Part shown: piece by piece, positions 1 to 64,000 of the stretch
Numbering within the stretch: position 1 is the stretch's first letter
Layout of the letters: each line of letters begins with the position of its first letter
NCBI RefSeq assembly: GCF_000334895.1
Contig: NZ_BAFM01000003.1
Location: 62,001 to 126,000, forward strand
Direction of reading: 5' to 3'
DNA: 64,000 bases
DNA from: Halococcus agarilyticus
Lineage (GTDB): Archaea; Halobacteriota; Halobacteria; Halobacteriales; Halococcaceae
Made by a program: the position numbers and the translations under genes
Notes under the pieces: generated by a model
Told to the model about the DNA's origin: nothing
Databases searched by the model: none
What the model saw: the letters and a program-made list of their open reading frames with translations, nothing else

Positions 1-1
1 C

Positions 2-433
2 CACTGGGACCTCGACTTCTCCCTGAACATCGGAGAGACCAACCGCCGGTTCTTCGCGGCACTCGAAGACAAGCGGATCGTGGGCAAGACCTGCCCCGAG
101 TGTGGCGACGTGTTCGTGCCGCCGCAGTCGGTGTGTGTCGAGTGTTACGTCGAGACCGACGAGTGGATCGAGGTCGAGCAACGCGGTGTGCTCGAGAGCT
201 ACACCGTGTGCTTCTTCCAGTTCGACAAGATGCCGGAGCCGCCGTACGTGACGGGTGTCATCCGTGTCGACGACTCCGCCATCTGCATGATGCACTTCGT
301 CGAGGAGTTGGAGTACGAGGAGCCGATGGATCTGGTCGACAAGCTCGAGAAAGGTGACGAGGTGGAACCAGTGTGGTCCAACGACCGCGATGGCGACATC
401 TTCGACATGGATCACTGGCGGCTGGCGGAATGA
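2..433 (+). CDS. DUF35 zinc-ribbon/OB-fold protein (5' end outside window)
   Basis: The frame is open to the left edge, so the start is missing and 143 codons are visible; an internal GTG at 80 should not be taken as the start because conserved DUF35 residues precede it. A rubredoxin-like zinc ribbon (CPEC and CVEC pairs) is followed by an OB-fold-like acidic domain. In this family DUF35 proteins bind a thiolase-fold partner and help hold acyl-CoA. The gene lies 46 bp before two thiolase-like genes on the same strand, so a complex with them is likely. The ligand is unknown. Confidence 0.85.
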   Translation, partial: HWDLDFSLNIGETNRRFFAALEDKRIVGKTCPECGDVFVPPQSVCVECYVETDEWIEVEQRGVLESYTVCFFQFDKMPEPPYVTGVIRVDDSAICMMHFVEELEYEEPMDLVDKLEKGDEVEPVWSNDRDGDIFDMDHWRLAE

Positions 434-479
434 GGCGGAGTCAGCATGGAGCTAGCCAATCCTACGGAGGCGACTACGG

Positions 480-1619
480 ATGACTGACGTCGCGATCGCC
501 GGCTACGCCACGAGCGGCTTCGCCGGCGAGACGGACGAGTCGGGCAACGAGCTGGTGCTGGAGACGAACATGGCGGCACTCGACGATGCTGGCGTCACCC
601 ACGAAGACCTGGACAGCGTGATATTCACCGGCCAGGATCCCTACGACGGCGCTGCCATCAGCGACGGCCAGAAGGTCGCGACCGCCGCGGCCTACGACAA
701 GCCGATCATGCGGGTCCAGAACGGTGGCGGGATGGCGATACACCAGGGCCGGGCGAAGATCCGGGCCGGCAAGGCCGACGTGGTCACGGTGGTCGCGGCC
801 GACTTCGTGACCGCCGACCCCACGACACTGAGTTGGACCTCCCACGAGGCCCTGTATCACCGGCCGTTCGGGATGAACAATCGACAGTCCTACGGCTTCG
901 TCACCCAGAACTATCTCGACGAGACCGACGCAACCCGAGAGGATCTGGCGGCAGTGGCCGCGAAAAACTACGAGGCCGCCGCGGAGAACCCCGACGCCCA
1001 TCGTCGTGAGGGATACTCGACAGCGGAGGTCTTGGAGTCGGACCCGGTCGTTGGTCCGCTGACGGAGCTGATGCTCGGGCCGATGTCCTACGGCGCTGCC
1101 GTGGTCGTGCTGGTCAGCGGGGCGGTCGCCGACGAGCTCGACGATGTCCCGGGCTCCATCACCGGGACCGGCATGGCGACGGGGAAGTACGAGTACCGAG
1201 AGATGGAAAACCGGCTCCGCCAGCCGACGCTGCGTGATGCCGCAGCGACGGCCTACGACGAGGCGGGAATCGACGCCGCCGACATCGACGCCGCCGAGAT
1301 GGCGACCTACGCGCCGTCGTTCGAGCTCCTGAGCTACGAGGCGCTGGGCTTCTGTGACGAGAGCGAGGGACCGTCGCTGGTCGCCGACGGCACGACGGCG
1401 ATCGACGGCTCGCTTCCTGTCAACGCATCGGGCGGTCCGCTGGCGACGAGCCCGCCGAACTCCGGCGGCGTCTACCGCGCCATCGCGGCCTGCCAGCAGC
1501 TCCAGGGCGATCTCGGCCGGCAGTCCGCCGACCGGGTGCTCCTGGCGGACAACGACATGCATCTGGGCGAGCCTGCGCGGACGGACGCCCTGGTCGTCTT
1601 CGAGGGGGGATCGGCGTGA
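480..1619 (+). CDS. Thiolase-fold protein lacking catalytic residues (Ltp2/SCP2-like), subunit A
   Basis: This 379-residue protein has the usual thiolase length and the closing Asn-Ala-Ser-Gly-Gly segment. The nucleophile loop reads N81-GGG where an active thiolase has a Cys. The HDCF position reads ATYAPS (275-280), and the GHP loop after NASGG (315-319) has no His. It therefore should not do Claisen condensation or thiolysis by the normal route. Ltp2-type proteins that pair with DUF35 and lack the Cys are retro-aldol lyases in steroid side-chain degradation; that function is inferred here. A GGAGG motif sits upstream of the ATG. The stop overlaps the next start (GTGA), which suggests translational coupling. 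Confidence 0.85.
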   Translation: MTDVAIAGYATSGFAGETDESGNELVLETNMAALDDAGVTHEDLDSVIFTGQDPYDGAAISDGQKVATAAAYDKPIMRVQNGGGMAIHQGRAKIRAGKADVVTVVAADFVTADPTTLSWTSHEALYHRPFGMNNRQSYGFVTQNYLDETDATREDLAAVAAKNYEAAAENPDAHRREGYSTAEVLESDPVVGPLTELMLGPMSYGAAVVVLVSGAVADELDDVPGSITGTGMATGKYEYREMENRLRQPTLRDAAATAYDEAGIDAADIDAAEMATYAPSFELLSYEALGFCDESEGPSLVADGTTAIDGSLPVNASGGPLATSPPNSGGVYRAIAACQQLQGDLGRQSADRVLLADNDMHLGEPARTDALVVFEGGSA

Positions 1620-2785
1620 CCCGGGACGTCGGTGCGGTCGGTGTCGGCTACTCCGATCCCGAGACGTTCACCGACTATCGGCTGTCGACCATGTCCAAGG
1701 AGGAGCAGGCCTTCGCGGCGATCACGGCCGCGCTGGAACACGCCGATGCCGATCCCGACGACATCGACGTCGCGCTGTTCTGCACGGTCGACGGCTTCGA
1801 GGGCACGTTCCGCGTCGAACGGACCCTCGAGGTCCTGGGGATGGGCAACGACATCCCGGTGATCAGCATCAACACCGGTGGGACCGCCGGCGGGAGCGGC
1901 GTGAAGGTGGCCTACGAGTACCTCGCCTCGGGAAAATACGACACCGCGCTCGTCTACGGCTCGCCGTCGTTCGACTCGGTGGTCGAGGCCCAGCCGGTGA
2001 TGAACACGAACGCCGACCCGCTGTTCGAGCGCAACTTCGTCACGGCCATCCAGATGGGCGCGCTACCGAGTTCGGGCTACATGGAGCTCTCGGGTGCCAC
2101 CCTCGAGGACTTCGCGAAGGTCGCGGCCCGGAACTACCAGAACGCCGCGATGAACCCGTACGCCCACCGCAACGAGGGCAAGACCGTCGAGGAGGTGCTC
2201 GACTCGCCGATGGTCTGTTGGCCGCTACGGCGGGCGATGACCTGTCCGGTCTCCTCCGGCGCGGCAGCGATGGTGATGGCCTCGGAGGCCACCGCCCACG
2301 AGCACTGCGACACACCGGTCTGGGTCGAGGACATCGACTCGATCAGCAACACCTTCGAGACGGGCTACCGGACCATGGACTGGTTCCCGAAGCTCGAGAC
2401 GCTCGCCGACCGGGTCTACGAGCGTGTGGACGTCGAAGACCCGCTCGAGGAGTTCGACGTCGTGGAGACGTTCAACCCCTACATCCCCTTCGAGATGATC
2501 GAGTACGAGGCGATGGGCCTCTGCGAGAAGGGCGAGGCCAAACACCTCGTTCGCGACGGCGTCACGGCCAGGGACGGCGCGCTCCCGGTCAACGCCTCCG
2601 GCGGGACGCTCGCGACGAACTCCGGGATCTGCGCGTCGCTGTCCCGGCACACCGAGATCGTCCTCCAGCTGATGGGCGAGGCCGGCGAGCGCCAGATCGA
2701 GGGCGCGGAGCGTGGCGTCGCCCAGTCCTGGGGCGCGAACCTGGGCCAGTTCCAGCAGATGGCGATCTTCTCGACGAGTCGGTGA
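1616..2785 (+). CDS. Thiolase-fold protein lacking catalytic residues (Ltp2/SCP2-like), subunit B
   Basis: This 389-residue paralogue of the preceding protein starts at a GTG that overlaps its stop. The nucleophile region is N86-TGGTAGG with no Cys. The HDCF position is ETFNPY (284-289), and after NASGG (326-330) the His loop reads TLATNSGIC. The overlap and shared degeneration suggest a heteromer with subunit A plus the upstream DUF35 protein. The reaction is probably C-C cleavage by retro-aldol chemistry, but a non-catalytic carrier or scaffold role is possible. A hairpin terminator follows at once. Confidence 0.85.
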   Translation: MTRDVGAVGVGYSDPETFTDYRLSTMSKEEQAFAAITAALEHADADPDDIDVALFCTVDGFEGTFRVERTLEVLGMGNDIPVISINTGGTAGGSGVKVAYEYLASGKYDTALVYGSPSFDSVVEAQPVMNTNADPLFERNFVTAIQMGALPSSGYMELSGATLEDFAKVAARNYQNAAMNPYAHRNEGKTVEEVLDSPMVCWPLRRAMTCPVSSGAAAMVMASEATAHEHCDTPVWVEDIDSISNTFETGYRTMDWFPKLETLADRVYERVDVEDPLEEFDVVETFNPYIPFEMIEYEAMGLCEKGEAKHLVRDGVTARDGALPVNASGGTLATNSGICASLSRHTEIVLQLMGEAGERQIEGAERGVAQSWGANLGQFQQMAIFSTSR

Positions 2786-2787
2786 GG

Positions 2788-2813
2788 ATCGCCACCTCTC
2801 CGGTGGCGATTTC
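2788..2813. terminator. Hairpin between convergent genes
   Basis: A perfect 9-bp stem (2788-2796 with 2802-2810) and a 5-nt loop are followed by TTCCCC. It lies just after the stop of thiolase-like subunit B and before the end of the opposing hydroxyacyl-CoA dehydrogenase gene. It could end transcription from either side. The T tract is weak, so the call is structural. Confidence 0.5.
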
Positions 2814-2858
2814 CCCCGGTCGAGTGAGGGGCGGCCCGGCGTCCGCCGTCGACCGGAC

Positions 2859-3713
2859 TCAGTCCTCGTCCCAGTCGTAGAACCCCCGACCCGACTTCAC
2901 ACCGTAATCGCCCGCTCGGACCATCTGCTTGACTAGCTGCGGGGGGCGGTAGGCGTCGCTGCCGAGCTCCTCGGCCATGTACTCGCCGACCTTGACGCGG
3001 GTGTCCCAGCCGTTGTGATCCCCGAGCTTCAGCGGCCCCATCGGGTGGTTGTATCCCAGCTCCATCGCCGTGTCGATGTCCTCGGCGGAGGCGACCCCCT
3101 CCTGAACCATCCGGGCAGCCTCCATGCCGAGAACCAGGCCCAGCCGCGACGTCGCGAAGCCGGGGAAGTCGTCGACGACGATGTGCTCGCGGCCCAGAGC
3201 CTCTGCCAGCTCCTCGGCCCGCGCCAGGGTCTCGTCGCTCGTGTGGTGGCCGGTGACGAGTTCGAGCAGCTTCATCTTCACCGGTGGGTTGAAAAAGTGC
3301 GTACCGATGACCCGCTCCGGGTGCTCGGTGGCGCTCGCGATCTCCGTGATGGACAGCGAGGAGGTGTTCGAGCCGAGAACCACGTCGGGGTCGGTCTTCG
3401 CGTCCAGTTCCTCGAAGATGGTCCGTTTGAGGTCCGTGTCCTCCGGGACCGCCTCCACGACGAACGTCGCCCGCTCGACCACGTCGTCGAGGTCCGTCGT
3501 CCCGGTTACGCGGTCGAAGACGGTGTCTGCGTCGTCGACGATGTCACGCTCCTCGGCCTCGGCCAGATCGTTCCGCAGGCGATCGAGTCCGTCGCTGACG
3601 AGCTCCTCGTCGACGTCGCGCACGATGGCGTCGAACCCCTGCTGAGCGGCGAGCTGAGCGATGCCGGTCCCCATCGTGCCGGCACCGATGACGCCGATGA
3701 CTCTGGATGCCAT
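2859..3713 (-). CDS. hbd: 3-hydroxyacyl-CoA dehydrogenase
   Basis: This protein oxidises a 3-hydroxyacyl-CoA to the 3-ketoacyl-CoA with NAD+. The 284 residues match the short single-function class. The Rossmann motif GAGTMG is at 10-15, an NTSS segment is near 116-119, and the catalytic His139 (GTHFFNP) is 12 residues before Glu151, the normal dyad spacing. It lies downstream of the two MaoC genes on the same strand, with a 134-bp gap. A role in beta-oxidation of a side chain, together with the nearby hydratases, is likely; the natural chain length cannot be read from the sequence. Confidence 0.92.
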   Translation of the reverse strand: MASRVIGVIGAGTMGTGIAQLAAQQGFDAIVRDVDEELVSDGLDRLRNDLAEAEERDIVDDADTVFDRVTGTTDLDDVVERATFVVEAVPEDTDLKRTIFEELDAKTDPDVVLGSNTSSLSITEIASATEHPERVIGTHFFNPPVKMKLLELVTGHHTSDETLARAEELAEALGREHIVVDDFPGFATSRLGLVLGMEAARMVQEGVASAEDIDTAMELGYNHPMGPLKLGDHNGWDTRVKVGEYMAEELGSDAYRPPQLVKQMVRAGDYGVKSGRGFYDWDED

Positions 3714-3847
3714 ACGTCGTTCTCCCGACCCGCAGCAAAAACGTTTGTCCCCGTGACTCCGGGCCCGGCTCGACTCGTCGAGGTTTCACCCCTCGATCGA
3801 CTCGCGGACGACCCTCCCGGTCGCTGCTCTCGGCGAGCGGTCCACGG

Positions 3848-4273
3848 TCACCGCATCGGCAGTCTGGCCGTCGCCGTCCCGCGCACTGTGAGGTCACCGG
3901 AGCCGTCGCGCAGGGCGAGGTCGAACGTGACGAGGCCGTCGCCGTCGATCTCGCACGTCTCGGTTACCGTCGCCGTCGCCGTCACGGTCTGGCCCTCGAA
4001 CACCATGTCGTGGAACCGAACGTCGAACGAGCGCAGGTCCGACGGCGACTCGAGGACGCGGACGACCGGCTGGAGGAGGTACGAGAGGTTCGCCGGGCCC
4101 TGGTTGAGCAGCCCGGGGTAGTCCAGCTCCTCCGCCCGGTTGCGGTCGAAGTGGGGGGGATACGGATCCTGGAGCAGCGCGGCCACCAGCTTCGTGTCGT
4201 CGCCGTGGAGCTCCTCGATCGTCCGCGGTTCGAGTTCGTCGCCCGGCGAGAGGTCCTCGAAACGCACGATCAC
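3848..4273 (-). CDS. MaoC-like (R)-specific enoyl-CoA hydratase half, catalytic type
   Basis: This 141-residue single hot-dog protein carries the hydratase-2 pattern D-P-Y-P-P-H, giving the expected Asp36/His41 pair. Its start overlaps the stop of the preceding MaoC-like gene by four bases (ATGA), so the two are translated together. Many MaoC hydratases are double hot-dog proteins or heterodimers in which one half carries the active site. I infer that this is the catalytic half of a heterodimer that adds water to an enoyl-CoA made by the nearby acyl-CoA dehydrogenase. Confidence 0.85.
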   Translation of the reverse strand: MIVRFEDLSPGDELEPRTIEELHGDDTKLVAALLQDPYPPHFDRNRAEELDYPGLLNQGPANLSYLLQPVVRVLESPSDLRSFDVRFHDMVFEGQTVTATATVTETCEIDGDGLVTFDLALRDGSGDLTVRGTATARLPMR

Positions 4274-4728
4274 GTCCCCTCCATCAGGACCATGTCCGCG
4301 ACCATGTCGAAGACGGGGTCACCCGCCGGCGTCTCGGCGTCGTACGAGAGGGAGACGACGGTCAGACTCCCGCTGCTGCCGTCTTTCTCCTCGACGTCCG
4401 TGACCCGTCCAGTCACCGCCAGCGGCTGGCCGGTCTCGAGCGGGGCGTGAAACTCCACCCGGAGCTGGCCGAGCGCAGCGCCGCTCCGCCAGTCGTCCGA
4501 GAGGCGGCCCATGGTGGCCTCGACGCCACCGGTGGCTTCGAACGCGATGTGCTGTGCCATCGTGTGCGGGACGAGCTGACCCTCCTCGCCCGCGGCTGCC
4601 GCAGCCTCGTCGTACCGAAACGTCGCCTCGTCGTCACGGGTCGCGTCCGCCCACAGGAACGCCTTCCACTCCTCGACGGTAAACTGCCCGGACGGAAGTT
4701 CCGTGTCGGCAAGATCGTCTACGTCCAT
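4270..4728 (-). CDS. MaoC-like hydratase half, non-catalytic partner
   Basis: This is a 152-residue protein from the ATG at 4726-4728. A longer open frame exists upstream, but a TATA-like box 33-40 nt before this ATG and the end of protein-like sequence support this start. It has a hot-dog-like pattern (LVPHTMAQH near 52-60, then a strand-rich half) but no Asp-x-Asn-Pro-x-His motif. It is probably the N-terminal-type half that shapes the acyl pocket. The overlap with the catalytic half mirrors heterodimeric ChsH1/ChsH2-type hydratases, which is an inference from layout. Confidence 0.8.
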   Translation of the reverse strand: MDVDDLADTELPSGQFTVEEWKAFLWADATRDDEATFRYDEAAAAAGEEGQLVPHTMAQHIAFEATGGVEATMGRLSDDWRSGAALGQLRVEFHAPLETGQPLAVTGRVTDVEEKDGSSGSLTVVSLSYDAETPAGDPVFDMVADMVLMEGT

Positions 4729-5050
4729 GCTGTGTGGCGTCGAGTACCGCTGTGGTCGCCATAAACCTTCACCACCGGCCGCGCGACGACGCCAACCCGC
4801 CTCGCATCGGTGGACTCTGGGCCCGGGGGAGGTGTCGCGTCTGGTGCTCGTGGCCAGAACGTGCTGGGGCTCCCGCGGTCCTACGGCGAATGACCGGCCA
4901 GGTCGGCAGTTCGCTTCCGGTGGAACGGCACGTTTTATCTTCGCTCGGCGAGAGATCGACATCCATGGTAGCCAGACAGGTGTGTGTGAGTAGCGATCAG
5001 CGGAGCGCCTCGAACGGTCCGGAAGCCGATGTCGGGTCCTGGAGGAATCG
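4729..5050. other. Divergent intergenic region between MaoC pair and crotonase
   Basis: The 322 bp hold no convincing gene. On the minus strand a TATA-like ggtttatgg at 4759-4767 serves the MaoC pair. On the plus strand a ttttatc at about 4932-4938 may serve the crotonase, leaving a leader of roughly 80-90 nt. GGAGGA at 5041-5046 is a good Shine-Dalgarno for the crotonase ATG at 5051. Confidence 0.5.
4759..4768 (-). promoter_or_regulatory. TATA-like box for the MaoC pair
   Basis: The minus strand reads ggtttatgg about 33-40 nt before the ATG at 4728. The spacing allows only a very short leader. Confidence 0.5.
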
Positions 5051-5866
5051 ATGACCGACGACCTCGCCGCAGCCGGCGACGAATGTTCGACGCTCGCGGT
5101 CGCCACGGACGAACCGGTTGCGAACGCGGTGACGGTCACGCTGGACAGACCGGACACTCGAAACGCCCTCAGTCAGACGCTCCGGACGGAGTTCAAGCGA
5201 GTCTTCGAGGCGATCGAGGCGTCATCGACGCGCGTCGTCGTCCTGACGGGGTCGAACGACTCGCGAGCGTTCGCCTCGGGTGCGGACCTGACGGAACTGG
5301 CCGACCGGACGGCCCTGGAGCAGCGCGAACTGAGCAAGCGACCCCGAATCTACGAGGTCGTCGCCGGTCTCGATCAGCCGGTGATCGGCCGAATCAACGG
5401 GCTGGCGCTGGGTGGCGGCTGCGAGCTGGCGCTGGCCTGCGACGTCCGCCTGGCCGACACCCGCTCGAAGTTCGGCTTCCCGGAGGTGTCTCTCGGGCTC
5501 ATCCCGGGCGGCGGCGGCACACAGCGCTTGACGGAGCTGGTCGGTGTCGGCAAGGCCAAGCAGCTGATCCTCTCGGGAGCCGTCGTCGACGCCGCCGAGG
5601 CGGACGAGCTCGGCCTCGTGGAGTCGGTTCACGACCCGGCCGACCTCGACGAAGCCGTCGCGGAGCTGGTCGACACGATGGCCCAGCACAGCCCGGTCGC
5701 GCTGGAGCTGGCCAAGCGAGCCGTCGACGCGAGCACTCGACTCGGCCGCGACGACGGCATCGACCACGAGGCGGAGCTGTTCACCGTGGCACTTGGCAGC
5801 GAGGACGCCTCGGAGGGCATCGCGGCGTTCCTGGAGGACCGCGAGCCGGAGTGGACCGGGCGCTGA
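5051..5866 (+). CDS. Enoyl-CoA hydratase (crotonase family)
   Basis: This 271-residue crotonase has the oxyanion-hole segments SGADL (76-80) and GLALGGG (117-123). Both general acid/base glutamates of classical hydratases are present: Glu125 in CELA and Glu145 in FPEV. It should therefore hydrate trans-2-enoyl-CoA to (S)-3-hydroxyacyl-CoA, the substrate of the dehydrogenase at 2859. The start follows a GGAGGA motif by 4 nt. It converges on the acyl-CoA dehydrogenase with 28 bp between stops. The window thus has two hydratase types, crotonase and MaoC, which suggests two different acyl intermediates. Confidence 0.9.
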   Translation: MTDDLAAAGDECSTLAVATDEPVANAVTVTLDRPDTRNALSQTLRTEFKRVFEAIEASSTRVVVLTGSNDSRAFASGADLTELADRTALEQRELSKRPRIYEVVAGLDQPVIGRINGLALGGGCELALACDVRLADTRSKFGFPEVSLGLIPGGGGTQRLTELVGVGKAKQLILSGAVVDAAEADELGLVESVHDPADLDEAVAELVDTMAQHSPVALELAKRAVDASTRLGRDDGIDHEAELFTVALGSEDASEGIAAFLEDREPEWTGR

Positions 5867-5894
5867 GGACGAAATCGCGGAGAAAAGACCGTCT

Positions 5895-7031
5895 TCAGGC
5901 GAGGTCCGGCAGACCGTCCTCCTTGAGAACTGCGGCGATCTGGTTCTTCTGAATCTCGTCGGTGCCGGCCGCAAGCCGCCGGCCTCGGGCGAGCCGGTAG
6001 AGGTGTTCGAGGGGGTGACCCTGCTGGTAGCCGTTGGCCCCGTGGATCTGCAGCGACTCGGAGACGATCCGTTCGACCGACTCCGAGGAGAACAGCTTGG
6101 CGAGCGAGGAGCCGAGTCGATCGGGGATCCGTCCCTGTTCGTGGGCCCGGGAGGCGGCGCGGTAGGTCAGTGCCCTGGAGGCCTCGAGACGCTTCGCCAT
6201 GTCCGCTACCTTCCACTCGATGCCCTGGAACTCACCGATCGGCTGGCCGAACTGTGAGCGCGTCTCGGCGTAGTCAAGCGCCTTGTCGAGCGCACATCGG
6301 GCGAAGGAGTTCGCCAGCGTCGCGCTCCCCAACCGTTCCCAGTTGAGGGCCTTGAGCTGCTCCTTGAACCCGTCCGCGCCGCGAGTGAGGACGTTCTCCG
6401 CGGGGACGGCCACGTCGCGCAGTTCGAACTGGGTCTGCTCGTGGTCGGCCATGTTCGTGTAGTGTTGCTGGATCTCGATCCCCGGGTCGTCGAGATCGAC
6501 GATCAGCGACCCGAGGCCCTCCGAGAATTTCACCCAGACGACCGCTGCGCTGGCGTCCTCGAGATTGCTGACCCAGATCTTCTCGCCCGTGACGCTGAAG
6601 CCGTCGCCGTCCTCCTCGGCGCGGGTTCGCATCGATCCGACGTCCGATCCCGATTCCGGCTCCGAGATGGCGATGGCGATCGCCTCCTCGCCGGCGGTCA
6701 CCGGCGGCAGATACCGCTCTTTCGCCGCCTCGGTGCCGAACATCTCGATGGCACGGGGGGCGACCATCTGCTGGGTGTAGAGGAAGTTCGCCGTGTCCGG
6801 ACAGACTCGTCCGACGGCCTCGATCGACAGCATCGCCTCGAACTCCGTCATGCCCCCGCCGCCGTAGGTCTCGTCGATGTTGATACCCATGAACCCCCTG
6901 TCGGCGAGGAGTTCGATGTTCTCCCACGGCGTCTCGCCCTGCCACTCGAACGCGCGCTCGGCGAACTCCGTCTCCGCGATGTCCCGCAACGAGGAGACGA
7001 CCATCTCTTGCTCCGCTGAGAGCGTCTGCAT
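5895..7031 (-). CDS. Acyl-CoA dehydrogenase with unusual catalytic-base position
   Basis: This FAD-dependent enzyme introduces the alpha-beta double bond into an acyl-CoA. It is 378 residues long with the family segments ISEPESGSD (122-130), GEKIWVSN (149-156) and RSQFGQPIGEFQ (258-269). The usual catalytic Glu before GT near the C terminus is Ala355 (AAGTDEI). A Glu at 232 in the segment WERLG matches the place where isovaleryl-CoA and long-chain dehydrogenases carry their base, so activity is plausible. A TATA-like cattatgac near 7057-7065 gives it its own promoter although the cupin gene lies 60 bp upstream. Confidence 0.9.
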   Translation of the reverse strand: MQTLSAEQEMVVSSLRDIAETEFAERAFEWQGETPWENIELLADRGFMGINIDETYGGGGMTEFEAMLSIEAVGRVCPDTANFLYTQQMVAPRAIEMFGTEAAKERYLPPVTAGEEAIAIAISEPESGSDVGSMRTRAEEDGDGFSVTGEKIWVSNLEDASAAVVWVKFSEGLGSLIVDLDDPGIEIQQHYTNMADHEQTQFELRDVAVPAENVLTRGADGFKEQLKALNWERLGSATLANSFARCALDKALDYAETRSQFGQPIGEFQGIEWKVADMAKRLEASRALTYRAASRAHEQGRIPDRLGSSLAKLFSSESVERIVSESLQIHGANGYQQGHPLEHLYRLARGRRLAAGTDEIQKNQIAAVLKEDGLPDLA

Positions 7032-7091
7032 GGCTCCGTCTATCGGTCACTGTGTCATAATGATTGCGGGTGGCGCGGGAGGGACAGTGAG

Positions 7092-7526
7092 TCAGTTCGG
7101 GCTGTGAGGATCGAAGACCTCGTCGTCCTCCCCGGTGCTCGCGCCGACGGCGAGTACGACGCCGGGTTCGTCGCCGACACACCGGTGTCCGTGAGGCTCG
7201 CGGGGCAGGGCGGCGAAGAAGGTTCCCGGACCCACCGTCTCGTACGTCGGATCGTCGGCGCTCCCGAGCTTCAGCGAGAACTCACCCTCGAGGACGTAGT
7301 ACAGCTCCTCCTCCGCGGTGTGGGCGTGAAAGCCGATCTCCTCGCCCGGCCGGAAGTGCCACAGTTTGGCCCCGAGCTGGGCCAGCCCCAGCATCTCGTC
7401 GACAGGGCGGATGTCGACGGTGGGACGGACGTCGTCGCGCTCGCTCAGGTCGACCAGCGGCACGTCGGCGGTGCGGACGACTCGGGGTCCAGCGACCGAT
7501 CGCTCGGACTCGTCGGTGAACTCCAT
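7092..7526 (-). CDS. Cupin-domain protein
   Basis: This 144-residue single cupin starts at the ATG at 7524-7526; a TATA-like ctatttc about 25 nt further upstream supports it over the longer open frame. Motif 1 has the form GEEIGFHAHTAEEELYYVLEG, with the two His and the Glu of the metal site. The second motif has HGH in PREPHGHRC. It could be a small dioxygenase, isomerase or sensor; sequence does not decide. It sits upstream of the acyl-CoA dehydrogenase in the island. Confidence 0.8.
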   Translation of the reverse strand: MEFTDESERSVAGPRVVRTADVPLVDLSERDDVRPTVDIRPVDEMLGLAQLGAKLWHFRPGEEIGFHAHTAEEELYYVLEGEFSLKLGSADDPTYETVGPGTFFAALPREPHGHRCVGDEPGVVLAVGASTGEDDEVFDPHSPN

Positions 7527-7855
7527 GGACCCGCTACGCGCAGTGCCCTGAAATAGGTAGCCCGGGCACGCCGGCCGGATCCCTCGACATCGTCGCTGCC
7601 GCAGTACGGACGGGTGTCGTCGTCGGCTCCTCCGTCGTCGGACACGGCGAGGGGGTGGAAGTGGGAGTACGGCGGGATCGGTGTGCCGTGCAGCGACGTG
7701 GGGGCATCGAGACGGTCTTCGACGAACCGGACGTCGAGTTTCGTGGTTTCGAAGCGGCTCGGAGGAGGAGCCCGATCCACCGATCGACACTCCGTCGTCC
7801 GACCAGCGCGTACCCAACTTATTTATCGTTCGGTGGTGTGGTCCTAGTTTGCAAC
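7527..7855. other. Divergent intergenic region, cupin / SnoaL-like
   Basis: These 329 bp separate two divergent genes. A TATA-like element for the cupin lies near 7550 (minus) and one for the SnoaL-like gene at 7819-7829 (plus). I see no RNA gene or protein-like frame in the middle 7570-7810. Confidence 0.4.
7819..7829 (+). promoter_or_regulatory. TATA-like box of the SnoaL-like gene
   Basis: ttatttatcg lies 28-37 nt before the ATG at 7856, the distance expected for a leaderless or nearly leaderless mRNA. Confidence 0.6.
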
Positions 7856-8308
7856 ATGCAAGAAGTTGACGACCCCGCGGCGATACTGACGGTGTCGAAC
7901 CTCGTACACTGTTACATGCGGCGGATGGACAAACACGACCTGGATGGCGTCCTCGAACTCCTGCACGACGACTGCGCCATCGACTACGGGGACTTCGGCC
8001 TCTACGAGGGGCAGGACGAGGTCTCGGACTTCCTCGAAGCGTACATCGAGGGTGAAACGGGCATCCTCGACTCGTTTCACCTCGGTATCAACCCGTGGGT
8101 CACCGCCGACGGCGACACCGCGATCGGTCGCTGGCACTTCCTCGATCTGGGCCACGTCGAGGGCATCGGTGCCGCCTGGCTCGCCGGGTTCTACGAGATC
8201 GAGTTCGTCAAGAACGACGACGAGTGGCTCATCGAGAAACTCACCTACGACGCCAAATACTTCTCGCCCTACGACGAGGGCTGGGTCGAGGAACCGATGG
8301 CCAACTGA
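7856..8308 (+). CDS. SnoaL-like / NTF2-fold protein
   Basis: This 150-residue protein starts at the ATG placed by the TATA box at 7819-7829. The order of a helical N terminus with VHCYMRRMDKHD, then VLELLHDDCAIDYG and a strand-rich C half ending in a Trp/Tyr-rich tail, matches SnoaL-like NTF2 folds, which include steroid isomerases, polyketide cyclases and aromatic-ring dioxygenase small subunits. No partner dioxygenase is visible. Its place in the acyl-CoA island suggests that it acts on or binds a bulky hydrophobic intermediate, but the function is not known. Confidence 0.7.
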   Translation: MQEVDDPAAILTVSNLVHCYMRRMDKHDLDGVLELLHDDCAIDYGDFGLYEGQDEVSDFLEAYIEGETGILDSFHLGINPWVTADGDTAIGRWHFLDLGHVEGIGAAWLAGFYEIEFVKNDDEWLIEKLTYDAKYFSPYDEGWVEEPMAN

Positions 8309-8504
8309 CGCCGCTCCGACGGCGGTTTCTGCGGCCGCTTGCCGGTCCGTTGTCGTGGTAGAGCGATCGATGGAACGGTCTCCGGCGGGTTCGACGATCG
8401 ATGGAACCCCGCTGCCGAGGGGCGTCCGCCATCGAGTGTCGACGAGCGGGGCGACCGTGGAGAGATCAGCTACACCGTTCGACGTCACACGCCACGAACG
8501 GGGG

Positions 8505-8518
8505 CAAAAGCTTATACC
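8505..8518 (+). promoter_or_regulatory. BRE/TATA promoter of the acyl-CoA ligase
   Basis: caaaag followed by cttatacc lies about 26-32 nt before the ATG at 8543. The purine-rich BRE-like sequence next to the TATA box is a good haloarchaeal promoter match. Confidence 0.65.
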
Positions 8519-8542
8519 CCTCGTTTACAACGAAAGACACGC

Positions 8543-10171
8543 ATGGATTTCAATTTCGACCTCGGGGTAGAGGATCAGCAATCGTTCATCGACCGATCCC
8601 GACAGTTCAACGTCGGCGATCTGATGCGGAAAGCCGCTCGGATGTACGCCGACGACGTGGCGGTGAGCGAACCCGGGCGGGAGGTGACGTACGCCGAGTT
8701 CAACGAGCGGGTCAACGCACTGGCGAACTCGCTTCTGGAACGGGGCTACGAGAAGTCGGAGGCCAGGGTGGCGGTCCTCGCGGAGAATCGGGGGGAGTAC
8801 ATCGAACCGTACTTCGCCGCAGCGAAGGTCGGCTTCCTCGTTCCGGCGCTGAACTGGCGGCTCGAGGAGGAGGAGCTGGTTCACTGTGCCAGCCTGGTCG
8901 AACCGGACGCGCTCATCGTCTCCGAGCAGTACCGGGAGAAAGCGAGCTGGATCGAAGAGGGACTCGAGGACCCACCAGACATCATCCACCTCGACGACGA
9001 CGGCGACGACGGATACGAGACGCTGATCGAGAACGGGTCGACCGACGAACCCGCCCCCGACCACGAGGTCGATCCCGAACAGGGTCTCGTCGTACTGTAC
9101 ACCTCGGGGACGACCGGGCTTCCGAAAGGCGTCGTCATCAGCCACCGGGCGTGGCTCGCTCGGGGGTACACCTACACCATCGACTGGAACCTCGAGCGAG
9201 GCGACGGTTGGATCGCGTGGGCTCCCCTCTTTCACATCATCTCGGCCGACGCGCTTCCGGCGGTGTTCTCGCTCGGTGGGACGTACTACCCGCCGAACGG
9301 GTTCGACACCGAACGCATCGTCGACATCCTGCTGGAGAAGGACAACGGGGGGATCGGGTGGCTGTTCCTGCTCCCGGGTGTCGTCAACCAGTTCCTCGAC
9401 TACCTCGACGAGAACGACGTCGACGTGGAGGACATGCGTGAGATCCGGGAGATCGGTGCGCTCGTCGACCTCGTGGACCCGAAGAAGGTCAAGCGGGTGA
9501 CCGAGAAGTTCGACATGTCGTTCACGAACTCCTACGGGGCGACCGAAGACGCGAACGTGCTCAGTGCCGGAAACAACATCCCGGTCGGTGTGCTTCCCAA
9601 CGACGACGACCTCGCGAAGGTCGAGTCCTCGTACGTGGACCTGAAACTGATCGACGAGGAGTGGAACGAGGTCGAAGGGCGGGGTGAGCTCGCCGCTCGC
9701 GGTCCGACGCTCTGTAGCGGATACATCAACAACCCCGAGGCCAACGAGGAGGACTTCAACGACGGGTGGTTCCGGACCGGCGACATCTTCGTCTACAACG
9801 ACGACGGAAGCTACAGCTTCGTCAACCGACGGAAGTACCTCATCAAGAGTGGCGGCGAGAACATCTATCCCGCGGAGCTCGAGAAGGTCCTCCTCCAGCA
9901 CGAGGAGATCGAAGAGGCGACGGTCGTTCGAGTGTCCGACGAGAAGTGGGGGGAAGTGCCCCGAGCGATCGTCAGCACGTTCAGCCCCGACGGGGTCGAC
10001 ACCGACGAGCTCATGGGCATGCTGAGGGAGCAGTTGGCGAACTACAAACTCCCCCACTACCTCGAGATCATCGAGCCGGAGGACTTCCCCCGCTCCGCGA
10101 CGGGCAAAGTGGTCCGAGAGGAAGTCGAGGAGTGGACGGTCGACGAGACGAACCGGGTTCGCGAGGTCTGA
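8543..10171 (+). CDS. AMP-forming acyl-CoA synthetase/ligase
   Basis: This 542-residue enzyme of the ANL superfamily activates a carboxylic acid to its CoA thioester with ATP. The phosphate loop YTSGTTGLPKG is at 186-196. Later come the YGATE segment, the DGWFRTGD motif, KYLIKSGGENIYP, and near the end SATGK with the catalytic Lys. The start is fixed by the TATA box 26-32 nt upstream. As the only ligase of the island it is the likely entry step for its substrate. The pocket residues do not let me tell a fatty, aryl or steroid acid. Confidence 0.9.
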   Translation: MDFNFDLGVEDQQSFIDRSRQFNVGDLMRKAARMYADDVAVSEPGREVTYAEFNERVNALANSLLERGYEKSEARVAVLAENRGEYIEPYFAAAKVGFLVPALNWRLEEEELVHCASLVEPDALIVSEQYREKASWIEEGLEDPPDIIHLDDDGDDGYETLIENGSTDEPAPDHEVDPEQGLVVLYTSGTTGLPKGVVISHRAWLARGYTYTIDWNLERGDGWIAWAPLFHIISADALPAVFSLGGTYYPPNGFDTERIVDILLEKDNGGIGWLFLLPGVVNQFLDYLDENDVDVEDMREIREIGALVDLVDPKKVKRVTEKFDMSFTNSYGATEDANVLSAGNNIPVGVLPNDDDLAKVESSYVDLKLIDEEWNEVEGRGELAARGPTLCSGYINNPEANEEDFNDGWFRTGDIFVYNDDGSYSFVNRRKYLIKSGGENIYPAELEKVLLQHEEIEEATVVRVSDEKWGEVPRAIVSTFSPDGVDTDELMGMLREQLANYKLPHYLEIIEPEDFPRSATGKVVREEVEEWTVDETNRVREV

Positions 10172-10246
10172 TTCGGTCCCGATTCGACCCTCGGAACGTT
10201 TCTCGCCCACCGAATACTGCACGAAACGCGAACACCCTCGGGCGAT

Positions 10247-10261
10247 CCAAAGCATTATACT
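10247..10261 (+). promoter_or_regulatory. BRE/TATA promoter of the SDR gene
   Basis: ccaaagcattatac ends about 30 nt before the ATG at 10292, so the downstream SDR gene has its own promoter although it follows the ligase on the same strand. Confidence 0.6.
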
Positions 10262-10291
10262 GGAGGGTGATAATGGGTAACCCGGATCAAT

Positions 10292-11053
10292 ATGAGAAAC
10301 TTGGTAGACGGTAAAGCGACCGTCGTGACAGGGGGTGCTCAGGGGATCGGGGAAGCGACCGCCCTCAGGTTCGCCGAAGAGGGTGCGGACGTCGTGGTCG
10401 CCGACGTCGACGAGGAGGGCGGTCACGGCACCGTCGACGCAATCGAGGACGCCGGCGGGAGCGCCGTCTTCGTCGAGACGGACGTGTCGGAGGCGGCGGA
10501 GGTGCAGACCATGATCACCAGGTGCGTCGAGGAGTTCGGCGGAATCGACGTCCTGTTCAACAACGCCGGCATCGATGGACCGCTGGAGAACATCGTGGAG
10601 TACGACGAGGACGGGTTCGATCGAGTGATCGACGTGAACCTCAAGGGAGTCTGGCTCGGGCTGAAATACGGCATTGAGGCGATGCTGGCGGACGGCGGCG
10701 GCAGCATCATCAGCACGTCTTCCATCGGCGGACAGGTGGCGGTGCCCGAGTACAGCGGATACGGCGCGTCGAAAGCCGGCGTGAGCCTCATCACGAAGAG
10801 TGCTGCACTCGAATTTGCGACCGAGGGAATTCGAGCGAACGCCATCGCACCCGGTCTCGTGGAGACGCCGATGGTCAACGATATCATGGAGGAGAACCCG
10901 GAGATGGAAGAGCAGTTCCGGAACATGGAACCGATGGGCGGACTCGCACAACCGAAAGAGATCGCGAACTCCGTCCTGTTCCTGGGCTCCGACCTCGCGT
11001 CCCGCGTGACGGGTCACACGCTCGCTGTCGAAGGCGGCTACCTCTCCCAGTGA
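10292..11053 (+). CDS. Short-chain dehydrogenase/reductase (SDR)
   Basis: This 253-residue classical SDR has the cofactor motif GGAQGIG, the NNAG segment, the active-site Ser (STSSIGG) and YGASK with the catalytic Tyr and Lys, and ends in a GGYLSQ tail. An Asp after the second strand (ADVDEE) points to NAD(H). In the island it probably oxidises a hydroxyl on the side chain or ring of the substrate. SDR specificity cannot be read from the sequence. Confidence 0.88.
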   Translation: MRNLVDGKATVVTGGAQGIGEATALRFAEEGADVVVADVDEEGGHGTVDAIEDAGGSAVFVETDVSEAAEVQTMITRCVEEFGGIDVLFNNAGIDGPLENIVEYDEDGFDRVIDVNLKGVWLGLKYGIEAMLADGGGSIISTSSIGGQVAVPEYSGYGASKAGVSLITKSAALEFATEGIRANAIAPGLVETPMVNDIMEENPEMEEQFRNMEPMGGLAQPKEIANSVLFLGSDLASRVTGHTLAVEGGYLSQ

Positions 11054-12043
11054 TCCAGCTTTGCACGTCGAGTAGTACACCACGCAGGCGGGAGCAACAC
11101 GGCGACAGCCGACTCCGGTGTCTCCACGACGAAGTCGACGACGAGGTGTTCGGCGAGCACTCACTCGTGAAACAGACGGACTCTAGAAAGCGATAGAAAA
11201 AATTGAAACGGTCTCCGTCCAGGTACCCCCTGGCCGATCACTTCCAGCAGCCGTAGAACACAGCCTCATACGAAGCGTTGGGGACGCTGCTCCTCGTCGA
11301 GTGCGGATCGTGGACACGGTAGGTGTCGTAGAGATCGTCACCTCCTCGTGCATTATGCCTCGAAAAGTACTATTACAAATGTTTGGCTCATCGAACGCCA
11401 ACCCTCACCCTGTCGATCGAGACTAGCGAAATTTTGACACGGGGATCGTCCCGTGCTACCGGTTGTCCACGGGGAACTCGCATCGAAGGGGCCGGCCCCC
11501 GTGAGCCGGGATCGTCGCCGAGAGCCACGCATCGCTGGAAAGTCATCTCCGGAAGCAGTTCGGGCCGGCCGATCTCGTTGCGTGGGGAGGGAAACGAGCG
11601 TGTTCGCCGGAACATTTCTCGACAAGCGGCGCTGAAGCCTTCCTGGAGCTCGAACCCGATTCCGCCCCGCTGGTGACATCGAACCCGGCACTGTCGGAGA
11701 CCGTTCATACACTCCTCGCTGCTCCCTGCGTGAGCGGGCCGCTCGCCGCTAGTGGATTGTCGCCCGGAACACTAACAGCCGGCGTCATCGCAGGCGGCGT
11801 GCCGTCTCGGCCGGTAAACCCTATGCCGGGCGGGTCGTGGGTGACCATCCTCGGCCGGCGGTGCCGGCCTCGCAGTCGGTTGCGCTACGCGCAACCCGTG
11901 TCGTCGGCTTCCGTCGACTCCACCGGCAGTCGCGCGTGGCGCGACTCGTGTCACGTGCCGGGGTTCGCCGCACGGTCATCGCGTCCTCGTGGACGTGCTC
12001 GGGCGGGGACTACGGCACGCAGTCGACAGTAGAGGTGGGGGAA
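11054..12043. other. 1-kb non-coding stretch at the edge of the catabolic island
   Basis: No frame here looks like a gene. A short plus-strand stretch at about 11085-11196, reading LHDEVDDEVFGEHS, looks protein-like and may be a decayed C terminus. The part at 11160-11400 is AT-richer than the surroundings. The right part holds three perfect tandem hairpins with 3-nt loops (11853-11946). I see no tRNA, transposase remnant or clear att repeat. Confidence 0.4.
11853..11946. repeat. Three tandem perfect triloop hairpins
   Basis: Inverted repeats with 7-8 bp stems and exactly 3-nt loops lie at 11853-11869 (loop ggt), 11878-11896 (loop tac) and 11928-11946 (loop gtg). Their stem sequences differ but the design is the same. 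The second and third are each followed by CGTGTC. A similar array follows the gene ending at 48104. Confidence 0.75.
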
Positions 12044-13405
12044 CTAAACCTTCGCGGCTGGGATCGCGTACTCCGATTCGGCGAGCTGGACGTACCCGCC
12101 GTTCCGGTAGCCGAGCTTCGCGCGCTGGTAGCGCGCGAGCACCGAGAGGCCACCGTATCCCAGCAACGGAGTCCTGAGCGTGCTGTAGCGGCCGTCCTTG
12201 AGCATTCGGCCCACCGATCGGAACGTGCGATCCCAGTCGTCGGGCTCGAACCCGCGGACGACGTCGGCCATCGCGACGTTCCGGCGGACCTCCTCGCCGA
12301 CTGCGCGCTTCCACTCGCGGTTGTACGCCCCGAGTGCGCCTGCTCCCGCGAGTGCACCGGCGATCTTTCCGGTGCGGACCGCGACGTGATCGCCGCCCTC
12401 GTGGAACGCCGAGGTCGCGCCCATCGCGCCGCCGACGATCGCGACGTTCGCGCCCACGGGGGAGTCGATCGGGCGGGTCGAGGAGATGGGGTAGGACTCG
12501 ACGCCGCCGCGCTTGCCGCGATCCTCGACGAGGGGGAAGTCGTCGAGATCGTAGTCGGGGTACTCGGTTTCGAGGAGTCGCCGGACGTACTCCTTGCCGG
12601 AGGGAACGGTCGTGTCGTCGGGCCGGAGAAGACGGTACGCGTCCCGGTTAGCCACGTCGTCGAGATCGAGACCGATCGGCATCGTTAGCCCCACACGAGC
12701 CACCCGGCCCTCGTTCGGGAACACCCACGGGTAGGCGGTGTGGCCAGGCATCGATCCCCACCAGAACTTGATCAGATCGTCGTCGAACAGCTCGGACGGA
12801 AACTCTCGATACTCCTGGTAGGCGATGTGGTTCGCACGGTTCGAAGCGAGGTTTTCGAGGCGTTGCTCGGCGACGAACTCTTCGAGGACGGCCCGCGTGA
12901 CCGTTCGCTGTGGCCCGTCGGCCAGGATCAGATAGTCGGCTTCGATCTCGTGGCCGTCGCGCAGCGTGAGCGTGTGGCCGTCCCGCGGGTCGATCGCGAC
13001 GTCCTTGACCCCGGTGCCGACCCGGTAGCCCGCCCCGGCGGCCTCGCAGCGCTCGCGGAGCCAGTCGTCGAAGCGCGCCCGGTGGAAGGTGAATCCGAAC
13101 TCGGGATACGACGCATCCATCCCGGTGTCGCGGATCGTCATGCGTTCGTTCGGTCCCGCAAAGGTCGCGCCGTCGAGGTCACGCAGGATCACCTCGTCGG
13201 GGATCGCCTCGGGAAGGTCCATCAGGTCGACCCAGTAGTCCAACATGCCGGCGGCGTCGGTCGAGTCGGGGCCAGGGCCCTCTCGGTCGGCCCGCGGGAC
13301 GCCCTTCTCGAAGACGACCGCGTCAGCACCCTGCCTCGCGGCCGTCCACGCGGCCGCCGTCCCCGCCGGGCCACCGCCGACCACCGCCACGTCGATCCGC
13401 TCCAT
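12044..13405 (-). CDS. Geranylgeranyl reductase family FAD-dependent oxidoreductase
   Basis: This 453-residue flavoprotein opens with the FAD-binding motif VVGGGPAGTAAA. Mid-protein PYPWVFPNEGRVARVG-like and VGGAMGATSAFHEGG segments are typical of the archaeal geranylgeranyl reductase family, which saturates isoprenoid chains of membrane lipids or quinones. The ATG at 13403-13405 is supported by a TATA-like cctttattccc at 13424-13434. Several paralogues occur in haloarchaea, so the exact isoprenoid substrate is open. It stands alone, divergent from the dehydrogenase to its right. Confidence 0.85.
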   Translation of the reverse strand: MERIDVAVVGGGPAGTAAAWTAARQGADAVVFEKGVPRADREGPGPDSTDAAGMLDYWVDLMDLPEAIPDEVILRDLDGATFAGPNERMTIRDTGMDASYPEFGFTFHRARFDDWLRERCEAAGAGYRVGTGVKDVAIDPRDGHTLTLRDGHEIEADYLILADGPQRTVTRAVLEEFVAEQRLENLASNRANHIAYQEYREFPSELFDDDLIKFWWGSMPGHTAYPWVFPNEGRVARVGLTMPIGLDLDDVANRDAYRLLRPDDTTVPSGKEYVRRLLETEYPDYDLDDFPLVEDRGKRGGVESYPISSTRPIDSPVGANVAIVGGAMGATSAFHEGGDHVAVRTGKIAGALAGAGALGAYNREWKRAVGEEVRRNVAMADVVRGFEPDDWDRTFRSVGRMLKDGRYSTLRTPLLGYGGLSVLARYQRAKLGYRNGGYVQLAESEYAIPAAKV

Positions 13406-13423
13406 GGAGACCGGGACGCCGCG

Positions 13424-13434
13424 GGGAATAAAGG
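13424..13434 (-). promoter_or_regulatory. TATA-like box of the geranylgeranyl reductase family gene
   Basis: The minus strand reads cctttattccc about 20-29 nt before the ATG at 13405, consistent with a leaderless transcript. Confidence 0.55.
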
Positions 13435-13503
13435 TCTGCCCGTTTTTCGCCCGCGGCCGACCCGTGCGAGTGGACTTATACGAGGGGGCTCCGAAGGCGG
13501 CGT

Positions 13504-13545
13504 ATGCGCCCTGACGATCGACAGCGAGGTGGGTATCGTGACTGA
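13504..13545 (+). CDS. Possible 13-codon leaderless leader peptide
   Basis: An ATG lies about 25 nt after a TATA-like cttatacga (13475-13483), exactly where a leaderless mRNA would begin. It opens a frame of 13 residues (MRPDDRQRGGYRD) that ends in TGA at 13543-13545, overlapping the proposed GTG start of the downstream gene. It may couple or tune translation of that gene, or simply be chance. Only the position argues for it. Confidence 0.3.
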   Translation: MRPDDRQRGGYRD

Positions 13546-14500
13546 TTCGACCCCCGACATCGCCGTGCTCCGCCGGGGCGTCCACGGCATGCCGATGGCG
13601 GAGTACGAAGCGGCGCTGCGCGAGCGCCTGCCGGAGTACGATATCCGACGAGCTGAGACGCCCGAGGAAGAACGTGAACTCCTCGCCAGCGCGACGGTCG
13701 CCACCGGTTCGACCGTGGAGCCGTCCGTACTCGATCGCGCCGGGAATCTCCGGCTGTTCGCGTGCTCGTACGCCGGCTACGGCCACCTCCCGACCGAGGC
13801 GTTCGAGGACCACGGCGTGAGCGTGACCACCGCCTCCGGAGTCCACGCGCCGAACATCGCCGAGCACGTTCTCGGCTTCCTCCTCACGTTCTGTCGCCGT
13901 CACCACGAGGGGTGGCGACGCCAGCAACGCCGCGAGTGGCGCGCCTACCCGACCCACGAACTCGCCGGCTCGACGGTGACGGTGGTGGGCCTCGGCGCGC
14001 TCGGCGGTGGCGTCGTCGAGCGCCTCGCAGGGTTCGACGTCGATACCATCGGCATCCGTCACTCGCCCGAGAAGGGTGGCCCAACCGACGAAGTCCTCGG
14101 AACCGACGACCTCCACGACGCGCTCGCCCGCACCGACCACCTCGTGCTCGCGGTCCCGCTGACTGACGAGACCGAGGGGATGATCGGCGCGGCGGAGTTC
14201 GACACCCTCCCGCCCGATGCGTTCGTCGTGAACGTCGCACGCGGCCCCGTGATCGACACCGATGCGCTGGTGTCGGCAGTGCGCTCGAATTCGATCGGGG
14301 GCGCGGGTCTCGACGTCACCGATCCCGAACCCCTCCCGGAAGACCACCCGCTGTGGGGGTTCGAGAACGTGCTCATCACGCCGCACAACGCCGGTCACAC
14401 GCCAGAGTACTACGAGCGGCTCGCGGACATCGTCGCCGAAAACCTCCGGCGGGTCGAGGAGACCGGCGAGTACGAGGGACTGCGAAATCAGGTGCTCTGA
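13538..14500 (+). CDS. D-2-hydroxyacid dehydrogenase (NAD-dependent)
   Basis: This 320-residue protein of the phosphoglycerate/lactate dehydrogenase superfamily has a dinucleotide motif VVGLGALGGGVV, the NVARGPVIDTDAL segment with the catalytic Arg, a Glu in DVTDPEPLPEDHPLW, and TPHNAGHTPEY with the catalytic His. It likely reduces a 2-keto acid to the D-hydroxy acid. The start is uncertain: GTG at 13538 is chosen with GAGGTG upstream, and GTG at 13529 is the alternative. It converges on asd. Confidence 0.85.
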   Translation: MTDSTPDIAVLRRGVHGMPMAEYEAALRERLPEYDIRRAETPEEERELLASATVATGSTVEPSVLDRAGNLRLFACSYAGYGHLPTEAFEDHGVSVTTASGVHAPNIAEHVLGFLLTFCRRHHEGWRRQQRREWRAYPTHELAGSTVTVVGLGALGGGVVERLAGFDVDTIGIRHSPEKGGPTDEVLGTDDLHDALARTDHLVLAVPLTDETEGMIGAAEFDTLPPDAFVVNVARGPVIDTDALVSAVRSNSIGGAGLDVTDPEPLPEDHPLWGFENVLITPHNAGHTPEYYERLADIVAENLRRVEETGEYEGLRNQVL

Positions 14501-14528
14501 AAACCGCTCCCGATCACACGGATCGCTT

Positions 14529-15566
14529 TCAGATCCAGCCGTCTTCCACGAGAAGCTCGCCGTTCAGCACGCTCGCGCCGGCCGCCCCGCGAAGCGTGTT
14601 GTGTGCGAGGCAGTTGTACTGCACCCCATCGCTGGTCTCGCGGACGCCGCCCGCCGCGACGCTCATCCCCTCGCCGACCATCCGATCGAGTCGGGGCTGT
14701 GGACGGTTGGGGTCCTCGAAGACCTCGATCAGCTGATCGGGCGAGCTGTGGAGATCGAGCGAGGGGGCCTCGCGCATGGCGGCCATCGCGTCGTCGGCGG
14801 TGAGCGCTTCCTCAGTCTCGGCCCACGCGCTTTCGAGGTGGCCGTCGAGCGTCGGCACGCGGTTGCACGAGGCCGCGACGTCGACGTCGTGGAGGTCGAT
14901 CGCCGCGCCGTCGAACGAGCCGAGGAGTTTGCGGGTCTCGGTCTCCATTTTCTCCTCCTCGCCGCCGATGTGCGGGAGCACGTTGTCGAGGATCTCCATC
15001 GAGCTCACGCCCGCGTAGCCCGCACCCGAGACCGCCTGCATCGTGGCGACGTGCACGGTGGAAAGACCGAACCCGTCGAGCGCCGCGAGCGTCGGCACCA
15101 TCGTGATCGTCGAGCAGTTGGGGTTCTTCACGAGGGCCCCGTCCCAGCCGCGCTCGTCGCGCTGGACTTCGAGGAGGTCGAGGTGGTCGTGGTTGACCTC
15201 CGGGATCGTGAGTGGCACGTCGTCGGCCATCCTGGCGTTCGAGGAGTTCGACGAGACCACGTACCCTGCCTCGCAGAACCCGGGTTCGACTCGCTCGCCG
15301 ACCGACGAGGGAAGCGACGAGAAGAGAAGGTCGACGTCGTCGGGGACGGCGTCGGGATCGGTCCGTTCTACGACGAGTTCCGCGACGTCATCCGGAATCG
15401 GCGTCTCGATCCGCCACTTTGCCGCCTCGCGGTAGGACTTGCCGGCGCTGTCGTCGCTCGCGGTCAGGGTCGCGATCTCGAAGGCGGGGTGGGGATCGAG
15501 AAGCTGGATCAGCCGCTGCCCGACGGCCCCGGTGGCCCCGAGAACGCCGACGCGTGTGGAAGACAT
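14529..15566 (-). CDS. asd: Aspartate-semialdehyde dehydrogenase
   Basis: This enzyme reduces aspartyl phosphate to the semialdehyde for lysine, threonine and methionine synthesis. The 345-residue protein has the NADP motif GATGAVG (10-16), the catalytic Cys151 in NPNCSTITMVP, and the archaeal-type end HNTLRGAAGASVLNGELL. The ATG at 15564-15566 is preferred over an upstream extension that lacks family residues. It lies 112 bp after rps17e on the same strand, so read-through is possible. Confidence 0.95.
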   Translation of the reverse strand: MSSTRVGVLGATGAVGQRLIQLLDPHPAFEIATLTASDDSAGKSYREAAKWRIETPIPDDVAELVVERTDPDAVPDDVDLLFSSLPSSVGERVEPGFCEAGYVVSSNSSNARMADDVPLTIPEVNHDHLDLLEVQRDERGWDGALVKNPNCSTITMVPTLAALDGFGLSTVHVATMQAVSGAGYAGVSSMEILDNVLPHIGGEEEKMETETRKLLGSFDGAAIDLHDVDVAASCNRVPTLDGHLESAWAETEEALTADDAMAAMREAPSLDLHSSPDQLIEVFEDPNRPQPRLDRMVGEGMSVAAGGVRETSDGVQYNCLAHNTLRGAAGASVLNGELLVEDGWI

Positions 15567-15678
15567 TGCCGAGGGTAGGGAAAGCGTGGGTGAAAACCGT
15601 TCTGGTCGGCACAAACACCGCCGTTCGACCGTGTAAGAAGGCGTCGGCGTCGTCCCTGTACAGGGTTCCGATCCCGTC

Positions 15679-15870
15679 TCAGGCCGCCGCGTTCCCCTGT
15701 CGCTTGCGGGTGACGTAGCCCGCGATGCGGTTGCGGACGTTCTTCGAGGTGACGTTCGTGAGCGCGGTCACGCTCTCCTTGTTGTGCTCGAAGTCGGTCG
15801 AGAACGCCTCGGGATACCGTTCGAGCAGCTGTGTGCCGGTCTTCTTGATGTAGGCCGGTTTGATCGCCAT
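15679..15870 (-). CDS. rps17e: 30S ribosomal protein S17e
   Basis: This 63-residue basic protein matches archaeal/eukaryotic S17e: it starts [12 protein letters not shown] and contains a conserved [13 protein letters not shown] block. It binds the small ribosomal subunit. It has its own strong promoter (gtttataccc on the minus strand at 15892-15900), which places the transcript start at or next to the ATG. It is followed by asd. Confidence 0.96.
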
Positions 15871-15890
15871 GGCGGATGGTGTCGGTCGTG

Positions 15891-15901
15891 GGGTATAAAC
15901 G
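15891..15901 (-). promoter_or_regulatory. TATA box of rps17e
   Basis: The minus strand reads gtttataccc, 22-30 nt before the ATG at 15870. This is a near-ideal box for a leaderless gene. Confidence 0.65.
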
Positions 15902-15921
15902 ACCCGCTCTCGCCCGCTCGC

Positions 15922-16533
15922 TCACTCGTCCGTGTCGTCCTGGCTTCCGTCCCAGGCTGTGCGGTCACGAACCAGCGCCATCGCCTCGCGCTCGCGCTCG
16001 CCGCCGCAGGTCTCGACCACGCTTTCGAAGTAGGCAAGCCGGTCGCGGAGTTCGTCGGTGTCGTAGGCGTCGACGTCGAGCCGCGAGGCCGCGACGGTAG
16101 CTTCGATCACCGCCCCGTAGCCCCGGTTGGTGGTCGGCACGCGCTCGGCTTCGACGCCCGACTCGACGGGCGTGAGTTCCCACTCCGCCCACGACGTTCC
16201 CCCTGACTCGCCCCCATCGGCCCGCTCGACCGTGACGCGCACCCACGCGTCGGCTGCGGGATGGGTAGGCGAAGAGCGTTCGAAGATCGAGAACGCGCTC
16301 TCCGCGAACACGGCCGGATCGGCGAGGAACTGGACGACGCCTTCGCCCTCCTCATGGAAGTTGCGCCTGGTCCGCGTTTTCCCCCACGTGCGAGCGGTCA
16401 CGGGATCGCCGGCGTGGAGGCCGAGCGCCGCGAAGTTCCACTTCTCGTTGGGACCGAGCGTCGCCACCACCGACTCGGTCACGCCACGGAGCGCGACGGG
16501 CCACTCGACATCGCTTTCGGTCGGCTCGGTCAT
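15922..16533 (-). CDS. DUF447 family flavin-reductase-like protein
   Basis: This 203-residue protein fits DUF447, a split-barrel FMN-binding type found mainly in archaea and some methylotrophs. Visible conserved parts are the N-terminal NEKWNFAALGLH, then GKTRTRRNF and a C-terminal helix with EREREAMALVRDRT. Its start overlaps the citG-like stop by four bases. In other groups such genes travel with methanopterin genes, as I recall, but haloarchaea do not make methanopterin, so its role here is open. Confidence 0.75.
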   Translation of the reverse strand: MTEPTESDVEWPVALRGVTESVVATLGPNEKWNFAALGLHAGDPVTARTWGKTRTRRNFHEEGEGVVQFLADPAVFAESAFSIFERSSPTHPAADAWVRVTVERADGGESGGTSWAEWELTPVESGVEAERVPTTNRGYGAVIEATVAASRLDVDAYDTDELRDRLAYFESVVETCGGEREREAMALVRDRTAWDGSQDDTDE

Positions 16534-17387
16534 ACGTCGAGCCCGCGTTCGAGTGCGACGAACAGTCCGGCGGCGACGAGATCGGCGGTCGTCCCCGGGT
16601 TCACGCTGCGCTCGACGAGATCGTCGGCGAGAGTCTCGGGATCGAGGTCGCCGTCCAGCGCCGCCTGTGCGTCCTCCGAAACCTCCTGTGCAGTGGGCTC
16701 GCCGTGTTTCGTGACGACGTGCGTATCGGGTTCGTCCGCAAGGAGTTCGAGGAAGACCCGTGCCGCGCGCTCCGACACCGGGCCATCGAGTGCGGCGATG
16801 CGATCGGCCGCGGCGAACGTCCGTGGGAATCCCGACACCCACTCGCGGGCGACGCCGTCGCGGTCGGCGCTCCGTTCGAACAGCTCGTACAGGGTCACTC
16901 CTCGTTCCTCGATCGCCGGCACGGCGTCGGCTCCCCGCCGGACGTCGAGGGCCTCCATGTCCGCCGGCGGGTCGTCGACCGCGACGTCGACGTGCTCGAA
17001 CGCCCGGTAGAACGCGGCGGCGTCGTCGACTGTGGTGGCTTCGACGACGGCTGCGGCGCGCTCCGGCGTCAGCGCCCCGTTGCCGGACGACGATCCGTTT
17101 TCGTTGCCTGCCGCTCGGACCAGTGGCATGAGCAACAACAGCGCGCCGAACTGGGTGTTGCCGCCGCGCTGATCGGCCATGCCCTCGATCGCGCGCTCGA
17201 ACGACGCTCCGACGGGATCGTCCGCTGCGGCCATTCGGAGGCCCTGGCTCGCGCCGACCGCACCGGCCATGAAGTGTTCGAACCGAAGGTCGGGGTACTC
17301 GCGTGCGCGGTCGACGTTGCCTGGCTTTGGCGTCGCGGTGACTTCGAGCAACAGCGCCAACTGAGCGTTCTCAGCCGACGTTCTCAT
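16530..17387 (-). CDS. CitG-like triphosphoribosyl-dephospho-CoA synthase family protein
   Basis: This 285-residue all-helical protein has the family signature TPKPGNVDR (18-26) and RGGNTQFGALLLL. Bacterial CitG makes the prosthetic group precursor of citrate lyase, and no citrate lyase is present here. Archaeal members cluster with cofactor genes and probably transfer a phosphoribosyl group in another pathway. The gene overlaps both neighbours by four bases, which points to one operon with cofD, the dus-like gene and DUF447. Confidence 0.8.
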   Translation of the reverse strand: MRTSAENAQLALLLEVTATPKPGNVDRAREYPDLRFEHFMAGAVGASQGLRMAAADDPVGASFERAIEGMADQRGGNTQFGALLLLMPLVRAAGNENGSSSGNGALTPERAAAVVEATTVDDAAAFYRAFEHVDVAVDDPPADMEALDVRRGADAVPAIEERGVTLYELFERSADRDGVAREWVSGFPRTFAAADRIAALDGPVSERAARVFLELLADEPDTHVVTKHGEPTAQEVSEDAQAALDGDLDPETLADDLVERSVNPGTTADLVAAGLFVALERGLDV

Positions 17388-18160
17388 CCGCTCGCACCCG
17401 GCTCGACTCGGTCAGTCCCGTTTTCCGGCTCTGCGAACCACTCCTCGGTCGCCCGCCGAACGCGTTTCAGCACCGTCGGCCGGTCGCTCGGCCGCCCCAC
17501 GCTCACGGCGTCGGCCCCGTGATCGAGGTACTCGCGGGCTGTCGCGGCGTCGCGGACGCCGTTGTTGGCGATCACGAACGCGTCGGTCGCGCTCGCGACG
17601 TCGGCGATCACCGGTTCGGAGTCCATCGCGTCGACGTGGATCACGTCGGCCCCGGCGGCGTCGATCCAGCGGGCCGTATCGGGCAGCGAGACGCCTGGCA
17701 CCTCGGCACGGATCTTCACGCTCACCGTCGCGCCCGTCTCGGCGGCAGTCTCGACGTACTCGCACAGCCGATGGGCATCTCGAAGGAGGGTCTCGCCACA
17801 GCCGACCGCGCACAGCTCGTCCTGGCGGCAGTGGGCGTTGATCTCGCAGAGCGCATCGTGGTCGGCACAGACTCCCGCGACATCGCGGATCGGCGCGCGC
17901 GACGCGCTCCGGACGTTGATCCCCGCGCGGAGCGGCGCGTCGTCGAGGGAAGCGAGTTGGGAATCGACGAACGCGATCGGGTCGTCGGGGAGGAACTCGG
18001 TGCGATCGCGGGCGACGAGCTGACGCGCCGCCCGCCGGGAGGGTTCGTCGAGCGCGACACCACCGAGGAATGCCGCACCGACGTGGTCTTCGACCGCCCG
18101 CGCCCACGCCGCGTCGGACTCGCCGCTGAGGCTCGCGAGTGCGAGTCGCGGTTCGAACAT
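17384..18160 (-). CDS. Dihydrouridine-synthase-like FMN TIM-barrel protein
   Basis: This 258-residue TIM barrel resembles dihydrouridine synthases: SVKIRAEVPGV, then VIHVDAMD, VIANNGVRD and GADAVSVGRP are the FMN phosphate-binding strands. The catalytic-Cys region is divergent (EINAHCRQDELCAVGCGETLL). It starts one base inside the cofD stop (TGATG) and overlaps citG-like by four. tRNA reduction is possible, but the operon suggests a cofactor role instead. Confidence is high for the fold and low for the substrate. Confidence 0.75.
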   Translation of the reverse strand: MFEPRLALASLSGESDAAWARAVEDHVGAAFLGGVALDEPSRRAARQLVARDRTEFLPDDPIAFVDSQLASLDDAPLRAGINVRSASRAPIRDVAGVCADHDALCEINAHCRQDELCAVGCGETLLRDAHRLCEYVETAAETGATVSVKIRAEVPGVSLPDTARWIDAAGADVIHVDAMDSEPVIADVASATDAFVIANNGVRDAATAREYLDHGADAVSVGRPSDRPTVLKRVRRATEEWFAEPENGTDRVEPGASG

Positions 18161-19188
18161 CAGGCCGCCTCCCGTCCGAGTTCGAGAGCTTCCTCGACAG
18201 CGCGTGCGACGCGGGTCGAGTCCTCGGTGTCGTCGATCGTGATGTCGGTCGTTACGGTCGGCCGACCGAGATTCGTGGAATCGGCGTCGTCGATCACGAA
18301 CGCGTCGGCGAACGGGTAGGACTCGGCGACGCCGGCGGTGCTCGGCTTGACGCCGACGGCGTCCATCAGCTTCGCTGCCGGTCCCGAGAAGAGCTCCTCG
18401 CCGACGAACGGCGAGACCGCAACCACGGTGGTTTCGGCGAGTGCGTCGGGCACGCCGTCGAGCGCAAGCAACGGTCCGAGGCTCGTCACGGGGTTCGAGG
18501 GGCCGATCACCACCGGTTCGGCGAGCGCGTCGCGCACCGCGGCCGTCGGGGCTGCACCGCCGTTCCGGCTGCCGTGTTTCTCTCCGTCCGCCCCACGAAA
18601 CTCGACGTCCTCGATCGTCGGTTCGCCGCCGTGGGCGACCCAGAACTCTTGGAAGTGCATCGTCCCCTCGGGAGTGTGGATGATCGTCGCCACCGGGTCG
18701 TCGCTCATCGGCAGCAGCGAGACGTCGAGTGAGAACGCGTCGGCGAGCCGTTCGGTTGTTTCGGTGAGCGTGTGACCTTCATCGAGCAGGCTCGTCCGGA
18801 GGAGGTGCATGGCTCTGTCACGATCGCCGATGGTCATGAACTCACCCACGCCCGAAAAGCGTCGCCAGCGCGCGAGATCGCGTCCTTCGGTCTGGCGCTC
18901 GTCGGAGAGATAGCGCGGGCCGGTGTCGAACCCTGCTTTCTCGGAGAGTTCGCGGAGCTCGTCGTGAGTTTCCGTACTGTCGCCGTCGATCCCCCACCAC
19001 CGCTCGCGATCGAGGACGCCGCCGCGCTCGAACAGGACGGTATCGAGGTCGGGACAGACGAGATGGCCGGCGATCTCGACATCGTCGCCGGTGTTGCAGA
19101 CGACCGTGGTATCGGCGGGATCGAAGACCGACTCGGCTCCGGGGAGCAGTTTCGGTGTCCCTGTGCCCCCGGAGAGAAACGTCACCAT
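18160..19188 (-). CDS. cofD: 2-phospho-L-lactate transferase (F420 biosynthesis)
   Basis: CofD joins the lactyl-phosphate (or PEP-derived) unit to the deazaflavin Fo, giving F420-0. The 342-residue protein opens with the signature [14 protein letters not shown] and carries [19 protein letters not shown] and [14 protein letters not shown], all conserved in the family. It is first in a run of four minus-strand genes with 1-4 nt overlaps. The GTGA/TGATG overlaps imply translational coupling. Confidence 0.95.
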
Positions 19189-19286
19189 AGCTCGGCGTGA
19201 GCCGTGAGTGGAGTAAACGCTTGTGCTCGCCTCATCGTATGCGCATCGTATGCGGTGGTCGGGAAGCGAGTCAGGGTCGTGATTCG

Positions 19287-20138
19287 CTACGCCGGCCGTT
19301 CGTAGTCGGGGTCGAACATCCGCGCGGACAACGGTGCCGGGTCACCCTCGGTGAGGTTGTACTCGGCGAAGTCGTCGACGCCGGCCTCGCGGAGGATTGC
19401 CTCGTCGTAGACCGCGTTGCCGGTGTATTCGGTGCCGCGATCGAGGAGTTCGAGCACCGTGTCCGCGACGATGGCGGGCGAGCGCCAGTCGTCCTCGGTG
19501 CCCATGCCGAAATAGCGCGTCGCGCGGGTGTCGATCGCGGTCACCGGCCAGAACGCGTTGGCCGCGATCCCGTCGCCTTCGAGCTCGCCGGCGAGCGAGA
19601 GCGTGACGAACGTCATCCCCAGCTTCGACCACGCGTAGGCGGCCTTCCCCGACCCGCGATCCATCGTCACCGGCGGCGCGTTCGTCAGAATCTGTCCACC
19701 ACCGATCTCGCGCAGGTGCGGGACGAACGCGCGGGAAGTGAGGTACGTCCCACGGACGTTGACCGCGGTCATGAGATCGAAGCGGTTCGCGGGCATCGAC
19801 TCGACGCTCGCGAGTTCGATCGCGCTGGCGTTGTTGACGACGATGTCGACCTCGCCGAAGACATCGATCGCCTCCGCGGCGGCCGCGGCGACTGCCTCGG
19901 CGTCGCGGAGGTCGAGCTGGATGGCGTGACTATCGACGCCGCGCGCCTCGCATTCGGCGGCAGTTTCGTGGATCGTTCCGTCGAGATCGGCGTCGTCATC
20001 GTCGACGGTCTTTCCGGTCGAGACGACGTTGCAACCACGATCGGCGAGCGAGAGCGCGATCGCCTTGCCGATCCCGCGCGTCGTCCCGGTGATGAACGCC
20101 GTGCGACCGTCGAGATCCGGGGCAGCCACGTCGGACAT
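19287..20138 (-). CDS. SDR-family oxidoreductase (HSDL2-like)
   Basis: This 283-residue SDR begins after an upstream extension that lacks family sequence; the ATG at 20136-20138 puts TGTTRGIG at the normal place. It has NNAS in place of the common NNAG, and the catalytic Tyr-x3-Lys as YAWSK. The C-terminal [12 protein letters not shown] and YNLTEGD match hydroxysteroid-dehydrogenase-like 2 relatives that act on lipid or fatty-acyl substrates. It is monocistronic, 98 bp downstream of the cofD start. Confidence 0.82.
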
Positions 20139-20270
20139 ACTTCCGTGCAGTGCGGCCCGGACATAAGGCTGTGTGAGGGGCAGAGATGTCGGGCCGAACC
20201 CAGCGACGATAGCGAACGAACCACCGGATGGCTTCCACGAGCAGCAACAGGGCCAGCGTCCGGGGTCTCG

Positions 20271-20283
20271 ATGGGTATAAATC
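20271..20283 (+). promoter_or_regulatory. TATA box of the small-ORF transcript
   Basis: gggtataaatc lies about 40 nt before the ATG at 20321. It is a strong box that shows the short plus-strand frames between 20321 and 20543 are probably transcribed. Confidence 0.6.
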
Positions 20284-20320
20284 GCCACGTCGACTACCGT
20301 GACGTCCCAGCGTCCAAACC

Positions 20321-20392
20321 ATGAACCCGAAACTCCCGCAACGACACACGACGGGGCGAGAAGCGGCGTCCGTGCCAGCGGGGTGGCAGTGA
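20321..20392 (+). CDS. Possible 23-residue leader peptide
   Basis: The first ATG after the TATA box opens a frame of 23 residues (MNPKLPQRHTTGREAASVPA then GWQ) ending in TGA one base before the next ATG. It is basic, unlike most proteins here. It may be an upstream frame that passes ribosomes to the acidic protein that follows. It could also be chance. Confidence 0.35.
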   Translation: MNPKLPQRHTTGREAASVPAGWQ

Positions 20393-20393
20393 G

Positions 20394-20543
20394 ATGCCCT
20401 GGGGCGTCCACACGGAGTTCACCGAGGAGGAAGGCCCGGAGGTCGAAATCGACGAGGAGCAAGAGGAAGTCGAGCGCGGCGAGGACGGCACCGAGACCAC
20501 CGAGGCGTTCGACATCGCCGAGGCGATCGCGAACATCGACTGA
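20394..20543 (+). CDS. Acidic 49-residue protein
   Basis: The frame gives a highly acidic small protein, beginning MPWGVHTEFTEEEGPEVEID and ending AEAIANID, with about a third Asp/Glu. Codon use matches its neighbours and a strong promoter precedes it. The ATG follows the stop of the leader frame by one base. No Cys, membrane segment or known domain is visible; the charge suggests a soluble accessory protein. Its function is unknown. Confidence 0.55.
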   Translation: MPWGVHTEFTEEEGPEVEIDEEQEEVERGEDGTETTEAFDIAEAIANID

Positions 20544-20621
20544 GCGAACGCACCGTGACCGACACGGCAGCAACGGGTTGGGCACGCAACTTTTTCACCA
20601 GACACGCCGAAACCCCTCCCA

Positions 20622-21890
20622 ATGAAGACGATCAAGGACAGCGTCCACGATCACATCGAGGTCGCGGGCGTCGCGCGGGAGCTCCTCGACACTCCAACTG
20701 TCCAGCGCCTCCGCCACGTCCGTCAGCTTGGCACTGTCGATCTCGTCTACCCTTCCGCCAACCACACCCGCTTCGAGCATAGTTTGGGAGTGTACCACCT
20801 CGCCGACCGCGCCCTCTCCCATCTCGGGATCGAGGGTCGCCAGGCCGAGCGCGTCCGGGCGGCCGCGCTGCTCCACGACGTCGGCCACGGCCCCTACAGC
20901 CACAATTTGGAGGCGCTCGTCCACCGCCGCACCGGGAAGTTCCACGACGACGTCGACGAACTCCTCTCGACCGGGGAGGTCGCCACGATCCTCGAAGCCC
21001 ACGACCTCGATCCCGACCGGATCGCGGGCCTCGTCGCGGGCGAGGGCCGGCTCGGACAGTTGGTGTCGGGCGAACTCGACGTCGATCGGATGGACTACCT
21101 GATACGGGACGCTCACCACACCGGTGTTCCCTACGGCACTGTGGACCACGGCCGGCTCGTCCGCGAGCTCCGGTTCGTCGACGGCGAGCTCGCGCTCGCG
21201 GAGGGCAACGTCCAGACCGCGGAATCGCTGCTGCTCGCGCGGGCGCTGATGAACCCGACAGTGTACAGCCATCCCGTCGCCAGAATCGGCAAGGCGATGC
21301 TCCGGCGAGCGACCGAACGACTGCTCGACGGCAACGTGACCGATGGGAGCGGCGAGAACGGGGTCGGTGGCGACTCGATCGACGCCGAGGCACTCCGCCG
21401 GATGGACGACCACGACCTCCTCGTGGCGCTCCGGAGCCACGACCGGACCGCGGCGGACGCCGCACGACTCGGCCGGCGCGACCTCTACAAGCGCGCGGTC
21501 TGGGCCGAACTCCGCGATACGCCCGACGAGATCGTGGACGCCGATCACGCCACCGTCCGCGAGCACGAGCGCGAGATCGCCGACAGCGCCGGGGTCGATT
21601 CGGGCGACGTGATCCTCGACGTGCCCGCACGCCCGAGCATGACCGAGTCCTCCTCGCGCGTCGTGGTGGGTGGCGAGATCCGACCGCTCGGCCGCCAGTC
21701 GACGCTGGTCGAGGCGCTCAACACTACGCAGCGCGACCAGTGGCGGCTCGGCGTGTACGCGCCCGCTGACATCACCGAGCAGGTGGGGACGGCGGCCGTT
21801 TCGGTACTCGGCCTCGACATCGACGGCACGCTGGTCTCGGACGTGAGGCCGGGAATCCACGCGACGCTCGACGAGTTTTCGAGCGAGTGA
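20622..21890 (+). CDS. HD-domain phosphohydrolase (SAMHD1/dGTPase-like)
   Basis: This 422-residue protein belongs to the archaeal HD family related to dNTP triphosphohydrolases. The metal motif is complete: His in RFEHSLGVYHLA, HD in LLHDVGHGPYSHNLE, and Asp in ELDVDRMDYLIRD. It probably hydrolyses a nucleotide and controls the dNTP pool. A divergent domain of about 150 residues follows the HD core. It stands alone behind a 78-bp spacer. Confidence 0.88.
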   Translation: MKTIKDSVHDHIEVAGVARELLDTPTVQRLRHVRQLGTVDLVYPSANHTRFEHSLGVYHLADRALSHLGIEGRQAERVRAAALLHDVGHGPYSHNLEALVHRRTGKFHDDVDELLSTGEVATILEAHDLDPDRIAGLVAGEGRLGQLVSGELDVDRMDYLIRDAHHTGVPYGTVDHGRLVRELRFVDGELALAEGNVQTAESLLLARALMNPTVYSHPVARIGKAMLRRATERLLDGNVTDGSGENGVGGDSIDAEALRRMDDHDLLVALRSHDRTAADAARLGRRDLYKRAVWAELRDTPDEIVDADHATVREHEREIADSAGVDSGDVILDVPARPSMTESSSRVVVGGEIRPLGRQSTLVEALNTTQRDQWRLGVYAPADITEQVGTAAVSVLGLDIDGTLVSDVRPGIHATLDEFSSE

Positions 21891-22049
21891 CGACAGAAAA
21901 CGGGTTTTCGACTGAGTGCAGGCAACTCACTGGAGAACCCAGTGAGGACAACCGCTTCGTCGGCGGCGAATCCCGATACAAATGAGAGACCGCAGTCCAC
22001 GCCCTCCCCAGCCGATTCGCTCCGCTCACTCCGTTCGCTTCGCTCATCC

Positions 22050-22098
22050 CTCGCGCGAGTCGCACGCTTCGCGTGCTCCCGCGCGCCACCGCTGGTGG
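22050..22098. repeat. Cluster of short hairpins
   Basis: Between two plus-strand genes lie a loopless palindrome (22050-22059), a 6-bp hairpin with loop ttc (22062-22076) and a 5-bp hairpin with loop gct (22086-22098). The stretch before it (22013-22046) is built of CGCTC/CGCTT units. The design resembles the arrays at 11853 and 48092 but is weaker. Confidence 0.5.
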
Positions 22099-22154
22099 TG
22101 GATGGATTCGTGGCCGACAGTGTGATTCAAGACTCCCGACGACCGAGCGCGACC

Positions 22155-23192
22155 ATGAACATCGAGGGCACGATTCTCCGCGGGCGGGAACTCGAACCGA
22201 TCGAGGGCCGGGTCGTGATCGAGGACGGCGAAATCACGGCTGTCGAGGAGGCCACGGTCGATTCCGCGAACATCGTCCTGCCGGCGTTCGTCAACGCCCA
22301 CACCCACATCGGCGACTCGATCGCGAAAGAGGCCGGCGGCGGTCTCTCGCTCGACGAGCTCGTCGCGCCGCCCGACGGGCTGAAACACCAGTTGCTCCGG
22401 GATGCGAGCCGGGAGGAACTCGTCGCGGCCATGCGCCGGACGATCGCGTTCATGCGCGAGACCGGGACGGGCGCGTTCTGCGAGTTCCGCGAGGGCGACG
22501 TGGAGGGGGTGCGCGCGGTCGAGGAGGCACTCGCCGACGCCGATCTCGACGCGACGGTGCTCGGCCGCGGCTCGATCGCCGCGATGGAAGCGAGCGACGG
22601 CTACGGCGCGAGCGGCGCGCGCGACGACGAGTTCGCCCGCGAACGCGAGGCCACCCGCGAGGCGGACAAGCTGTTCGGAATCCACGCCGGCGAGCGCGAT
22701 CCCCACGACATCGACCCCGCGCTCGACCTCGATCCCGATTTCCTGGTCCACATGGTCCACGCCGAACCCGACCACCTCGATCGTGTCGAACGCGAGGAAT
22801 ATCCAATAGTGATCTGCCCGCGCTCGAACCTCGTGACAGGAGTCGGCGTTCCGCCGGTCGACGCGCTCGCCGACCACACGACGGTCGCGCTCGGGACCGA
22901 CAACGCGATGCTCGACAGCCCCTCGATGTTCCGCGAGATGGAGTTCACCGCAAAGCTCACAGGATCGTCGGCTCGCGAGGTGCTCCGGATGGCGACGGTC
23001 AACGGGGCCGAGATCCTGAATCTCGACTGTGGGATTATCGAACCGGGCCGCGCGGCGCGCGTGCTCGTGCTCGACGGCGACTCGAACAACCTCCACGGCG
23101 CGCGCGATCCTGTCCGCGCGGTCGTCCGTCGGGCGGGGGTCGGCGACGTCGAGCGCGTGGTGTTGCCGGAATCGAGGACGGCGGAACGTTGA
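22155..23192 (+). CDS. Amidohydrolase family deaminase/chlorohydrolase
   Basis: This 345-residue metal-dependent amidohydrolase has NAHTHIGDS (metal His pair), FGIHAGE with a further His, FLVHMVHAEPDH, and TDNAML with the metal Asp. The layout matches the cytosine/adenosine deaminase-like group, and archaeal relatives are often annotated as deoxyadenosine or S-adenosylhomocysteine deaminases. The ATG at 22155 starts the family domain; the upstream open frame contains the hairpin cluster. The exact substrate is open. Confidence 0.85.
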   Translation: MNIEGTILRGRELEPIEGRVVIEDGEITAVEEATVDSANIVLPAFVNAHTHIGDSIAKEAGGGLSLDELVAPPDGLKHQLLRDASREELVAAMRRTIAFMRETGTGAFCEFREGDVEGVRAVEEALADADLDATVLGRGSIAAMEASDGYGASGARDDEFAREREATREADKLFGIHAGERDPHDIDPALDLDPDFLVHMVHAEPDHLDRVEREEYPIVICPRSNLVTGVGVPPVDALADHTTVALGTDNAMLDSPSMFREMEFTAKLTGSSAREVLRMATVNGAEILNLDCGIIEPGRAARVLVLDGDSNNLHGARDPVRAVVRRAGVGDVERVVLPESRTAER

Positions 23193-23242
23193 TTCCGGCG
23201 TGAACAGTTAACACGACTGGGGTCGAAGTCGACACAGACGTC

Positions 23243-23728
23243 ATGTACGATCGCATTCTCGTGCCGACCGACGGCTCTCCCGGAGCGGATCGCGTGGCCG
23301 ATCACGCCGCCGAACTCGCGGCGATCCACGACGCCGAACTCCACGCGATCTACGTGGTCAACACCGCGGGCTACGCCGGGCTGCCGGCCGACACCGCGAT
23401 CGAGGGCCTCGGGACGATGCTGCACGATCAGGGCAAGGCGGCGCTCGATCGGGCCGCCGAACGCGTCGGAGACGTCCCGTTCGAGCGCGTGCTCGTCGAC
23501 GGCACGCCGAGTGCGGAGATCGTCGAGTACGCGGAAGGCGAGGAGTGTGACCTGATCGTGATGGGGACCCACGGCCGCGGCGGCATCGACCGTCTCCTCC
23601 TCGGAAGCGTCGCCGAGCGGGTCGTCCGCACCTCGTCGGTGCCCGTGCTCACGGTGCGAGTCGATGGAGAGCAAACGGACGAGTCCTCGACGGACGGGAT
23701 GACCGACGAACCGGCGAGCGGATCGTAG
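23243..23728 (+). CDS. Universal stress protein (UspA family)
   Basis: This 161-residue protein has the Usp fold: [17 protein letters not shown] at the start and the ATP-binding [22 protein letters not shown] motif, here split as G-x2-G-x9-G-S. The C-terminal VPVLTVR strand closes the fold, and about 20 acidic residues follow it. Usp proteins bind ATP and respond to stress. It is convergent with birA (10 bp apart). Confidence 0.93.
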
Positions 23729-23738
23729 ACGGCGGTTT

Positions 23739-24677
23739 TCACGCCGGTCGGAGGTGCTCGCAGTCGCCGGCGTGAACACGGATCCGTCCGTCGTCGGTCT
23801 CGACGACCAGGCTGCCGGGGAACTCGACGTCGACGGCCTCGCCCACGATCTCGTCGGTCGGCGTCTCGACCCGTACTCGCTGCCCGATCGTGAGCGCGTG
23901 CTCGCGCCACGCCCCGATGACTCGCTCGGGGTCATTTCGGAGAGCATCGAACCGTTCGAGGAGGCGCTGGACGAACCGCCGGCGGTCCACGCTCCCGGTG
24001 TGGGCGAGCAGGCCGGTCGCGCCCGTGGGGAGCCCGTCATCGCTGACGTTGATCCCGATGCCGATGACAACCCACGAGACACGGTCGGCCTCGCCCTCCA
24101 TCTCGGTGAGGATCCCCGCGAGCTTGCGGTCCCCGTTCTCGTCGCCAGACTCGCCGGGAACGAGAAGATCGTTCGGCCACTTGATCCGGGCGTCGACGCC
24201 AGCCTCGCGGGCCGTCTCGGTCGCCGCGACCGCCGCCGCGAGCGTCAGGATCGGGGCGTGGGCCGGCGGCAGGTCGGGCCGGCAGAGCACGCTGAGCCAG
24301 ATCCCTCCCGGTGGTGAGACCCAGCCCCGATCGAGTCGCCCCCGACCGCCGGTCTGCTCGTCGGCGACCACCGCGATGTCGGTCGCACCCTCGGCGGCGA
24401 GTTCGCGTGCGCGAGCATTCGTGCTCGGGAGCCCCTCGTGGTACTCGATTTCGAAGGGTGCGTCGAGACCGAACGCGATCGCCTCGCCGCCGTATGCGGG
24501 GACGCTATCGAGTCGGTAGCCCGCATCATCGCTCTCGATCCCGAAGCCGGCCTCGCGGAGCGCCTCGACGTGTTTCCAGACCGCCGCGCGCGAGACACCC
24601 AACTGTTCGGCGAGGTCGGGGCCCGAAACTGGCCCGTCGGCGATGGCGTCGAGAACTTCGCGGCGCGTCTCCTGCAT
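23739..24677 (-). CDS. birA: Biotin-protein ligase with N-terminal repressor HTH
   Basis: This 312-residue protein attaches biotin to the carboxylase carrier domain. An N-terminal winged helix (LAEQLGVSRAAVWKHVEAL) suggests it is also a biotin-operon repressor. The ligase core shows TGGRGRLDRGW, which binds biotinyl-AMP, then KWPNDLLV and KLAGILTE. The first possible start lies too close to the TATA-like cgatttatg at 24699-24709; the ATG at 24675-24677 fits a leaderless mRNA. Its visible target in the window is the EAMKM site of pccA. Confidence 0.94.
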   Translation of the reverse strand: MQETRREVLDAIADGPVSGPDLAEQLGVSRAAVWKHVEALREAGFGIESDDAGYRLDSVPAYGGEAIAFGLDAPFEIEYHEGLPSTNARARELAAEGATDIAVVADEQTGGRGRLDRGWVSPPGGIWLSVLCRPDLPPAHAPILTLAAAVAATETAREAGVDARIKWPNDLLVPGESGDENGDRKLAGILTEMEGEADRVSWVVIGIGINVSDDGLPTGATGLLAHTGSVDRRRFVQRLLERFDALRNDPERVIGAWREHALTIGQRVRVETPTDEIVGEAVDVEFPGSLVVETDDGRIRVHAGDCEHLRPA

Positions 24678-24698
24678 ACCGGCAGTTACGATCACCGA

Positions 24699-24709
24699 GG
24701 CATAAATCG
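24699..24709 (-). promoter_or_regulatory. TATA box of birA
   Basis: The minus strand reads cgatttatgcc 22-32 nt before the ATG at 24677. This decides between two possible starts of birA. Confidence 0.6.
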
Positions 24710-24806
24710 ATATGTGATGTGACGCTCAGTACCGGACAACCCCTTCGAAACGCACGTTCTCCTCCTCGGCAGAAGAACTATCTATTGGCGAGAATGTCTA
24801 TCGGTA

Positions 24807-25058
24807 GTGTCTCTATCGCTGCCACTGGCGAGAGCGATCGGAATACTCGCGTTCGTGCTGGTCGTGCTCGTTTTCGTCGTTTTCACCCTGTCCATGTGGC
24901 GGTATCTGGAGAACGCGGACTGGGGACGGCTCGATTTTCTGCGCAACACTCTACCGGCTCGTTTACTGACGGGCATCGTGATTGCGTTCGTGTTCTGGCT
25001 TTTCGTCAGCGTTCTGTTCGGGACAGTCAGTCCGTGGCTTCTCTCCCCCTTCTCTTGA
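24807..25058 (+). CDS. Small two-helix membrane protein
   Basis: This 83-residue protein with a GTG start has two strong hydrophobic helices, about 7-29 (ILAFVLVVLVFVVFTLS) and 52-75 (LLTGIVIAFVFWLFVSVLF), joined by a charged loop. No family is recognised. The lower GC and lack of known relatives make the gene call tentative, but the membrane pattern argues for a real gene. Confidence 0.5.
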   Translation: MSLSLPLARAIGILAFVLVVLVFVVFTLSMWRYLENADWGRLDFLRNTLPARLLTGIVIAFVFWLFVSVLFGTVSPWLLSPFS

Positions 25059-25198
25059 CTGACGGAAACTCTGCTGTTCGGCTCCGTGCGTTCGTCCTCG
25101 TCACGGCTGTCGCAGTCGGTGACGAGTGATCTGCATTGCAGTACCGACCTGCATCGTGCTACCAGTCCTTCTGTAAGCGCGCTCGCAACGTCACCCCA

Positions 25199-25357
25199 AT
25201 GGACCATATCCACAAAAAGTTGATAATCGACACAACAAGCATTCCGGTAATGATACTGCTACAACATCCGACGGTGCCACGAGGCCCATCCGATTCGCTG
25301 CTCTTCGTGTTCGTCCTGCTCGTCGTCGGACTGTTCCTGTGGAGAGTCTACCGCTAA
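25199..25357 (+). CDS. Small membrane protein, tentative
   Basis: From the ATG at 25199 the frame gives 52 residues with one clear membrane helix near the C terminus (LLFVFVLLVVGLFLW) and an Arg/Tyr tail. Alternative starts are a TTG at 25136 or an ATG at 25250. It may form a pair with the small membrane protein upstream. No family is seen. Confidence 0.35.
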   Translation: MDHIHKKLIIDTTSIPVMILLQHPTVPRGPSDSLLFVFVLLVVGLFLWRVYR

Positions 25358-25663
25358 TCCGGATTCAGGTCGGCCATGCGACACCGTTGACGGCGAATCG
25401 AGCTGTCCGCTCGCCCTGCACTGGTGGTGGCGGCAGCCGCGGAGTGATGCGGAGGCTGCGGCGGTCGCGGTGCCGGCCTGGTGGATGAAGGGCGAGCGAC
25501 CAACGGGAGCGAGGGCTTCGGCGGTGCGGTCGCGGTTGCGGTCAGCGCCAGTAGTTCTACCGCGAACGAGCCGTAGGCGAGTGAGCGGGTGTTTTTAGTC
25601 CAGGTTTTTGCGAACCCCCTTGCGAGCGAAGCGAGCAACGGGGGTGAAGTAAAAAAGTGGGTT
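25358..25663. other. Intergenic region downstream of pccA
   Basis: These 306 bp hold no convincing gene. They contain a 10-bp imperfect stem (25614-25623 with 25635-25645, one bulge) whose loop is GAGCGAAGCGA, a haloarchaeal-type intergenic repeat, and the pccA terminator tract nearby. Confidence 0.4.
25649..25657 (-). terminator. T-tract terminator of pccA
   Basis: Six T residues on the minus strand lie 8-15 nt after the pccA stop codon (25664-25666), as in archaeal T-rich terminators. The stem at 25614-25645 is further downstream. Confidence 0.5.
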
Positions 25664-27505
25664 CTAGTTGAGAACGACGAGCACGTCGCCCATGTCGACC
25701 GACTCGCCCTCGCTGGCGGCGACCTCGGCGACGGTGCCACCCTGGGAGGCGACCACGTCGTTTTCCATCTTCATCGCTTCGAGCACGCAGAGCACGTCGC
25801 CCGCCGCAACCTCGTCGCCGGCCTCGACGTTCACGTTCAGAATCGTGCCCTGCATCTCGGCGGTGACCTGCTCGCCCTCGGCGGTGCTCGCGCTCCCGCC
25901 GCCGTCGCCGTCGTCGCTCGGCTCGGCCGCATCGAGCTGTTGGGTGCCGCTCGCGCTCCCGCCACCCGAACCGCCGGCCCCGATCGGCGGCGCGCCGCGC
26001 TCTTCGAGGTCGACCTCGAAGCGCTTGCCGTTGACCTCGACCACGAACTCGCGCTTGGTGACTTCCTCGTCGTCCGCGTCCGCGGACGAGTCCTCCGGCC
26101 CCCATCTCTCCTGGGCGGCGTCGATCCGCTCGGGGTCGAGCTCCTCGTCGAGGTAGTTCGTGGTGTGCTCGCCCGCGACGAACGCCTCGTCGTCGAGCAT
26201 CAGCCGGTGGAACGGGATCACCGTCGTGAGCCCCTCGATCTCGAACTCGGCGAGCGCGCGCCGGCTCCGCGCGAGACACTCCTCGCGGTCCGTGCCCCAC
26301 ACGATCAGCTTCGCGATCATCGAGTCGTAGTCGCCGCCGATCGCGTCGCCCTGACGGAGCGCGTCGTCGATCCGGATCCCGATGCCGCCTGGCGGGTCGT
26401 ACGTCGCGAGCGTGCCGGTCGCGGGCGCGAACTCGTTGGCGGCGTTCTCGGCGTTGATCCGGAACTCCATCGCGTGGCCGTCGAGTTCGACGTCGTCCTG
26501 GGCGAAGGGGAGCTCCTCGTCGGCGGCCACCCGGATCTGCTGTTTCACGATGTCGATCCCCGTCAACTCCTCGGAGACGGTGTGTTCGACCTGGATCCGG
26601 GTGTTGACTTCGAGGAAGTAGAAATCGGCGTCCGCGCCGAGCAGCCCGTCCTCGTTGCGGCCGTTGTCTTCGACGAGGAACTCGAACGTGCCGGCGTTGT
26701 AGTAGTCGGCAGCATCGGCTCCGCGGCGGGCAGCCTCTTGGATCTGCTCGCGAAGCTCGTCGGTGAGGGCGGGACTCGGGCCTTCCTCGATGACCTTCTG
26801 TTGGCGGCGCTGGAGCGAGCAGTCGCGCTCGCCGATATGGCGAACGTTGTCGTGGTGGTCGGCGATGATCTGGACTTCGATGTGCCGGGGGGATTCGAGG
26901 AACTTCTCGACGAACACCGAGGCGTTGTCGAAGTACGCCTCGCCCTCGCGCTGGGCGCTCTCGAACTGTTCTGCGACCTCGCTCTCGTCTTCGACGACCT
27001 TCAGCCCGCGTCCGCCACCGCCGCCCTCGGCCTTGATCGCGACGGGGTAGCCCGCCTCGTCGGCGAACTCCCGGATCTCGTCGGCGGACTCGACGGGATC
27101 CTCGGTCCCGGGGACGATCGGGACGTCGGCGGCGTCCATCGCCTTGCGCGCGCTGGTCTTCTCGCCGAGTTGTTCCATCGACTCGCTGGAGGGGCCGACC
27201 CACGTCATCTCGCTGTCCTCGACTCGGGCGGCGAAGTCGGCGTTCTCGGCGAGGAACCCGTATCCCGGGTGGACCGCGTCCGCACCGGCGCGTTCGCCGG
27301 CATCGACGATCGCCTCACCGTCGAGATACGAGTCGGCGGCGCGCGCCGGCCCGACGTTGTAGGCTTCGTCGGCGTACCGGACGTGTCCCGCGTCCGAGTC
27401 GGCCTCGGAGTAGACCGCCACGGTGTCGACGCCGAGTTCCCCACACGCGCGCATTACCCGGACAGCGATCTCCCCTCGATTGGCGACGAGAACCTTCTCG
27501 AACAT
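25664..27505 (-). CDS. pccA: Propionyl/acetyl-CoA carboxylase, biotin carboxylase-carrier subunit
   Basis: This 613-residue protein carries a biotin carboxylase domain (about 1-450, with ANRGEIAVR and the ATP-grasp loop [11 protein letters not shown]), then an acidic linker rich in Gly and Ser, and a C-terminal biotinyl domain with Lys579 in EAMKM. It carboxylates biotin with bicarbonate and ATP, and PccB passes the carboxyl group to propionyl-CoA. The carboxyltransferase subunits lie 3.6 kb away rather than next door. A TATA-like gtttatgacc at 27532-27541 gives a leaderless mRNA. Confidence 0.95.
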
Positions 27506-27816
27506 TCCTGGGGGTGGCTACTGGGAGTCGGGTCATAAACCATGCGGAGCGTCCCAGCCAGTCGGTTCAACGAAAGAGCTTTGTTGGACGGCGGTGAGGT
27601 CGAATTCGTGACACCGACTCCACCCGGTGTCGACGCTCGCGGCAATGGACTGCAGTCCTAACTTTTCGTCGGGTGGAGCCTCGCACGGGTCGTGCCGGTC
27701 GGGGTGAAACCCGACGCACTGTCCCTGTTCGTCCGACGACCGACACGCGATTCGATACGGATGCACACTCGACCACGAGACACCGACCGCGACCGACCCC
27801 GAACGGAGCACCGCCG
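27506..27816. other. Divergent region pccA / methyltransferase
   Basis: These 311 bp hold the pccA promoter (27532-27541, minus). No clear TATA box is seen close to the methyltransferase ATG at 27817, and no gene is seen in the interval. Confidence 0.4.
27532..27541 (-). promoter_or_regulatory. TATA box of pccA
   Basis: The minus strand reads gtttatgacc about 27-36 nt before the ATG at 27505. Confidence 0.6.
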
Positions 27817-28674
27817 ATGAGCGACATGGACCCGGAGAGCTTCTACGACGAGCTCGCCGAGGGCGAGTGGGAGCGTCTCGACCGCGATCCCGTGACCCGC
27901 ATGGAGTTCGCGAGCACGACGGCGTACCTGGCCCGCGACCTGCCCGACCCGGGTCGCGATCGATCAGGCACGGATGATCCCGCCAGCAGCCACGTGCTCG
28001 ACGCGGGCGGTGCGGCGGGCCGGTACGCCGTCTGGCTCGCCGAGCGCGGCCACGACGTGACGCTCGTGGATCTCTCCGCCACGCAGGTCGAACTCGCTCG
28101 CGAGAACGCCGCCGAACGTGGTCTCGCCGACCGCGTTGCGGCCGAACGGGGCGACGTGCGCGCTCTCCCGTTCGCCGACGACACCTTCGATGCGGTGTGC
28201 TGTCTCGGCGGCCCGTTGAGCCACGTCGTCGACGCCGACGAGCGTGCGGGCGCGATGGCCGAGCTCCGACGGGTCGCCCGCACCGGCGCACCCGTTTTCG
28301 TCTCGGTCATCGGCCGTCTCGCCGTGCTCCGGGACATCATCAAGTTCAACCTCGACGGGAGTCACGGGTTGCTCGGCCCCATCGCGGAATCCGGCGATTA
28401 CACCGCCGACCTCGTCACCGAGCACGGTGACGGCGAGGGATGGGCCGAGTGTCACTTCTTCCGCGCCGCCGAGTTCGAGGCCGAACTGGAACGGGCAGGC
28501 TTCAAGGTCGAGCAGTTGGTCGGCCTCGAAGGCGTCGCCACCCGGATGAAACACGAACTTTCGGGGACCGATGAGGAGGTGATCGAGGACGTTCGTGACG
28601 TCGTGCGGACGCTTCGAGAGGACCCGGTCGTCGCGGACGTGTCGGAGCACATCCTCGCGGTCTGTCGGAACTGA
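27817..28674 (+). CDS. Class I SAM-dependent methyltransferase
   Basis: This 285-residue protein has the SAM motif VLDAGGAAGRYAVWLAERG, the acidic TLVDLS at the end of the second strand and GDVRALPFADDTFDAVCCLGGPLSH. A long C-terminal half with FFRAAEFEAELERAGF suggests a small-molecule methyltransferase. The ATG at 27817 starts the conserved part; the upstream open frame is Arg/Pro-rich and not protein-like. The substrate is unknown. Confidence 0.85.
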   Translation: MSDMDPESFYDELAEGEWERLDRDPVTRMEFASTTAYLARDLPDPGRDRSGTDDPASSHVLDAGGAAGRYAVWLAERGHDVTLVDLSATQVELARENAAERGLADRVAAERGDVRALPFADDTFDAVCCLGGPLSHVVDADERAGAMAELRRVARTGAPVFVSVIGRLAVLRDIIKFNLDGSHGLLGPIAESGDYTADLVTEHGDGEGWAECHFFRAAEFEAELERAGFKVEQLVGLEGVATRMKHELSGTDEEVIEDVRDVVRTLREDPVVADVSEHILAVCRN

Positions 28675-28712
28675 CCGAGATACAGCCGATCAGCGCGATC
28701 GACGGGACACGA

Positions 28713-30896
28713 CTACCCGTCGTCGTGTCCCATGAGACGGTGTGCAGCGACACCCGCGAGTCCCGCGAGACCGGCGAGCACGCCGAAGCCAGGACCCGAC
28801 GATCCGCTCGTCCCGGCGGTCGCTTCCGCGGTGTTCGCGCCGGCCTCCGTCGTACTCGTTCGGTCGGTTCCCGGATCGCTCGTCTCGCTGCTCGTCGCGT
28901 CCGTCGCGGTCGCGTCCGTCGTGGTCGTCGCGGCGGTGGCTCGCGTCGGTGCTTCGGTGCCCATTGCGCTGCGCTCCGCACTCGTGTTCTCGACGCTCGT
29001 CGTGGCTGTCGTGGTTCCGGGGGTCGCGTTCGCGGTGCTCGCGCTGGAACTCGTGTTCGCACCCGTGGCTTCGGAGGGCGTGTTTGTCGTGTTCGTGGTT
29101 GTGGTCGCGGCCTGCGTGGATGCCGCTGGCTGGCGGATACGATGGACCGCACCGTTCTCGTTCTCGGCACCTGGGTCGTCGGTCGTGAGCACGTAGAGGT
29201 CGCCAGCGTCGTCCCGCCCGAACGCGAGGACGAACCCACCGAGCAGACCGCTCTCGGTGTTCTCGACCGCGAGTTCCTCGAGCTCCCAGAGTCCGTCGTC
29301 GGTCGGTGTGGCGGCGAACAGCGAACCGGTCGGTTCCTCGGTCTCCACTGGTTTCCGATAGTCGCCGAAGACGTACTTCCCCTCGAGAGACGGGATCGCG
29401 TCGTTCTCGTAGACGTAGCCGCCGATGATCGCCGAACCCACGCCCCGTCCCTCGTGGCTGTGCGGGTACTCGATGACCGGATCGATCAGCGGTTCGCCGC
29501 CACGGACATCGGGTGGGGTCCGTTCGGGACACTCCTCGGGCGGGGTCTTGCTGCCGTCCGGACCCGGTTCGAAGCAGTGGGTTCCCTCGCGGACGTTCCA
29601 GCCGTAGTTCCCGCCGCTTTCGACGATGCTGACCTCCTCGAACCCCTTCTGGCCGACGTCGGCGACGAACAGCCTCCCGTTCGAAAATCCCATTCGCCAC
29701 GGGTTGCGAAAGCCCCACGCGAACTGCTCGTCGAAGCCATCCGCGCCCACGAGCGGGTTGTCGTCGGGGATCCCGTAGGGTCTGTCCTCCCCTTCGCCGT
29801 CGACGTCGATCCGGAGGATCGATCCGAGGAGGTTCTCGTCGACGTCCTGCCCGTTGCCGGCCACGTCAGGTCCGCTACCGCCGTCGAAGCGCTCGTACCA
29901 GTCCGCGACGTGGCCGATCCCTCGGTCGTGGCCACCGCCACCGTCGCCCATTCCCACGTAGAGGTAGCCGTCGGGACCGAACGTGATCGCGCCGGAGTTG
30001 TGGGTGTCGTACGGCGACGGGATCTCGAGAAGCGTCCGCTCGGAGTCGGGGATGCCCCGCTCCAACTCCTCATTCGCTCGAAAGGCCGAGAGCACCTCGG
30101 TGTGATCGAAGTTCTCGGGGGTGTCTTCGCGTCGTGGCGCGCTGTAGCGCAGGTAGAACCGGCGGTTCTCGTCGAAGTCGGGATGAAAGGCGAGGCCCAG
30201 CAGCCCCATCTCGCCGGTGATCTCGGCCAGCCGGTCGCTCACGTCGATGAACGGCTCCTCGCGGAGGCCGTCGGGTTCGTTGACGTACACCTGACCGGCT
30301 CGATCGACGACGAACTGTCGATCCCGCTGCTCCGAGGCAATCTCGAAATCGAGCGGCGCAGCGAGGTCGCCGTCGGCGACCGTCTCGACGCGCACCGTCG
30401 CCCCCGTCGGGATGAACGACTCGGAATCGTCGTCCTCGGTCGTCGTCTGAGTTCTCTCGCCCGATCCGCTGCCGAAGCTGATCGAGCCCTGCATCGAAGT
30501 GATGTGTGGCTCGCAGACGTACTCGGCCATCTCCTCGCGTGCGGTGAACTCGAGGGATTGGGTTTCGCCCTCCTCGCTCATCACCTCGGTGCGTTCGAGC
30601 ACGTTCTCCTCGGAATCGAGCAGCGCGACGTTGTGGCCCACTCCATCCAGATTCTCCCAGACCACGCGGTAGTCGGTTCCCGGTTCGAGGTCCAGCGTGG
30701 GGTTGGTTTCGCCCGCAATCGACTCGGGCGCACGGCCCTGCCAGCCGGCGACCTCGCCGCCGAGCCGGATGACCTCGGGTTCGGATTGGGCCTCGGCACC
30801 GGCGAGTCCGCCGACGCCAGCAAGCGTGCCGACCGCGGTGAGCGAGAGGAATCGACGGCGCGACGAAGTGGCGGCCGACCGATCCGGCGATGTCAT
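28713..30896 (-). CDS. Exported cupredoxin - glucose/sorbosone dehydrogenase fusion with PGF-CTERM
   Basis: This 727-residue protein starts with a Tat signal (SSRRRFLSL, 11-19). Residues about 40-140 form a plastocyanin-like domain with a type 1 copper set: His88, Cys128, His131 and Met135. A soluble sugar dehydrogenase beta-propeller (about 185-590) follows, related to PQQ-dependent sorbosone dehydrogenases, then a Thr/Ser/Ala stalk (about 595-695). It ends in GPGFGVLAGLAG and a hydrophobic helix, the PGF-CTERM signal processed by archaeosortase A. I infer a surface sugar oxidase whose electrons pass to the copper domain. PQQ use is not proven by the sequence. Confidence 0.9.
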   Translation of the reverse strand: MTSPDRSAATSSRRRFLSLTAVGTLAGVGGLAGAEAQSEPEVIRLGGEVAGWQGRAPESIAGETNPTLDLEPGTDYRVVWENLDGVGHNVALLDSEENVLERTEVMSEEGETQSLEFTAREEMAEYVCEPHITSMQGSISFGSGSGERTQTTTEDDDSESFIPTGATVRVETVADGDLAAPLDFEIASEQRDRQFVVDRAGQVYVNEPDGLREEPFIDVSDRLAEITGEMGLLGLAFHPDFDENRRFYLRYSAPRREDTPENFDHTEVLSAFRANEELERGIPDSERTLLEIPSPYDTHNSGAITFGPDGYLYVGMGDGGGGHDRGIGHVADWYERFDGGSGPDVAGNGQDVDENLLGSILRIDVDGEGEDRPYGIPDDNPLVGADGFDEQFAWGFRNPWRMGFSNGRLFVADVGQKGFEEVSIVESGGNYGWNVREGTHCFEPGPDGSKTPPEECPERTPPDVRGGEPLIDPVIEYPHSHEGRGVGSAIIGGYVYENDAIPSLEGKYVFGDYRKPVETEEPTGSLFAATPTDDGLWELEELAVENTESGLLGGFVLAFGRDDAGDLYVLTTDDPGAENENGAVHRIRQPAASTQAATTTTNTTNTPSEATGANTSSSASTANATPGTTTATTSVENTSAERSAMGTEAPTRATAATTTTDATATDATSSETSDPGTDRTSTTEAGANTAEATAGTSGSSGPGFGVLAGLAGLAGVAAHRLMGHDDG

Positions 30897-31117
30897 CGAT
30901 CGGCAAACGGATGACGGTCGGCACACTCAAGCCGTGAGGAACCGCATCGCCTGGTCGGAGTTCGTGACGAGTGCAGATGCGATTCGTTCGACCGTTCGGT
31001 GTGGCGATGACACATTTGATGCCGGTTCGTTGTGTTCCCTCAAAGAAACCTCGGTTCCGGCCGTAGTGACAGCAGCGGCAGGCGCTCCCCGTCACCGCTC
31101 GACCGCGTGCGACCGCA

Positions 31118-31414
31118 CTACAGCCGATCGGTCCGTCCGGCGGCGGCCCACGGATCGGTCGGCGCGTCGAGCGGAACGCGCACGTCGCGGTGCTGCAACT
31201 GCGAGACGCGCCCCGCGAACCGCCACCGGCCCCCCTCCCACGAGGGCTCATCGTCCGTCGTTGCCTCGGCGGCCGCGGCGGCCTCGTCGCGGAGATGTGC
31301 CCCGAGCGCCGCGGCGATCGCGGCGGCCTCGCCCGAATCGGCGTCGTCGGGGATCGCGGCCGCGAGTTCCGTCATCCGCTCCCGTCCGTCAGCGGGCGAA
31401 TCGGACGCCGTCAC
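31118..31414 (-). CDS. pccX: PccX-like third subunit of propionyl-CoA carboxylase
   Basis: This 98-residue acidic protein overlaps the end of pccB by four bases with a GTGA start/stop. Haloarchaeal propionyl-CoA carboxylase is known to need a small third subunit, PccX, encoded after pccB. The size, position and C-terminal pattern ([19 protein letters not shown]) fit. It is unlike any enzyme on its own. Confidence 0.8.
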
Positions 31415-32967
31415 AGCGGGATGTTCCCGTGTTTCCGGTCGGGGCCGGATTTGCGCTTGTTCGACAGCATTTCGAGGTCGTCGATCAGCACCGGACGGGT
31501 GGTGTGCGGTTCGATCACGTCGTCGACGAACCCGCGTTCGGCCGCCGTGTAGGGGTTCGCGAAGGTGTCACGGTACTCGTCGATCAGCTCCTCGCGGCGG
31601 GCCTCGGTGTCGTCGGCCGCGTCGAGTTCGTCGTCGTAGAGCACGTTGACCGCGCCCTGGGGACCCATCACGGCGATCTCCGCGGTGGGCCACGCGTAGT
31701 TCACGTCGGCGTCGATGTGTTTCGACGCCATCACGTCGTACGCGCCGCCGTAGGCCTTCCTGGTGATCACAGTGAGGAGGGGGACCGTGGCCTCGGAGTA
31801 GGCGTAGAGGAGCTTCGCGCCGTGTTTGATGATCCCGCCTTTCTCCTGGTCGGTGCCGGGCATGAAGCCGGGCACGTCGACGAAGGTCACGAGCGGGATG
31901 TTGAACGCGTCGCAAAAGCGGACGAACCGCGAACCCTTGAGCGAGGCGTCGATGTCGAGCGTGCCGGCGTTCACGCGGGGCTGGTTCGCGACCACGCCGA
32001 CCGGCCGGCCGTCGAGCCGCGCGAACGCGGTCACGAGGTTTCTGGCATAGGAATCCGCGACCGAGAAGAACGACCCCTCGTCGACGATCCGCTCGATGAC
32101 CGCCGTGATGTCGTAGGGTTTCCGGGGCGCGTCGGGAACGAGGTCTTTGAGTTCGTCGTCCTGGCGGTCGGGATCGTCCCACGGGTCGACGCGCGGCGGG
32201 TCCTCGACGTTGTTCTGCGGGAGATACGAGAGCAGCCGTCGGATGTCGTCGAGCGCCTGCTTCTCGTCGGCCTCGGAGAAGTGGGCGACGCCGCTCTCGC
32301 CGGTATGAGTCGACGCGCCACCGAGCTCCTCGAAGGAGACCTCCTCCCCGGTGACGGTCTCGATCACGTCCGGGCCGGTGATGAACATGTGAGAGGTCTC
32401 CTCGACCATGAAGATGAAGTCCGTGATCGCGGGCGAGTAGACCGCACCGCCAGCGCAGGGCCCCATGATCGCCGAGATCTGGGGCACCACTCCCGAAGCC
32501 TGCTGGTTGCGATGGAACACCTCGGCGTAGCCGGCCAGGGAGTCGATCCCCTCCTGGATGCGTGCGCCCGCCGAATCGTTGAGGCCGATGATCGGTGCGC
32601 CGACCTCCATCGCCTCGTCCATCACCTTGCAGACCTTCTGAGCGAACACTTCGCCGAGCGAGCCGCCGAAGACGGTGAAATCGTGGGCAAACACGAACAC
32701 CGTCCGGCCGTCGACATCGCCGTAGCCCGTCACGACGCCGTCACCCGGAATCTGGCGCTCGTCCATATCGAAGTTGGTCGAACGATGTGTTCGAAGCTGA
32801 TCGAACTCGTGGAAGGTGTCGTCGTCGAGGAAGTAGTCGATCCGCTCGCGCGCGGTCATCTTGCCCTTCTCGTGTTGGGATTCGATGCGCTCCTCGCCAC
32901 CACCGAGTTCGGCGGCGCGCTTTCGTGCTCGAAGCTCCTCGATGGGATCCTCGTAATCGTCCGTCAT
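31411..32967 (-). CDS. pccB: Propionyl-CoA carboxylase, carboxyltransferase beta subunit
   Basis: This 518-residue protein has two crotonase-like halves, with [24 protein letters not shown] and the second-half [21 protein letters not shown]. In [10 protein letters not shown] the residue is Asp411. As I recall, actinobacterial PccB has Asp here and acetyl-CoA-specific subunits a hydrophobic residue, so propionyl-CoA is the expected substrate. It makes methylmalonyl-CoA with PccA and is co-transcribed with pccX. Confidence 0.95.
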
Positions 32968-33064
32968 GGTTTCGTGCCCTCGGCACCGTGCATACGGGCC
33001 GGTAGCAGGGCTCCGGAAAAGGGATTCCGGTGGAGGATGCGGGGCGGTCGCAGCCTCGACCGAT

Positions 33065-34423
33065 TTATCGGAGCGGTCCAGGGACGATGTAGTAGCCCGT
33101 CTCGGGCGTGGCGAACAGGTCCCAGAGGTTGAGCGCGACGACGATCACGACCACGGCGAGAACCACCGTCCGGAGCCACCAGAGCCAGATCGGCGCGAGC
33201 GAGCCGCTCGTCGATCCCGTCCGGAGCTCGTCGATCGCGTCGCGGCCGAGCACCCAGCCGACGAACACCACCACGAGCAACACGGCGAGCGGGAGGAGGA
33301 GGGTGACGCCGATCCCGTCGAACCAGTTGAGCCACGCGGTGTCGTACGCCGAGGGAATCCCGAGCGCGAAGATGATCCCGCCGAGTCCCGCCGCGGTCGG
33401 GAGCCGCGAGAACCCGTAGTTGTCGACGAGATAGGCGACGACCGCTTCGAGCAGGCTGATCGCCGAGGACAGCGCCGCGATCAGAATGACGCCGAAGAAG
33501 ACGACGCCGACCGCCTGACCCACCAGTCCGCCGCCGGGAAGTTCGGAGAGCGCGGTCGGGATGGCGACGAACACCGCGCCGGGACCGCCTGCGCCGGCCT
33601 CGATTCCCTGGGCGAACAGCAGCGGGAGCACCACGAGCCCGGCGAGCACGCCGATGGCGGTGTTCGAAATCGCGATCGAGAACCCGTCGACCGGGAGACT
33701 GTCGTCCTCGCCGAGATAGGAGGCGTAGGTGATCATCACGCTGAACCCGAGCGAGAGGCTAAAGAGCGCCTGGCCGAACGCGTCGGGGAGTACGTCCCTG
33801 AAGTTCGAGATGACGACGTCGAAGTCGGGATTGAGGAAAAAGGCGTAGCCCTCACTTGCACCGGGCAGCGTCGCCGCGAAGGCCGCGAGCCCGACGAGCA
33901 TCACGACGACCGCGGGGACCATCACCTTCGTCGCGAGCTCGATCCCGTCCTCGATCCCGAGCGCGACGATCCCGATCGTGATGAGCATGAAGACCGCGTG
34001 GGTGCCGACCGACGACAGGCCCACGGAGATCGCCCCGAAATACCCCTCGGGCGCGGCGAGCGCGTTGCCGGTGACGCTACCGCCGATGTATCGGATCACC
34101 CAGCCGCCGATCACGCTGTAGTACGAGAGGGTCCAAAAGGCCGCGATCACGCCGACCGCGCCGACGAACCACCAGCCCGGCCGGCCGAGCTTCCGGAAGG
34201 CCCCGATCGCGCTGGTGTTCGCCCGCCGGCCGATCACGAACTCCGCGAGGATCGCCGGCAGCCCGATCACCAACACCGCGAGGAGGTAGACGACCAGAAA
34301 GGCCGCCCCGCCGTTTTCCGAAGTGATGAACGGAAAGCGCCAGATGTTGCCCAACCCCACCGCGCTACCGATCGCCGCGAGGAGGAAGCCGAGTCTCGTC
34401 GCCCAGGTTTCGCGTTCTGGCAT
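33065..34423 (-). CDS. Sodium:neurotransmitter symporter family transporter
   Basis: This 452-residue membrane protein belongs to the SNF family. The first helix has GSAVGLGNIWRFPF, with the Na+/substrate residues, and about 12 helices are visible. It likely takes up an amino acid or similar solute with Na+, a gradient that haloarchaea keep high. The shorter C-terminal tail holds Pro/Leu-rich ends only. No other gene overlaps it. Confidence 0.92.
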   Translation of the reverse strand: MPERETWATRLGFLLAAIGSAVGLGNIWRFPFITSENGGAAFLVVYLLAVLVIGLPAILAEFVIGRRANTSAIGAFRKLGRPGWWFVGAVGVIAAFWTLSYYSVIGGWVIRYIGGSVTGNALAAPEGYFGAISVGLSSVGTHAVFMLITIGIVALGIEDGIELATKVMVPAVVVMLVGLAAFAATLPGASEGYAFFLNPDFDVVISNFRDVLPDAFGQALFSLSLGFSVMITYASYLGEDDSLPVDGFSIAISNTAIGVLAGLVVLPLLFAQGIEAGAGGPGAVFVAIPTALSELPGGGLVGQAVGVVFFGVILIAALSSAISLLEAVVAYLVDNYGFSRLPTAAGLGGIIFALGIPSAYDTAWLNWFDGIGVTLLLPLAVLLVVVFVGWVLGRDAIDELRTGSTSGSLAPIWLWWLRTVVLAVVVIVVALNLWDLFATPETGYYIVPGPLR

Positions 34424-34486
34424 GACTGGCGGGATTTCGCGTCCCGGTTCAAAAGCTCCGCGAATCGCTTGTTGCCGTGTGTCTCG

Positions 34487-35194
34487 TTACGCTTCCCCGT
34501 ACACCGGGACCGCCGCGCCGCTCGTGACGCCGGCCGCGTCGCTACACAGGAAGCAAACGACCTCGGCGATCTCCGCGGGCGTCGGCCAGCTCTCGTGGTC
34601 GGCGTCGGGCATCATGTCGCGGTTCGCGGGCGTGTCGATCACCTTCGGCATGATCGCGTTCGCGCGCAGCTCGCCCCGGTTCTCTTCGGCGATGGTCTCG
34701 GTCAGCAGCCGGACGCCCGCCTTCGCCGCACGATACGGCCCGTCGCCCTCGCCGCCTTCGAGCGACGATTTTGCCGACACAGAGACGATCGCGCCATCCG
34801 AATCCCGGAGATGTGGGATGGCGTGTTTCGAGCCGAGGAACATCGTCCGGAGGTTGACGTCGAACACCATCCCGAACTCGTCAGTATCGGTTTCATCGAT
34901 CGGCTGGCCGCCGCGCCACGTCCCCGCGATGTTGCACAGCGCGTCGAGCTCGCCGTGTTCGTCGACGATCGCCTCCACGACGCGCTCGACATCGGCCTCG
35001 TCGGTGAAGTCGGCCTCGTAGAACTCCACACCCTCGGCGTCGAGCAGCGAGTCATCGTCGTCGGGCGTGACGAGATCGATCGCACAGACGGTCGCGCCAG
35101 CGGCCTGAAAGCGCTCGCAGATCCCGCTGCCGAGCGCACCGCTCGCGCCCGTGACGAGCACGACTCGATCGTCGAGGTCGAAATCGGTCGGCAT
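34487..35194 (-). CDS. SDR-family oxidoreductase
   Basis: This 235-residue classical SDR has TGASGALG, NIAG and the catalytic Ser-Tyr-Lys (SVSAKSS and YRAAK). A short C terminus with AAVPVYGEA ends it. The leaderless start at the ATG at 35192-35194 follows a TATA-like gcgtttatactcc at 35217-35227. It stands next to a quinone oxidoreductase gene but has its own promoter. The substrate is unknown. Confidence 0.85.
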   Translation of the reverse strand: MPTDFDLDDRVVLVTGASGALGSGICERFQAAGATVCAIDLVTPDDDDSLLDAEGVEFYEADFTDEADVERVVEAIVDEHGELDALCNIAGTWRGGQPIDETDTDEFGMVFDVNLRTMFLGSKHAIPHLRDSDGAIVSVSAKSSLEGGEGDGPYRAAKAGVRLLTETIAEENRGELRANAIMPKVIDTPANRDMMPDADHESWPTPAEIAEVVCFLCSDAAGVTSGAAVPVYGEA

Positions 35195-35216
35195 GGCTCG
35201 ACGGAGGCGGGCGAGG

Positions 35217-35227
35217 AGTATAAACGC
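35217..35227 (-). promoter_or_regulatory. TATA box of the SDR gene at 34487
   Basis: The minus strand reads gtttatactc 23-33 nt before the ATG at 35194. Confidence 0.6.
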
Positions 35228-35236
35228 AATCCCGGC

Positions 35237-36220
35237 TCAGGGAACGAGCACGAGTTTGCCGAGGAAGCTATCCTCCAGCACGGCGCGTTGGGCCTCGTCC
35301 GCCTCGTCGAGATCGTACTCCCTCGCTACGTCGACGGTCAGATCGTCCTCGGCCATGAGGTAGGCGATACGACGGAGCCCCACCCGGAGATCGGGCGTGT
35401 TGAACATGCTCATGAACTGGTAGCTGACGTCCTTGCTCCGGGCGACGCCGTCGTTTTCGAGCCCTACCGTGGGATCGTGTTCGCCGATCCCGACCACCCG
35501 CGCGCCCGTCGCGGCCACATCGGCGTCGAACTGGAGGTAGTCGTCGAGGCGGTGATCGAGGATCACGTCGACACCCTCGCCGGCAGCGCCGGCCCGCTCG
35601 GTGCTCGCCTCGCGGACGGCGTCGGCGAGATCGTCACGCGAATAATCGAACACCGCGTCCGCACCGAGCTCATGGAGCCGGTCGTGGTACTCGGGCGCAG
35701 CGGTCGTGACGACGTGTGCGCCGGTCGCGGCGGCCAGTTGGACTGCGGCGTGGCCCACACCCCCGGAACCGCCGTGGACGAGGCAGCTCTCGCCCGGTTC
35801 GAGGTCCGCGTGATCGATCAGCGCGCGCCACGCGGTGACGGCGGCGACGCCCGCCCCGCCGGCCGCGGTCGTGTCGACCCCGTCGGGGAGACGAACGATC
35901 CGATCCTCGGGAACGGTCGCGTATTCGGCGTAGCCGCCGTGGTGATCCCGGCCGAGACCGGTGGCGTAGACTCGATCACCCTCCGAGAACCCGTCGACGT
36001 ACTCGCCGACGGCAGCGACCTCGCCGGCGAGGTCGACGCCAGGCGTCATCGGCAGCTCGAACGGCTCGTACGATCCCTCACGGAAGTAGGTGTCGACGGG
36101 GTTGACGCCGGCGGCGTGGATTGCGACCAGTATCTCGTGGCCTGCGGGTTCCGGCCGATCGACCTCGTCGACTCCCAGTACCTCGGGTCCGCCGTACTCG
36201 CGGAAACGAACGGCGCGCAT
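35237..36220 (-). CDS. Zinc-independent quinone oxidoreductase (MDR family)
   Basis: This 327-residue MDR protein resembles quinone oxidoreductases (QOR-like). It has the NADP motif VHGGSGGVGHAAVQ, GHEILVAI and GVNPVDTYFREG, and no structural zinc Cys cluster. It likely reduces quinones or enones with NADPH. It ends only 42 bp from the start of the SDR gene on the same strand. Confidence 0.87.
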   Translation of the reverse strand: MRAVRFREYGGPEVLGVDEVDRPEPAGHEILVAIHAAGVNPVDTYFREGSYEPFELPMTPGVDLAGEVAAVGEYVDGFSEGDRVYATGLGRDHHGGYAEYATVPEDRIVRLPDGVDTTAAGGAGVAAVTAWRALIDHADLEPGESCLVHGGSGGVGHAAVQLAAATGAHVVTTAAPEYHDRLHELGADAVFDYSRDDLADAVREASTERAGAAGEGVDVILDHRLDDYLQFDADVAATGARVVGIGEHDPTVGLENDGVARSKDVSYQFMSMFNTPDLRVGLRRIAYLMAEDDLTVDVAREYDLDEADEAQRAVLEDSFLGKLVLVP

Positions 36221-36344
36221 ACCGGACAGTCACCGACGCGAAGCAAAAAGCTATCTCCGAGCGGTCCGCTTCCGCCACGGGCTCGCTTCCGTCACCGGCC
36301 TGCTTCCAGCAGGGCTTTGGCTCCCGCACCCGGATCGACGACCG

Positions 36345-37004
36345 ATGCGGCTGATCGCCCACCGGGGCTTTGCGAACCGCCACCCCGAGAACACGCTCGT
36401 CGCGATCGAGCATGCGGTCCCGGATGCCGACATGATCGAACTCGATGTCCGGCGGTGTGGCTCGGGCGAACTCGTCGTGTTCCACGACGAGACCGTCGAT
36501 CGGGTCACCGACGCTACCGGCCGGGTCGACGAACTCTCGGCGGCCGTGCTCGCCGATCTCGACGTGCTCGACACGGGGACCGGCGTGCCGATGCTCGCGG
36601 AGGCCGCCGGCGCGATCCCCCGAGACACCGGGATCGTGATCGACTGCAAGGAACACGGTATCGCCACCGAAGCGGCTGCGGCGGCCTCCACAGTCGACAA
36701 CGAGGTGATCGTCTCCTCGTTCGACGCGCCGACGCTCGACGCGCTCGAAACCGACGACCCCACTGTGGAACTCGCCTATCTCTTCGGGCTCCGGCCCGAC
36801 GAGGACTTCGACGACGCGCTCGCGCTCGACTGCTCGTACATCCACCCTCACTGGGGCCACTGGCTCCTGACCGACGCGATCGACCGCGCCCACGACGCGG
36901 GAATGAAGGTGAACGTCTGGACGATCGATAGCTCGGTCGTCGCCAGGCTTCTCGACCGTGTGGGCGTCGATGGCGTGATCGCCGACTCGTCCAACGTGCT
37001 CTGA
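36345..37004 (+). CDS. Glycerophosphodiester phosphodiesterase family protein
   Basis: This 219-residue TIM-barrel protein has the GDPD signature AHRGFANRHPENTL and IELDVRRCGSGELVVFHDETVDRVT, with the His and Glu/Asp ligands of the Ca/Mg site. It hydrolyses glycerophosphodiesters to glycerol phosphate and an alcohol. The ATG at 36345 begins the conserved domain; no upstream family sequence exists. Confidence 0.9.
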   Translation: MRLIAHRGFANRHPENTLVAIEHAVPDADMIELDVRRCGSGELVVFHDETVDRVTDATGRVDELSAAVLADLDVLDTGTGVPMLAEAAGAIPRDTGIVIDCKEHGIATEAAAAASTVDNEVIVSSFDAPTLDALETDDPTVELAYLFGLRPDEDFDDALALDCSYIHPHWGHWLLTDAIDRAHDAGMKVNVWTIDSSVVARLLDRVGVDGVIADSSNVL

Positions 37005-37009
37005 CACCG

Positions 37010-37018
37010 GTCTTTACT
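37010..37018 (+). promoter_or_regulatory. TATA-like box of the zinc-ribbon gene at 37043
   Basis: gtctttact lies about 25-33 nt before the ATG at 37043, which argues for this start and against the ATG at 37028. Confidence 0.45.
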
Positions 37019-37042
37019 TCGGAGCGGATGGAAGGACACAGC

Positions 37043-37252
37043 ATGAACGAACGACGCTGTCCCGACTGCGGCGTGACCATGGAGGTCACGAAAGCGGTCA
37101 CGTCGATGGATTCCGAGAGCGTGAAGCTCAAAACCGACGACAAGCGCGAAGGACTGTTGGGATCGCTCGGAATGAAACGAACGCTCGGCGTCGATGCGTA
37201 CCTCTGCCCCGAGTGTGGACTGGTGCGGCTGTACGCCGACATCGAGGAGTGA
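37043..37252 (+). CDS. Small zinc-ribbon protein
   Basis: This 69-residue protein has two CPxCG-type knuckles, CPDCG near the start and CPECG near the end, separated by about 45 residues. This is the common haloarchaeal zinc microprotein design. It probably binds one Zn and a partner protein or nucleic acid; the function is unknown. The start follows a TATA-like box by about 25 nt. Confidence 0.75.
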   Translation: MNERRCPDCGVTMEVTKAVTSMDSESVKLKTDDKREGLLGSLGMKRTLGVDAYLCPECGLVRLYADIEE

Positions 37253-37354
37253 TACTGCCGGTCGGCAGTGATGCGTGACAGTACCTGGCCGTCGAGCGAC
37301 AGCGGTTCGATCATCGGGGATCGATGGGGATGCCGCCGACCGGCAGTAGAATCG

Positions 37355-37367
37355 ACGGGATTTAAGC
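37355..37367 (+). promoter_or_regulatory. TATA-like promoter of sucCD
   Basis: acgggatttaagc lies about 25-37 nt before the ATG at 37392, giving a leaderless sucC transcript. Confidence 0.55.
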
Positions 37368-37391
37368 GGCCGGCACCCCCCTCTCGAAGCG

Positions 37392-38537
37392 ATGCGACTT
37401 CACGAATACCAGGCAAAGGAGGTCTTCGCCGAGGCCGGACTGCCGACCCCGGATGCGGAGTTGGCCGAGAGCACCGACGAGGTGCTCGCGGCGGCCGACT
37501 CGATCGGCTATCCCGTCGCAGTGAAGGCCCAGGTCCACGTCGGCGGCCGCGGCAAGGCCGGCGGCATCGAGCTCGTCGAGAGCGACGACGAGGCCCGCGC
37601 AGCCGCCGATTCGATCCTCGGGATGGATCTCAAGGGCTACACGGTCGAGCGCGTGCTGGTCGAGGCGGCAGTCGACTTCGTCGACGAGCTCTACGTCGGC
37701 GTGACGATGGACCGCGGCGAGGGCAAACCCGTCGCGATGGTCTCCTCCGAGGGCGGCGTGAACATCGAGGAAGTCGCCGAGGAGAACCCCGAAGCGATCG
37801 CGCGCGAGCACGTCGATCCCGCGTTCGGGATGCATCCTTACCAGGCCCGGCGCGCGGTGTACGACGCGGGTGTCGAGGATGACGTCGCGAGCGACGTTGC
37901 GGGCGTGCTCTCGACGCTGTACGACCTCTGGGCGGACAGCGACGCGGAGGACACCGAAGTGAACCCCGTGATGGTGACGAGCGATCGCGAGGTCGTCTGC
38001 GCGGACGCGGTCATGAACATCGACGACGACGCGCTCTTTCGCCACCCCGACCTCGCCGAGATGGAGGAGGCAGCCGCCGAGGACGATCTGGAGGCGAAGG
38101 CCAACGAGTACGGCTTCGACTACGTCCGCTTGGAGGGCAACGTCGGGATCATCGGTAACGGTGCAGGCCTCGTGATGACCACGCTCGACCTCGTGGATTA
38201 TTATGGAGGAGCGCCCGCGAACTTCCTCGACATCGGCGGCGGCGCGAAGGCCGAACGTGTGGCGAACGCACTCGACATGGTCTTTTCCGACGAGAACGTC
38301 GACAGCGTGGTGTTCAACATTTTTGGAGGTATTACCCGCGGCGACGAGGTCGCCCAGGGGATCAACGACGCGATCGCACAGTTCGACGAACTCCCGAAAC
38401 CGATCGTGGTGCGCCTGGCGGGCACCAACGCCGAGGAAGGCATGGAGATCCTGAACACCGACGCGCTCGACGTGGAGGAGACGCTCGAAGGCGCAGTCCA
38501 GCGAGCCGTCGAGCACGCCGGAGGTGAGGGTCAATGA
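37392..38537 (+). CDS. sucC: Succinyl-CoA synthetase, beta subunit
   Basis: SucC makes succinate and ATP/GTP from succinyl-CoA in the TCA cycle. The 381-residue ATP-grasp protein opens with [12 protein letters not shown] and has [15 protein letters not shown] and the C-terminal NIFGGITR. It overlaps sucD by four bases (ATGA). Together with the PCC genes and cobalamin adenosyltransferase it fits a propionate-to-succinate route, but TCA use is the main role. Confidence 0.97.
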
Positions 38538-39403
38538 GTGTGCTCGTCGACGACGATACCCGTGTTGTCGTCCAGGGGATCACCGGCGGCGAGGGCGAGT
38601 TCCACGCGGGCCAGATGATCGAGTACGGCACGAACGTGGTGGCCGGCGCAGTCCCCGGACGAGGCGGCGAAGAGGTCCACGGCGTGCCGGTGTACGACAC
38701 GGTGAGTCGGGCCGCAGAGGCCGAGAACGCCGACGCCTCGGTGGTCCTCGTCCCGCCCGCGTTCGCGGCCGACGCCCTGTTCGAGGCGCTCGACTCGCCC
38801 GTCGACCTGGTCGTGGCGATCACCGAGGGCATTCCCGCCCAGGACATGGCGAAGGTGTACAAGCGCCTCTCCGAGACCGACACCCACCTCATCGGGCCGA
38901 ACTGTCCGGGCGTCATCACGCCGGGCGAGGCGAAGCTCGGCATCCTGCCGGGGAACATCTTCTCGTCGGGCAACGTCGGCCTGATCTCGCGGTCGGGAAC
39001 CCTGACCTACCAAGTGGTCGACAACCTCACCGACCGCGGGCTGGGCCAGACCACCGCCATCGGGATCGGCGGCGATCCCATCATCGGGACGGACTTCGTG
39101 GACGCCCTCTCGCTGTTCGAGGACGATCCAGCGACCGACGCGATCGTGATGTGCGGCGAGATCGGCGGCAGCGACGAGGAGGAGGCCGCCGAATACATCG
39201 ACGCGAACATGGATACCCCCGTGGCGGGATTCATCGCGGGCCGGACCGCACCGCCCGGAAAGCGGATGGGCCACGCCGGAGCCATCGTGAGCGGGTCGGG
39301 AGCCGGCACCGCCGAGAGCAAGATCGAGGCGCTCAGCGAGGCCGGCGTGCCGGTCGGCGACACGCCCGAGGAAGTGGCCGACAACGTCGAAGAGTTGCTG
39401 TAA
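38534..39403 (+). CDS. sucD: Succinyl-CoA synthetase, alpha subunit
   Basis: SucD binds CoA and carries the phosphorylated His. This 289-residue protein has [19 protein letters not shown] at the start, [11 protein letters not shown] mid-protein and His247 in GHAGAIVSG. The four-base overlap with sucC ensures equal synthesis. No other gene follows in the operon. Confidence 0.97.
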
Positions 39404-39540
39404 CCCAGCTACTCGTATTTCCAGAGGCAGCGTGAAGACGGCCTCTCAAACGGTGACGAGGTCTCCATTCAAGGATCAGTCTGCCCAGATACAGGCTCGA
39501 ACCCCCTGAGTTCTTGTCAATCGCCACTGACGAGGGCTCC

Positions 39541-39822
39541 ATGGACGAACAGCAGAAAGTCGCCGAGTTCGTGGACGAACACGATCTCGACATGAGTACC
39601 GAATTCCGACTCCTGAACCTGGTTGAGGAGATCGGCGAGATCGCCGAGGACGCCATCGAATCCGCCGAGTACGGCGATTCGCCAGGCGAGATATCCGTGA
39701 CTGCCGACGAGTTCGGGGATGTCCTCTTCACGACCCTCCAGATGGGGAACTCGGCCGGTATCGACGCCAGCCTGGAAAAATACGAGGAGCGAATCGAGGA
39801 GTCGGGAGACCCCTCGTCGTAG
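39541..39822 (+). CDS. MazG-like nucleotide pyrophosphohydrolase
   Basis: This 93-residue all-alpha protein has the EExxE and ExxD metal motifs (EEIGEIAEDAIE and DEFGDVLFTTLQ), as in short MazG/dUTPase relatives. It probably hydrolyses a non-canonical NTP to NMP and PPi. The ATG at 39541 is preferred to an upstream TTG. The gene borders an AT-rich stretch and tRNA-Val, where foreign DNA often inserts. Confidence 0.8.
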   Translation: MDEQQKVAEFVDEHDLDMSTEFRLLNLVEEIGEIAEDAIESAEYGDSPGEISVTADEFGDVLFTTLQMGNSAGIDASLEKYEERIEESGDPSS

Positions 39823-39992
39823 TCCCAACCCTCGAAGTCATATCCGGAAGCCCGACGCATCTGACGGATGTTCGACGAGTGACGGCGGTGGCGACCGGGG
39901 GCTACCGGAGGGTGCAAAGAGCTGGTTTCGCTACTACTGGATTAGGCACTTACCGAGCTAGGTACGGGTGGAGTCGCCGTCAATCAAGGGCC

Positions 39993-40562
39993 TTAGATCA
40001 AGATCGTAGTTCCGAATAAGAGGAAAGCAAAGAAGATCGTGAGCCACTCGCTCCTTTTTCTGGCCGCATAGCGAACCCATTGATCCAACTCAACTAATCG
40101 GGCGGTCCGATAGTAGTCAAGAGGGTGGTATAGCAGGACTTCCGTATCACCAGTAGTATAATCTACGTAGAGGACAGCGTTGTTCATAGTGTGTGGTAGA
40201 GCAGGCAAAGAAAGATCCAGATACACGCCCAACCTCTCCAGATCCCCCATAGCAAGACCAAATCGCTTCGCTTCTCCGGACAACCGACCTTGGTCACGGA
40301 TTGTGTCCTCTATTTGGTCGAATCCGGGTTCTCCCCGAGAGAGGATATTCTGGTCTATTGGATTGTAGTGCCCAGTAAATGGATTAGACGGGAAGTCTTC
40401 GTCCGGGATCCGCAGGGTGTTCTCTTTCTCGAACTCTGTGGGGAACCGGAGTTTGCTAATCCCCTTCTCTGCCTCTTGTATGAAGTACTGTCTGAAGCCC
40501 AGAGGGACAAGAGGAACCAATATAGTGAGCACCAACTGCAATAACTCCCCTGCTGTCACCAT
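39993..40562 (-). CDS. AT-rich orphan two-helix membrane protein
   Basis: This 189-residue protein has a membrane helix at each end: about 5-23 (GELLQLVLTILVPLVPLGF) and 172-189 (WLTIFFAFLLFGTTILI). The loop between is soluble. Its codons are much richer in A/T than the neighbours, and it lies just downstream of tRNA-Val. A GGTGATC Shine-Dalgarno lies about 8 nt before the ATG. It was probably acquired by transfer. No family is recognised. Confidence 0.65.
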   Translation of the reverse strand: MVTAGELLQLVLTILVPLVPLGFRQYFIQEAEKGISKLRFPTEFEKENTLRIPDEDFPSNPFTGHYNPIDQNILSRGEPGFDQIEDTIRDQGRLSGEAKRFGLAMGDLERLGVYLDLSLPALPHTMNNAVLYVDYTTGDTEVLLYHPLDYYRTARLVELDQWVRYAARKRSEWLTIFFAFLLFGTTILI

Positions 40563-40625
40563 TGTTCTTGATCACCGAGCCAAGGAAGTATCGGGTGCAC
40601 TCTAATCGCTGCTATTTGTCCCACC

Positions 40626-40637
40626 TCTTATATCTCT
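40626..40637 (-). promoter_or_regulatory. TATA-like box of the AT-rich orphan gene
   Basis: The minus strand reads gagatataag at about 40626-40637, roughly 65-75 nt before the ATG at 40562. With the GGTGATC ribosome site (40571-40578) it would give a led mRNA, unlike most neighbours. Confidence 0.4.
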
Positions 40638-40784
40638 GACGCTACTATTTCTGGTGAATCGCAAGCCGTGACGGGGTTCAAGACACGAACAATAGCCAAA
40701 CGGATGAATACTACACCGAGAGCCGTCGAAGGCATACATGGAACTTACTGCCGTACGGTTCTTGCGAGGTGACCGCCGAGCAAA

Positions 40785-40859
40785 TGGGTCGGGGCGGATT
40801 TGAACCGCCGACTTCCTCCGTGTGAAGGAGGTATCATAACCGGCCTAGATCACCGACCC
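40785..40859 (-). tRNA. tRNA-Val (anticodon CAC)
   Basis: The 75-nt minus-strand sequence folds into a full cloverleaf. The acceptor stem is 40853-40859 with 40786-40792, the anticodon stem is 40815-40819 with 40827-40831, and the T stem is 40793-40797 with 40805-40809 with a 7-nt loop. The discriminator base is A (40785). The 7-nt anticodon loop carries CAC at 40822-40824, so it reads GUG valine codons. There is no intron and no encoded CCA. Confidence 0.95.
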
Positions 40860-40899
40860 GCACTCACCAGTTCCCGACCTCGAAGTATAAACGTTGTCT

Positions 40900-41433
40900 T
40901 CAGTAGTCGGGCGCTTCCTCCGCCACTCCGTCGCGCTGGTTCACCACGCGCGCGAGGGTGAACAGCGCGTCCGAGAGCCGGTTCAGGTAGACCACCGCGG
41001 CCTCGTTGATTTCCTCCTCACTCGCGAGCGCGACCGCGCGGCGCTCGGCCCGCCGACAGACCGCTCGGGCGTGGTGGAGGCGCGCACCCGCGTCGCCACC
41101 GCCGGGGAGGATGAACGACTGGAGGGGGTCGAGTTCGTCGTCGTAGGCGTCCATCCACTCCTCCAGACGGTCCGTGCGCTCGGCGGTCATCTGCGGGTCG
41201 TCCTCGGCCGGATCGGGGTTCGCGAAGTCCGCCTGAACGATGTGGAGGTGGTTCTGGATCGCGCGGAGCTGGTCGTCGACGTCGTCGTAGCCCGTCGGGC
41301 GGACCCGCCCGACAGTCGCATTCACTTCGTCCACCGTCCCATAGGCCTCGATTCTCGGACTACTCTTCGAGACGCGATCCATCGTCCGGAGATCGGTTTG
41401 GCCCTCGTCGCCCCGGCCCGTGTAGATCGTCAT
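40900..41433 (-). CDS. Cob(I)alamin adenosyltransferase (PduO type)
   Basis: This enzyme makes adenosylcobalamin from cob(I)alamin and ATP. The 177-residue protein has the N-terminal YTGRGDEGQTDL and the RLHHARAVCRRAER helix of PduO-type enzymes. Adenosylcobalamin is needed by methylmalonyl-CoA mutase, so it fits the PCC genes in the window. A TATA-like cagcgtataagt at 41455-41465 gives a leaderless start. Confidence 0.93.
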   Translation of the reverse strand: MTIYTGRGDEGQTDLRTMDRVSKSSPRIEAYGTVDEVNATVGRVRPTGYDDVDDQLRAIQNHLHIVQADFANPDPAEDDPQMTAERTDRLEEWMDAYDDELDPLQSFILPGGGDAGARLHHARAVCRRAERRAVALASEEEINEAAVVYLNRLSDALFTLARVVNQRDGVAEEAPDY

Positions 41434-41454
41434 GGCGCGACAACGACCGCTGGC

Positions 41455-41465
41455 GACTTATACGC
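41455..41465 (-). promoter_or_regulatory. TATA box of the cobalamin adenosyltransferase gene
   Basis: The minus strand reads gcgtataagtc 22-32 nt before the ATG at 41433. Confidence 0.6.
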
Positions 41466-41525
41466 TGTCGGTCGGCAGTCGTCGGGCGTTTCGTCCACGA
41501 ATGTGAGCACTACGGGCGTCGACCG

Positions 41526-41969
41526 CTACTCGTCGAGTGAGATCTCCTCGGGCGGTGTCTCGTCCTCACGGGTTTCGTCGCCATCGCTCCCGAGCAGTCG
41601 TCGTGCGGCGAACACTGCGTACGCCACGCCGGCCAGAAACGCGAGGATCGCAGTGCCACCACCGACGCGTTTCCCGGTTCGTTTCGCGTCGTCGAGACGG
41701 TGGCCGACCATCGTCGACCGTGATTTCTCGACGGTCGCGACGACCTGGCGACCGTCGTCGGTCTCGGTCGTCCGAAGATCGGTGATCGTCTCACCTCGAC
41801 GGCCGTCGATGTCGAACGCGTCGGCCAGCTGCGCCGTCACTGTCTCGAAGTCGGCTGCCCGTGGCCCGTCGGCCGCCGGCGCTTCCGCTTCGTCCGTCCC
41901 GTGTCCTTCCGACTCTCGGTCGGTTTCGCCGCTTTCCTCGATCGAACTCGTTTCTGAGGTCTCCGTCAT
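41526..41969 (-). CDS. Hypothetical acidic protein with one membrane helix
   Basis: From the ATG at 41967-41969 the gene gives 147 residues. The first 40 are very acidic and disordered, a middle part contains RLDDAKRTGKRV, and one membrane helix (GGTAILAFLAGVAYAVFAARRLL) precedes an acidic tail. No family is recognised. The layout suggests a membrane-anchored protein with both ends in the same compartment or a signal-anchor type. Confidence 0.6.
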   Translation of the reverse strand: MTETSETSSIEESGETDRESEGHGTDEAEAPAADGPRAADFETVTAQLADAFDIDGRRGETITDLRTTETDDGRQVVATVEKSRSTMVGHRLDDAKRTGKRVGGGTAILAFLAGVAYAVFAARRLLGSDGDETREDETPPEEISLDE

Positions 41970-42118
41970 AGAACAGTAACACACTCTCTACCACTCCTAA
42001 GGGTTGTGGCTGCATATGCTGTCTCCCGGGGTGTTCGAGCCGAAGCTGCCCCGAGAGAGGGTCTCCAGGAGAGAACTGAGGCTTCCGAACACGGCTCGTC
42101 CACAGGGGCCGCTCGCGC

Positions 42119-43570
42119 TCAGTCGTCCGCCGGTTCGCCGTCACCGTGTTCCTCGTCGCCGAGGTCCGGGAGCTCCGGCATCGCGCTGGTGTCGTGGGTG
42201 CCCACCGGCGGGAGGTTGACCGCTGCGGCCGGCGAGGCGTCGAGATCGACGCCCGCATCGAGCGCGTCCATCTCGCCGTCGGCGTCGCGGGCGTCCTGGT
42301 CGATCCGCATCGAGCAGAACTCGACGCCGCACATCGAACAGAAGCGCGCCTCCTTGTAGTTGTCACCCGGCAGGGTCTGGTCGTGTGAATCACGGGCGTG
42401 GTCGGGATCGAGCGCGAGATCGAACTGCTCGCGCCAGTCGAAATCATACCTCGCTTCCGAGAGCGCGTCGTCCCAGTCGCGCGCGCCGGGCAGCCCGTTC
42501 GCCACGTCGCCGGCGTGGGCCGCGATCCGGTAGGCCGCGAGCCCCTCCCGAACGTCTTCGGCGTCGGGCAGCCCGAGGTGTTCCTTGGGCGTGACGTAGC
42601 AGAGCATCGCCGCACCCGCACGGGCGGCCTCGGTCGCCCCGATCGCGCTCGTGATGTGGTCGTAGCCCGGCGCGACGTCGGTCACGAGCGGCCCGAGCAC
42701 GTAGAACGGTGCGCCGTCACAGACCTCCTGCTGGCGCTCGACGTTGTCCCGAATCTGGTCCATCGGGACGTGACCCGGCCCCTCGACCATGACCTGAACG
42801 CCGTGCTCGCGCGCGGTCCGGGTGAGTTCGCCGAGCGTATCCAGTTCAGCGAACTGGGCCTCGTCGCTCGCGTCCGCGAGACTCCCTGGCCGAAGCCCGT
42901 CGCCGAGGCTGAACGTGACGTCGTGTTCGGCGAAGATCTCACAGATCGCCTCGAACTCGGTGTAGAGGGGGTTCTGCATCGCGTTCTCCTCCATCCACTG
43001 CGCGAGGATCGAGCCGCCGCGCGAGACGATCCCCGTCACCCGGCCGTCGGTCAGCGGGAGGTGTTCCATCAGGACACCAGCGTGGATCGTCATGTAGTCG
43101 ACGCCCTGCTCGGCTTGCTTTTCGATCACGTCAAGCAGGAGGTCGCGGGTGATCTCCTCGGGACTCTCCGCACGCTTGACCGCCTCGTAGATCGGGACCG
43201 TGCCGATCGGCACGGGCGAGTGCTCGACGTTCGCCTCGCGGATCGTGTCGAGCTCCTCGCCGGTGCTCAGGTCCATCACCGTATCCGCGCCGTAGTGGAC
43301 GGCGGCGTGGAGCTTTTCGAGCTCCTCGGTCCGATCGCTCGTGGTCTTGCTGTTGCCGATGTTGGCGTTGACCTTCGTGGCGAACTCCCGGCCGATGATC
43401 ATGGGATCGAGGCTCTCGTGGGCGTGGTTCGCCGGGATCACCGCCTCGCCCGCGGCGACCTGCTCGCGGACGAACTCCGGATCGCGGTTCTCGCGCTCGG
43501 CGACCCGCTCCATCGCCGGTGTGATCGTTCCCCCGCGGGCGGACTGCAGCTGCGTTCGGGCTCGTGCCAT
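42119..43570 (-). CDS. thiC: Phosphomethylpyrimidine synthase (thiamine biosynthesis)
   Basis: ThiC converts aminoimidazole ribotide to HMP phosphate, the pyrimidine of thiamine, with a radical SAM [4Fe-4S] cluster. The 483-residue protein has the cluster motif CSMCGVEFC near the C terminus and the conserved [12 protein letters not shown]. The ATG at 43568-43570 follows a TATA-like gtttattactc at 43592-43602; a codon at 43576 is TTG and is not used. Archaeal thiC is controlled by ThiR in some relatives; no leader or TPP riboswitch exists here. Confidence 0.96.
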
Positions 43571-43591
43571 TGACAACTAGCTACTACCATC

Positions 43592-43602
43592 GAGTAATAA
43601 AC
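43592..43602 (-). promoter_or_regulatory. TATA box of thiC
   Basis: The minus strand reads cgtttattact 22-32 nt before the ATG at 43570, so the mRNA is leaderless. Confidence 0.6.
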
Positions 43603-43677
43603 GTGGCGGCCGCCGGCGACGACCGACGGCACGGCGACGAGCGGGTGACGATCCGGACGAGCGACAGGACGATGGAC

Positions 43678-43687
43678 GTTTATACCC
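43678..43687 (+). promoter_or_regulatory. TATA box of the DUF4010 gene
   Basis: gtttatacccc lies 21-30 nt before GTG 43708. It overlaps the coding frame of the longer upstream version, which is the argument for the later start. Confidence 0.6.
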
Positions 43688-43707
43688 CGGCGGAGGAACG
43701 CCGAGGC

Positions 43708-44970
43708 GTGAGTCTCGTCGCTCAGGTGGCCGTCTCGCTCGACAGCCCCGTCGCGAGGATCGCGCTCGCGGGCGCGCTCGGGCTGTTCCTCGGGCTCGAA
43801 CGCGAGTGGTCCGACAAGCCTGCGGGCATCCGAACCTTTTCGCTGATCACGCTGCTCGGTGCGGTGTTCACCGTCCTCGATCGCGAGGGGCTGCTGGCGA
43901 TCGGCGGCCTGCTCGTCATCGTTCAGGGTGTCGTGCTCGCCATCCGCGGGCTGCGAGACGAGGATCTCGGGCTCTCGCTCACCACCTCGGTGTCGATGCT
44001 GGTGGCCTACGGCGTGGGCGCGCTGACCGCCGCCGGCTACGTCATCGAGGGGGTGACCGTGGCGGTGCTCTCCTCGCTCCTCCTGGTGCTGAAGCGCGAA
44101 CTCCACAGCTTTGCGGGCGGGCTTTCGCGCGAGGAACTCCGCTCGACCACCGAGTTCGCCATCCTCGCGTTCGTGATCTACCCGCTCCTGCCGACCGGCG
44201 ACGTCACGATCGGCTCCGGCGACCTCGCGGTCGCGATCGAACCTCGCATCGTGTGGCTGATGGTGGTCGCGGTCGCCGGCATCGGGATCGTGAACTACGC
44301 CATCGTCAGAACCTACGGCGGTCGAGGGATCGCTGTCACGGGCTTTTTCGGCGGTCTCGCGTCCTCGACCGCCGTCGTCGGAACGATGCTCGACTCCGTC
44401 CGCCAGCGCCCGACCATGACCTCCTACGCCGTCGCCGCCGTGTTGCTCGCGGACGCGGCGATGGCGCTGCGGAACCTCGCGATCGTGCTCGCGTTCACCC
44501 TCCCGAACGTGCTCGTGGGTGCGGTCGTCCCCCTCGCGTTCGTCGTCGTCGGGAGCGTCGCGATCGCGGCCGCGACCGCCGACTGGGACGAGCAGGTGAA
44601 TATGGATCTCGACAGCCCGTTCTCGCTCCGGAACGCGCTCGCGTTCGGCGCGATGTTCGCGGTGGTGGTGCTCGCCGGCGGGGTCGCTCAGGCGCAGTTC
44701 GGCGAGGTCGGCTTCTACGTCACCGCCGTTCTCTCGGGCCTGGTCTCCTCGGCCGGCGCGACCGCCTCCACGGTCTCGCTCTATCGGACCGGGAGCCTCG
44801 CGTACGAGACCGCCGTGATCGCCGTGTTGCTCGCCACGGCGTCGAGCATCGTGGTCAAGGCCGCGCTGACCGCCGCCGGTCCGAGCCGCCGGTTCGCCAC
44901 CCGAGTCGCGCTCTGGAGCGGCGTCCTCCTCGCCGGATCGCTCGCGGCGGCGGTCGTCCTGACGCTGTAA
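43708..44970 (+). CDS. MgtC/DUF4010 family membrane protein
   Basis: This protein has an N-terminal MgtC-like domain (GALGLFLGLEREWSDKPAGIRTF) and a C-terminal DUF4010 part with about 12 helices in all. The start is GTG 43708, which gives 420 residues and lies about 25 nt after a TATA box (43678-43687); an ATG at 43672 would lie upstream of that box. MgtC proteins help cells cope with low Mg2+ or phosphate, and DUF4010 has no known substrate. Confidence 0.88.
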   Translation: MSLVAQVAVSLDSPVARIALAGALGLFLGLEREWSDKPAGIRTFSLITLLGAVFTVLDREGLLAIGGLLVIVQGVVLAIRGLRDEDLGLSLTTSVSMLVAYGVGALTAAGYVIEGVTVAVLSSLLLVLKRELHSFAGGLSREELRSTTEFAILAFVIYPLLPTGDVTIGSGDLAVAIEPRIVWLMVVAVAGIGIVNYAIVRTYGGRGIAVTGFFGGLASSTAVVGTMLDSVRQRPTMTSYAVAAVLLADAAMALRNLAIVLAFTLPNVLVGAVVPLAFVVVGSVAIAAATADWDEQVNMDLDSPFSLRNALAFGAMFAVVVLAGGVAQAQFGEVGFYVTAVLSGLVSSAGATASTVSLYRTGSLAYETAVIAVLLATASSIVVKAALTAAGPSRRFATRVALWSGVLLAGSLAAAVVLTL

Positions 44971-44979
44971 ACGATGTCG

Positions 44980-45105
44980 TTACAGCGTGGCTTTCGTGCC
45001 GTGATCGTTGAACAGGACGCCACACTCGCTACACCGGCGCTGGTAGCCGGTGGTCCAGCTCGGTCGGACGTTCTCGGTCGTTTTGCAGATCGGGCAGTCT
45101 GACAT
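44980..45105 (-). CDS. 41-residue zinc-ribbon microprotein
   Basis: This gene is shorter than usual ORF cut-offs. It encodes a protein starting MSDCPICKTTENVRPSW with a second knuckle CSECG near residue 25, so two CxxC pairs bind one Zn. The minus-strand GAGGTGA at 45108-45114 is a close ribosome-binding site match a few nt before the ATG at 45103-45105. It lies tail-to-tail with the DUF4010 gene (9 bp). The target is unknown. Confidence 0.75.
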   Translation of the reverse strand: MSDCPICKTTENVRPSWTTGYQRRCSECGVLFNDHGTKATL

Positions 45106-45281
45106 TGGTCACCTCGTCCCTGGATGGGTCGTGAGCGAGGAATCGATTGAGGCTACCGCCCGGACTCTTCGCATGGGTACGTTGTGCACGGAATCGCCGA
45201 TCGAGATCGTCCGCGTGGCGGTCGTGGTCGTCGATCGCCGCCATCGAAACCGCTATCCGGGCGTCGCGCCCACCACGCCCC

Positions 45282-46322
45282 ATGCAGGCCGTCCAGTTCA
45301 CCGAGCACGGCGACCGCGACGTCATCGAGTACGGCGACTACCCCGATCCCGAACCCGGCCGGAACGAGGCGCTCGTCGACGTGAAGGCCGGCGCGCTGAA
45401 CCACCTCGACGTGTTCACCCGCGGCGGGCTGCCGGGCGTCGACCTCGACATGCCACACATCCCCGGCAGCGACGCCGCCGGCGTCGTCGAGGCAGTGGGG
45501 GAAGACGTCACACGGGTCGAGACGGGCGACCGGGTCGCGGTCACCGCCGGCCGGTCGTGTGGCGAATGCGAGTTCTGTCGCCACGGCGAGCATTCGCTCT
45601 GTGAGAGCTACCACATCATCGGCGAGCACGTTCAGGGAGTCCACTCCGAACAGGCGGCCGTCCCCGCCGAGAACCTCGTGCCAGTACCGGAAGACGTCGA
45701 CTGGGAGACCGCGGCCGCCGCGCCGCTGGTCTTCCAGACCGCGTGGCGAATGCTGGTCACGCGCGCCGATCTCGATCCCGGCGAGTCGATCCTCGTGCTC
45801 GGTGCGTCGGGCGGCGTGGGTCACGCCGCGGTCCAGATCGCGGAGTACATCGGCGCGGAGGTGTACGCCACCGCGAGCACCGACGAGAAACTCGACTACG
45901 CGCGCGAGTGCGGTGCGGACCACACCATCAACTACGAGGAGACCGACTTCGCGCCCGCGATGCGCGAGGCTACCGACGGCCGCGGGGTCGATGTGGTGGT
46001 GGATTACGTCGGCCCGGCGACGTGGGAGAACTCGATCAAGTGTCTCGCCAAGGGCGGCCGACTCGTGACCTGCGGGGCGACCACCGGCCCGAAAGCCGAG
46101 ACCAACATCAACCGGGTGTTCTGGAAGCAGGTCGATATTCTGGGGTCGACGATGGCCTCGCTGGGCGAGGTCGACGACGTGCTCTCGCTGGTGTGGGACG
46201 GTACTTTCGAGCCGAAGATCCGCGAGACGCTCCCGATGAGCGAGGCCGCCCGTGCCCACGAACTGCTCGAAGAGCGCGAGGGGTTCGGGAAAGTGGTCGT
46301 GGTGCCCGACAGCGAACGATAG
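45282..46322 (+). CDS. Zinc-dependent alcohol dehydrogenase (MDR family)
   Basis: This 346-residue MDR enzyme has a structural zinc Cys cluster (SCGECEFCRHGEHSLC) and the catalytic zinc region around HLDVFTRGG. The NAD(P) motif is VLGASGGVGHAAVQIAEYIGA. The ATG at 45282 begins the family sequence; the frame before it is not protein-like. It oxidises an alcohol or reduces an aldehyde of unknown kind. Confidence 0.88.
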   Translation: MQAVQFTEHGDRDVIEYGDYPDPEPGRNEALVDVKAGALNHLDVFTRGGLPGVDLDMPHIPGSDAAGVVEAVGEDVTRVETGDRVAVTAGRSCGECEFCRHGEHSLCESYHIIGEHVQGVHSEQAAVPAENLVPVPEDVDWETAAAAPLVFQTAWRMLVTRADLDPGESILVLGASGGVGHAAVQIAEYIGAEVYATASTDEKLDYARECGADHTINYEETDFAPAMREATDGRGVDVVVDYVGPATWENSIKCLAKGGRLVTCGATTGPKAETNINRVFWKQVDILGSTMASLGEVDDVLSLVWDGTFEPKIRETLPMSEAARAHELLEEREGFGKVVVVPDSER

Positions 46323-46362
46323 CCGCGCAGTCGGCGAAGGGAAAGGAGAGGCGGGAGACGCC

Positions 46363-46767
46363 TCAGATCGCGGGAATTCCGATGGCTTCGAACGGCAGCT
46401 CGGTGTAGATCGCGATCAGGTAGAGGACGACGATCGAGATCACCCATGCGAGGAGGGCCGCCGGAACAGCGGTCACGATGCCGCCGGAGTACCGGAGGTA
46501 GAGCACGACGATCCAGATGAGGAGGGCGACGAGCGCGCCGGCGAACGGCGTGATGCCGACGTCGTAAAGGTTGAGCGCGAGGCTCACGATACCCCACACG
46601 GCCGCACTGAGAAGCGAGGAGACGATGGCGTGGACGAACGACGGGTGTTGGTCCGAGACGAGCCGGATTCCGAGGTAGTTCCCGATCCCGCCAGCGAACA
46701 TGCTCACGGCGAAGATGATCGCCGTGCCCGTCAGAACGTCTATCGTTTCGAGCTGTAGTGGTTGCAC
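46363..46767 (-). CDS. Small four-helix membrane protein
   Basis: This 134-residue protein starts at GTG (46765-46767), because a TATA-like gattattcc at 46789-46798 lies inside the longer frame that would begin at 46818. Four hydrophobic helices are visible and few other motifs. No family is recognised. The Gly-rich first helix suggests a channel or chaperone, which is speculation. Confidence 0.65.
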   Translation of the reverse strand: MQPLQLETIDVLTGTAIIFAVSMFAGGIGNYLGIRLVSDQHPSFVHAIVSSLLSAAVWGIVSLALNLYDVGITPFAGALVALLIWIVVLYLRYSGGIVTAVPAALLAWVISIVVLYLIAIYTELPFEAIGIPAI

Positions 46768-46788
46768 GGGTTTCGACTCGGACCTGGC

Positions 46789-46798
46789 GGGAATAATC
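46789..46798 (-). promoter_or_regulatory. TATA box of the four-helix membrane protein gene
   Basis: The minus strand reads aagattattc 22-31 nt before the GTG at 46767. It lies 37 bp from the plus-strand box of gnaD. Confidence 0.5.
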
Positions 46799-46833
46799 TT
46801 GGGGCTTGCATTCACCACGGAGCCGTCTCCTCA

Positions 46834-46845
46834 CGATTTATTAGG
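46834..46845 (+). promoter_or_regulatory. TATA box of the gluconate dehydratase gene
   Basis: cgatttattagg lies 21-32 nt before the ATG at 46866. A GAGTA half-site at 46850-46854 lies between box and start, but its other half does not match a TrmB site. Confidence 0.6.
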
Positions 46846-46865
46846 ATGCGAGTAAAGGCTGAGGT

Positions 46866-48104
46866 ATGCCGGTGGATTACACACAGCTCCACGATCCGAA
46901 CGCCGAGTACACGATGCGCGATCTCTCGGCCGGAACGATGGGGGTTCGCGCGAAGCGCGGCGGCGGGCGCGACGTCGAGATCACCGATGTCCAGACCACG
47001 ATGGTCGACGGCAACTTCCCGTGGACGCTCGTCCGGGTGTACACCGACGCGGGCATCGTCGGCACGGGCGAGGCCTACTGGGGGGCCGGCGTGCCGGAGC
47101 TCGTCGAGCGGATGACGCCGTTCGTGGTGGGCGAGAACCCGCTCGACCTCGATCGACTGTACGAGCACCTGGTCCAGAAGATGAGCGGCGAGGGATCGGT
47201 CGGGGGGACGGCCGTCACCGCGATCTCGGGGATCGAGATCGCGCTCCACGACCTCGCCGGCAAGATCCTCGAACTCCCGGCCTACCAGCTGCTGGGCGGG
47301 AAGTACCGCGACGAGGTGCGGGTGTACTGTGACTGTCACGCCGGCGAGGAGGAAGACCCCGAGGCGAACGCCGACGAGGCCGAGCGCGTCGTCGAGGAGC
47401 TGGGCTACGACGCGCTGAAGTTCGACCTCGACGTGCCATCGGGCCACGAGAAGGACAGGGCGAACCGTCACCTCCGGAACGCCGAGATCGAGCACAAGGC
47501 CGAGATCGTCCGTGCCGTGACCGAGCGCCTCGACGGCCGGGCCGACGCCGCGTTCGATTGTCACTGGGCGTTCTCGGGCGGGAGCGCGAAGCGCATCGCG
47601 CACGCCGTCGAGGACGACGACGTCTGGTGGCTCGAAGACCCCGTGCCGCCCGAGAACCACGACGTCCAGCGCGAGGTCAGCCAGTCCACGACCGTCCCGA
47701 TCACCGCCGGCGAGAACGTCTACCGCAAACACGGCCACCGCCGCCTGCTGGAGGACCAGGCGGTCGACGTGATCGCCCCCGACCTCCCCAAGGTGGGGGG
47801 GATGCGCGAGACCAGAAAGATCGCGGAGATGGCCGACACCTACTACGTCCCGGTGGCGATGCACAACGTCGCCTCGCCCGTCGGCACGATGGCGGGCGTC
47901 CACGTCGGCGCGGCGATCCCGAACGCGCTCGCGGTCGAGTACCACTCCTACCAGCTCGGGTGGTGGGAGGACCTCGTCGAGGAGTCGGTCATCGCGGACG
48001 GCTCGATCGACGTGCCCGAGAAGCCGGGTCTCGGGCTGACGCTCGATCTGGACACGGTCGCGGAACACGTGGTCGACGGCGAGGAGCTGTTCGACGAAAC
48101 GTAG
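46866..48104 (+). CDS. gnaD: Enolase-superfamily sugar-acid dehydratase, probable D-gluconate dehydratase
   Basis: This 412-residue mandelate-racemase-type enzyme has the N-terminal capping domain and the barrel with FDCHW (metal Asp), WLEDPVPPEN (metal Glu), TAGENVYRK and HNVASPVGTMA (catalytic His). In haloarchaea such enzymes make 2-keto-3-deoxygluconate from gluconate in the semi-phosphorylative Entner-Doudoroff path. Xylonate dehydratase (XacD) is a close relative and cannot be ruled out. Promoter and neighbours (TrmB, pyruvate kinase) support sugar catabolism. Confidence 0.82.
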   Translation: MPVDYTQLHDPNAEYTMRDLSAGTMGVRAKRGGGRDVEITDVQTTMVDGNFPWTLVRVYTDAGIVGTGEAYWGAGVPELVERMTPFVVGENPLDLDRLYEHLVQKMSGEGSVGGTAVTAISGIEIALHDLAGKILELPAYQLLGGKYRDEVRVYCDCHAGEEEDPEANADEAERVVEELGYDALKFDLDVPSGHEKDRANRHLRNAEIEHKAEIVRAVTERLDGRADAAFDCHWAFSGGSAKRIAHAVEDDDVWWLEDPVPPENHDVQREVSQSTTVPITAGENVYRKHGHRRLLEDQAVDVIAPDLPKVGGMRETRKIAEMADTYYVPVAMHNVASPVGTMAGVHVGAAIPNALAVEYHSYQLGWWEDLVEESVIADGSIDVPEKPGLGLTLDLDTVAEHVVDGEELFDET

Positions 48105-48184
48105 TTTCGTCGGGCCAGCAAATCTTTGATTTGCGTTGTTCGATGCGGCGTAGCCGCATCGAGCTCGTGGAACATCGTTCCACG
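48092..48184. repeat. Four tandem perfect triloop hairpins after gnaD
   Basis: Perfect inverted repeats lie at 48092-48112 (9-bp stem, loop gta, includes the gnaD stop codon), 48118-48134 (7 bp, loop ttt), 48141-48161 (9 bp, loop gta) and 48166-48184 (8 bp, loop atc). All loops are 3 nt. The stem sequences are unrelated, so only the structure is shared. It could slow exonucleases or end transcription. Confidence 0.8.
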
Positions 48185-48575
48185 GCGTTCGACGAGGCGT
48201 AGAGCACACCAAGACGCGGGACTGCGACCCGTACTCGTTCGATAGGGACGGACGAAACGAGGTCGGCAACAGTCGGCTGTCGGTTCGTCGGCGGTTCAGA
48301 GCGAGCGGAACGGAAGCGTCGCGCGCTGGCCGGCCGAGTACGACAGCGCCGCGGACTGGGAGACGCCATCGGGCGTGATCAGGTCCATGATGCGCGGAGC
48401 CACGTCGGCCGCCCCGGGCTTCGCCCCGCCGAAGACGTACGCGGCGTTCTGCTCTGCGACCGGGCGGAGCGTCCCGCGGTCCTCGGACTGAACCGTCGCG
48501 ACGACGTCGAGACGTCGAACCGCAGCTCTGAGCCGCGACGGCTGGCTTTTTATCGGATCGTCACGAGCGACGCAC
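48105..48575. other. Intergenic region gnaD / galactonate-dehydratase-like
   Basis: These 471 bp contain the hairpin array (48092-48184), a spacer, a weak minus-strand frame (48296-48589) and the TATA-like ctttttatcgg at 48547-48557 that drives the next gene. Nothing else is seen. Confidence 0.4.
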
Positions 48576-48589
48576 GTGAGCGAAATCAC
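48296..48589 (-). CDS. Uncertain minus-strand ORF
   Basis: A 97-codon frame ends with VAEQNAAYVFGG and DGVSQSAALSYSAG-like text, and its third positions are GC-rich as in genes. No family or promoter fits and its start overlaps the plus-strand promoter. It may be a decayed gene. Confidence 0.2.
   Translation of the reverse strand: MISLTCVARDDPIKSQPSRLRAAVRRLDVVATVQSEDRGTLRPVAEQNAAYVFGGAKPGAADVAPRIMDLITPDGVSQSAALSYSAGQRATLPFRSL
48547..48557 (+). promoter_or_regulatory. TATA box of the galactonate-dehydratase-like gene
   Basis: ctttttatcgg is centred about 24 nt before the GTG at 48576, supporting a leaderless GTG start. Confidence 0.55.
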
Positions 48590-49730
48590 CGACTACGAGC
48601 TGTTCGCCGTCCCGCCGCGCTGGCTATTTTTACGAGTGGAGACCAGCGACGGCCGGGTCGGCTGGGGCGAGCCCGTCGTCGAGGGACGGGCGCGCACCGT
48701 CGAGACGGCCGTCGAGGAACTGTTCGAACAGCACCTGCTCGGCGCTGACCCCGCCCCGATCGAGGACCACTGGCAGGCGATGTACCGCGGCGGGTTCTAC
48801 CGCGGCGGTCCGATCCTCATGAGCGCGATCGCGGGGATCGATCAGGCGCTCTGGGATCTCAAGGGTAAGGCCCTGGGAACGCCGGTTTACGCCCTCCTCG
48901 GCGGCCCGGTCCGCGATCGAATGCAGGTTTACGGCTGGATCGGTGGCGATCGGCCGAGCGACGTGGCCGACGCCGCGCGCGAGCGGGTCGAGTCGGGGCT
49001 CGGCGCGCTCAAGATGAACGCCACCGCCGAGTTCCGCCGGATCGAGACGCCGGCCGCGGTCGCGGCCGCGGGCGACCGGCTCGCCGCGGTGCGCGAGGCC
49101 GTCGGCCCCGAGGTGGGAATCGGGATCGACTTTCACGGCCGGGTCGCGAAACCGATGGTGAAGCGGCTCGTGCGCGCGCTCGAACCGCACGAGCCGATGT
49201 TCGTCGAGGAGCCGGTGCTGCCGGAACACGACGACCACCTCCCCGAACTCGCCGCGTCGACCACGGTCCCGATCGCGACCGGCGAACGCCATTACACCCG
49301 CGAGGACTTCCGCCCCGTGCTCGACGCCGGCGGTGTCGACGTGATTCAGCCCGATCTCTCCCACGCTGGCGGGATCACCGAGTGCCGGAAGATCGCGTCG
49401 ATGGCCGCGGCCCACGACGTCGCGCTCGCGCCCCACTGCCCGCTCGGTCCGATCGCGCTCGCGTCGTGTCTCCAGGTCGATGCCTGTTCACACAACGCAC
49501 TCATCCAGGAACAGAGCCTCGGGATCCACTACAACGAGGGCAGCGACGTGCTCGATTACCTCGCCGATCCGTCGGTGTTCGAGTACGCGGACGGGTACGT
49601 CGACCTTCCCGAGGAGCCGGGCCTCGGGATCGAGATCGACGAGGAGTACGTCCGCGACCAAGCCGGCGCAGTCGACGACTGGCACAATCCGGTCTGGCGA
49701 CACGACGACGGCAGCGTCGCCGAGTGGTGA
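48576..49730 (+). CDS. Enolase-superfamily dehydratase, galactonate-dehydratase-like
   Basis: This 384-residue enzyme belongs to the galactonate dehydratase (DgoD) group: IDFHGR (metal Asp and His), FVEEPVLPE (Glu), ATGERHYTRED (Glu) and PDLSHAGGI, then PHCPLGPIALA with the base His. It removes water from an aldonic acid to give a 2-keto-3-deoxy acid. It is only 12 bp from the convergent sugar dehydrogenase. A relation to galactonate is an inference. Confidence 0.85.
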   Translation: MSEITDYELFAVPPRWLFLRVETSDGRVGWGEPVVEGRARTVETAVEELFEQHLLGADPAPIEDHWQAMYRGGFYRGGPILMSAIAGIDQALWDLKGKALGTPVYALLGGPVRDRMQVYGWIGGDRPSDVADAARERVESGLGALKMNATAEFRRIETPAAVAAAGDRLAAVREAVGPEVGIGIDFHGRVAKPMVKRLVRALEPHEPMFVEEPVLPEHDDHLPELAASTTVPIATGERHYTREDFRPVLDAGGVDVIQPDLSHAGGITECRKIASMAAAHDVALAPHCPLGPIALASCLQVDACSHNALIQEQSLGIHYNEGSDVLDYLADPSVFEYADGYVDLPEEPGLGIEIDEEYVRDQAGAVDDWHNPVWRHDDGSVAEW

Positions 49731-49742
49731 AGTGCCGGAAAG

Positions 49743-50834
49743 TCAGATTTCGTCGGCCACGTCGATGACTGTGCCGGTTTCACTGGCCTCGTAGATCGCG
49801 CGCAAAATCTTCATGTCGGCGAGGCCGTGCTCGCCGTCGGGGAGTGGGTCCTCGCCCGCAATCACCCGATCGGCGAAGTAGGTGAACTCCTCGGTCATCT
49901 GGTCGCGCTGGTCGAAATCGAGGCTGGCATCGAGGTCACCCCGGCGGATCCGGAGCCGACGGGGTTCGTCGGGGAAGAAGACGGGATCGAGCCGGAGTTC
50001 GCCCTCGGTCCCGGTGATCTGGAGGTGGCTCGATCGCGCGGCGTTCTGGCTCGCGGTGCACGACGCCGTCACGCCGTCCTCGAAATCCAGCCGAAAGCTC
50101 GCGCGCTCGTCGGGCACGTCCGCGAACGCGTCGTGAGCCGAGTGCATCCGGGCGCTCACCGAGACGGGATCGGCGTCGAGCACGTATCGTGTGGTGTTGA
50201 GCGGGTAGATCCCGAGATCCATCACGCTCGCGCCGTAGCCCGCGAGGTCGGGATCGAGTCGCCAGTGGTCGGGGTCGTCGAACATGTCGAGGAGCCGCTG
50301 GGTCATCGCGCCGTGAACTCCCACGACGTCGCCGACGAACCCCGAGTTCACGAGGTCGCGCGCCCGCCGGACCGCCGGCTCGGTGTGCATCCGGTAGGCC
50401 ACCATCAGCGTGACGTCCTCGCAGGCCGCAACGAGGTCCTCGGCGCGCTCGACGGTGGCCTCCATGGGTTTCTCACAGAGGATCGCCTTGTCGAGTGCGG
50501 CCGCGGTTTCCGCGTACTGGAGGTGGAGCGCGTTCGGGGTGGCGACGTACACCGCGTCGTACGCCTCGCTCGCCACGCCGTCGTGGAACTCGTCGTAGGT
50601 CAGGCCGTGCTCGACCGTCGCGTGGGTCTCGGCGAGGTCGGTCGCGCGCTCCTTCGAGCTGCTGACGACGACCGTCGTCTCACAGAGTTCGGAGTCAGTG
50701 ACGGCGGGCATCGCCATCTCCGTCGTCCACCACCCGAGTCCGATCATTGCGAATCGCACAGTCCCAGACGCGTCCGATCGCCAGTCGCGCTCGGTGAATC
50801 CATCGAACAGTCCGTCGAGCGAGTCGTCGATCAT
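49743..50834 (-). CDS. Gfo/Idh/MocA sugar 1-dehydrogenase (xylose dehydrogenase XacA-like)
   Basis: This 363-residue protein has the Rossmann motif [15 protein letters not shown], the catalytic CEKPMEA loop, and [15 protein letters not shown] typical of this family. It resembles the haloarchaeal NADP-dependent D-xylose 1-dehydrogenase XacA, but is a distinct paralogue. With the two sugar-acid dehydratases beside it, oxidation of an aldose to its lactone/acid is likely. Confidence 0.8.
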
Positions 50835-50978
50835 CGCTCACCGTGAGAGGAGCCGTTCCCAGCGGGTGGTCGTCGGTCGGTACGAACGAGCGTGAGATGT
50901 GTCGTATCGTGTGTCATGGTGAAGAGTCGCGTGCAGCGGTAGTGATCGGGGGAACGGTGTCGTGCGACGAACGAGCAG

Positions 50979-52721
50979 CTATCCGCCGATGTCGCCCTCG
51001 TAGACGACGCCGCGCCCGGCGTCGAGCGTGACGCGATCGCCCTCGGCGACGTCGGTCAGCGAGACGCCGGAGATCATCGGGAGGCCGACCTCGCGCGCGA
51101 CGATCGCGGGGTAGCCCGTGACGCCCTCGCGGGCGCTGGCGATGCCCCCGAGCCGCGCGGGATCGCCGTCGAACTCGTCGTCGAACTCGGCGGGCAGCGC
51201 GAGCACCGCCCCCTCGGGAAGATCGGTGAGATCGCCGTCGTCGATCCGATGGAGCGGGCCCGAGACCCGCCCGTCGACCACCGACCGGCCGGCGGCGAGG
51301 ATCTCGGCCGCGACGTGGAGCTTGAGCGTGTTGGTGGTGTTCGTGTCCTCGAGATCGGTCATCATCCCCGCGAGCACCACCACTGCGTCGCCCGGCTCGA
51401 CGACGCCCGCGTCGAGTGCGGTCTGGACCGCCTTCCGGATCACGGCGTCCACGCTCTGGTTCGGTCCGGTGAGCGGCGCGTGTCGCGGGATCACCCCCGC
51501 CGCGAGGCCGAGCCGGCGACGCACCCGGTCGTCGGGCGTCACCGCGACCACGGGGACGTCGGGGCGGTACTTCGCGGCCTTGCGGGCGGTGTAGCCCGAT
51601 TCGGTGGCGGCGACCACCGCGGCGGCGTCGGTGTCGCGCGCGAGATACCGGGCCGATCGCGCGAGCGCGCCGGTGCGGGAGTCGCCCGGCTTCGGCACCA
51701 TCCGCTCGACGCCCTCGGCGTACTCGGCGCTGCGCTCGATCTCGCCGACCAGACTGTGCATCGCCTCGACCACTCGCACGGGGTGGTCGCCGACCGCGGT
51801 CTCGCCCGAGAGCATCACCGCGTCGGTGCCGTCGAGCACCGCGTTCGCGACGTCGGAGGCCTCGGCGCGGGTCGGACGCCGGGCGTGGGTCATCGAGTCG
51901 AGCATCTCGGTCGCGGTGATGACCGGGACGCCGGCGGCGTGACACCGGTGGATGATCCGCTTTTGGATCAGCGGCACTTCTTCGAGCGGACACTCGACGC
52001 CGAGATCGCCGCGCGCGACCATCACGCCGTCGGCCGCCTCGACGATCCCCGCCAAGTTCGCCACCGCGTCGGCGCGCTCGATCTTCGCGATCACCGGGAT
52101 CTCGGCGTCGCGCGCCTCGATCGCCTCGTTCACGGCGTAGACGTCGGCGGCGCTCCGCACGAAACTCGCCGCCACGAAGTCGACGCCGGCGTCGGCCGCG
52201 AGGTCGAGTTCGCGCCGGTCGTCCTCGGTGGGCACGTCGAGCCCGAGATCGACCCCGGGAACGTTGACGCCGGTGCGACCGCCGAGCGATCCGCCCGAGT
52301 CGACGCGCGCACGGACCGCGCTCCCCTCGCTCTCCTCGACGGTGGTCTCGATCCGACCGTCGTCGAGCAACACCCGATCGCCCGGCGCGATGCCCGCGAT
52401 CGACGTCGAGAGGCCGATCGCCTCGGGGGTCGCGCTCTCGCTCTCGACGAACCGGATCGTCGACCCCGTTTCGACCTCGATCGACCCGTCGAGCGGTGCG
52501 GTCCGGATCTCGGGACCGGGGAGGTCGAGCAGCGTGGCGACCGAGGGCTCGGTCGTCGCGTCGACGTCCCGGACCCGCTCGACGAGGGCCGCACGCTCGT
52601 CGGTCGAGCCGTGGCTGGCGTTGAGTCGCGCGAGCGCCATCCCGGCGTCGACGAGCGCCGCGATGGTCCCGCGCGACTCGGAGGCGGGACCGAGGGTACA
52701 GACGATCTTGGTTGTGTGCAT
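50979..52721 (-). CDS. pyk: Pyruvate kinase with C-terminal PEP-utiliser mobile domain
   Basis: Pyruvate kinase makes pyruvate and ATP from PEP. This 580-residue protein has the classical core (KIVCTLGPASESRG, LDLPGPEIRT, the TATEMLDSMTHARRPTRAEASDVANAVLDGTDAVMLS region, shortened here) and a C-terminal domain with GYPAIVAREVGLPMISG, as in PEP-utiliser mobile domains. It lies 3' of trmB on the same strand. The start at the ATG 52719-52721 gives the family N terminus. Confidence 0.95.
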   Translation of the reverse strand: MHTTKIVCTLGPASESRGTIAALVDAGMALARLNASHGSTDERAALVERVRDVDATTEPSVATLLDLPGPEIRTAPLDGSIEVETGSTIRFVESESATPEAIGLSTSIAGIAPGDRVLLDDGRIETTVEESEGSAVRARVDSGGSLGGRTGVNVPGVDLGLDVPTEDDRRELDLAADAGVDFVAASFVRSAADVYAVNEAIEARDAEIPVIAKIERADAVANLAGIVEAADGVMVARGDLGVECPLEEVPLIQKRIIHRCHAAGVPVITATEMLDSMTHARRPTRAEASDVANAVLDGTDAVMLSGETAVGDHPVRVVEAMHSLVGEIERSAEYAEGVERMVPKPGDSRTGALARSARYLARDTDAAAVVAATESGYTARKAAKYRPDVPVVAVTPDDRVRRRLGLAAGVIPRHAPLTGPNQSVDAVIRKAVQTALDAGVVEPGDAVVVLAGMMTDLEDTNTTNTLKLHVAAEILAAGRSVVDGRVSGPLHRIDDGDLTDLPEGAVLALPAEFDDEFDGDPARLGGIASAREGVTGYPAIVAREVGLPMISGVSLTDVAEGDRVTLDAGRGVVYEGDIGG

Positions 52722-52860
52722 CGTTCTCCGGCGTTTCCGGCACACCGACGAGAGCAGTGTGTACGGACGAACGTCACCCGCCGCTACGAACGGCCGACAC
52801 AAGAAGATTACTCATGAGCGAAAGAATACGCCGAACCGAGGACGAAGCGTCCGCGAGCGC

Positions 52861-53898
52861 TCAGGCCCGCTCGACACGGAGCTCGTGGGCCTCGACGTCC
52901 TCGAAGGCGGCGACCCGGCCGCCGACCGTCACCTCGCCGTCGTCGGTCGCGACGGTGAGTGCGGCGGTCAGGCCGGTCTCGTCCCGGGCGATCCCTACTA
53001 CTCGCCCCGAGATCGACCGGGGTTCGCCGGTGGCGGTGTCGCGGCCCTCGATCGCCACGGTGAACGATCCCTCGCCGTCGTCGAGGTCGGCCACGCATCG
53101 ACGGATCGAGGCGTACCGCCTGGGGAAGTCGAGGTCCTCACCGTCGTCGAGCACGGGGTCGGCGGTGGACCAGAGCAGGGTGTTGAAGAATCCCGAAACC
53201 AGAAACCCGAGCTCCGAGCGATCGAACACCACGCCGTAGCGCTCGCGGTTCCACGCGAGCGCGTCCTGGGTGGCGTAGACCGCGTGCTCGCCGTCGCCGA
53301 CCGCGACCACCGGCGTCGTGACGCCCTCGCGTTCCCGGACGGTGGTGGCGATCGACGCGTAGTCGTACCCCTCGGGGGCGGGAGCGTCGGCGGCGGAGGT
53401 GACGAGGAGTTCGGTGGCGACGTTCGCACGATGTCGGTCGGCGAGCTTTTCCTCGAACCGCGCCACGAGATCGGGCGTCAGCGAGAGGATGAGCTCGTAC
53501 TCGGCCTCGGCGATCACGCTCTCGATGTGCCGGAGGATGGTCGAGCGGGACTTGACGAGCGAGGCAGCTTCGGCATCGCGGGCGGGTGCGGTGTAGTGCG
53601 CCCGGAGGTCGCCGACGAGCGCGTCGAGCGAGTCGTGGACGCCCTCGAACGCCGCCTCGGGGTCGACCGCGAGCACCTCGATGGGACGGGACTCCCGGAG
53701 TTCGACGAGGCCACGCTCGGCGAGGCTCCGGACGGTGTCGTACACCCGGGGCTGGGGGATGTCGGTCCGGTCGGCGATCTCGGAGGCGGTCAGCCGGCCG
53801 TGTTCGAGCACCACGAGGTAGGCGTCGGTCTCGTACTCGTTGAGGTCGAACCGCTGGTTCACCCGGCCGAGCGCGCCGGCGAGATCGTCCGAGACCAT
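52861..53898 (-). CDS. trmB: TrmB family sugar-responsive transcriptional regulator
   Basis: This 345-residue protein has an N-terminal TrmB winged helix ([26 protein letters not shown] type) followed by a coiled region and a C-terminal sugar-binding domain. In Halobacterium TrmB controls gluconeogenesis and glycolysis genes such as pyruvate kinase according to sugar. It lies just upstream of pyk on the same strand. A near match to the TrmB operator lies 18-33 nt before its ATG (53896-53898), so autoregulation is probable. Confidence 0.9.
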   Translation of the reverse strand: [345 protein letters not shown]

Positions 53899-53915
53899 AG
53901 TCACTACTCACATCG

Positions 53916-53931
53916 TACACCCAATTGAGTA
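53916..53931. promoter_or_regulatory. Candidate TrmB operator
   Basis: The plus strand reads TACA-CCCAATT-GAGTA. The known Halobacterium TrmB motif is TACT, 7-8 bases, then GAGTA, so it differs at one base. It overlaps the promoter zone of trmB. Confidence 0.55.
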
Positions 53932-54008
53932 CTGTGGTTCGACGCGCACCGGGATCGTGGGTGATCGAGCGACGACTCACCGCTCGTGGGCGAGCGCTGC
54001 CAGCTCCA

Positions 54009-54824
54009 CTATTGCTGCTCGCCGTCGAGCGCTTCGACGGGCCCCAATCCGGAGAGGGCGTCGTGCTCCGCGAGCGCGACAGCCTCCTCGTGGTAGTCCG
54101 CATAAACCGTTTCGGCCCACTCGTAGGCGGCGGGGGCGGCGGTGTCGGCGTACAGCCGCAGGAGACCGGTTTCGTCGTCGTACACCCCGACGCCGATCCG
54201 GTCGTCACACAGCGTGAGGCCGAACGGCAGGTCGTCGTGAACCCGGAGCGTGAGGTTCCCGCTCGCGAACGCCGCCGCCGCGCGGTCGGGGTTCGCGGTG
54301 AGGAGGTTCTCGACGACCGACGGGGGGAAGACGGCATCGGTCACCATCCCGTCGACGATGCGCTCGTGGATCTCGTCGAGGTGGAGCGGGTTGATCGAGG
54401 CGGGGTCGAGCCCGCGCAGCGTGGTGGTCTCGGTCACCAGCGACATGAACCGGTTCACCGGCCGATACGGGTCGCCCGGCGCGGCGGTCGTCACGGTCGC
54501 GTCGGCGAACAGCTCGACGTCGAGACCCACGCCGTGCGCGTCGGCGACCCGCAGGATCGGTGCGAGCTCCCACGCCGTCTCGATGGAGGCGTCGAACGTG
54601 GCGACCGCCTCGGCGCACACCTCGCCGAGCGGCGTGAGCACGAACTCGCCGCCGGAGCGTTCGACGAGGCCGTGCTCGCCGAGCGCCCGCGTGAACCGAT
54701 GCACGGTGGATTTCGACACGCCGAGACGCGCCTCCAGCTCCCGACGATCCATCTCGCCCTCCGCCTGCAGTGCGTCGAGCACCGGAGCCCGCCTGACGAT
54801 CTCGATGAGCCGCTCGGTGTCCAT
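54009..54824 (-). CDS. HTH transcriptional regulator with FilR1-like domain
   Basis: This 271-residue protein starts with a winged HTH (LEARLGVSKSTVHRFTRALGEHG) and has a C-terminal FilR1/DUF1724-like domain common in haloarchaeal regulators. It probably senses a metabolite. A TATA-like gtttaatatt at 54850-54861 gives a leaderless ATG at 54822-54824. Next to trmB and sugar genes, a sugar or acid signal is plausible. Confidence 0.82.
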   Translation of the reverse strand: MDTERLIEIVRRAPVLDALQAEGEMDRRELEARLGVSKSTVHRFTRALGEHGLVERSGGEFVLTPLGEVCAEAVATFDASIETAWELAPILRVADAHGVGLDVELFADATVTTAAPGDPYRPVNRFMSLVTETTTLRGLDPASINPLHLDEIHERIVDGMVTDAVFPPSVVENLLTANPDRAAAAFASGNLTLRVHDDLPFGLTLCDDRIGVGVYDDETGLLRLYADTAAPAAYEWAETVYADYHEEAVALAEHDALSGLGPVEALDGEQQ

Positions 54825-54849
54825 CCCTTCCTGGGACGTTTCGGCATGA

Positions 54850-54861
54850 CAATATTAAACG
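54850..54861 (-). promoter_or_regulatory. TATA box of the FilR1-like regulator
   Basis: The minus strand reads cgtttaatatt 26-37 nt before the ATG at 54824. Confidence 0.6.
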
Positions 54862-55122
54862 TATCCCCCGTCGCCCCACCTCCCGAAGGACCTCGTCGGG
54901 CCGAGCACGAACGGCGCGTCCCCCGGCGCGACCGACGGACTCCTGCGTTCGATCGGAACGCGAGTCCGGTCATCGCGGACGGCCGTCCCACGATCTGCGA
55001 CGGTCTCACGCGGTGGGACGATCCCGCTCGGTGACTATAACCGGCTGTCGATCCTTTCGGTACCTGTTGACGAACGGCACGCAGTCGTTCGTTCGAACGA
55101 CCAACTGATAGTGGAGCAACCA

Positions 55123-55572
55123 ATGGCAAGCAGCACACAGGACATCGACGTAGAACCGGAAGCCGGAACGAAGACGGCGGAGACGACCGAAAGTGGATCG
55201 GGGCTGGACAGCAACGTCGCGGGAACGCTCTCGTACCTGTTCGGGTTCGTCTCGGGACTGATCTTCTACCTGATCGAGAGGGAGGACCCGTTCGTGCGGT
55301 GGCACGCCGCCCAGAGCATGGCGTTCTCGGGCGTGCTCGTCGCGGCGTACGTCGTCCTCACGTTCCTCGGGACGGTGGTCTCGGTGGCGACGTTCAGCGG
55401 GAGCACCGGCGGGTTCCTCGTCGGGAGCCTGTTCTCGCTGCTCCTCGGTCTCGTCTGGCTCGTCGTCGCGGTCGGCGGGGTCGTCGTCTGGGCCTACCTG
55501 ATGGTCAAGACCTACCAGGAGGAGACCCCGCGACTCCCGATCGCCGCGAAGATCGCCGACCGACTGGCGTAA
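55123..55572 (+). CDS. DUF4870 domain membrane protein
   Basis: This 149-residue protein has a 30-residue charged N terminus, then three helices with the DUF4870 core (SYLFGFVSGLIFYLIE and EDPFVRWHAAQSMAFSG). An ATG at 55123 follows GGAG (55112-55115) by 7 nt; a GTG at 55111 lies in frame but within the ribosome-site region. The function of DUF4870 is unknown, but its relatives look like Tic20-like membrane proteins. Confidence 0.85.
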   Translation: MASSTQDIDVEPEAGTKTAETTESGSGLDSNVAGTLSYLFGFVSGLIFYLIEREDPFVRWHAAQSMAFSGVLVAAYVVLTFLGTVVSVATFSGSTGGFLVGSLFSLLLGLVWLVVAVGGVVVWAYLMVKTYQEETPRLPIAAKIADRLA

Positions 55573-55738
55573 CGAGCGTCGACCGGCGCGTGATCTGATC
55601 GGCGATCCGCGAGAAACCCCTTTTCAGCATACGGGCCGACACACACGGCGTCGTCCACCGATTCCGAAGGAACCGAAACCGGTGGACCGACCAACGTGAA
55701 ACCAGTACATTGAGGGTCGATGGCTCGAAAGCGCGTGC

Positions 55739-55909
55739 ATGAGCCTCGAACGCGACCACGACTGTCCGACCTGCGACGAGGACCGGACGTTCTACCGTGC
55801 CGCGAGCACGACGATTCGCCTCGGCGAGAAGGTGAAGTGGCGGTGTCCGGAGTGTGGGTACAGCTTCGTCACCATCGGCGACGACATCGACTCCACCGCG
55901 ACGGCGTAG
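55739..55909 (+). CDS. 56-residue zinc-ribbon microprotein
   Basis: The frame gives MSLERDHDCPTCDEDRTFYR and later KWRCPECGYSF. Two CPxC knuckles bind one Zn. Related microproteins are widespread in haloarchaea. It lies between a DUF4870 and a MOSC gene, and its function is unknown. The gene is short, so it could be missed by a length filter. Confidence 0.75.
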   Translation: MSLERDHDCPTCDEDRTFYRAASTTIRLGEKVKWRCPECGYSFVTIGDDIDSTATA

Positions 55910-56058
55910 CGCTCGCGGCTCGTTTCGTGGACGGTCGAAAAGCCAGCTTTCCCGCTGCCAGGTAGAGAACACGCACTCGCGGAGAACGGTATCGAGCTCG
56001 TCGAGGGCGGCGGCGAGATCGGAACGGACCTGGGGTGGTGATACGGCCGACCACCAGT

Positions 56059-56868
56059 TTACGTCCCGGAACTCTCCAGCGGCCGCTCGCCAAGGATTTC
56101 GATATCGTCGCCGACTTCGATCGTCGATCCCCACTCCGGCTCGGGCACCTGTGTGTTGATCATCAGCCGGAAGTAGTGACCGAACCGAGCCGGATCGGCC
56201 CATTCGGGGAAGGTCGCCTCGCGGCGCTCGACGAAGACACGCTGGAACGCCTCGTGAACGTCGCTGGTGTGCGGATCGCGCGTCGGCACGACACACCGCT
56301 GACAGGGGTTGACGCCACGGATCGTCACGTCGCCGATCCGGAACGCGACGCAGTGATCGTGGTCGGCGACCAGCCGATCCTCCCAGAACGGCGGCACGCC
56401 GTCGATTTCGAGGTTCGCCCGGAATCGGAGCCGGAGCCCTTCGACGTCGAGGTCGGGAAACCACGACGCGACCTCGCGGAGCGTGCCCGTGCTGATGACC
56501 GTGGGTCCCGAGAGGGCCGTGTCGTCGGGGTGGCCGCCGGCTCGCTCCCGTTGCAGTCGGACTGGCTGGTCGAAGTGGTCGCCGAGCCAGGCCTCGACCG
56601 ACTCGCGATCGGCTGCGAGATCGAACGCTCGGGGATCGTCCCCGTTCTCTCGGCGGAGCGTGACACCCGTGCCATCAGAATCGAACGACGCGCGGAGCCG
56701 GTGGACGGCCGCCGTCCGCTTGCCGTTGACGTAGCGGTCGTCCCCGTCGACGATGGCGTACTCGCGGTCGCCTTCGAGACCCCCGTTCGCGACGATCCGC
56801 GCCGCGTCGCGCTCGACGGGATCGAGCGACTTGATCGGGAAGACCGCGATGCGTGCGAGCCGTGGCAT
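56059..56868 (-). CDS. MOSC-domain molybdopterin protein (YcbX/mARC-like)
   Basis: This 269-residue protein has an N-terminal MOSC_N-type barrel (FPIKSLDPVE and EGDREYAIVD) and the MOSC domain with GVNPCQRCVVPTRDP; the Cys is the usual Mo ligand. YcbX and mARC reduce N-hydroxylated bases with a molybdenum cofactor. The ATG at 56866-56868 starts the conserved part. No reductase partner is next to it. Confidence 0.87.
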   Translation of the reverse strand: MPRLARIAVFPIKSLDPVERDAARIVANGGLEGDREYAIVDGDDRYVNGKRTAAVHRLRASFDSDGTGVTLRRENGDDPRAFDLAADRESVEAWLGDHFDQPVRLQRERAGGHPDDTALSGPTVISTGTLREVASWFPDLDVEGLRLRFRANLEIDGVPPFWEDRLVADHDHCVAFRIGDVTIRGVNPCQRCVVPTRDPHTSDVHEAFQRVFVERREATFPEWADPARFGHYFRLMINTQVPEPEWGSTIEVGDDIEILGERPLESSGT

Positions 56869-57007
56869 TCGATCGTCCCCACGTCCGTTCGGCAGCCACC
56901 TACCCGTTCCGATCTGGGACGAACGAATGGACGGGTTCGTCAGGATCGGCGACACCGACGCCACCACGGCGGTGTAGCGACCTTCGTCGTGTCCGTCCCG
57001 TCCCCGA

Positions 57008-58231
57008 TCAGGTCGACTCCCGATCGCCGAACAGCGTCGCTCGGGGGAGATCGAGCCGGACGAGCAACGGGAGGGCGACGAGAACGATCCCGGCTTCGAG
57101 CGCGGCGGCGGCGAGAAAGGCCGCGCCGAAGCCGACGGTGTCGGCGATCACGCCGCCGCCGACGGTGCCCACGAGGAAGCCGAGACTGCCGAAGACGTTG
57201 AACCCGCCCATCGCGATCCCTCGATCGTCAGGGGCGAGGTCGGTGACGAGCGCCATCGTGGCGGGGGCGACGAGCGCGCCCGCGAGCCCGAGCAGGATCA
57301 TTGTCGCGGCCGCGATCTCGATCGTGGGCGCGAGATAGACCGCGAGGATCGCACCCCCATAGAGCACCGAGCCCGCGACGACCGGGAGGAGCCGTCCGAT
57401 CCGATCCGAGAGCCGCCCCATCGGGTACTGGCCGAGCGCGAACGGGGCGAAGAACAGGCCGAGCACGAGGCCCGCCGCGCCGGCGTCGAGATCGAACGCC
57501 TGGCGGAAGTAGAGCGTGCCGACGAGCGTGAAAAAGCCCGCCGTGAACCGGTCGGCGAAGCCGAAGGCGTAGGGGAGGCCGAGCGCGGGCCGGTCGGCCA
57601 GACCGGCGATCGCGGCCCCGATACCGCCGCGCCGGGACTCGGGAACCCGGTCGGTCACCCGTGTCGCCAGCAGCGCCACGACACAGAGGAGGCCGGCGGC
57701 GACGGCGATCGGCACGAGCGGGCCAACGCTCGAAAGCTGGCCGCCGAGGGGGGCTCCGAGTGCCGTCCCGGTGCCGATGGCGATGCCCGCTGCGCCCATG
57801 TTTCGGCCGTGACCCCCATCGAGATCCATCAACATCGTGATCGAGAGCGAGAACGCTGCAATGGTAAAGCTCCCCTCGACGAAGCGGAGGACGAGCATCG
57901 CGCCGAACCCGATCCCCGCGACTTCGGCGAGACCGATCAGCGCCGCGTAGCTCGCCACACCGCCGAGCGCGCCCGCGACGATCAAGGGCACCCGACGGCC
58001 GGTGGCGTCACTCAGCGCGCCCCAGACGCCCGCGAAGAGCACGAAACCGGCGTATTCGGCCGCGAGGAACCACGTGGCTGCATCGAGCGTCGTCCGCGCG
58101 CCGAGCGCCGCCACGAGCTCCGGCACGCCGGGATAGAGCGCGACCTGGCCGAACAACACCGCGAAGATCATCGTCGCCAGCACCGCGCGATCGGTGTTCA
58201 CACCGGTTGCAGCTACGGTCGGCAGAAACAT
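57008..58231 (-). CDS. Major facilitator superfamily transporter
   Basis: This 407-residue protein has about 12 membrane helices in two halves and the MFS loop motif GALSDATGRRVPL (after helix 2) and GRLSDRIGRLLPV (after helix 8). It is likely a drug or metabolite efflux transporter. The ATG at 58229-58231 is chosen because the frame before it has no helix. The start lies 109 bp from the DUF35 gene on the same strand. Confidence 0.85.
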   Translation of the reverse strand: MFLPTVAATGVNTDRAVLATMIFAVLFGQVALYPGVPELVAALGARTTLDAATWFLAAEYAGFVLFAGVWGALSDATGRRVPLIVAGALGGVASYAALIGLAEVAGIGFGAMLVLRFVEGSFTIAAFSLSITMLMDLDGGHGRNMGAAGIAIGTGTALGAPLGGQLSSVGPLVPIAVAAGLLCVVALLATRVTDRVPESRRGGIGAAIAGLADRPALGLPYAFGFADRFTAGFFTLVGTLYFRQAFDLDAGAAGLVLGLFFAPFALGQYPMGRLSDRIGRLLPVVAGSVLYGGAILAVYLAPTIEIAAATMILLGLAGALVAPATMALVTDLAPDDRGIAMGGFNVFGSLGFLVGTVGGGVIADTVGFGAAFLAAAALEAGIVLVALPLLVRLDLPRATLFGDREST

Positions 58232-58340
58232 ATCCGTTGGGAACGGCCCCGAACTCGGTCGAGCTGCGCCGGCGAACCGCTCGTTCGCCGCGTTCGACGG
58301 AGGGTGCGTCGTCGGGCGATCGGTGGTTGCGAGCCAGGCG

Positions 58341-58715
58341 TCAGACCGGCTCGAACACGGGGGCCGGGTGGTCGTCCGTGACGAGGACGTCGGCGAACGA
58401 GACGCGATCGCCGATGTCGACCGTGCCGTCGATCCGTCCCAGCACCTTGGCGTCGCCGAGCCGGACGACGGCGACCTGGTACTCGCCCGCGAACCCCTCG
58501 GGGGGGACGGCGACCGTGGTCTCCGAGTGGACGATCCCGTCGGTGGGGAGCGTGACGGTGGCGAGCGTCCGCGAGCCACACCGTGCGCACGCGGCCTTCG
58601 GGGCCGCGGTCGTGTGGCCGCACTCGGCGCACTCCTGACCGACCAGATCGCCGTCGCGGAGGCGGTCGGCCCACTCGACGTAATCGAGCCGATCGGTCGT
58701 GGCGTCGTCGCTCAT
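58341..58715 (-). CDS. DUF35 zinc-ribbon/OB-fold protein
   Basis: This 124-residue protein has zinc knuckles CAEC and CARC (residues 29-46) and a C-terminal OB fold. It overlaps the stop of the thiolase gene by four bases. Such DUF35 proteins bind their thiolase partner and can channel acyl-CoA. It is the complete counterpart of the truncated DUF35 protein at the left edge of the window. Confidence 0.9.
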   Translation of the reverse strand: MSDDATTDRLDYVEWADRLRDGDLVGQECAECGHTTAAPKAACARCGSRTLATVTLPTDGIVHSETTVAVPPEGFAGEYQVAVVRLGDAKVLGRIDGTVDIGDRVSFADVLVTDDHPAPVFEPV

Positions 58716-59878
58716 CGCCGGGCCTCCATCACCGTGACGACGGTGGTCGCGGCATCGCCACCCAGGTTGTGTGCGACCGCACGCTCGGGGTCGTCGAGCT
58801 GGCGCTCGCCGGCCTCGCCGCGGAGCTGCTCGGTGAGTTCGACCAGCTGTGCCGTGCCGGTCGCGCCCAGGGGGTGACCCTTCGCCTTCAGCCCGCCGGA
58901 GGGGTTCACGGGCACGTCGCCATCCAGGGCGGTCCGGCCCGCTGCGGCAGCCGGACCGCCCCCGCCGTCCTCGAACAGGCCGAGCGCCTCGGTCGCCATC
59001 ACTTCAGCTCCAGTAAAGCAGTCGTGGATCTCCGCGAAGTCGATCGCGTCGGCGGTCGTTCCCGCCTGGTCGTACGCCTGGCTCGCCGCATCCCGGGCGG
59101 CCTGGGTCGCCGGCAGGTCGACCTTGTCCGCGAGCGGCACCACGTCGGTCGCGTGGCCGACGCCCGCCACGTCGACCGGGTTCTCGAAGCTTTCGGCAGC
59201 CTCCTCGCTGGCGACCACGACCGCCGACGCACCGTCCGAAAACGGACAGCAGTCCATCAGATGGAACGGATCGGCGACGATCGGCGAGTCGAGCACCTTC
59301 TCCACGGAGGTCTCGCGGCCGAAATGCGCGCGCGGGTTGAGCGTCCCGTTGTAGTGGTTCTTGACCGCGACCTCGGCGAGGTGTTCCTCGGTAGTACCGT
59401 ACTCGTGCATGTGGCGTTTCGTGAGCAGCGCGAACACGCCGGGGAAGGTGAGACCGGCGGGCTGTTCGTACTGGCGGTGGGCGGCGCTGACGAACACCTT
59501 CGTCATCGCGCCGGTGCCGAGGCCGGTTTCGGGCGTGCAGCGCTCGACACCGCCGGCGAGCACCACGTCGTGGCGGCCGGACTCGACCGCCTCGACCGCG
59601 TGTTTGAACGCGGTCGCCGAGGTGGCACACGCGTCCTCGAAGCGCTGGGCGGGGACGCCCGTACAGCCGATGTGCGAGGCGAGCGTCGGCGCGAGGTGGG
59701 TGTCGTTCTCGGTCATCCCGCCCATCGCGTTGCCGAAGTAGAGCGCCTCGATTTCGGGGGACTCGACCCCGGCATCGTCGAACGCGTCGAACGCGGCGTC
59801 GGCGAACAGGTCCGGCAACGGCCGTTCGTGAACGCCGAACTTCGTCATTCCCGCACCGACGATGGAAGCTCGTGCCAT
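58712..59878 (-). CDS. Archaeal thiolase (acetyl-CoA acetyltransferase, SCP-x type) with complete active site
   Basis: This 388-residue thiolase has all catalytic residues: Cys84 in DACATS, His285 and Cys287 in EIHDCF, and His335 in GHPLGATG. It condenses two acetyl-CoA or thiolyses a ketoacyl-CoA. Archaeal acetoacetyl-CoA thiolase works with DUF35 and HMG-CoA synthase for isoprenoid synthesis, so this one may serve the mevalonate pathway or beta-oxidation. It overlaps the DUF35 gene and is the active reference for the degenerate pair at 480-2785. Confidence 0.92.
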   Translation of the reverse strand: MARASIVGAGMTKFGVHERPLPDLFADAAFDAFDDAGVESPEIEALYFGNAMGGMTENDTHLAPTLASHIGCTGVPAQRFEDACATSATAFKHAVEAVESGRHDVVLAGGVERCTPETGLGTGAMTKVFVSAAHRQYEQPAGLTFPGVFALLTKRHMHEYGTTEEHLAEVAVKNHYNGTLNPRAHFGRETSVEKVLDSPIVADPFHLMDCCPFSDGASAVVVASEEAAESFENPVDVAGVGHATDVVPLADKVDLPATQAARDAASQAYDQAGTTADAIDFAEIHDCFTGAEVMATEALGLFEDGGGGPAAAAGRTALDGDVPVNPSGGLKAKGHPLGATGTAQLVELTEQLRGEAGERQLDDPERAVAHNLGGDAATTVVTVMEARR

Positions 59879-60328
59879 GAACTGGTGTACGACACCATTG
59901 TCTATCAGGGTTGTGATGTCGGCAGCCACGTTCGCCGGCTCGGGCGTCGAACTGTCTGTCGCTGACGGATCACGAACCGGCGATACCGTCGTCGAGGAAG
60001 CGTCCTTCCGGCGGGGAACCACGACGGCGGAGCGGTTCGTCCTCCCGCGTAGCCACTTCGTGCTTGGGTTCTGATCGTGTGTAGTACGAGGAGCAGGGGA
60101 GGGTCGCGAGTGATGCCAGAGGCTCGCAACGGACGGTGAGGCTGCAGGAGCTCGTCGGGCCGCCCGTGTTTCCCCTTCTCCCTACGGCACAGGTCACGGA
60201 CAAACGACAAAGAACGGGTGCATGGATGATAAGGCGAGGGTCGTCCGTACATCACGATCCACAGCCGCTCGGATCGGCGCGATAGTGATCGATACCAGGT
60301 GTATGAACGCGATCGGTCCGTCCTTGCC
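59879..60328. other. Intergenic region thiolase / sensor kinase
   Basis: These 450 bp carry no convincing gene. No clear TATA box for the thiolase operon is seen. The short frames on both strands have no conserved features. Confidence 0.4.
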
Positions 60329-62236
60329 TCAGGTGTGGATTTCGAACCGTGCGCCGCCGGCGTCGCTTTCGGTGATCGAGATCGTCCACCCGTGGGCTCC
60401 GGCGATAGTTCTGACGATGGCGAGCCCCAGTCCCGTGCCTTCACCGGTGGTGTAGCCGCTCTCGAACACGCGGTCGCGGTCGTCGGCGGGGATGCCCGGC
60501 CCGTCGTCCGCGACCGCGAAGCCGCCGTCGGCGAGGCGTTCCACCCGAACGGTCACCGCGGGATCCGCATCGCCGGCCGCCGGCCGGCTGCTCGTGGAGC
60601 CGTGCTCGATGGCGTCCTCCTGAGCCGGCGAAGGAGGGTACGTGGAGCCGTGCTCCATGGCATTTCGGAACAGGTTGCCGAGCAGGCGCTGGAGCCGGTC
60701 GGGATCGGCCTCGATCTCGCCGAGGTCGTCGAGGACGAGTTCGGCCGTCCCGTCGTCGACTTCCAGCCACGCGGACTCGGCGATCGACGTGAGCGAGACG
60801 GGCACGGTCTCGTCGACGACTGCGCCCTGTCTCGCGAGCGCGAGCAGGTCGTCGATCAACGAGTCCATCCGGGAGAGCGCCCACGCGATGTCGTCGTGGT
60901 GTTCGGAGGGCTGCTCCGCGCGGGCGAGTTCGAGCCGGCCTCGCGCGAGGCCGAGCGGGTTCCGGAGGTCGTGGCTCACGACGCTCGCGAACTCCTCCAG
61001 GCGCTCGTTCTGGCGCTCGAGTTCGGTCTCCTTGGCGACGCGGTCGAGCGCCGTCGCGACGCTGGCCGCGAGCACCTGGGCGAGCCGAACGTCCGAATCC
61101 TCGACGACACCGTCGGGTGAACCGATGCTCAGCGTCCCGTGGTCGTCGATCGGGACGTACAGCGCGCTCCGGAGCGGAAGATCGCTCGTGGCGTAGTTCG
61201 AGAGGTTCCCGTCCGCGACCACGGGCTCGCCCGCGTCGAACGCCCGCCACGGGAGCCCCTCGTCGCGCGCGTAGACGGGCCGTTCGCCGAGCGTTTCCCC
61301 GGCCGCGTCGGTCACCGCCACCGGCTCGAGCGTGTCGTCGTCCGCGTCGTACAACCGAACCACCGCTATCGGGAACCCGAGGACGTCCTCGGCGGCGGTG
61401 GCCGCACGCTCGACGACCGTTTCGGCGGCGTGCGCACGCACGAGGTCGTCCGTCGCGTCGTGGAGCGCCCGGAGTGCGTACTCGTGCCGACGGCGATCAC
61501 CCACTTCGCGGAGCACCCCCATGACTGCGGCACCGTCGTCGAGATCGATCCGACCGCCGTGGGCCTCGATGTCGACGTGCGTTTCGTCCCGTCGAACGCC
61601 GGTGAACGTGTAGTGCAGTTCGTCGATCTCGCCGCACTCGCGGGCTTCGATCCGGTCCGCGACACGCTGGCGATCGGACTCGGCGACGATCGCGAGCGGG
61701 GATCGCCCGACGAGTTCGTCGCGGTCGTAGCCGAAGATCCCGGCGAGCTTCGGGTTCGCGTACTCGATGCGGTCGTTGCGGACGACGTAGATGCCGACGA
61801 TGGTCCCCTCGACGAGGCGACGGTAGCGGGACGTCGCCCGATCCATCTCCCGCTCGGCCCGTCGCCTCGCGACCGCGTTCTCGATCCGGTTCGCGAGCAC
61901 CACGTGCTGGTCGGCGTCGGTGTCCTTCCGCAGACAGTCGGTGACGCCGGCGGAGATGGCCTCGCCGGCGGTCGCCTCACTGTCCTCTCCAACGAAGAGG
62001 ACGAAGGGGAGATCGGGATGCTCGTCACGGACCGCACCGAGGAACTCGAGTCCGTCGCGCTCCGGCAGGTCGTGGTCGCTGACGACGCAGTCGATGGATC
62101 CGTCGAGCCGGTCGAGCGCGTCGCGGGTGGTGGATTCGGTCACGACGTCGAACCCGTCCCGGTCGAGAAACGACGCGACGGAGTCGAGAACGGCCGCGTC
62201 GTCGTCCACACGCAGCACCCGGATCGGATCGCCCAT
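60329..62236 (-). CDS. Hybrid sensor histidine kinase (REC-PAS-GAF-HisKA-HATPase)
   Basis: This 635-residue protein has an N-terminal receiver (acidic DDD at 11-13, phospho-acceptor Asp54 in VVSDHDLPERDG, Lys in CLRKDTD), a PAS domain (about 130-245), a GAF domain (about 270-410), a HisKA helix with SHDLRNPLG and an ATPase end with DDGPGIP and GTGLGL. Such haloarchaeal kinases are soluble and sense a small signal. The N box has a tandem copy of EHGST, 16 residues apart. No response regulator lies next to it. Confidence 0.93.
   Translation of the reverse strand: MGDPIRVLRVDDDAAVLDSVASFLDRDGFDVVTESTTRDALDRLDGSIDCVVSDHDLPERDGLEFLGAVRDEHPDLPFVLFVGEDSEATAGEAISAGVTDCLRKDTDADQHVVLANRIENAVARRRAEREMDRATSRYRRLVEGTIVGIYVVRNDRIEYANPKLAGIFGYDRDELVGRSPLAIVAESDRQRVADRIEARECGEIDELHYTFTGVRRDETHVDIEAHGGRIDLDDGAAVMGVLREVGDRRRHEYALRALHDATDDLVRAHAAETVVERAATAAEDVLGFPIAVVRLYDADDDTLEPVAVTDAAGETLGERPVYARDEGLPWRAFDAGEPVVADGNLSNYATSDLPLRSALYVPIDDHGTLSIGSPDGVVEDSDVRLAQVLAASVATALDRVAKETELERQNERLEEFASVVSHDLRNPLGLARGRLELARAEQPSEHHDDIAWALSRMDSLIDDLLALARQGAVVDETVPVSLTSIAESAWLEVDDGTAELVLDDLGEIEADPDRLQRLLGNLFRNAMEHGSTYPPSPAQEDAIEHGSTSSRPAAGDADPAVTVRVERLADGGFAVADDGPGIPADDRDRVFESGYTTGEGTGLGLAIVRTIAGAHGWTISITESDAGGARFEIHT
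60593..60661. repeat. Internal tandem repeat in the kinase N box
   Basis: Two nearly identical 21-bp copies lie at 60593-60613 and 60641-60661 with a 48-bp period. They encode the two EHGST copies at the N box of the sensor kinase. Confidence 0.7.
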
Positions 62237-62473
62237 GCTCGGGCACTGGTCGCCGAAGGATAATCATTGTTCCCCGCCGACAGCGCGGCTCGACGGGTTC
62301 CGGTCGACGACCGCTGCGGGAGGTTCGGTTCCCGCGCACCGCTTCTCGTTCCGGCGGGAGAACCGCCGAGACACGCGCTGTGTCACCCATAGGTTTTTAC
62401 TTCAGGCCATACTGTGAATCAATAGTACCGTGGATACGTCGAACGATCGAACGCACAGGGATGGGTTCGGCGA

Positions 62474-64000
62474 GTGAACCCGTCGTTCGAACCGGTGGAG
62501 CGAGACACGGGCATCGCGGTCGTGGACTCGATAGAGCGCCACCGGTACGCGCTCACGACACCGGAGGCGGTCGCGCCGACGGTGGCGGACACCGACCGAT
62601 TCCGGTTTCCAGTCGACGCCGCCGTCTCGATCCACACCGCCGCGCTCTCGCTGCCGAGCGTGGTCTCGGTTCACCTCCGCGACGAGTCCGGAACGATCGT
62701 GGCCCAGGCCGAGCACTTCGCCAACGAGGAGCTGCCACACGGCGAGTACACGATCGAACTGAGCGCGCCGATCAAGCTCTACTGTCGGGTCGAGAGCACG
62801 GTCACGGTGACCGCCGACGTCGAGGGCATGACGATCGAGTTCGACGACGCCACCGAGGTGGTGGTGGGCGCACGATCGCACCACGAGCGTCCCGCCGCGA
62901 CGGTCACGACCACGACCGATCCCGAGGACATGATGGCCGCGATCTCGACGTTCGGCTCCGCGCTCAAGACGACCTCGCCCGAACGCTCCTACCCCACCCT
63001 CCGGGGCCACCCGCCGACCGTCGAACTCGGCGACGAACTCGACCTCGCGGGGCTCGAACCGCCGGACACGGGCGTGACCATCGAAGTGCCTCCCGAGTGC
63101 CGCTCGATCTTCGTGGTCGCACCGCTCGCGTACTATCTCGGGGCGCGCGTCCGCCCCGGCGACGAGCCCCGCCTGCGAACGGATCGGGGGCTCGACCACT
63201 CGCTCGACGGGCCCTGTGGGTTCGAGCGGACCGTCGAGCGCACGCTGAAGGGGACGTTCTTCCTCGACTGCCTCGCGCGGACCGAGGGGCTCTACCCCGT
63301 GGCGCTCCACGAGCGTGAGGCGGTCGAGGCGAACATCGATCTCGACCTCGCCGCACTCTACGATCGACCGATCGCCGAACGCCTCGACGCGTATCTCGAC
63401 GTGCCGTTCGCGGCCGTCGAGGACCACCTTCCCGAGTGGAAGCTCACCTCCCACGTCGAGCCCGCGCCGACGAGCGTCGAGACGCTGCCCTTCCTCGTCG
63501 ACGATCTCGCGGTCGTCCGGTGTGCGAGCACGGAGTCGGTCGCGCGCTCGACCACGCTGACGTTCGACGGGGGGGTGGAGGCCGCGAGCGCGGGGCGCGA
63601 GGACGCGTTCACCCGGAGTGCGAGCACCACGCGGAGCACGGGTTCGAGCGTGGGCCCGGGGATCGACACCGAGTTCGTGAGTCCCGAGGCGACCGACTCG
63701 CTCGAAGCGGCGTGGGTCGGCGAGGGGCTGCCCCTCGGTGCGAGCAAGACCTCGGTCGAGGCCTACCGGAACCGCCTCGACAGGACGCCCGCCGACGGCG
63801 ACATCGACATCACCGTGGTCTGCAACGACGCCGAGATGGCCGAGGAGCGCGACCTGATCGAGGACGTCTACGGCGACCGCGACGAGCTGCCGTTCGACGT
63901 CTCGCTGCATCGCGACCTCACGACCGCCGAACTCGAAGGGCTGCTCTCGACCCGGACGGACTTCCTCCACTACATCGGCCACGTGGACGAGGGCGGGTTC
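62474..64000 (+). CDS. Large CHAT-like (caspase-fold) protein, 3' end outside window
   Basis: The frame is open from the GTG at 62474 to the right edge (509 codons) and shows no stop. The N-terminal 340 residues are strand-rich with no known domain. Near the edge the segment FLHYIGHVDEGGF looks like the His motif of CHAT proteases (His503), whose Cys would lie beyond the window. A stop lies in frame just before 62426, so GTG 62474 is the first plausible start. Haloarchaea carry related large proteins of unknown role. Confidence 0.75.
   Translation, partial: MNPSFEPVERDTGIAVVDSIERHRYALTTPEAVAPTVADTDRFRFPVDAAVSIHTAALSLPSVVSVHLRDESGTIVAQAEHFANEELPHGEYTIELSAPIKLYCRVESTVTVTADVEGMTIEFDDATEVVVGARSHHERPAATVTTTTDPEDMMAAISTFGSALKTTSPERSYPTLRGHPPTVELGDELDLAGLEPPDTGVTIEVPPECRSIFVVAPLAYYLGARVRPGDEPRLRTDRGLDHSLDGPCGFERTVERTLKGTFFLDCLARTEGLYPVALHEREAVEANIDLDLAALYDRPIAERLDAYLDVPFAAVEDHLPEWKLTSHVEPAPTSVETLPFLVDDLAVVRCASTESVARSTTLTFDGGVEAASAGREDAFTRSASTTRSTGSSVGPGIDTEFVSPEATDSLEAAWVGEGLPLGASKTSVEAYRNRLDRTPADGDIDITVVCNDAEMAEERDLIEDVYGDRDELPFDVSLHRDLTTAELEGLLSTRTDFLHYIGHVDEGGF

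Follow-up and report, generated by a model that had tools for sequence, protein, structure and literature searches.

Positions 1-11053 of the window analysed here, a 64,000-nucleotide stretch of the Halococcus agarilyticus genome, carry the genes of a DUF35 protein and of two thiolase-fold proteins, subunits A and B, in which the catalytic cysteine of thiolases has been lost. Their residues and tree position suggest that A and B are a lineage of their own among DUF35-linked thiolase-fold enzymes, one made of two subunits, and the A-B enzyme may cleave carbon–carbon bonds by undescribed means. The open-access papers searched describe neither the A-B pair nor this haloarchaeal island.

Extent and gene content of the island

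The 11-kb segment is the right half of a catabolic island of approximately 25 kb (contig C3 48.5-73 kb). All gene families listed in the preliminary description are present, each matching its family, but the "one 11-kb block" into which they had been placed is too short, as the island extends for about 13.5 kb further upstream. The genes are given below, with positions in the window unless stated otherwise.

1..433, + strand (full gene C3:61936-62433): DUF35 (zinc ribbon and OB fold) subunit; PF12172 and PF01796 over cut-off
480..1619, + strand: subunit A, divergent Cys-less thiolase-fold protein; PF22691/PF00108
1616..2785, + strand: subunit B, Cys-less thiolase-fold protein; PF22691/PF00108
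2859..3713, - strand: 3-hydroxyacyl-CoA dehydrogenase; PF02737/PF00725, best match PRK09260, below its cut-off
3848..4273, - strand: MaoC hydratase subunit with Asp/His dyad (D36, H41); PF01575
4270..4728, - strand: partner MaoC-like subunit (FAS1-type dehydratase region); PF13452
5051..5866, + strand: crotonase-fold enoyl-CoA hydratase; PF00378
5895..7031, - strand: acyl-CoA dehydrogenase; PF00441/PF02771/PF02770, full-length family matches
7092..7526, - strand: small cupin; PF07883
7856..8308, + strand: SnoaL/NTF2-like protein; PF13577
8543..10171, + strand: acyl-CoA ligase (AMP-forming); PRK06187-type match, below its cut-off
10292..11053, + strand: short-chain dehydrogenase (SDR); PRK06172-type match, below its cut-off
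Upstream of the window (L005 14285-15562): second acyl-CoA dehydrogenase; family matches along full length
Upstream of the window: second CoA ligase
Upstream of the window: active SCP-x type thiolase
Upstream of the window: HMG-CoA-synthase-like/DUF35 fusion
Upstream of the window: two amidohydrolases
Upstream of the window: second cupin and second SnoaL protein
Upstream of the window: F420-type LLM oxidoreductase
Upstream of the window: IclR regulator

The DUF35 gene starts 64 bases before the window (C3:61936), its first 22 amino acids being encoded outside it, and the nearest solved relatives of its product are 3irb, 6esq_E and ChsH2-DUF35 (6ok1_B). A and B lie in overlapping frames, the first 4 bases of B being the last 4 of A, and the overlap of the MaoC gene pair is also 4 bases; the start of the MaoC-like gene at 4270-4728 was set by orthologue comparison. 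An Asp/His dyad is not apparent in this partner, as judged by eye only, whereas D36 and H41 of the catalytic subunit are invariant in its haloarchaeal and Rhodococcus counterparts. No direct sequence match of the MaoC pair to ChsH1/H2 was found in the PDB. In the upstream half, the HMGCS-like part of the fusion lacks the catalytic Cys, and the amidohydrolases yielded one uncharacterised PDB relative (3irs) for one and none for the other. The island suggests a mobile gene set for the degradation of an acyl-CoA.

Active-site residues and phylogeny of A and B

Judged by sequence, A and B share an SCP2-type thiolase fold, and the thiolase-fold proteins match 6ok1, 6hsj and 7pxp at 1e-15 to 1e-30. 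Residues were compared in an alignment of 31 A and B proteins (16 of them B) with reference sequences. Where the active thiolase of the island has NACAASG around its nucleophile, A has Q-[NS]-GGG and B has TGGTAGG, with glycine replacing the nucleophilic cysteine in 16/16 B proteins (G89) and also in haloarchaeal A. The HDCF-type and GHP motifs of thiolases are absent from both subunits, the HDCF site reading ATYA in A. Also missing is the motif with the base tyrosine of Ltp2 and Sal (YDHF/YDCY): haloarchaeal B has FNPY and A has ATYA or AAYS, the tyrosine base position is Phe in 13 of the 16 B proteins, and the position of Cys304 of Sal is Pro288 in B. The alignment revealed no tyrosine at the AYIHG site of Ltp2 (Tyr344 of Ltp2) in haloarchaeal A or B, and no acid/base pair could be assigned from it; Tyr277 of A is present in close orthologues only. 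Invariant in the 16 B proteins are T87-G88-G89, H184, P288 and N335, and the pocket loop TGG[TA]xGG and the latter three residues are the same in archaea and bacteria. Haloarchaeal A changes faster than haloarchaeal B, with 62-64% versus 79-80% identity to the distant orthologues. AlphaFold2 models of A and B from three sequences had pLDDT values of 33 and 36, too low for active-site placement.

In a tree of 58 sequences comprising A, B, active thiolases and Ltp2/Sal, A and B each form their own clade (support 97/91 and 94/88, respectively), and both clades lie outside the active thiolases as well as outside the Ltp2/Sal group. Because of these separate clades and the lack of YDHF/YDCY motifs, A and B are not Ltp2.

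Distribution and comparison with known systems

Of 391 sampled Halobacteria, 6 carry subunit A; the DUF35-A-B trio is kept as a unit in 6/391, in Halorarius and Natrinema. The adjoining amidohydrolase is found in the six A carriers and one further genome, and orthologues of the acyl-CoA dehydrogenase of the window are found in 31/391, including all six A carriers; the other settings of this dehydrogenase are varied, with CoA-transferase and keto-acid genes, and give no clear pointer to a substrate. A contig scan with strict peptide patterns gave matches in Halorarius and Natronosalvus only. ABC importers adjoin some copies of the island, the distribution of which is patchy and plasmid-borne, and the phenylacetate cluster of Haloferax mediterranei contains a gene block shared with it. 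A phenylacetyl-CoA epoxidase family is also present in the H. agarilyticus genome, on a contig other than that of the island.

Bacterial counterparts were located via plasmid sequences. The trios on Rhodococcus plasmids are annotated as "hypothetical-thiolase-OB-fold", A' appearing only as "hypothetical protein"; both subunits are full-length homologues of the haloarchaeal ones (hhalign 99.9%, 31% over 354 columns for A versus A'; 100%, 37% over 383 columns for B versus B'). At every locus examined, in haloarchaea and on Rhodococcus plasmids alike, the three genes of the trio are contiguous and A and B overlap or abut; a MaoC pair lies near the trio in haloarchaea and on several Rhodococcus plasmids. 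Since the trio and many of its neighbours recur jointly in other genomes in shuffled order, the grouping goes beyond chance. The Rhodococcus plasmid trios, for example those of R. ruber MSA14, R. opacus DSM 44186 and R. rhodochrous GD02, have homologous A, B and DUF35 arranged as tightly as on the island, and several also have a CoA ligase nearby, but DUF35 follows B and the surroundings differ, with Baeyer-Villiger-type flavoproteins and paired acyl-CoA dehydrogenases; R. qingshengii VT6 has the consecutive order ACAD-ACAD-MaoC-MaoC-A'-B'-DUF35. The papers found contained no description of the function of the Rhodococcus trios. Further copies occur in Simplicispira and Cupriavidus, and next to the Simplicispira trio lies a true Ltp2-type gene that has YDHF and is accompanied by a separate DUF35, which argues that the trio performs a step other than that of Ltp2.

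In known aldolase systems, DUF35 forms a bridge between MaoC hydratase and aldolase. With Ltp2 and ChsH1-ChsH2, the actinobacterial steroid side-chain aldolase/hydratase (PDB 6ok1), the island has in common a Cys-less thiolase fold with a substituting glycine, a DUF35 partner and a MaoC pair that may likewise be a two-subunit hydratase with one catalytic and one inert half. However, Ltp2 is a single homodimer with YDHF and a second tyrosine, whereas the island has distinct A and B subunits without those residues, in a separate clade, and a free-standing DUF35. The DUF35 link, Cys-less fold and glycine are also shared with Sal, the proteobacterial bile-acid aldolase that works with Shy (PDB 9myr). 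Catalysis by Sal involves Tyr302 and Cys304 in YDCY, and contact with the beta-hydroxyl was proposed for its Gly89 and the Ltp2 equivalent (PMC12329534); where Sal has Tyr302 and Cys304, haloarchaeal B has Phe and Pro and A has Ala and Tyr. The archaeal thiolase/HMG-CoA synthase/DUF35 complex (6esq relatives) is a multi-subunit thiolase-superfamily assembly held by DUF35, as is predicted for the trio, but its thiolase is active and the partner is HMG-CoA synthase and not another thiolase-like subunit; the active thiolase and HMGCS-DUF35 fusion encoded upstream are closer to it than the trio is.

The preliminary interpretation of a haloarchaeal module of the ChsE1/E2-ChsH1/H2-Ltp2 type thus survives in part. 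The two proteins are indeed Cys-less and, by motif and tree, do not group with active thiolases; the genes are conserved together, and the DUF35, MaoC-pair and thiolase-fold arrangement resembles that of ChsH1-ChsH2-Ltp2. The label "Ltp2-like" has to be dropped, "haloarchaeal" is too narrow given the Rhodococcus homologues, and in place of a ChsE1/ChsE2-type pair there are two separated, apparently complete acyl-CoA dehydrogenases.

Proposed function and competing explanations

Based on the fold, the loss of cysteine and its replacement by glycine, the A-B pairing and coupling, the co-conservation and the separate clades, we infer that DUF35, A and B would assemble into one heteromeric thiolase-superfamily complex, and consider the chances about even that this is a retro-aldol acyl-CoA C-C lyase with a composite active site, acting after the MaoC hydratase. 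The MaoC pair would hydrate an alpha,beta-unsaturated acyl-CoA, and the complex would bind and split the resulting 3-hydroxyacyl-CoA, releasing a ketone or aldehyde together with acetyl- or propionyl-CoA, the remainder being handled by the neighbouring SDRs, ligases, ordinary beta-oxidation genes and active upstream thiolase. The active site could be shared by A and B, with a glycine backbone pocket as in Ltp2/Sal and other acid/base residues. A beta-branched or ring-bearing acyl-CoA is envisaged as the substrate; retro-aldol cleavage is sensible for such a beta-carbon because oxidation of a tertiary alcohol cannot yield the 3-ketone that thiolysis requires. Steroids are unlikely, since genome-wide searches found neither the KshA C-terminal domain nor a 2,3-dihydroxybiphenyl-type dioxygenase. 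The glycine at the cysteine site, the contiguous trio, the DUF35 subunit and the nearby MaoC pair with its Asp/His dyad point toward retro-aldol cleavage; the lost tyrosine base, the proline at the position of the second acid and the gene next to the Simplicispira trio point against it.

Many enolate reactions are possible on a thiolase fold, and acyl transfer or retro-Claisen cleavage (like PhlABC), decarboxylation or 3-ketoacyl-CoA hydrolysis would be an unlikely but relevant alternative. The DUF35-linked relatives also include PhlC and benzoylsuccinyl-CoA thiolase, and T87, H184 and N335 of B make up a novel residue set that would suit a novel reaction. On the other hand, the glycine and the MaoC/DUF35 setting fit aldolases better, and PhlC-type acyl transfer is expected to require a nucleophilic cysteine. 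CouO is an amidohydrolase. In favour of such an alternative reaction, two amidohydrolases are encoded in the island, and beta-ketoacyl-CoA hydrolases of the CouO/HpeF type provide a precedent for release of acetyl-CoA without thiolysis (PMC9618137). Cleavage of a 3-ketoacyl-CoA with CoA by a true thiolase is highly improbable: the DUF35 pairing is like that of BbsAB (benzoylsuccinyl-CoA thiolase, PDB 7pxp) and B is a clear relative of BbsB (E 3e-30), but BbsB retains the active cysteine and GHP, BbsAB has no second thiolase-fold subunit, and the residues and tree already contradict this explanation.

The lack of known catalytic residues in both proteins, and the divergence of A up to the point of being a "hypothetical protein" in Rhodococcus, would also agree with a scaffolding or regulatory role of A and B, in which they hold DUF35, the MaoC hydratase or the active thiolase encoded upstream. 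Such a non-catalytic role seems quite unlikely in view of the B residues that are invariant across archaea and bacteria and the slower change of haloarchaeal B as compared to A. Finally, aldol and Claisen reactions run both ways, and the 6esq relatives are biosynthetic. That the island serves C-C bond formation is nevertheless distinctly improbable, as the ligases, two acyl-CoA dehydrogenases, crotonases, IclR regulator, adjoining importers, patchy plasmid-borne distribution and block shared with Haloferax mediterranei all look catabolic.

Returning to retro-aldol cleavage, ordinary beta-oxidation is blocked by beta-branched and ring-bearing acyl-CoAs, and the known enzymes that bypass this block are few and mostly steroid-specific. 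Somewhat more tentatively than the reaction itself, we propose that the trio may represent a third, undescribed lineage of DUF35-linked C-C-cleaving thiolase-fold enzymes, with two subunits and a composite site that lacks both the Cys/His of thiolases and the Tyr of Ltp2/Sal, spread over archaea and bacteria on mobile islands and opening beta-branched or alicyclic acyl-CoAs to haloarchaea. If true, a second retro-aldol solution would exist in archaea and on Rhodococcus catabolic plasmids, hidden under the names "hypothetical" and "thiolase". It would account for the mineralisation of such compounds in brines and soils, and would offer a natural test case for a new active site built across two subunits of the thiolase fold.

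Extent and gene content of the island

All genes named in the preliminary description were found in the window, each matching its family, and the assembly that holds them (3.48 Mb) is haloarchaeal. The proposed 11-kb block begins outside the window: the start of its DUF35 gene lies 64 bases to the left of the first window position, and related genes extend about 13.5 kb upstream, so that the island measures about 25 kb (48.5–73 kb of contig NZ_BAFM01000003.1).

Genes in the upstream part of the island (coordinates in L005, the contig stretch covering it; adding 44,000 gives contig coordinates)
4550–5587 (−): F420-type LLM oxidoreductase
5781–7439 (−): CoA ligase
7552–8754 (+): thiolase, normal SCP-x type
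8751–10199 (+): HMG-CoA-synthase-like/DUF35 fusion
10246–11040 (+): SDR
11222–12097 (−): crotonase
12462–13241 (+): IclR regulator
within ORF 13300–14481 (−): amidohydrolase
within ORF 14285–15562 (−): acyl-CoA dehydrogenase
15688–16245 (−): SnoaL protein
16306–16737 (−): cupin
16815–17762 (−): second amidohydrolase

The genes for the two Cys-less thiolase-fold proteins, A (window 480–1619, +) and B (window 1616–2785, +), overlap by 4 bases, with the end of A inside B, and the two MaoC genes overlap likewise, an arrangement that points to translational coupling and a constant subunit ratio. The upstream crotonase (L005 11222–12097), kept in the island copies, may be no hydratase, because both usual catalytic Glu residues are absent by eye (GAGCDFALACD; REGFVGMGLVPG). 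The HMG-CoA-synthase-like/DUF35 fusion and its orthologues lack the catalytic Cys (the site reads ST.AG); it occurs on 32 plasmid records, among the matches listed all haloarchaeal, frequently adjoining a thiolase. Another DUF35 and thiolase pair (window 58341–60022) has an intact-looking active site (DACATSA, HDCF, GHP).

Distribution in haloarchaea and bacteria

Searching 292 Halobacteria with B gave four genomes besides the source at 79–93% identity, the next match having only 33%. With A, six of 391 genomes were positive, source included, whereas 7 further congeners in the sample lacked it. Other collections added Halorarius litoreus and a Natrinema gelatinilyticum plasmid; location on a plasmid also holds for Haloterrigena turkmenica (pHTUR01) and Natronosalvus amylolyticus. 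The DUF35-A-B trio is contiguous and on a single strand in every haloarchaeal copy examined, with surrounding genes reordered and inverted. The upstream amidohydrolase occurs in the same six genomes as A, plus one more distant copy; the chance of this overlap would be about 1e-12 for independent genomes, which these are not fully, as two genera contribute two each. Neighbours of the trio in Natrinema gelatinilyticum (L056 549–6146) include hydantoinase/acetophenone-carboxylase-like subunits and a small zinc protein, so that a ketone may be carboxylated by enzymes encoded close by. The Natronosalvus amylolyticus copy includes a methylmalonyl-CoA-mutase-family gene (L055 29145–30845), and the N. 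hydrolyticus copy a similar ORF.

The best bacterial matches of B are on Rhodococcus megaplasmids, where this counterpart (B') directly follows a 'hypothetical protein' gene and directly precedes an OB-fold (DUF35) gene. The hypothetical protein is a homologue of A (A'): the R. ruber sequence matched only Rhodococcus and Haloterrigena A in tblastn, and in a profile comparison 354 columns could be aligned to A with a probability of 99.9%. Simplicispira has the same gene order, with A' annotated as thiolase, and in Cupriavidus an A-like ORF is directly upstream of B. B' shares 37% identity with B along 383 aligned columns, and Asp and His of the catalytic MaoC partner are conserved in archaea and bacteria alike. 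Of all arrangements, the single row ACAD-ACAD-MaoC-MaoC-A'-B'-DUF35 of R. qingshengii VT6 most resembles the cassette for steroid side chains in actinobacteria. On a Simplicispira suum plasmid (L065 6535–10770), the gene immediately after A'-B'-DUF35 encodes a true Ltp2-type protein with YDHF (E 1e-84 against 6ok1), which has an OB-fold partner of its own.

Active-site residues and phylogeny

Where the upstream thiolase of the island has NACAASG, HDCF and SGGLKSKGHP, A reads Q[NS]GGG, ATYA and SGGPLATSPP, and B reads TGGTAGG, FNPY and SGGTLxTNSG; all three thiolase motifs are thus gone from both. The catalytic residues are Tyr294 and Tyr344 (YDHF) in the steroid side-chain aldolase Ltp2 and Tyr302 and Cys304 (YDCY) in the bile-acid aldolase Sal, and the old nucleophile site is Gly (Gly89 in Sal), a proposed contact of the beta-hydroxyl (PMC12329534). 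This Gly is present in 16/16 B sequences (G89 of T87-G88-G89), in which H184 and N335 are also invariant, but the Sal/Ltp2 Tyr position is Phe in 13 of the 16 and the Cys304 position is Pro288 in B. The aldolase-like pocket is therefore present without the known acid/base pair, which leaves two readings: an active site to which both subunits contribute other residues, or different chemistry. In A, Tyr occupies the Cys304 position in close orthologues only. A common haloarchaeal thiolase-like protein, sister of PDB 4yzo, has Ser replacing the nucleophile Cys (QTSSSGG) with HDMF and GHP intact, and is possibly another non-thiolase.

In a maximum likelihood tree of 58 sequences (IQ-TREE, LG+C20+F+G4; root not known, long branches for A of Simplicispira and Cupriavidus, BbsB reference partial), A (97/91), B (94/88) and the active thiolases (97/92) each form a clade of their own. 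A grouping of A and B with the active enzymes, which would have spoken against the preliminary description, is thus not seen. Ltp2, Sal and close YDxF proteins are grouped apart (100/100 for 5/6), with A and B outside. On the grounds of this position and the missing catalytic residues, the Ltp2 label is rejected.

Likely role and substrate

Only hydratase-aldolase systems are known to combine a MaoC pair with DUF35 and a thiolase fold that lacks the Cys. Cleavage of the retro-aldol type is of use where the beta-carbon carries a branch or belongs to a ring. The Rhodococcus trio lies near Baeyer-Villiger-type flavoproteins, in one case with a limonene-epoxide-hydrolase family gene nearby, surroundings that fit cyclic ketone or terpenoid breakdown. 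Part of the island would be a general lower pathway for aromatic/alicyclic acyl-CoA, since thiolase, HMGCS-DUF35 fusion, LLM, amidohydrolase, IclR and cupin genes also occur together in the Haloferax mediterranei phenylacetate region. A steroid substrate is unlikely, because KshA and a 2,3-dihydroxybiphenyl-type dioxygenase were not found in the source genome.

The original observation is thus borne out and enlarged, while its assignment to Ltp2 is not. A and B can be seen as a coherent and mobile family that spans both domains, composed of Cys-less thiolase-fold proteins with two subunits and a link to DUF35, the chemistry of which is most likely retro-aldol cleavage.
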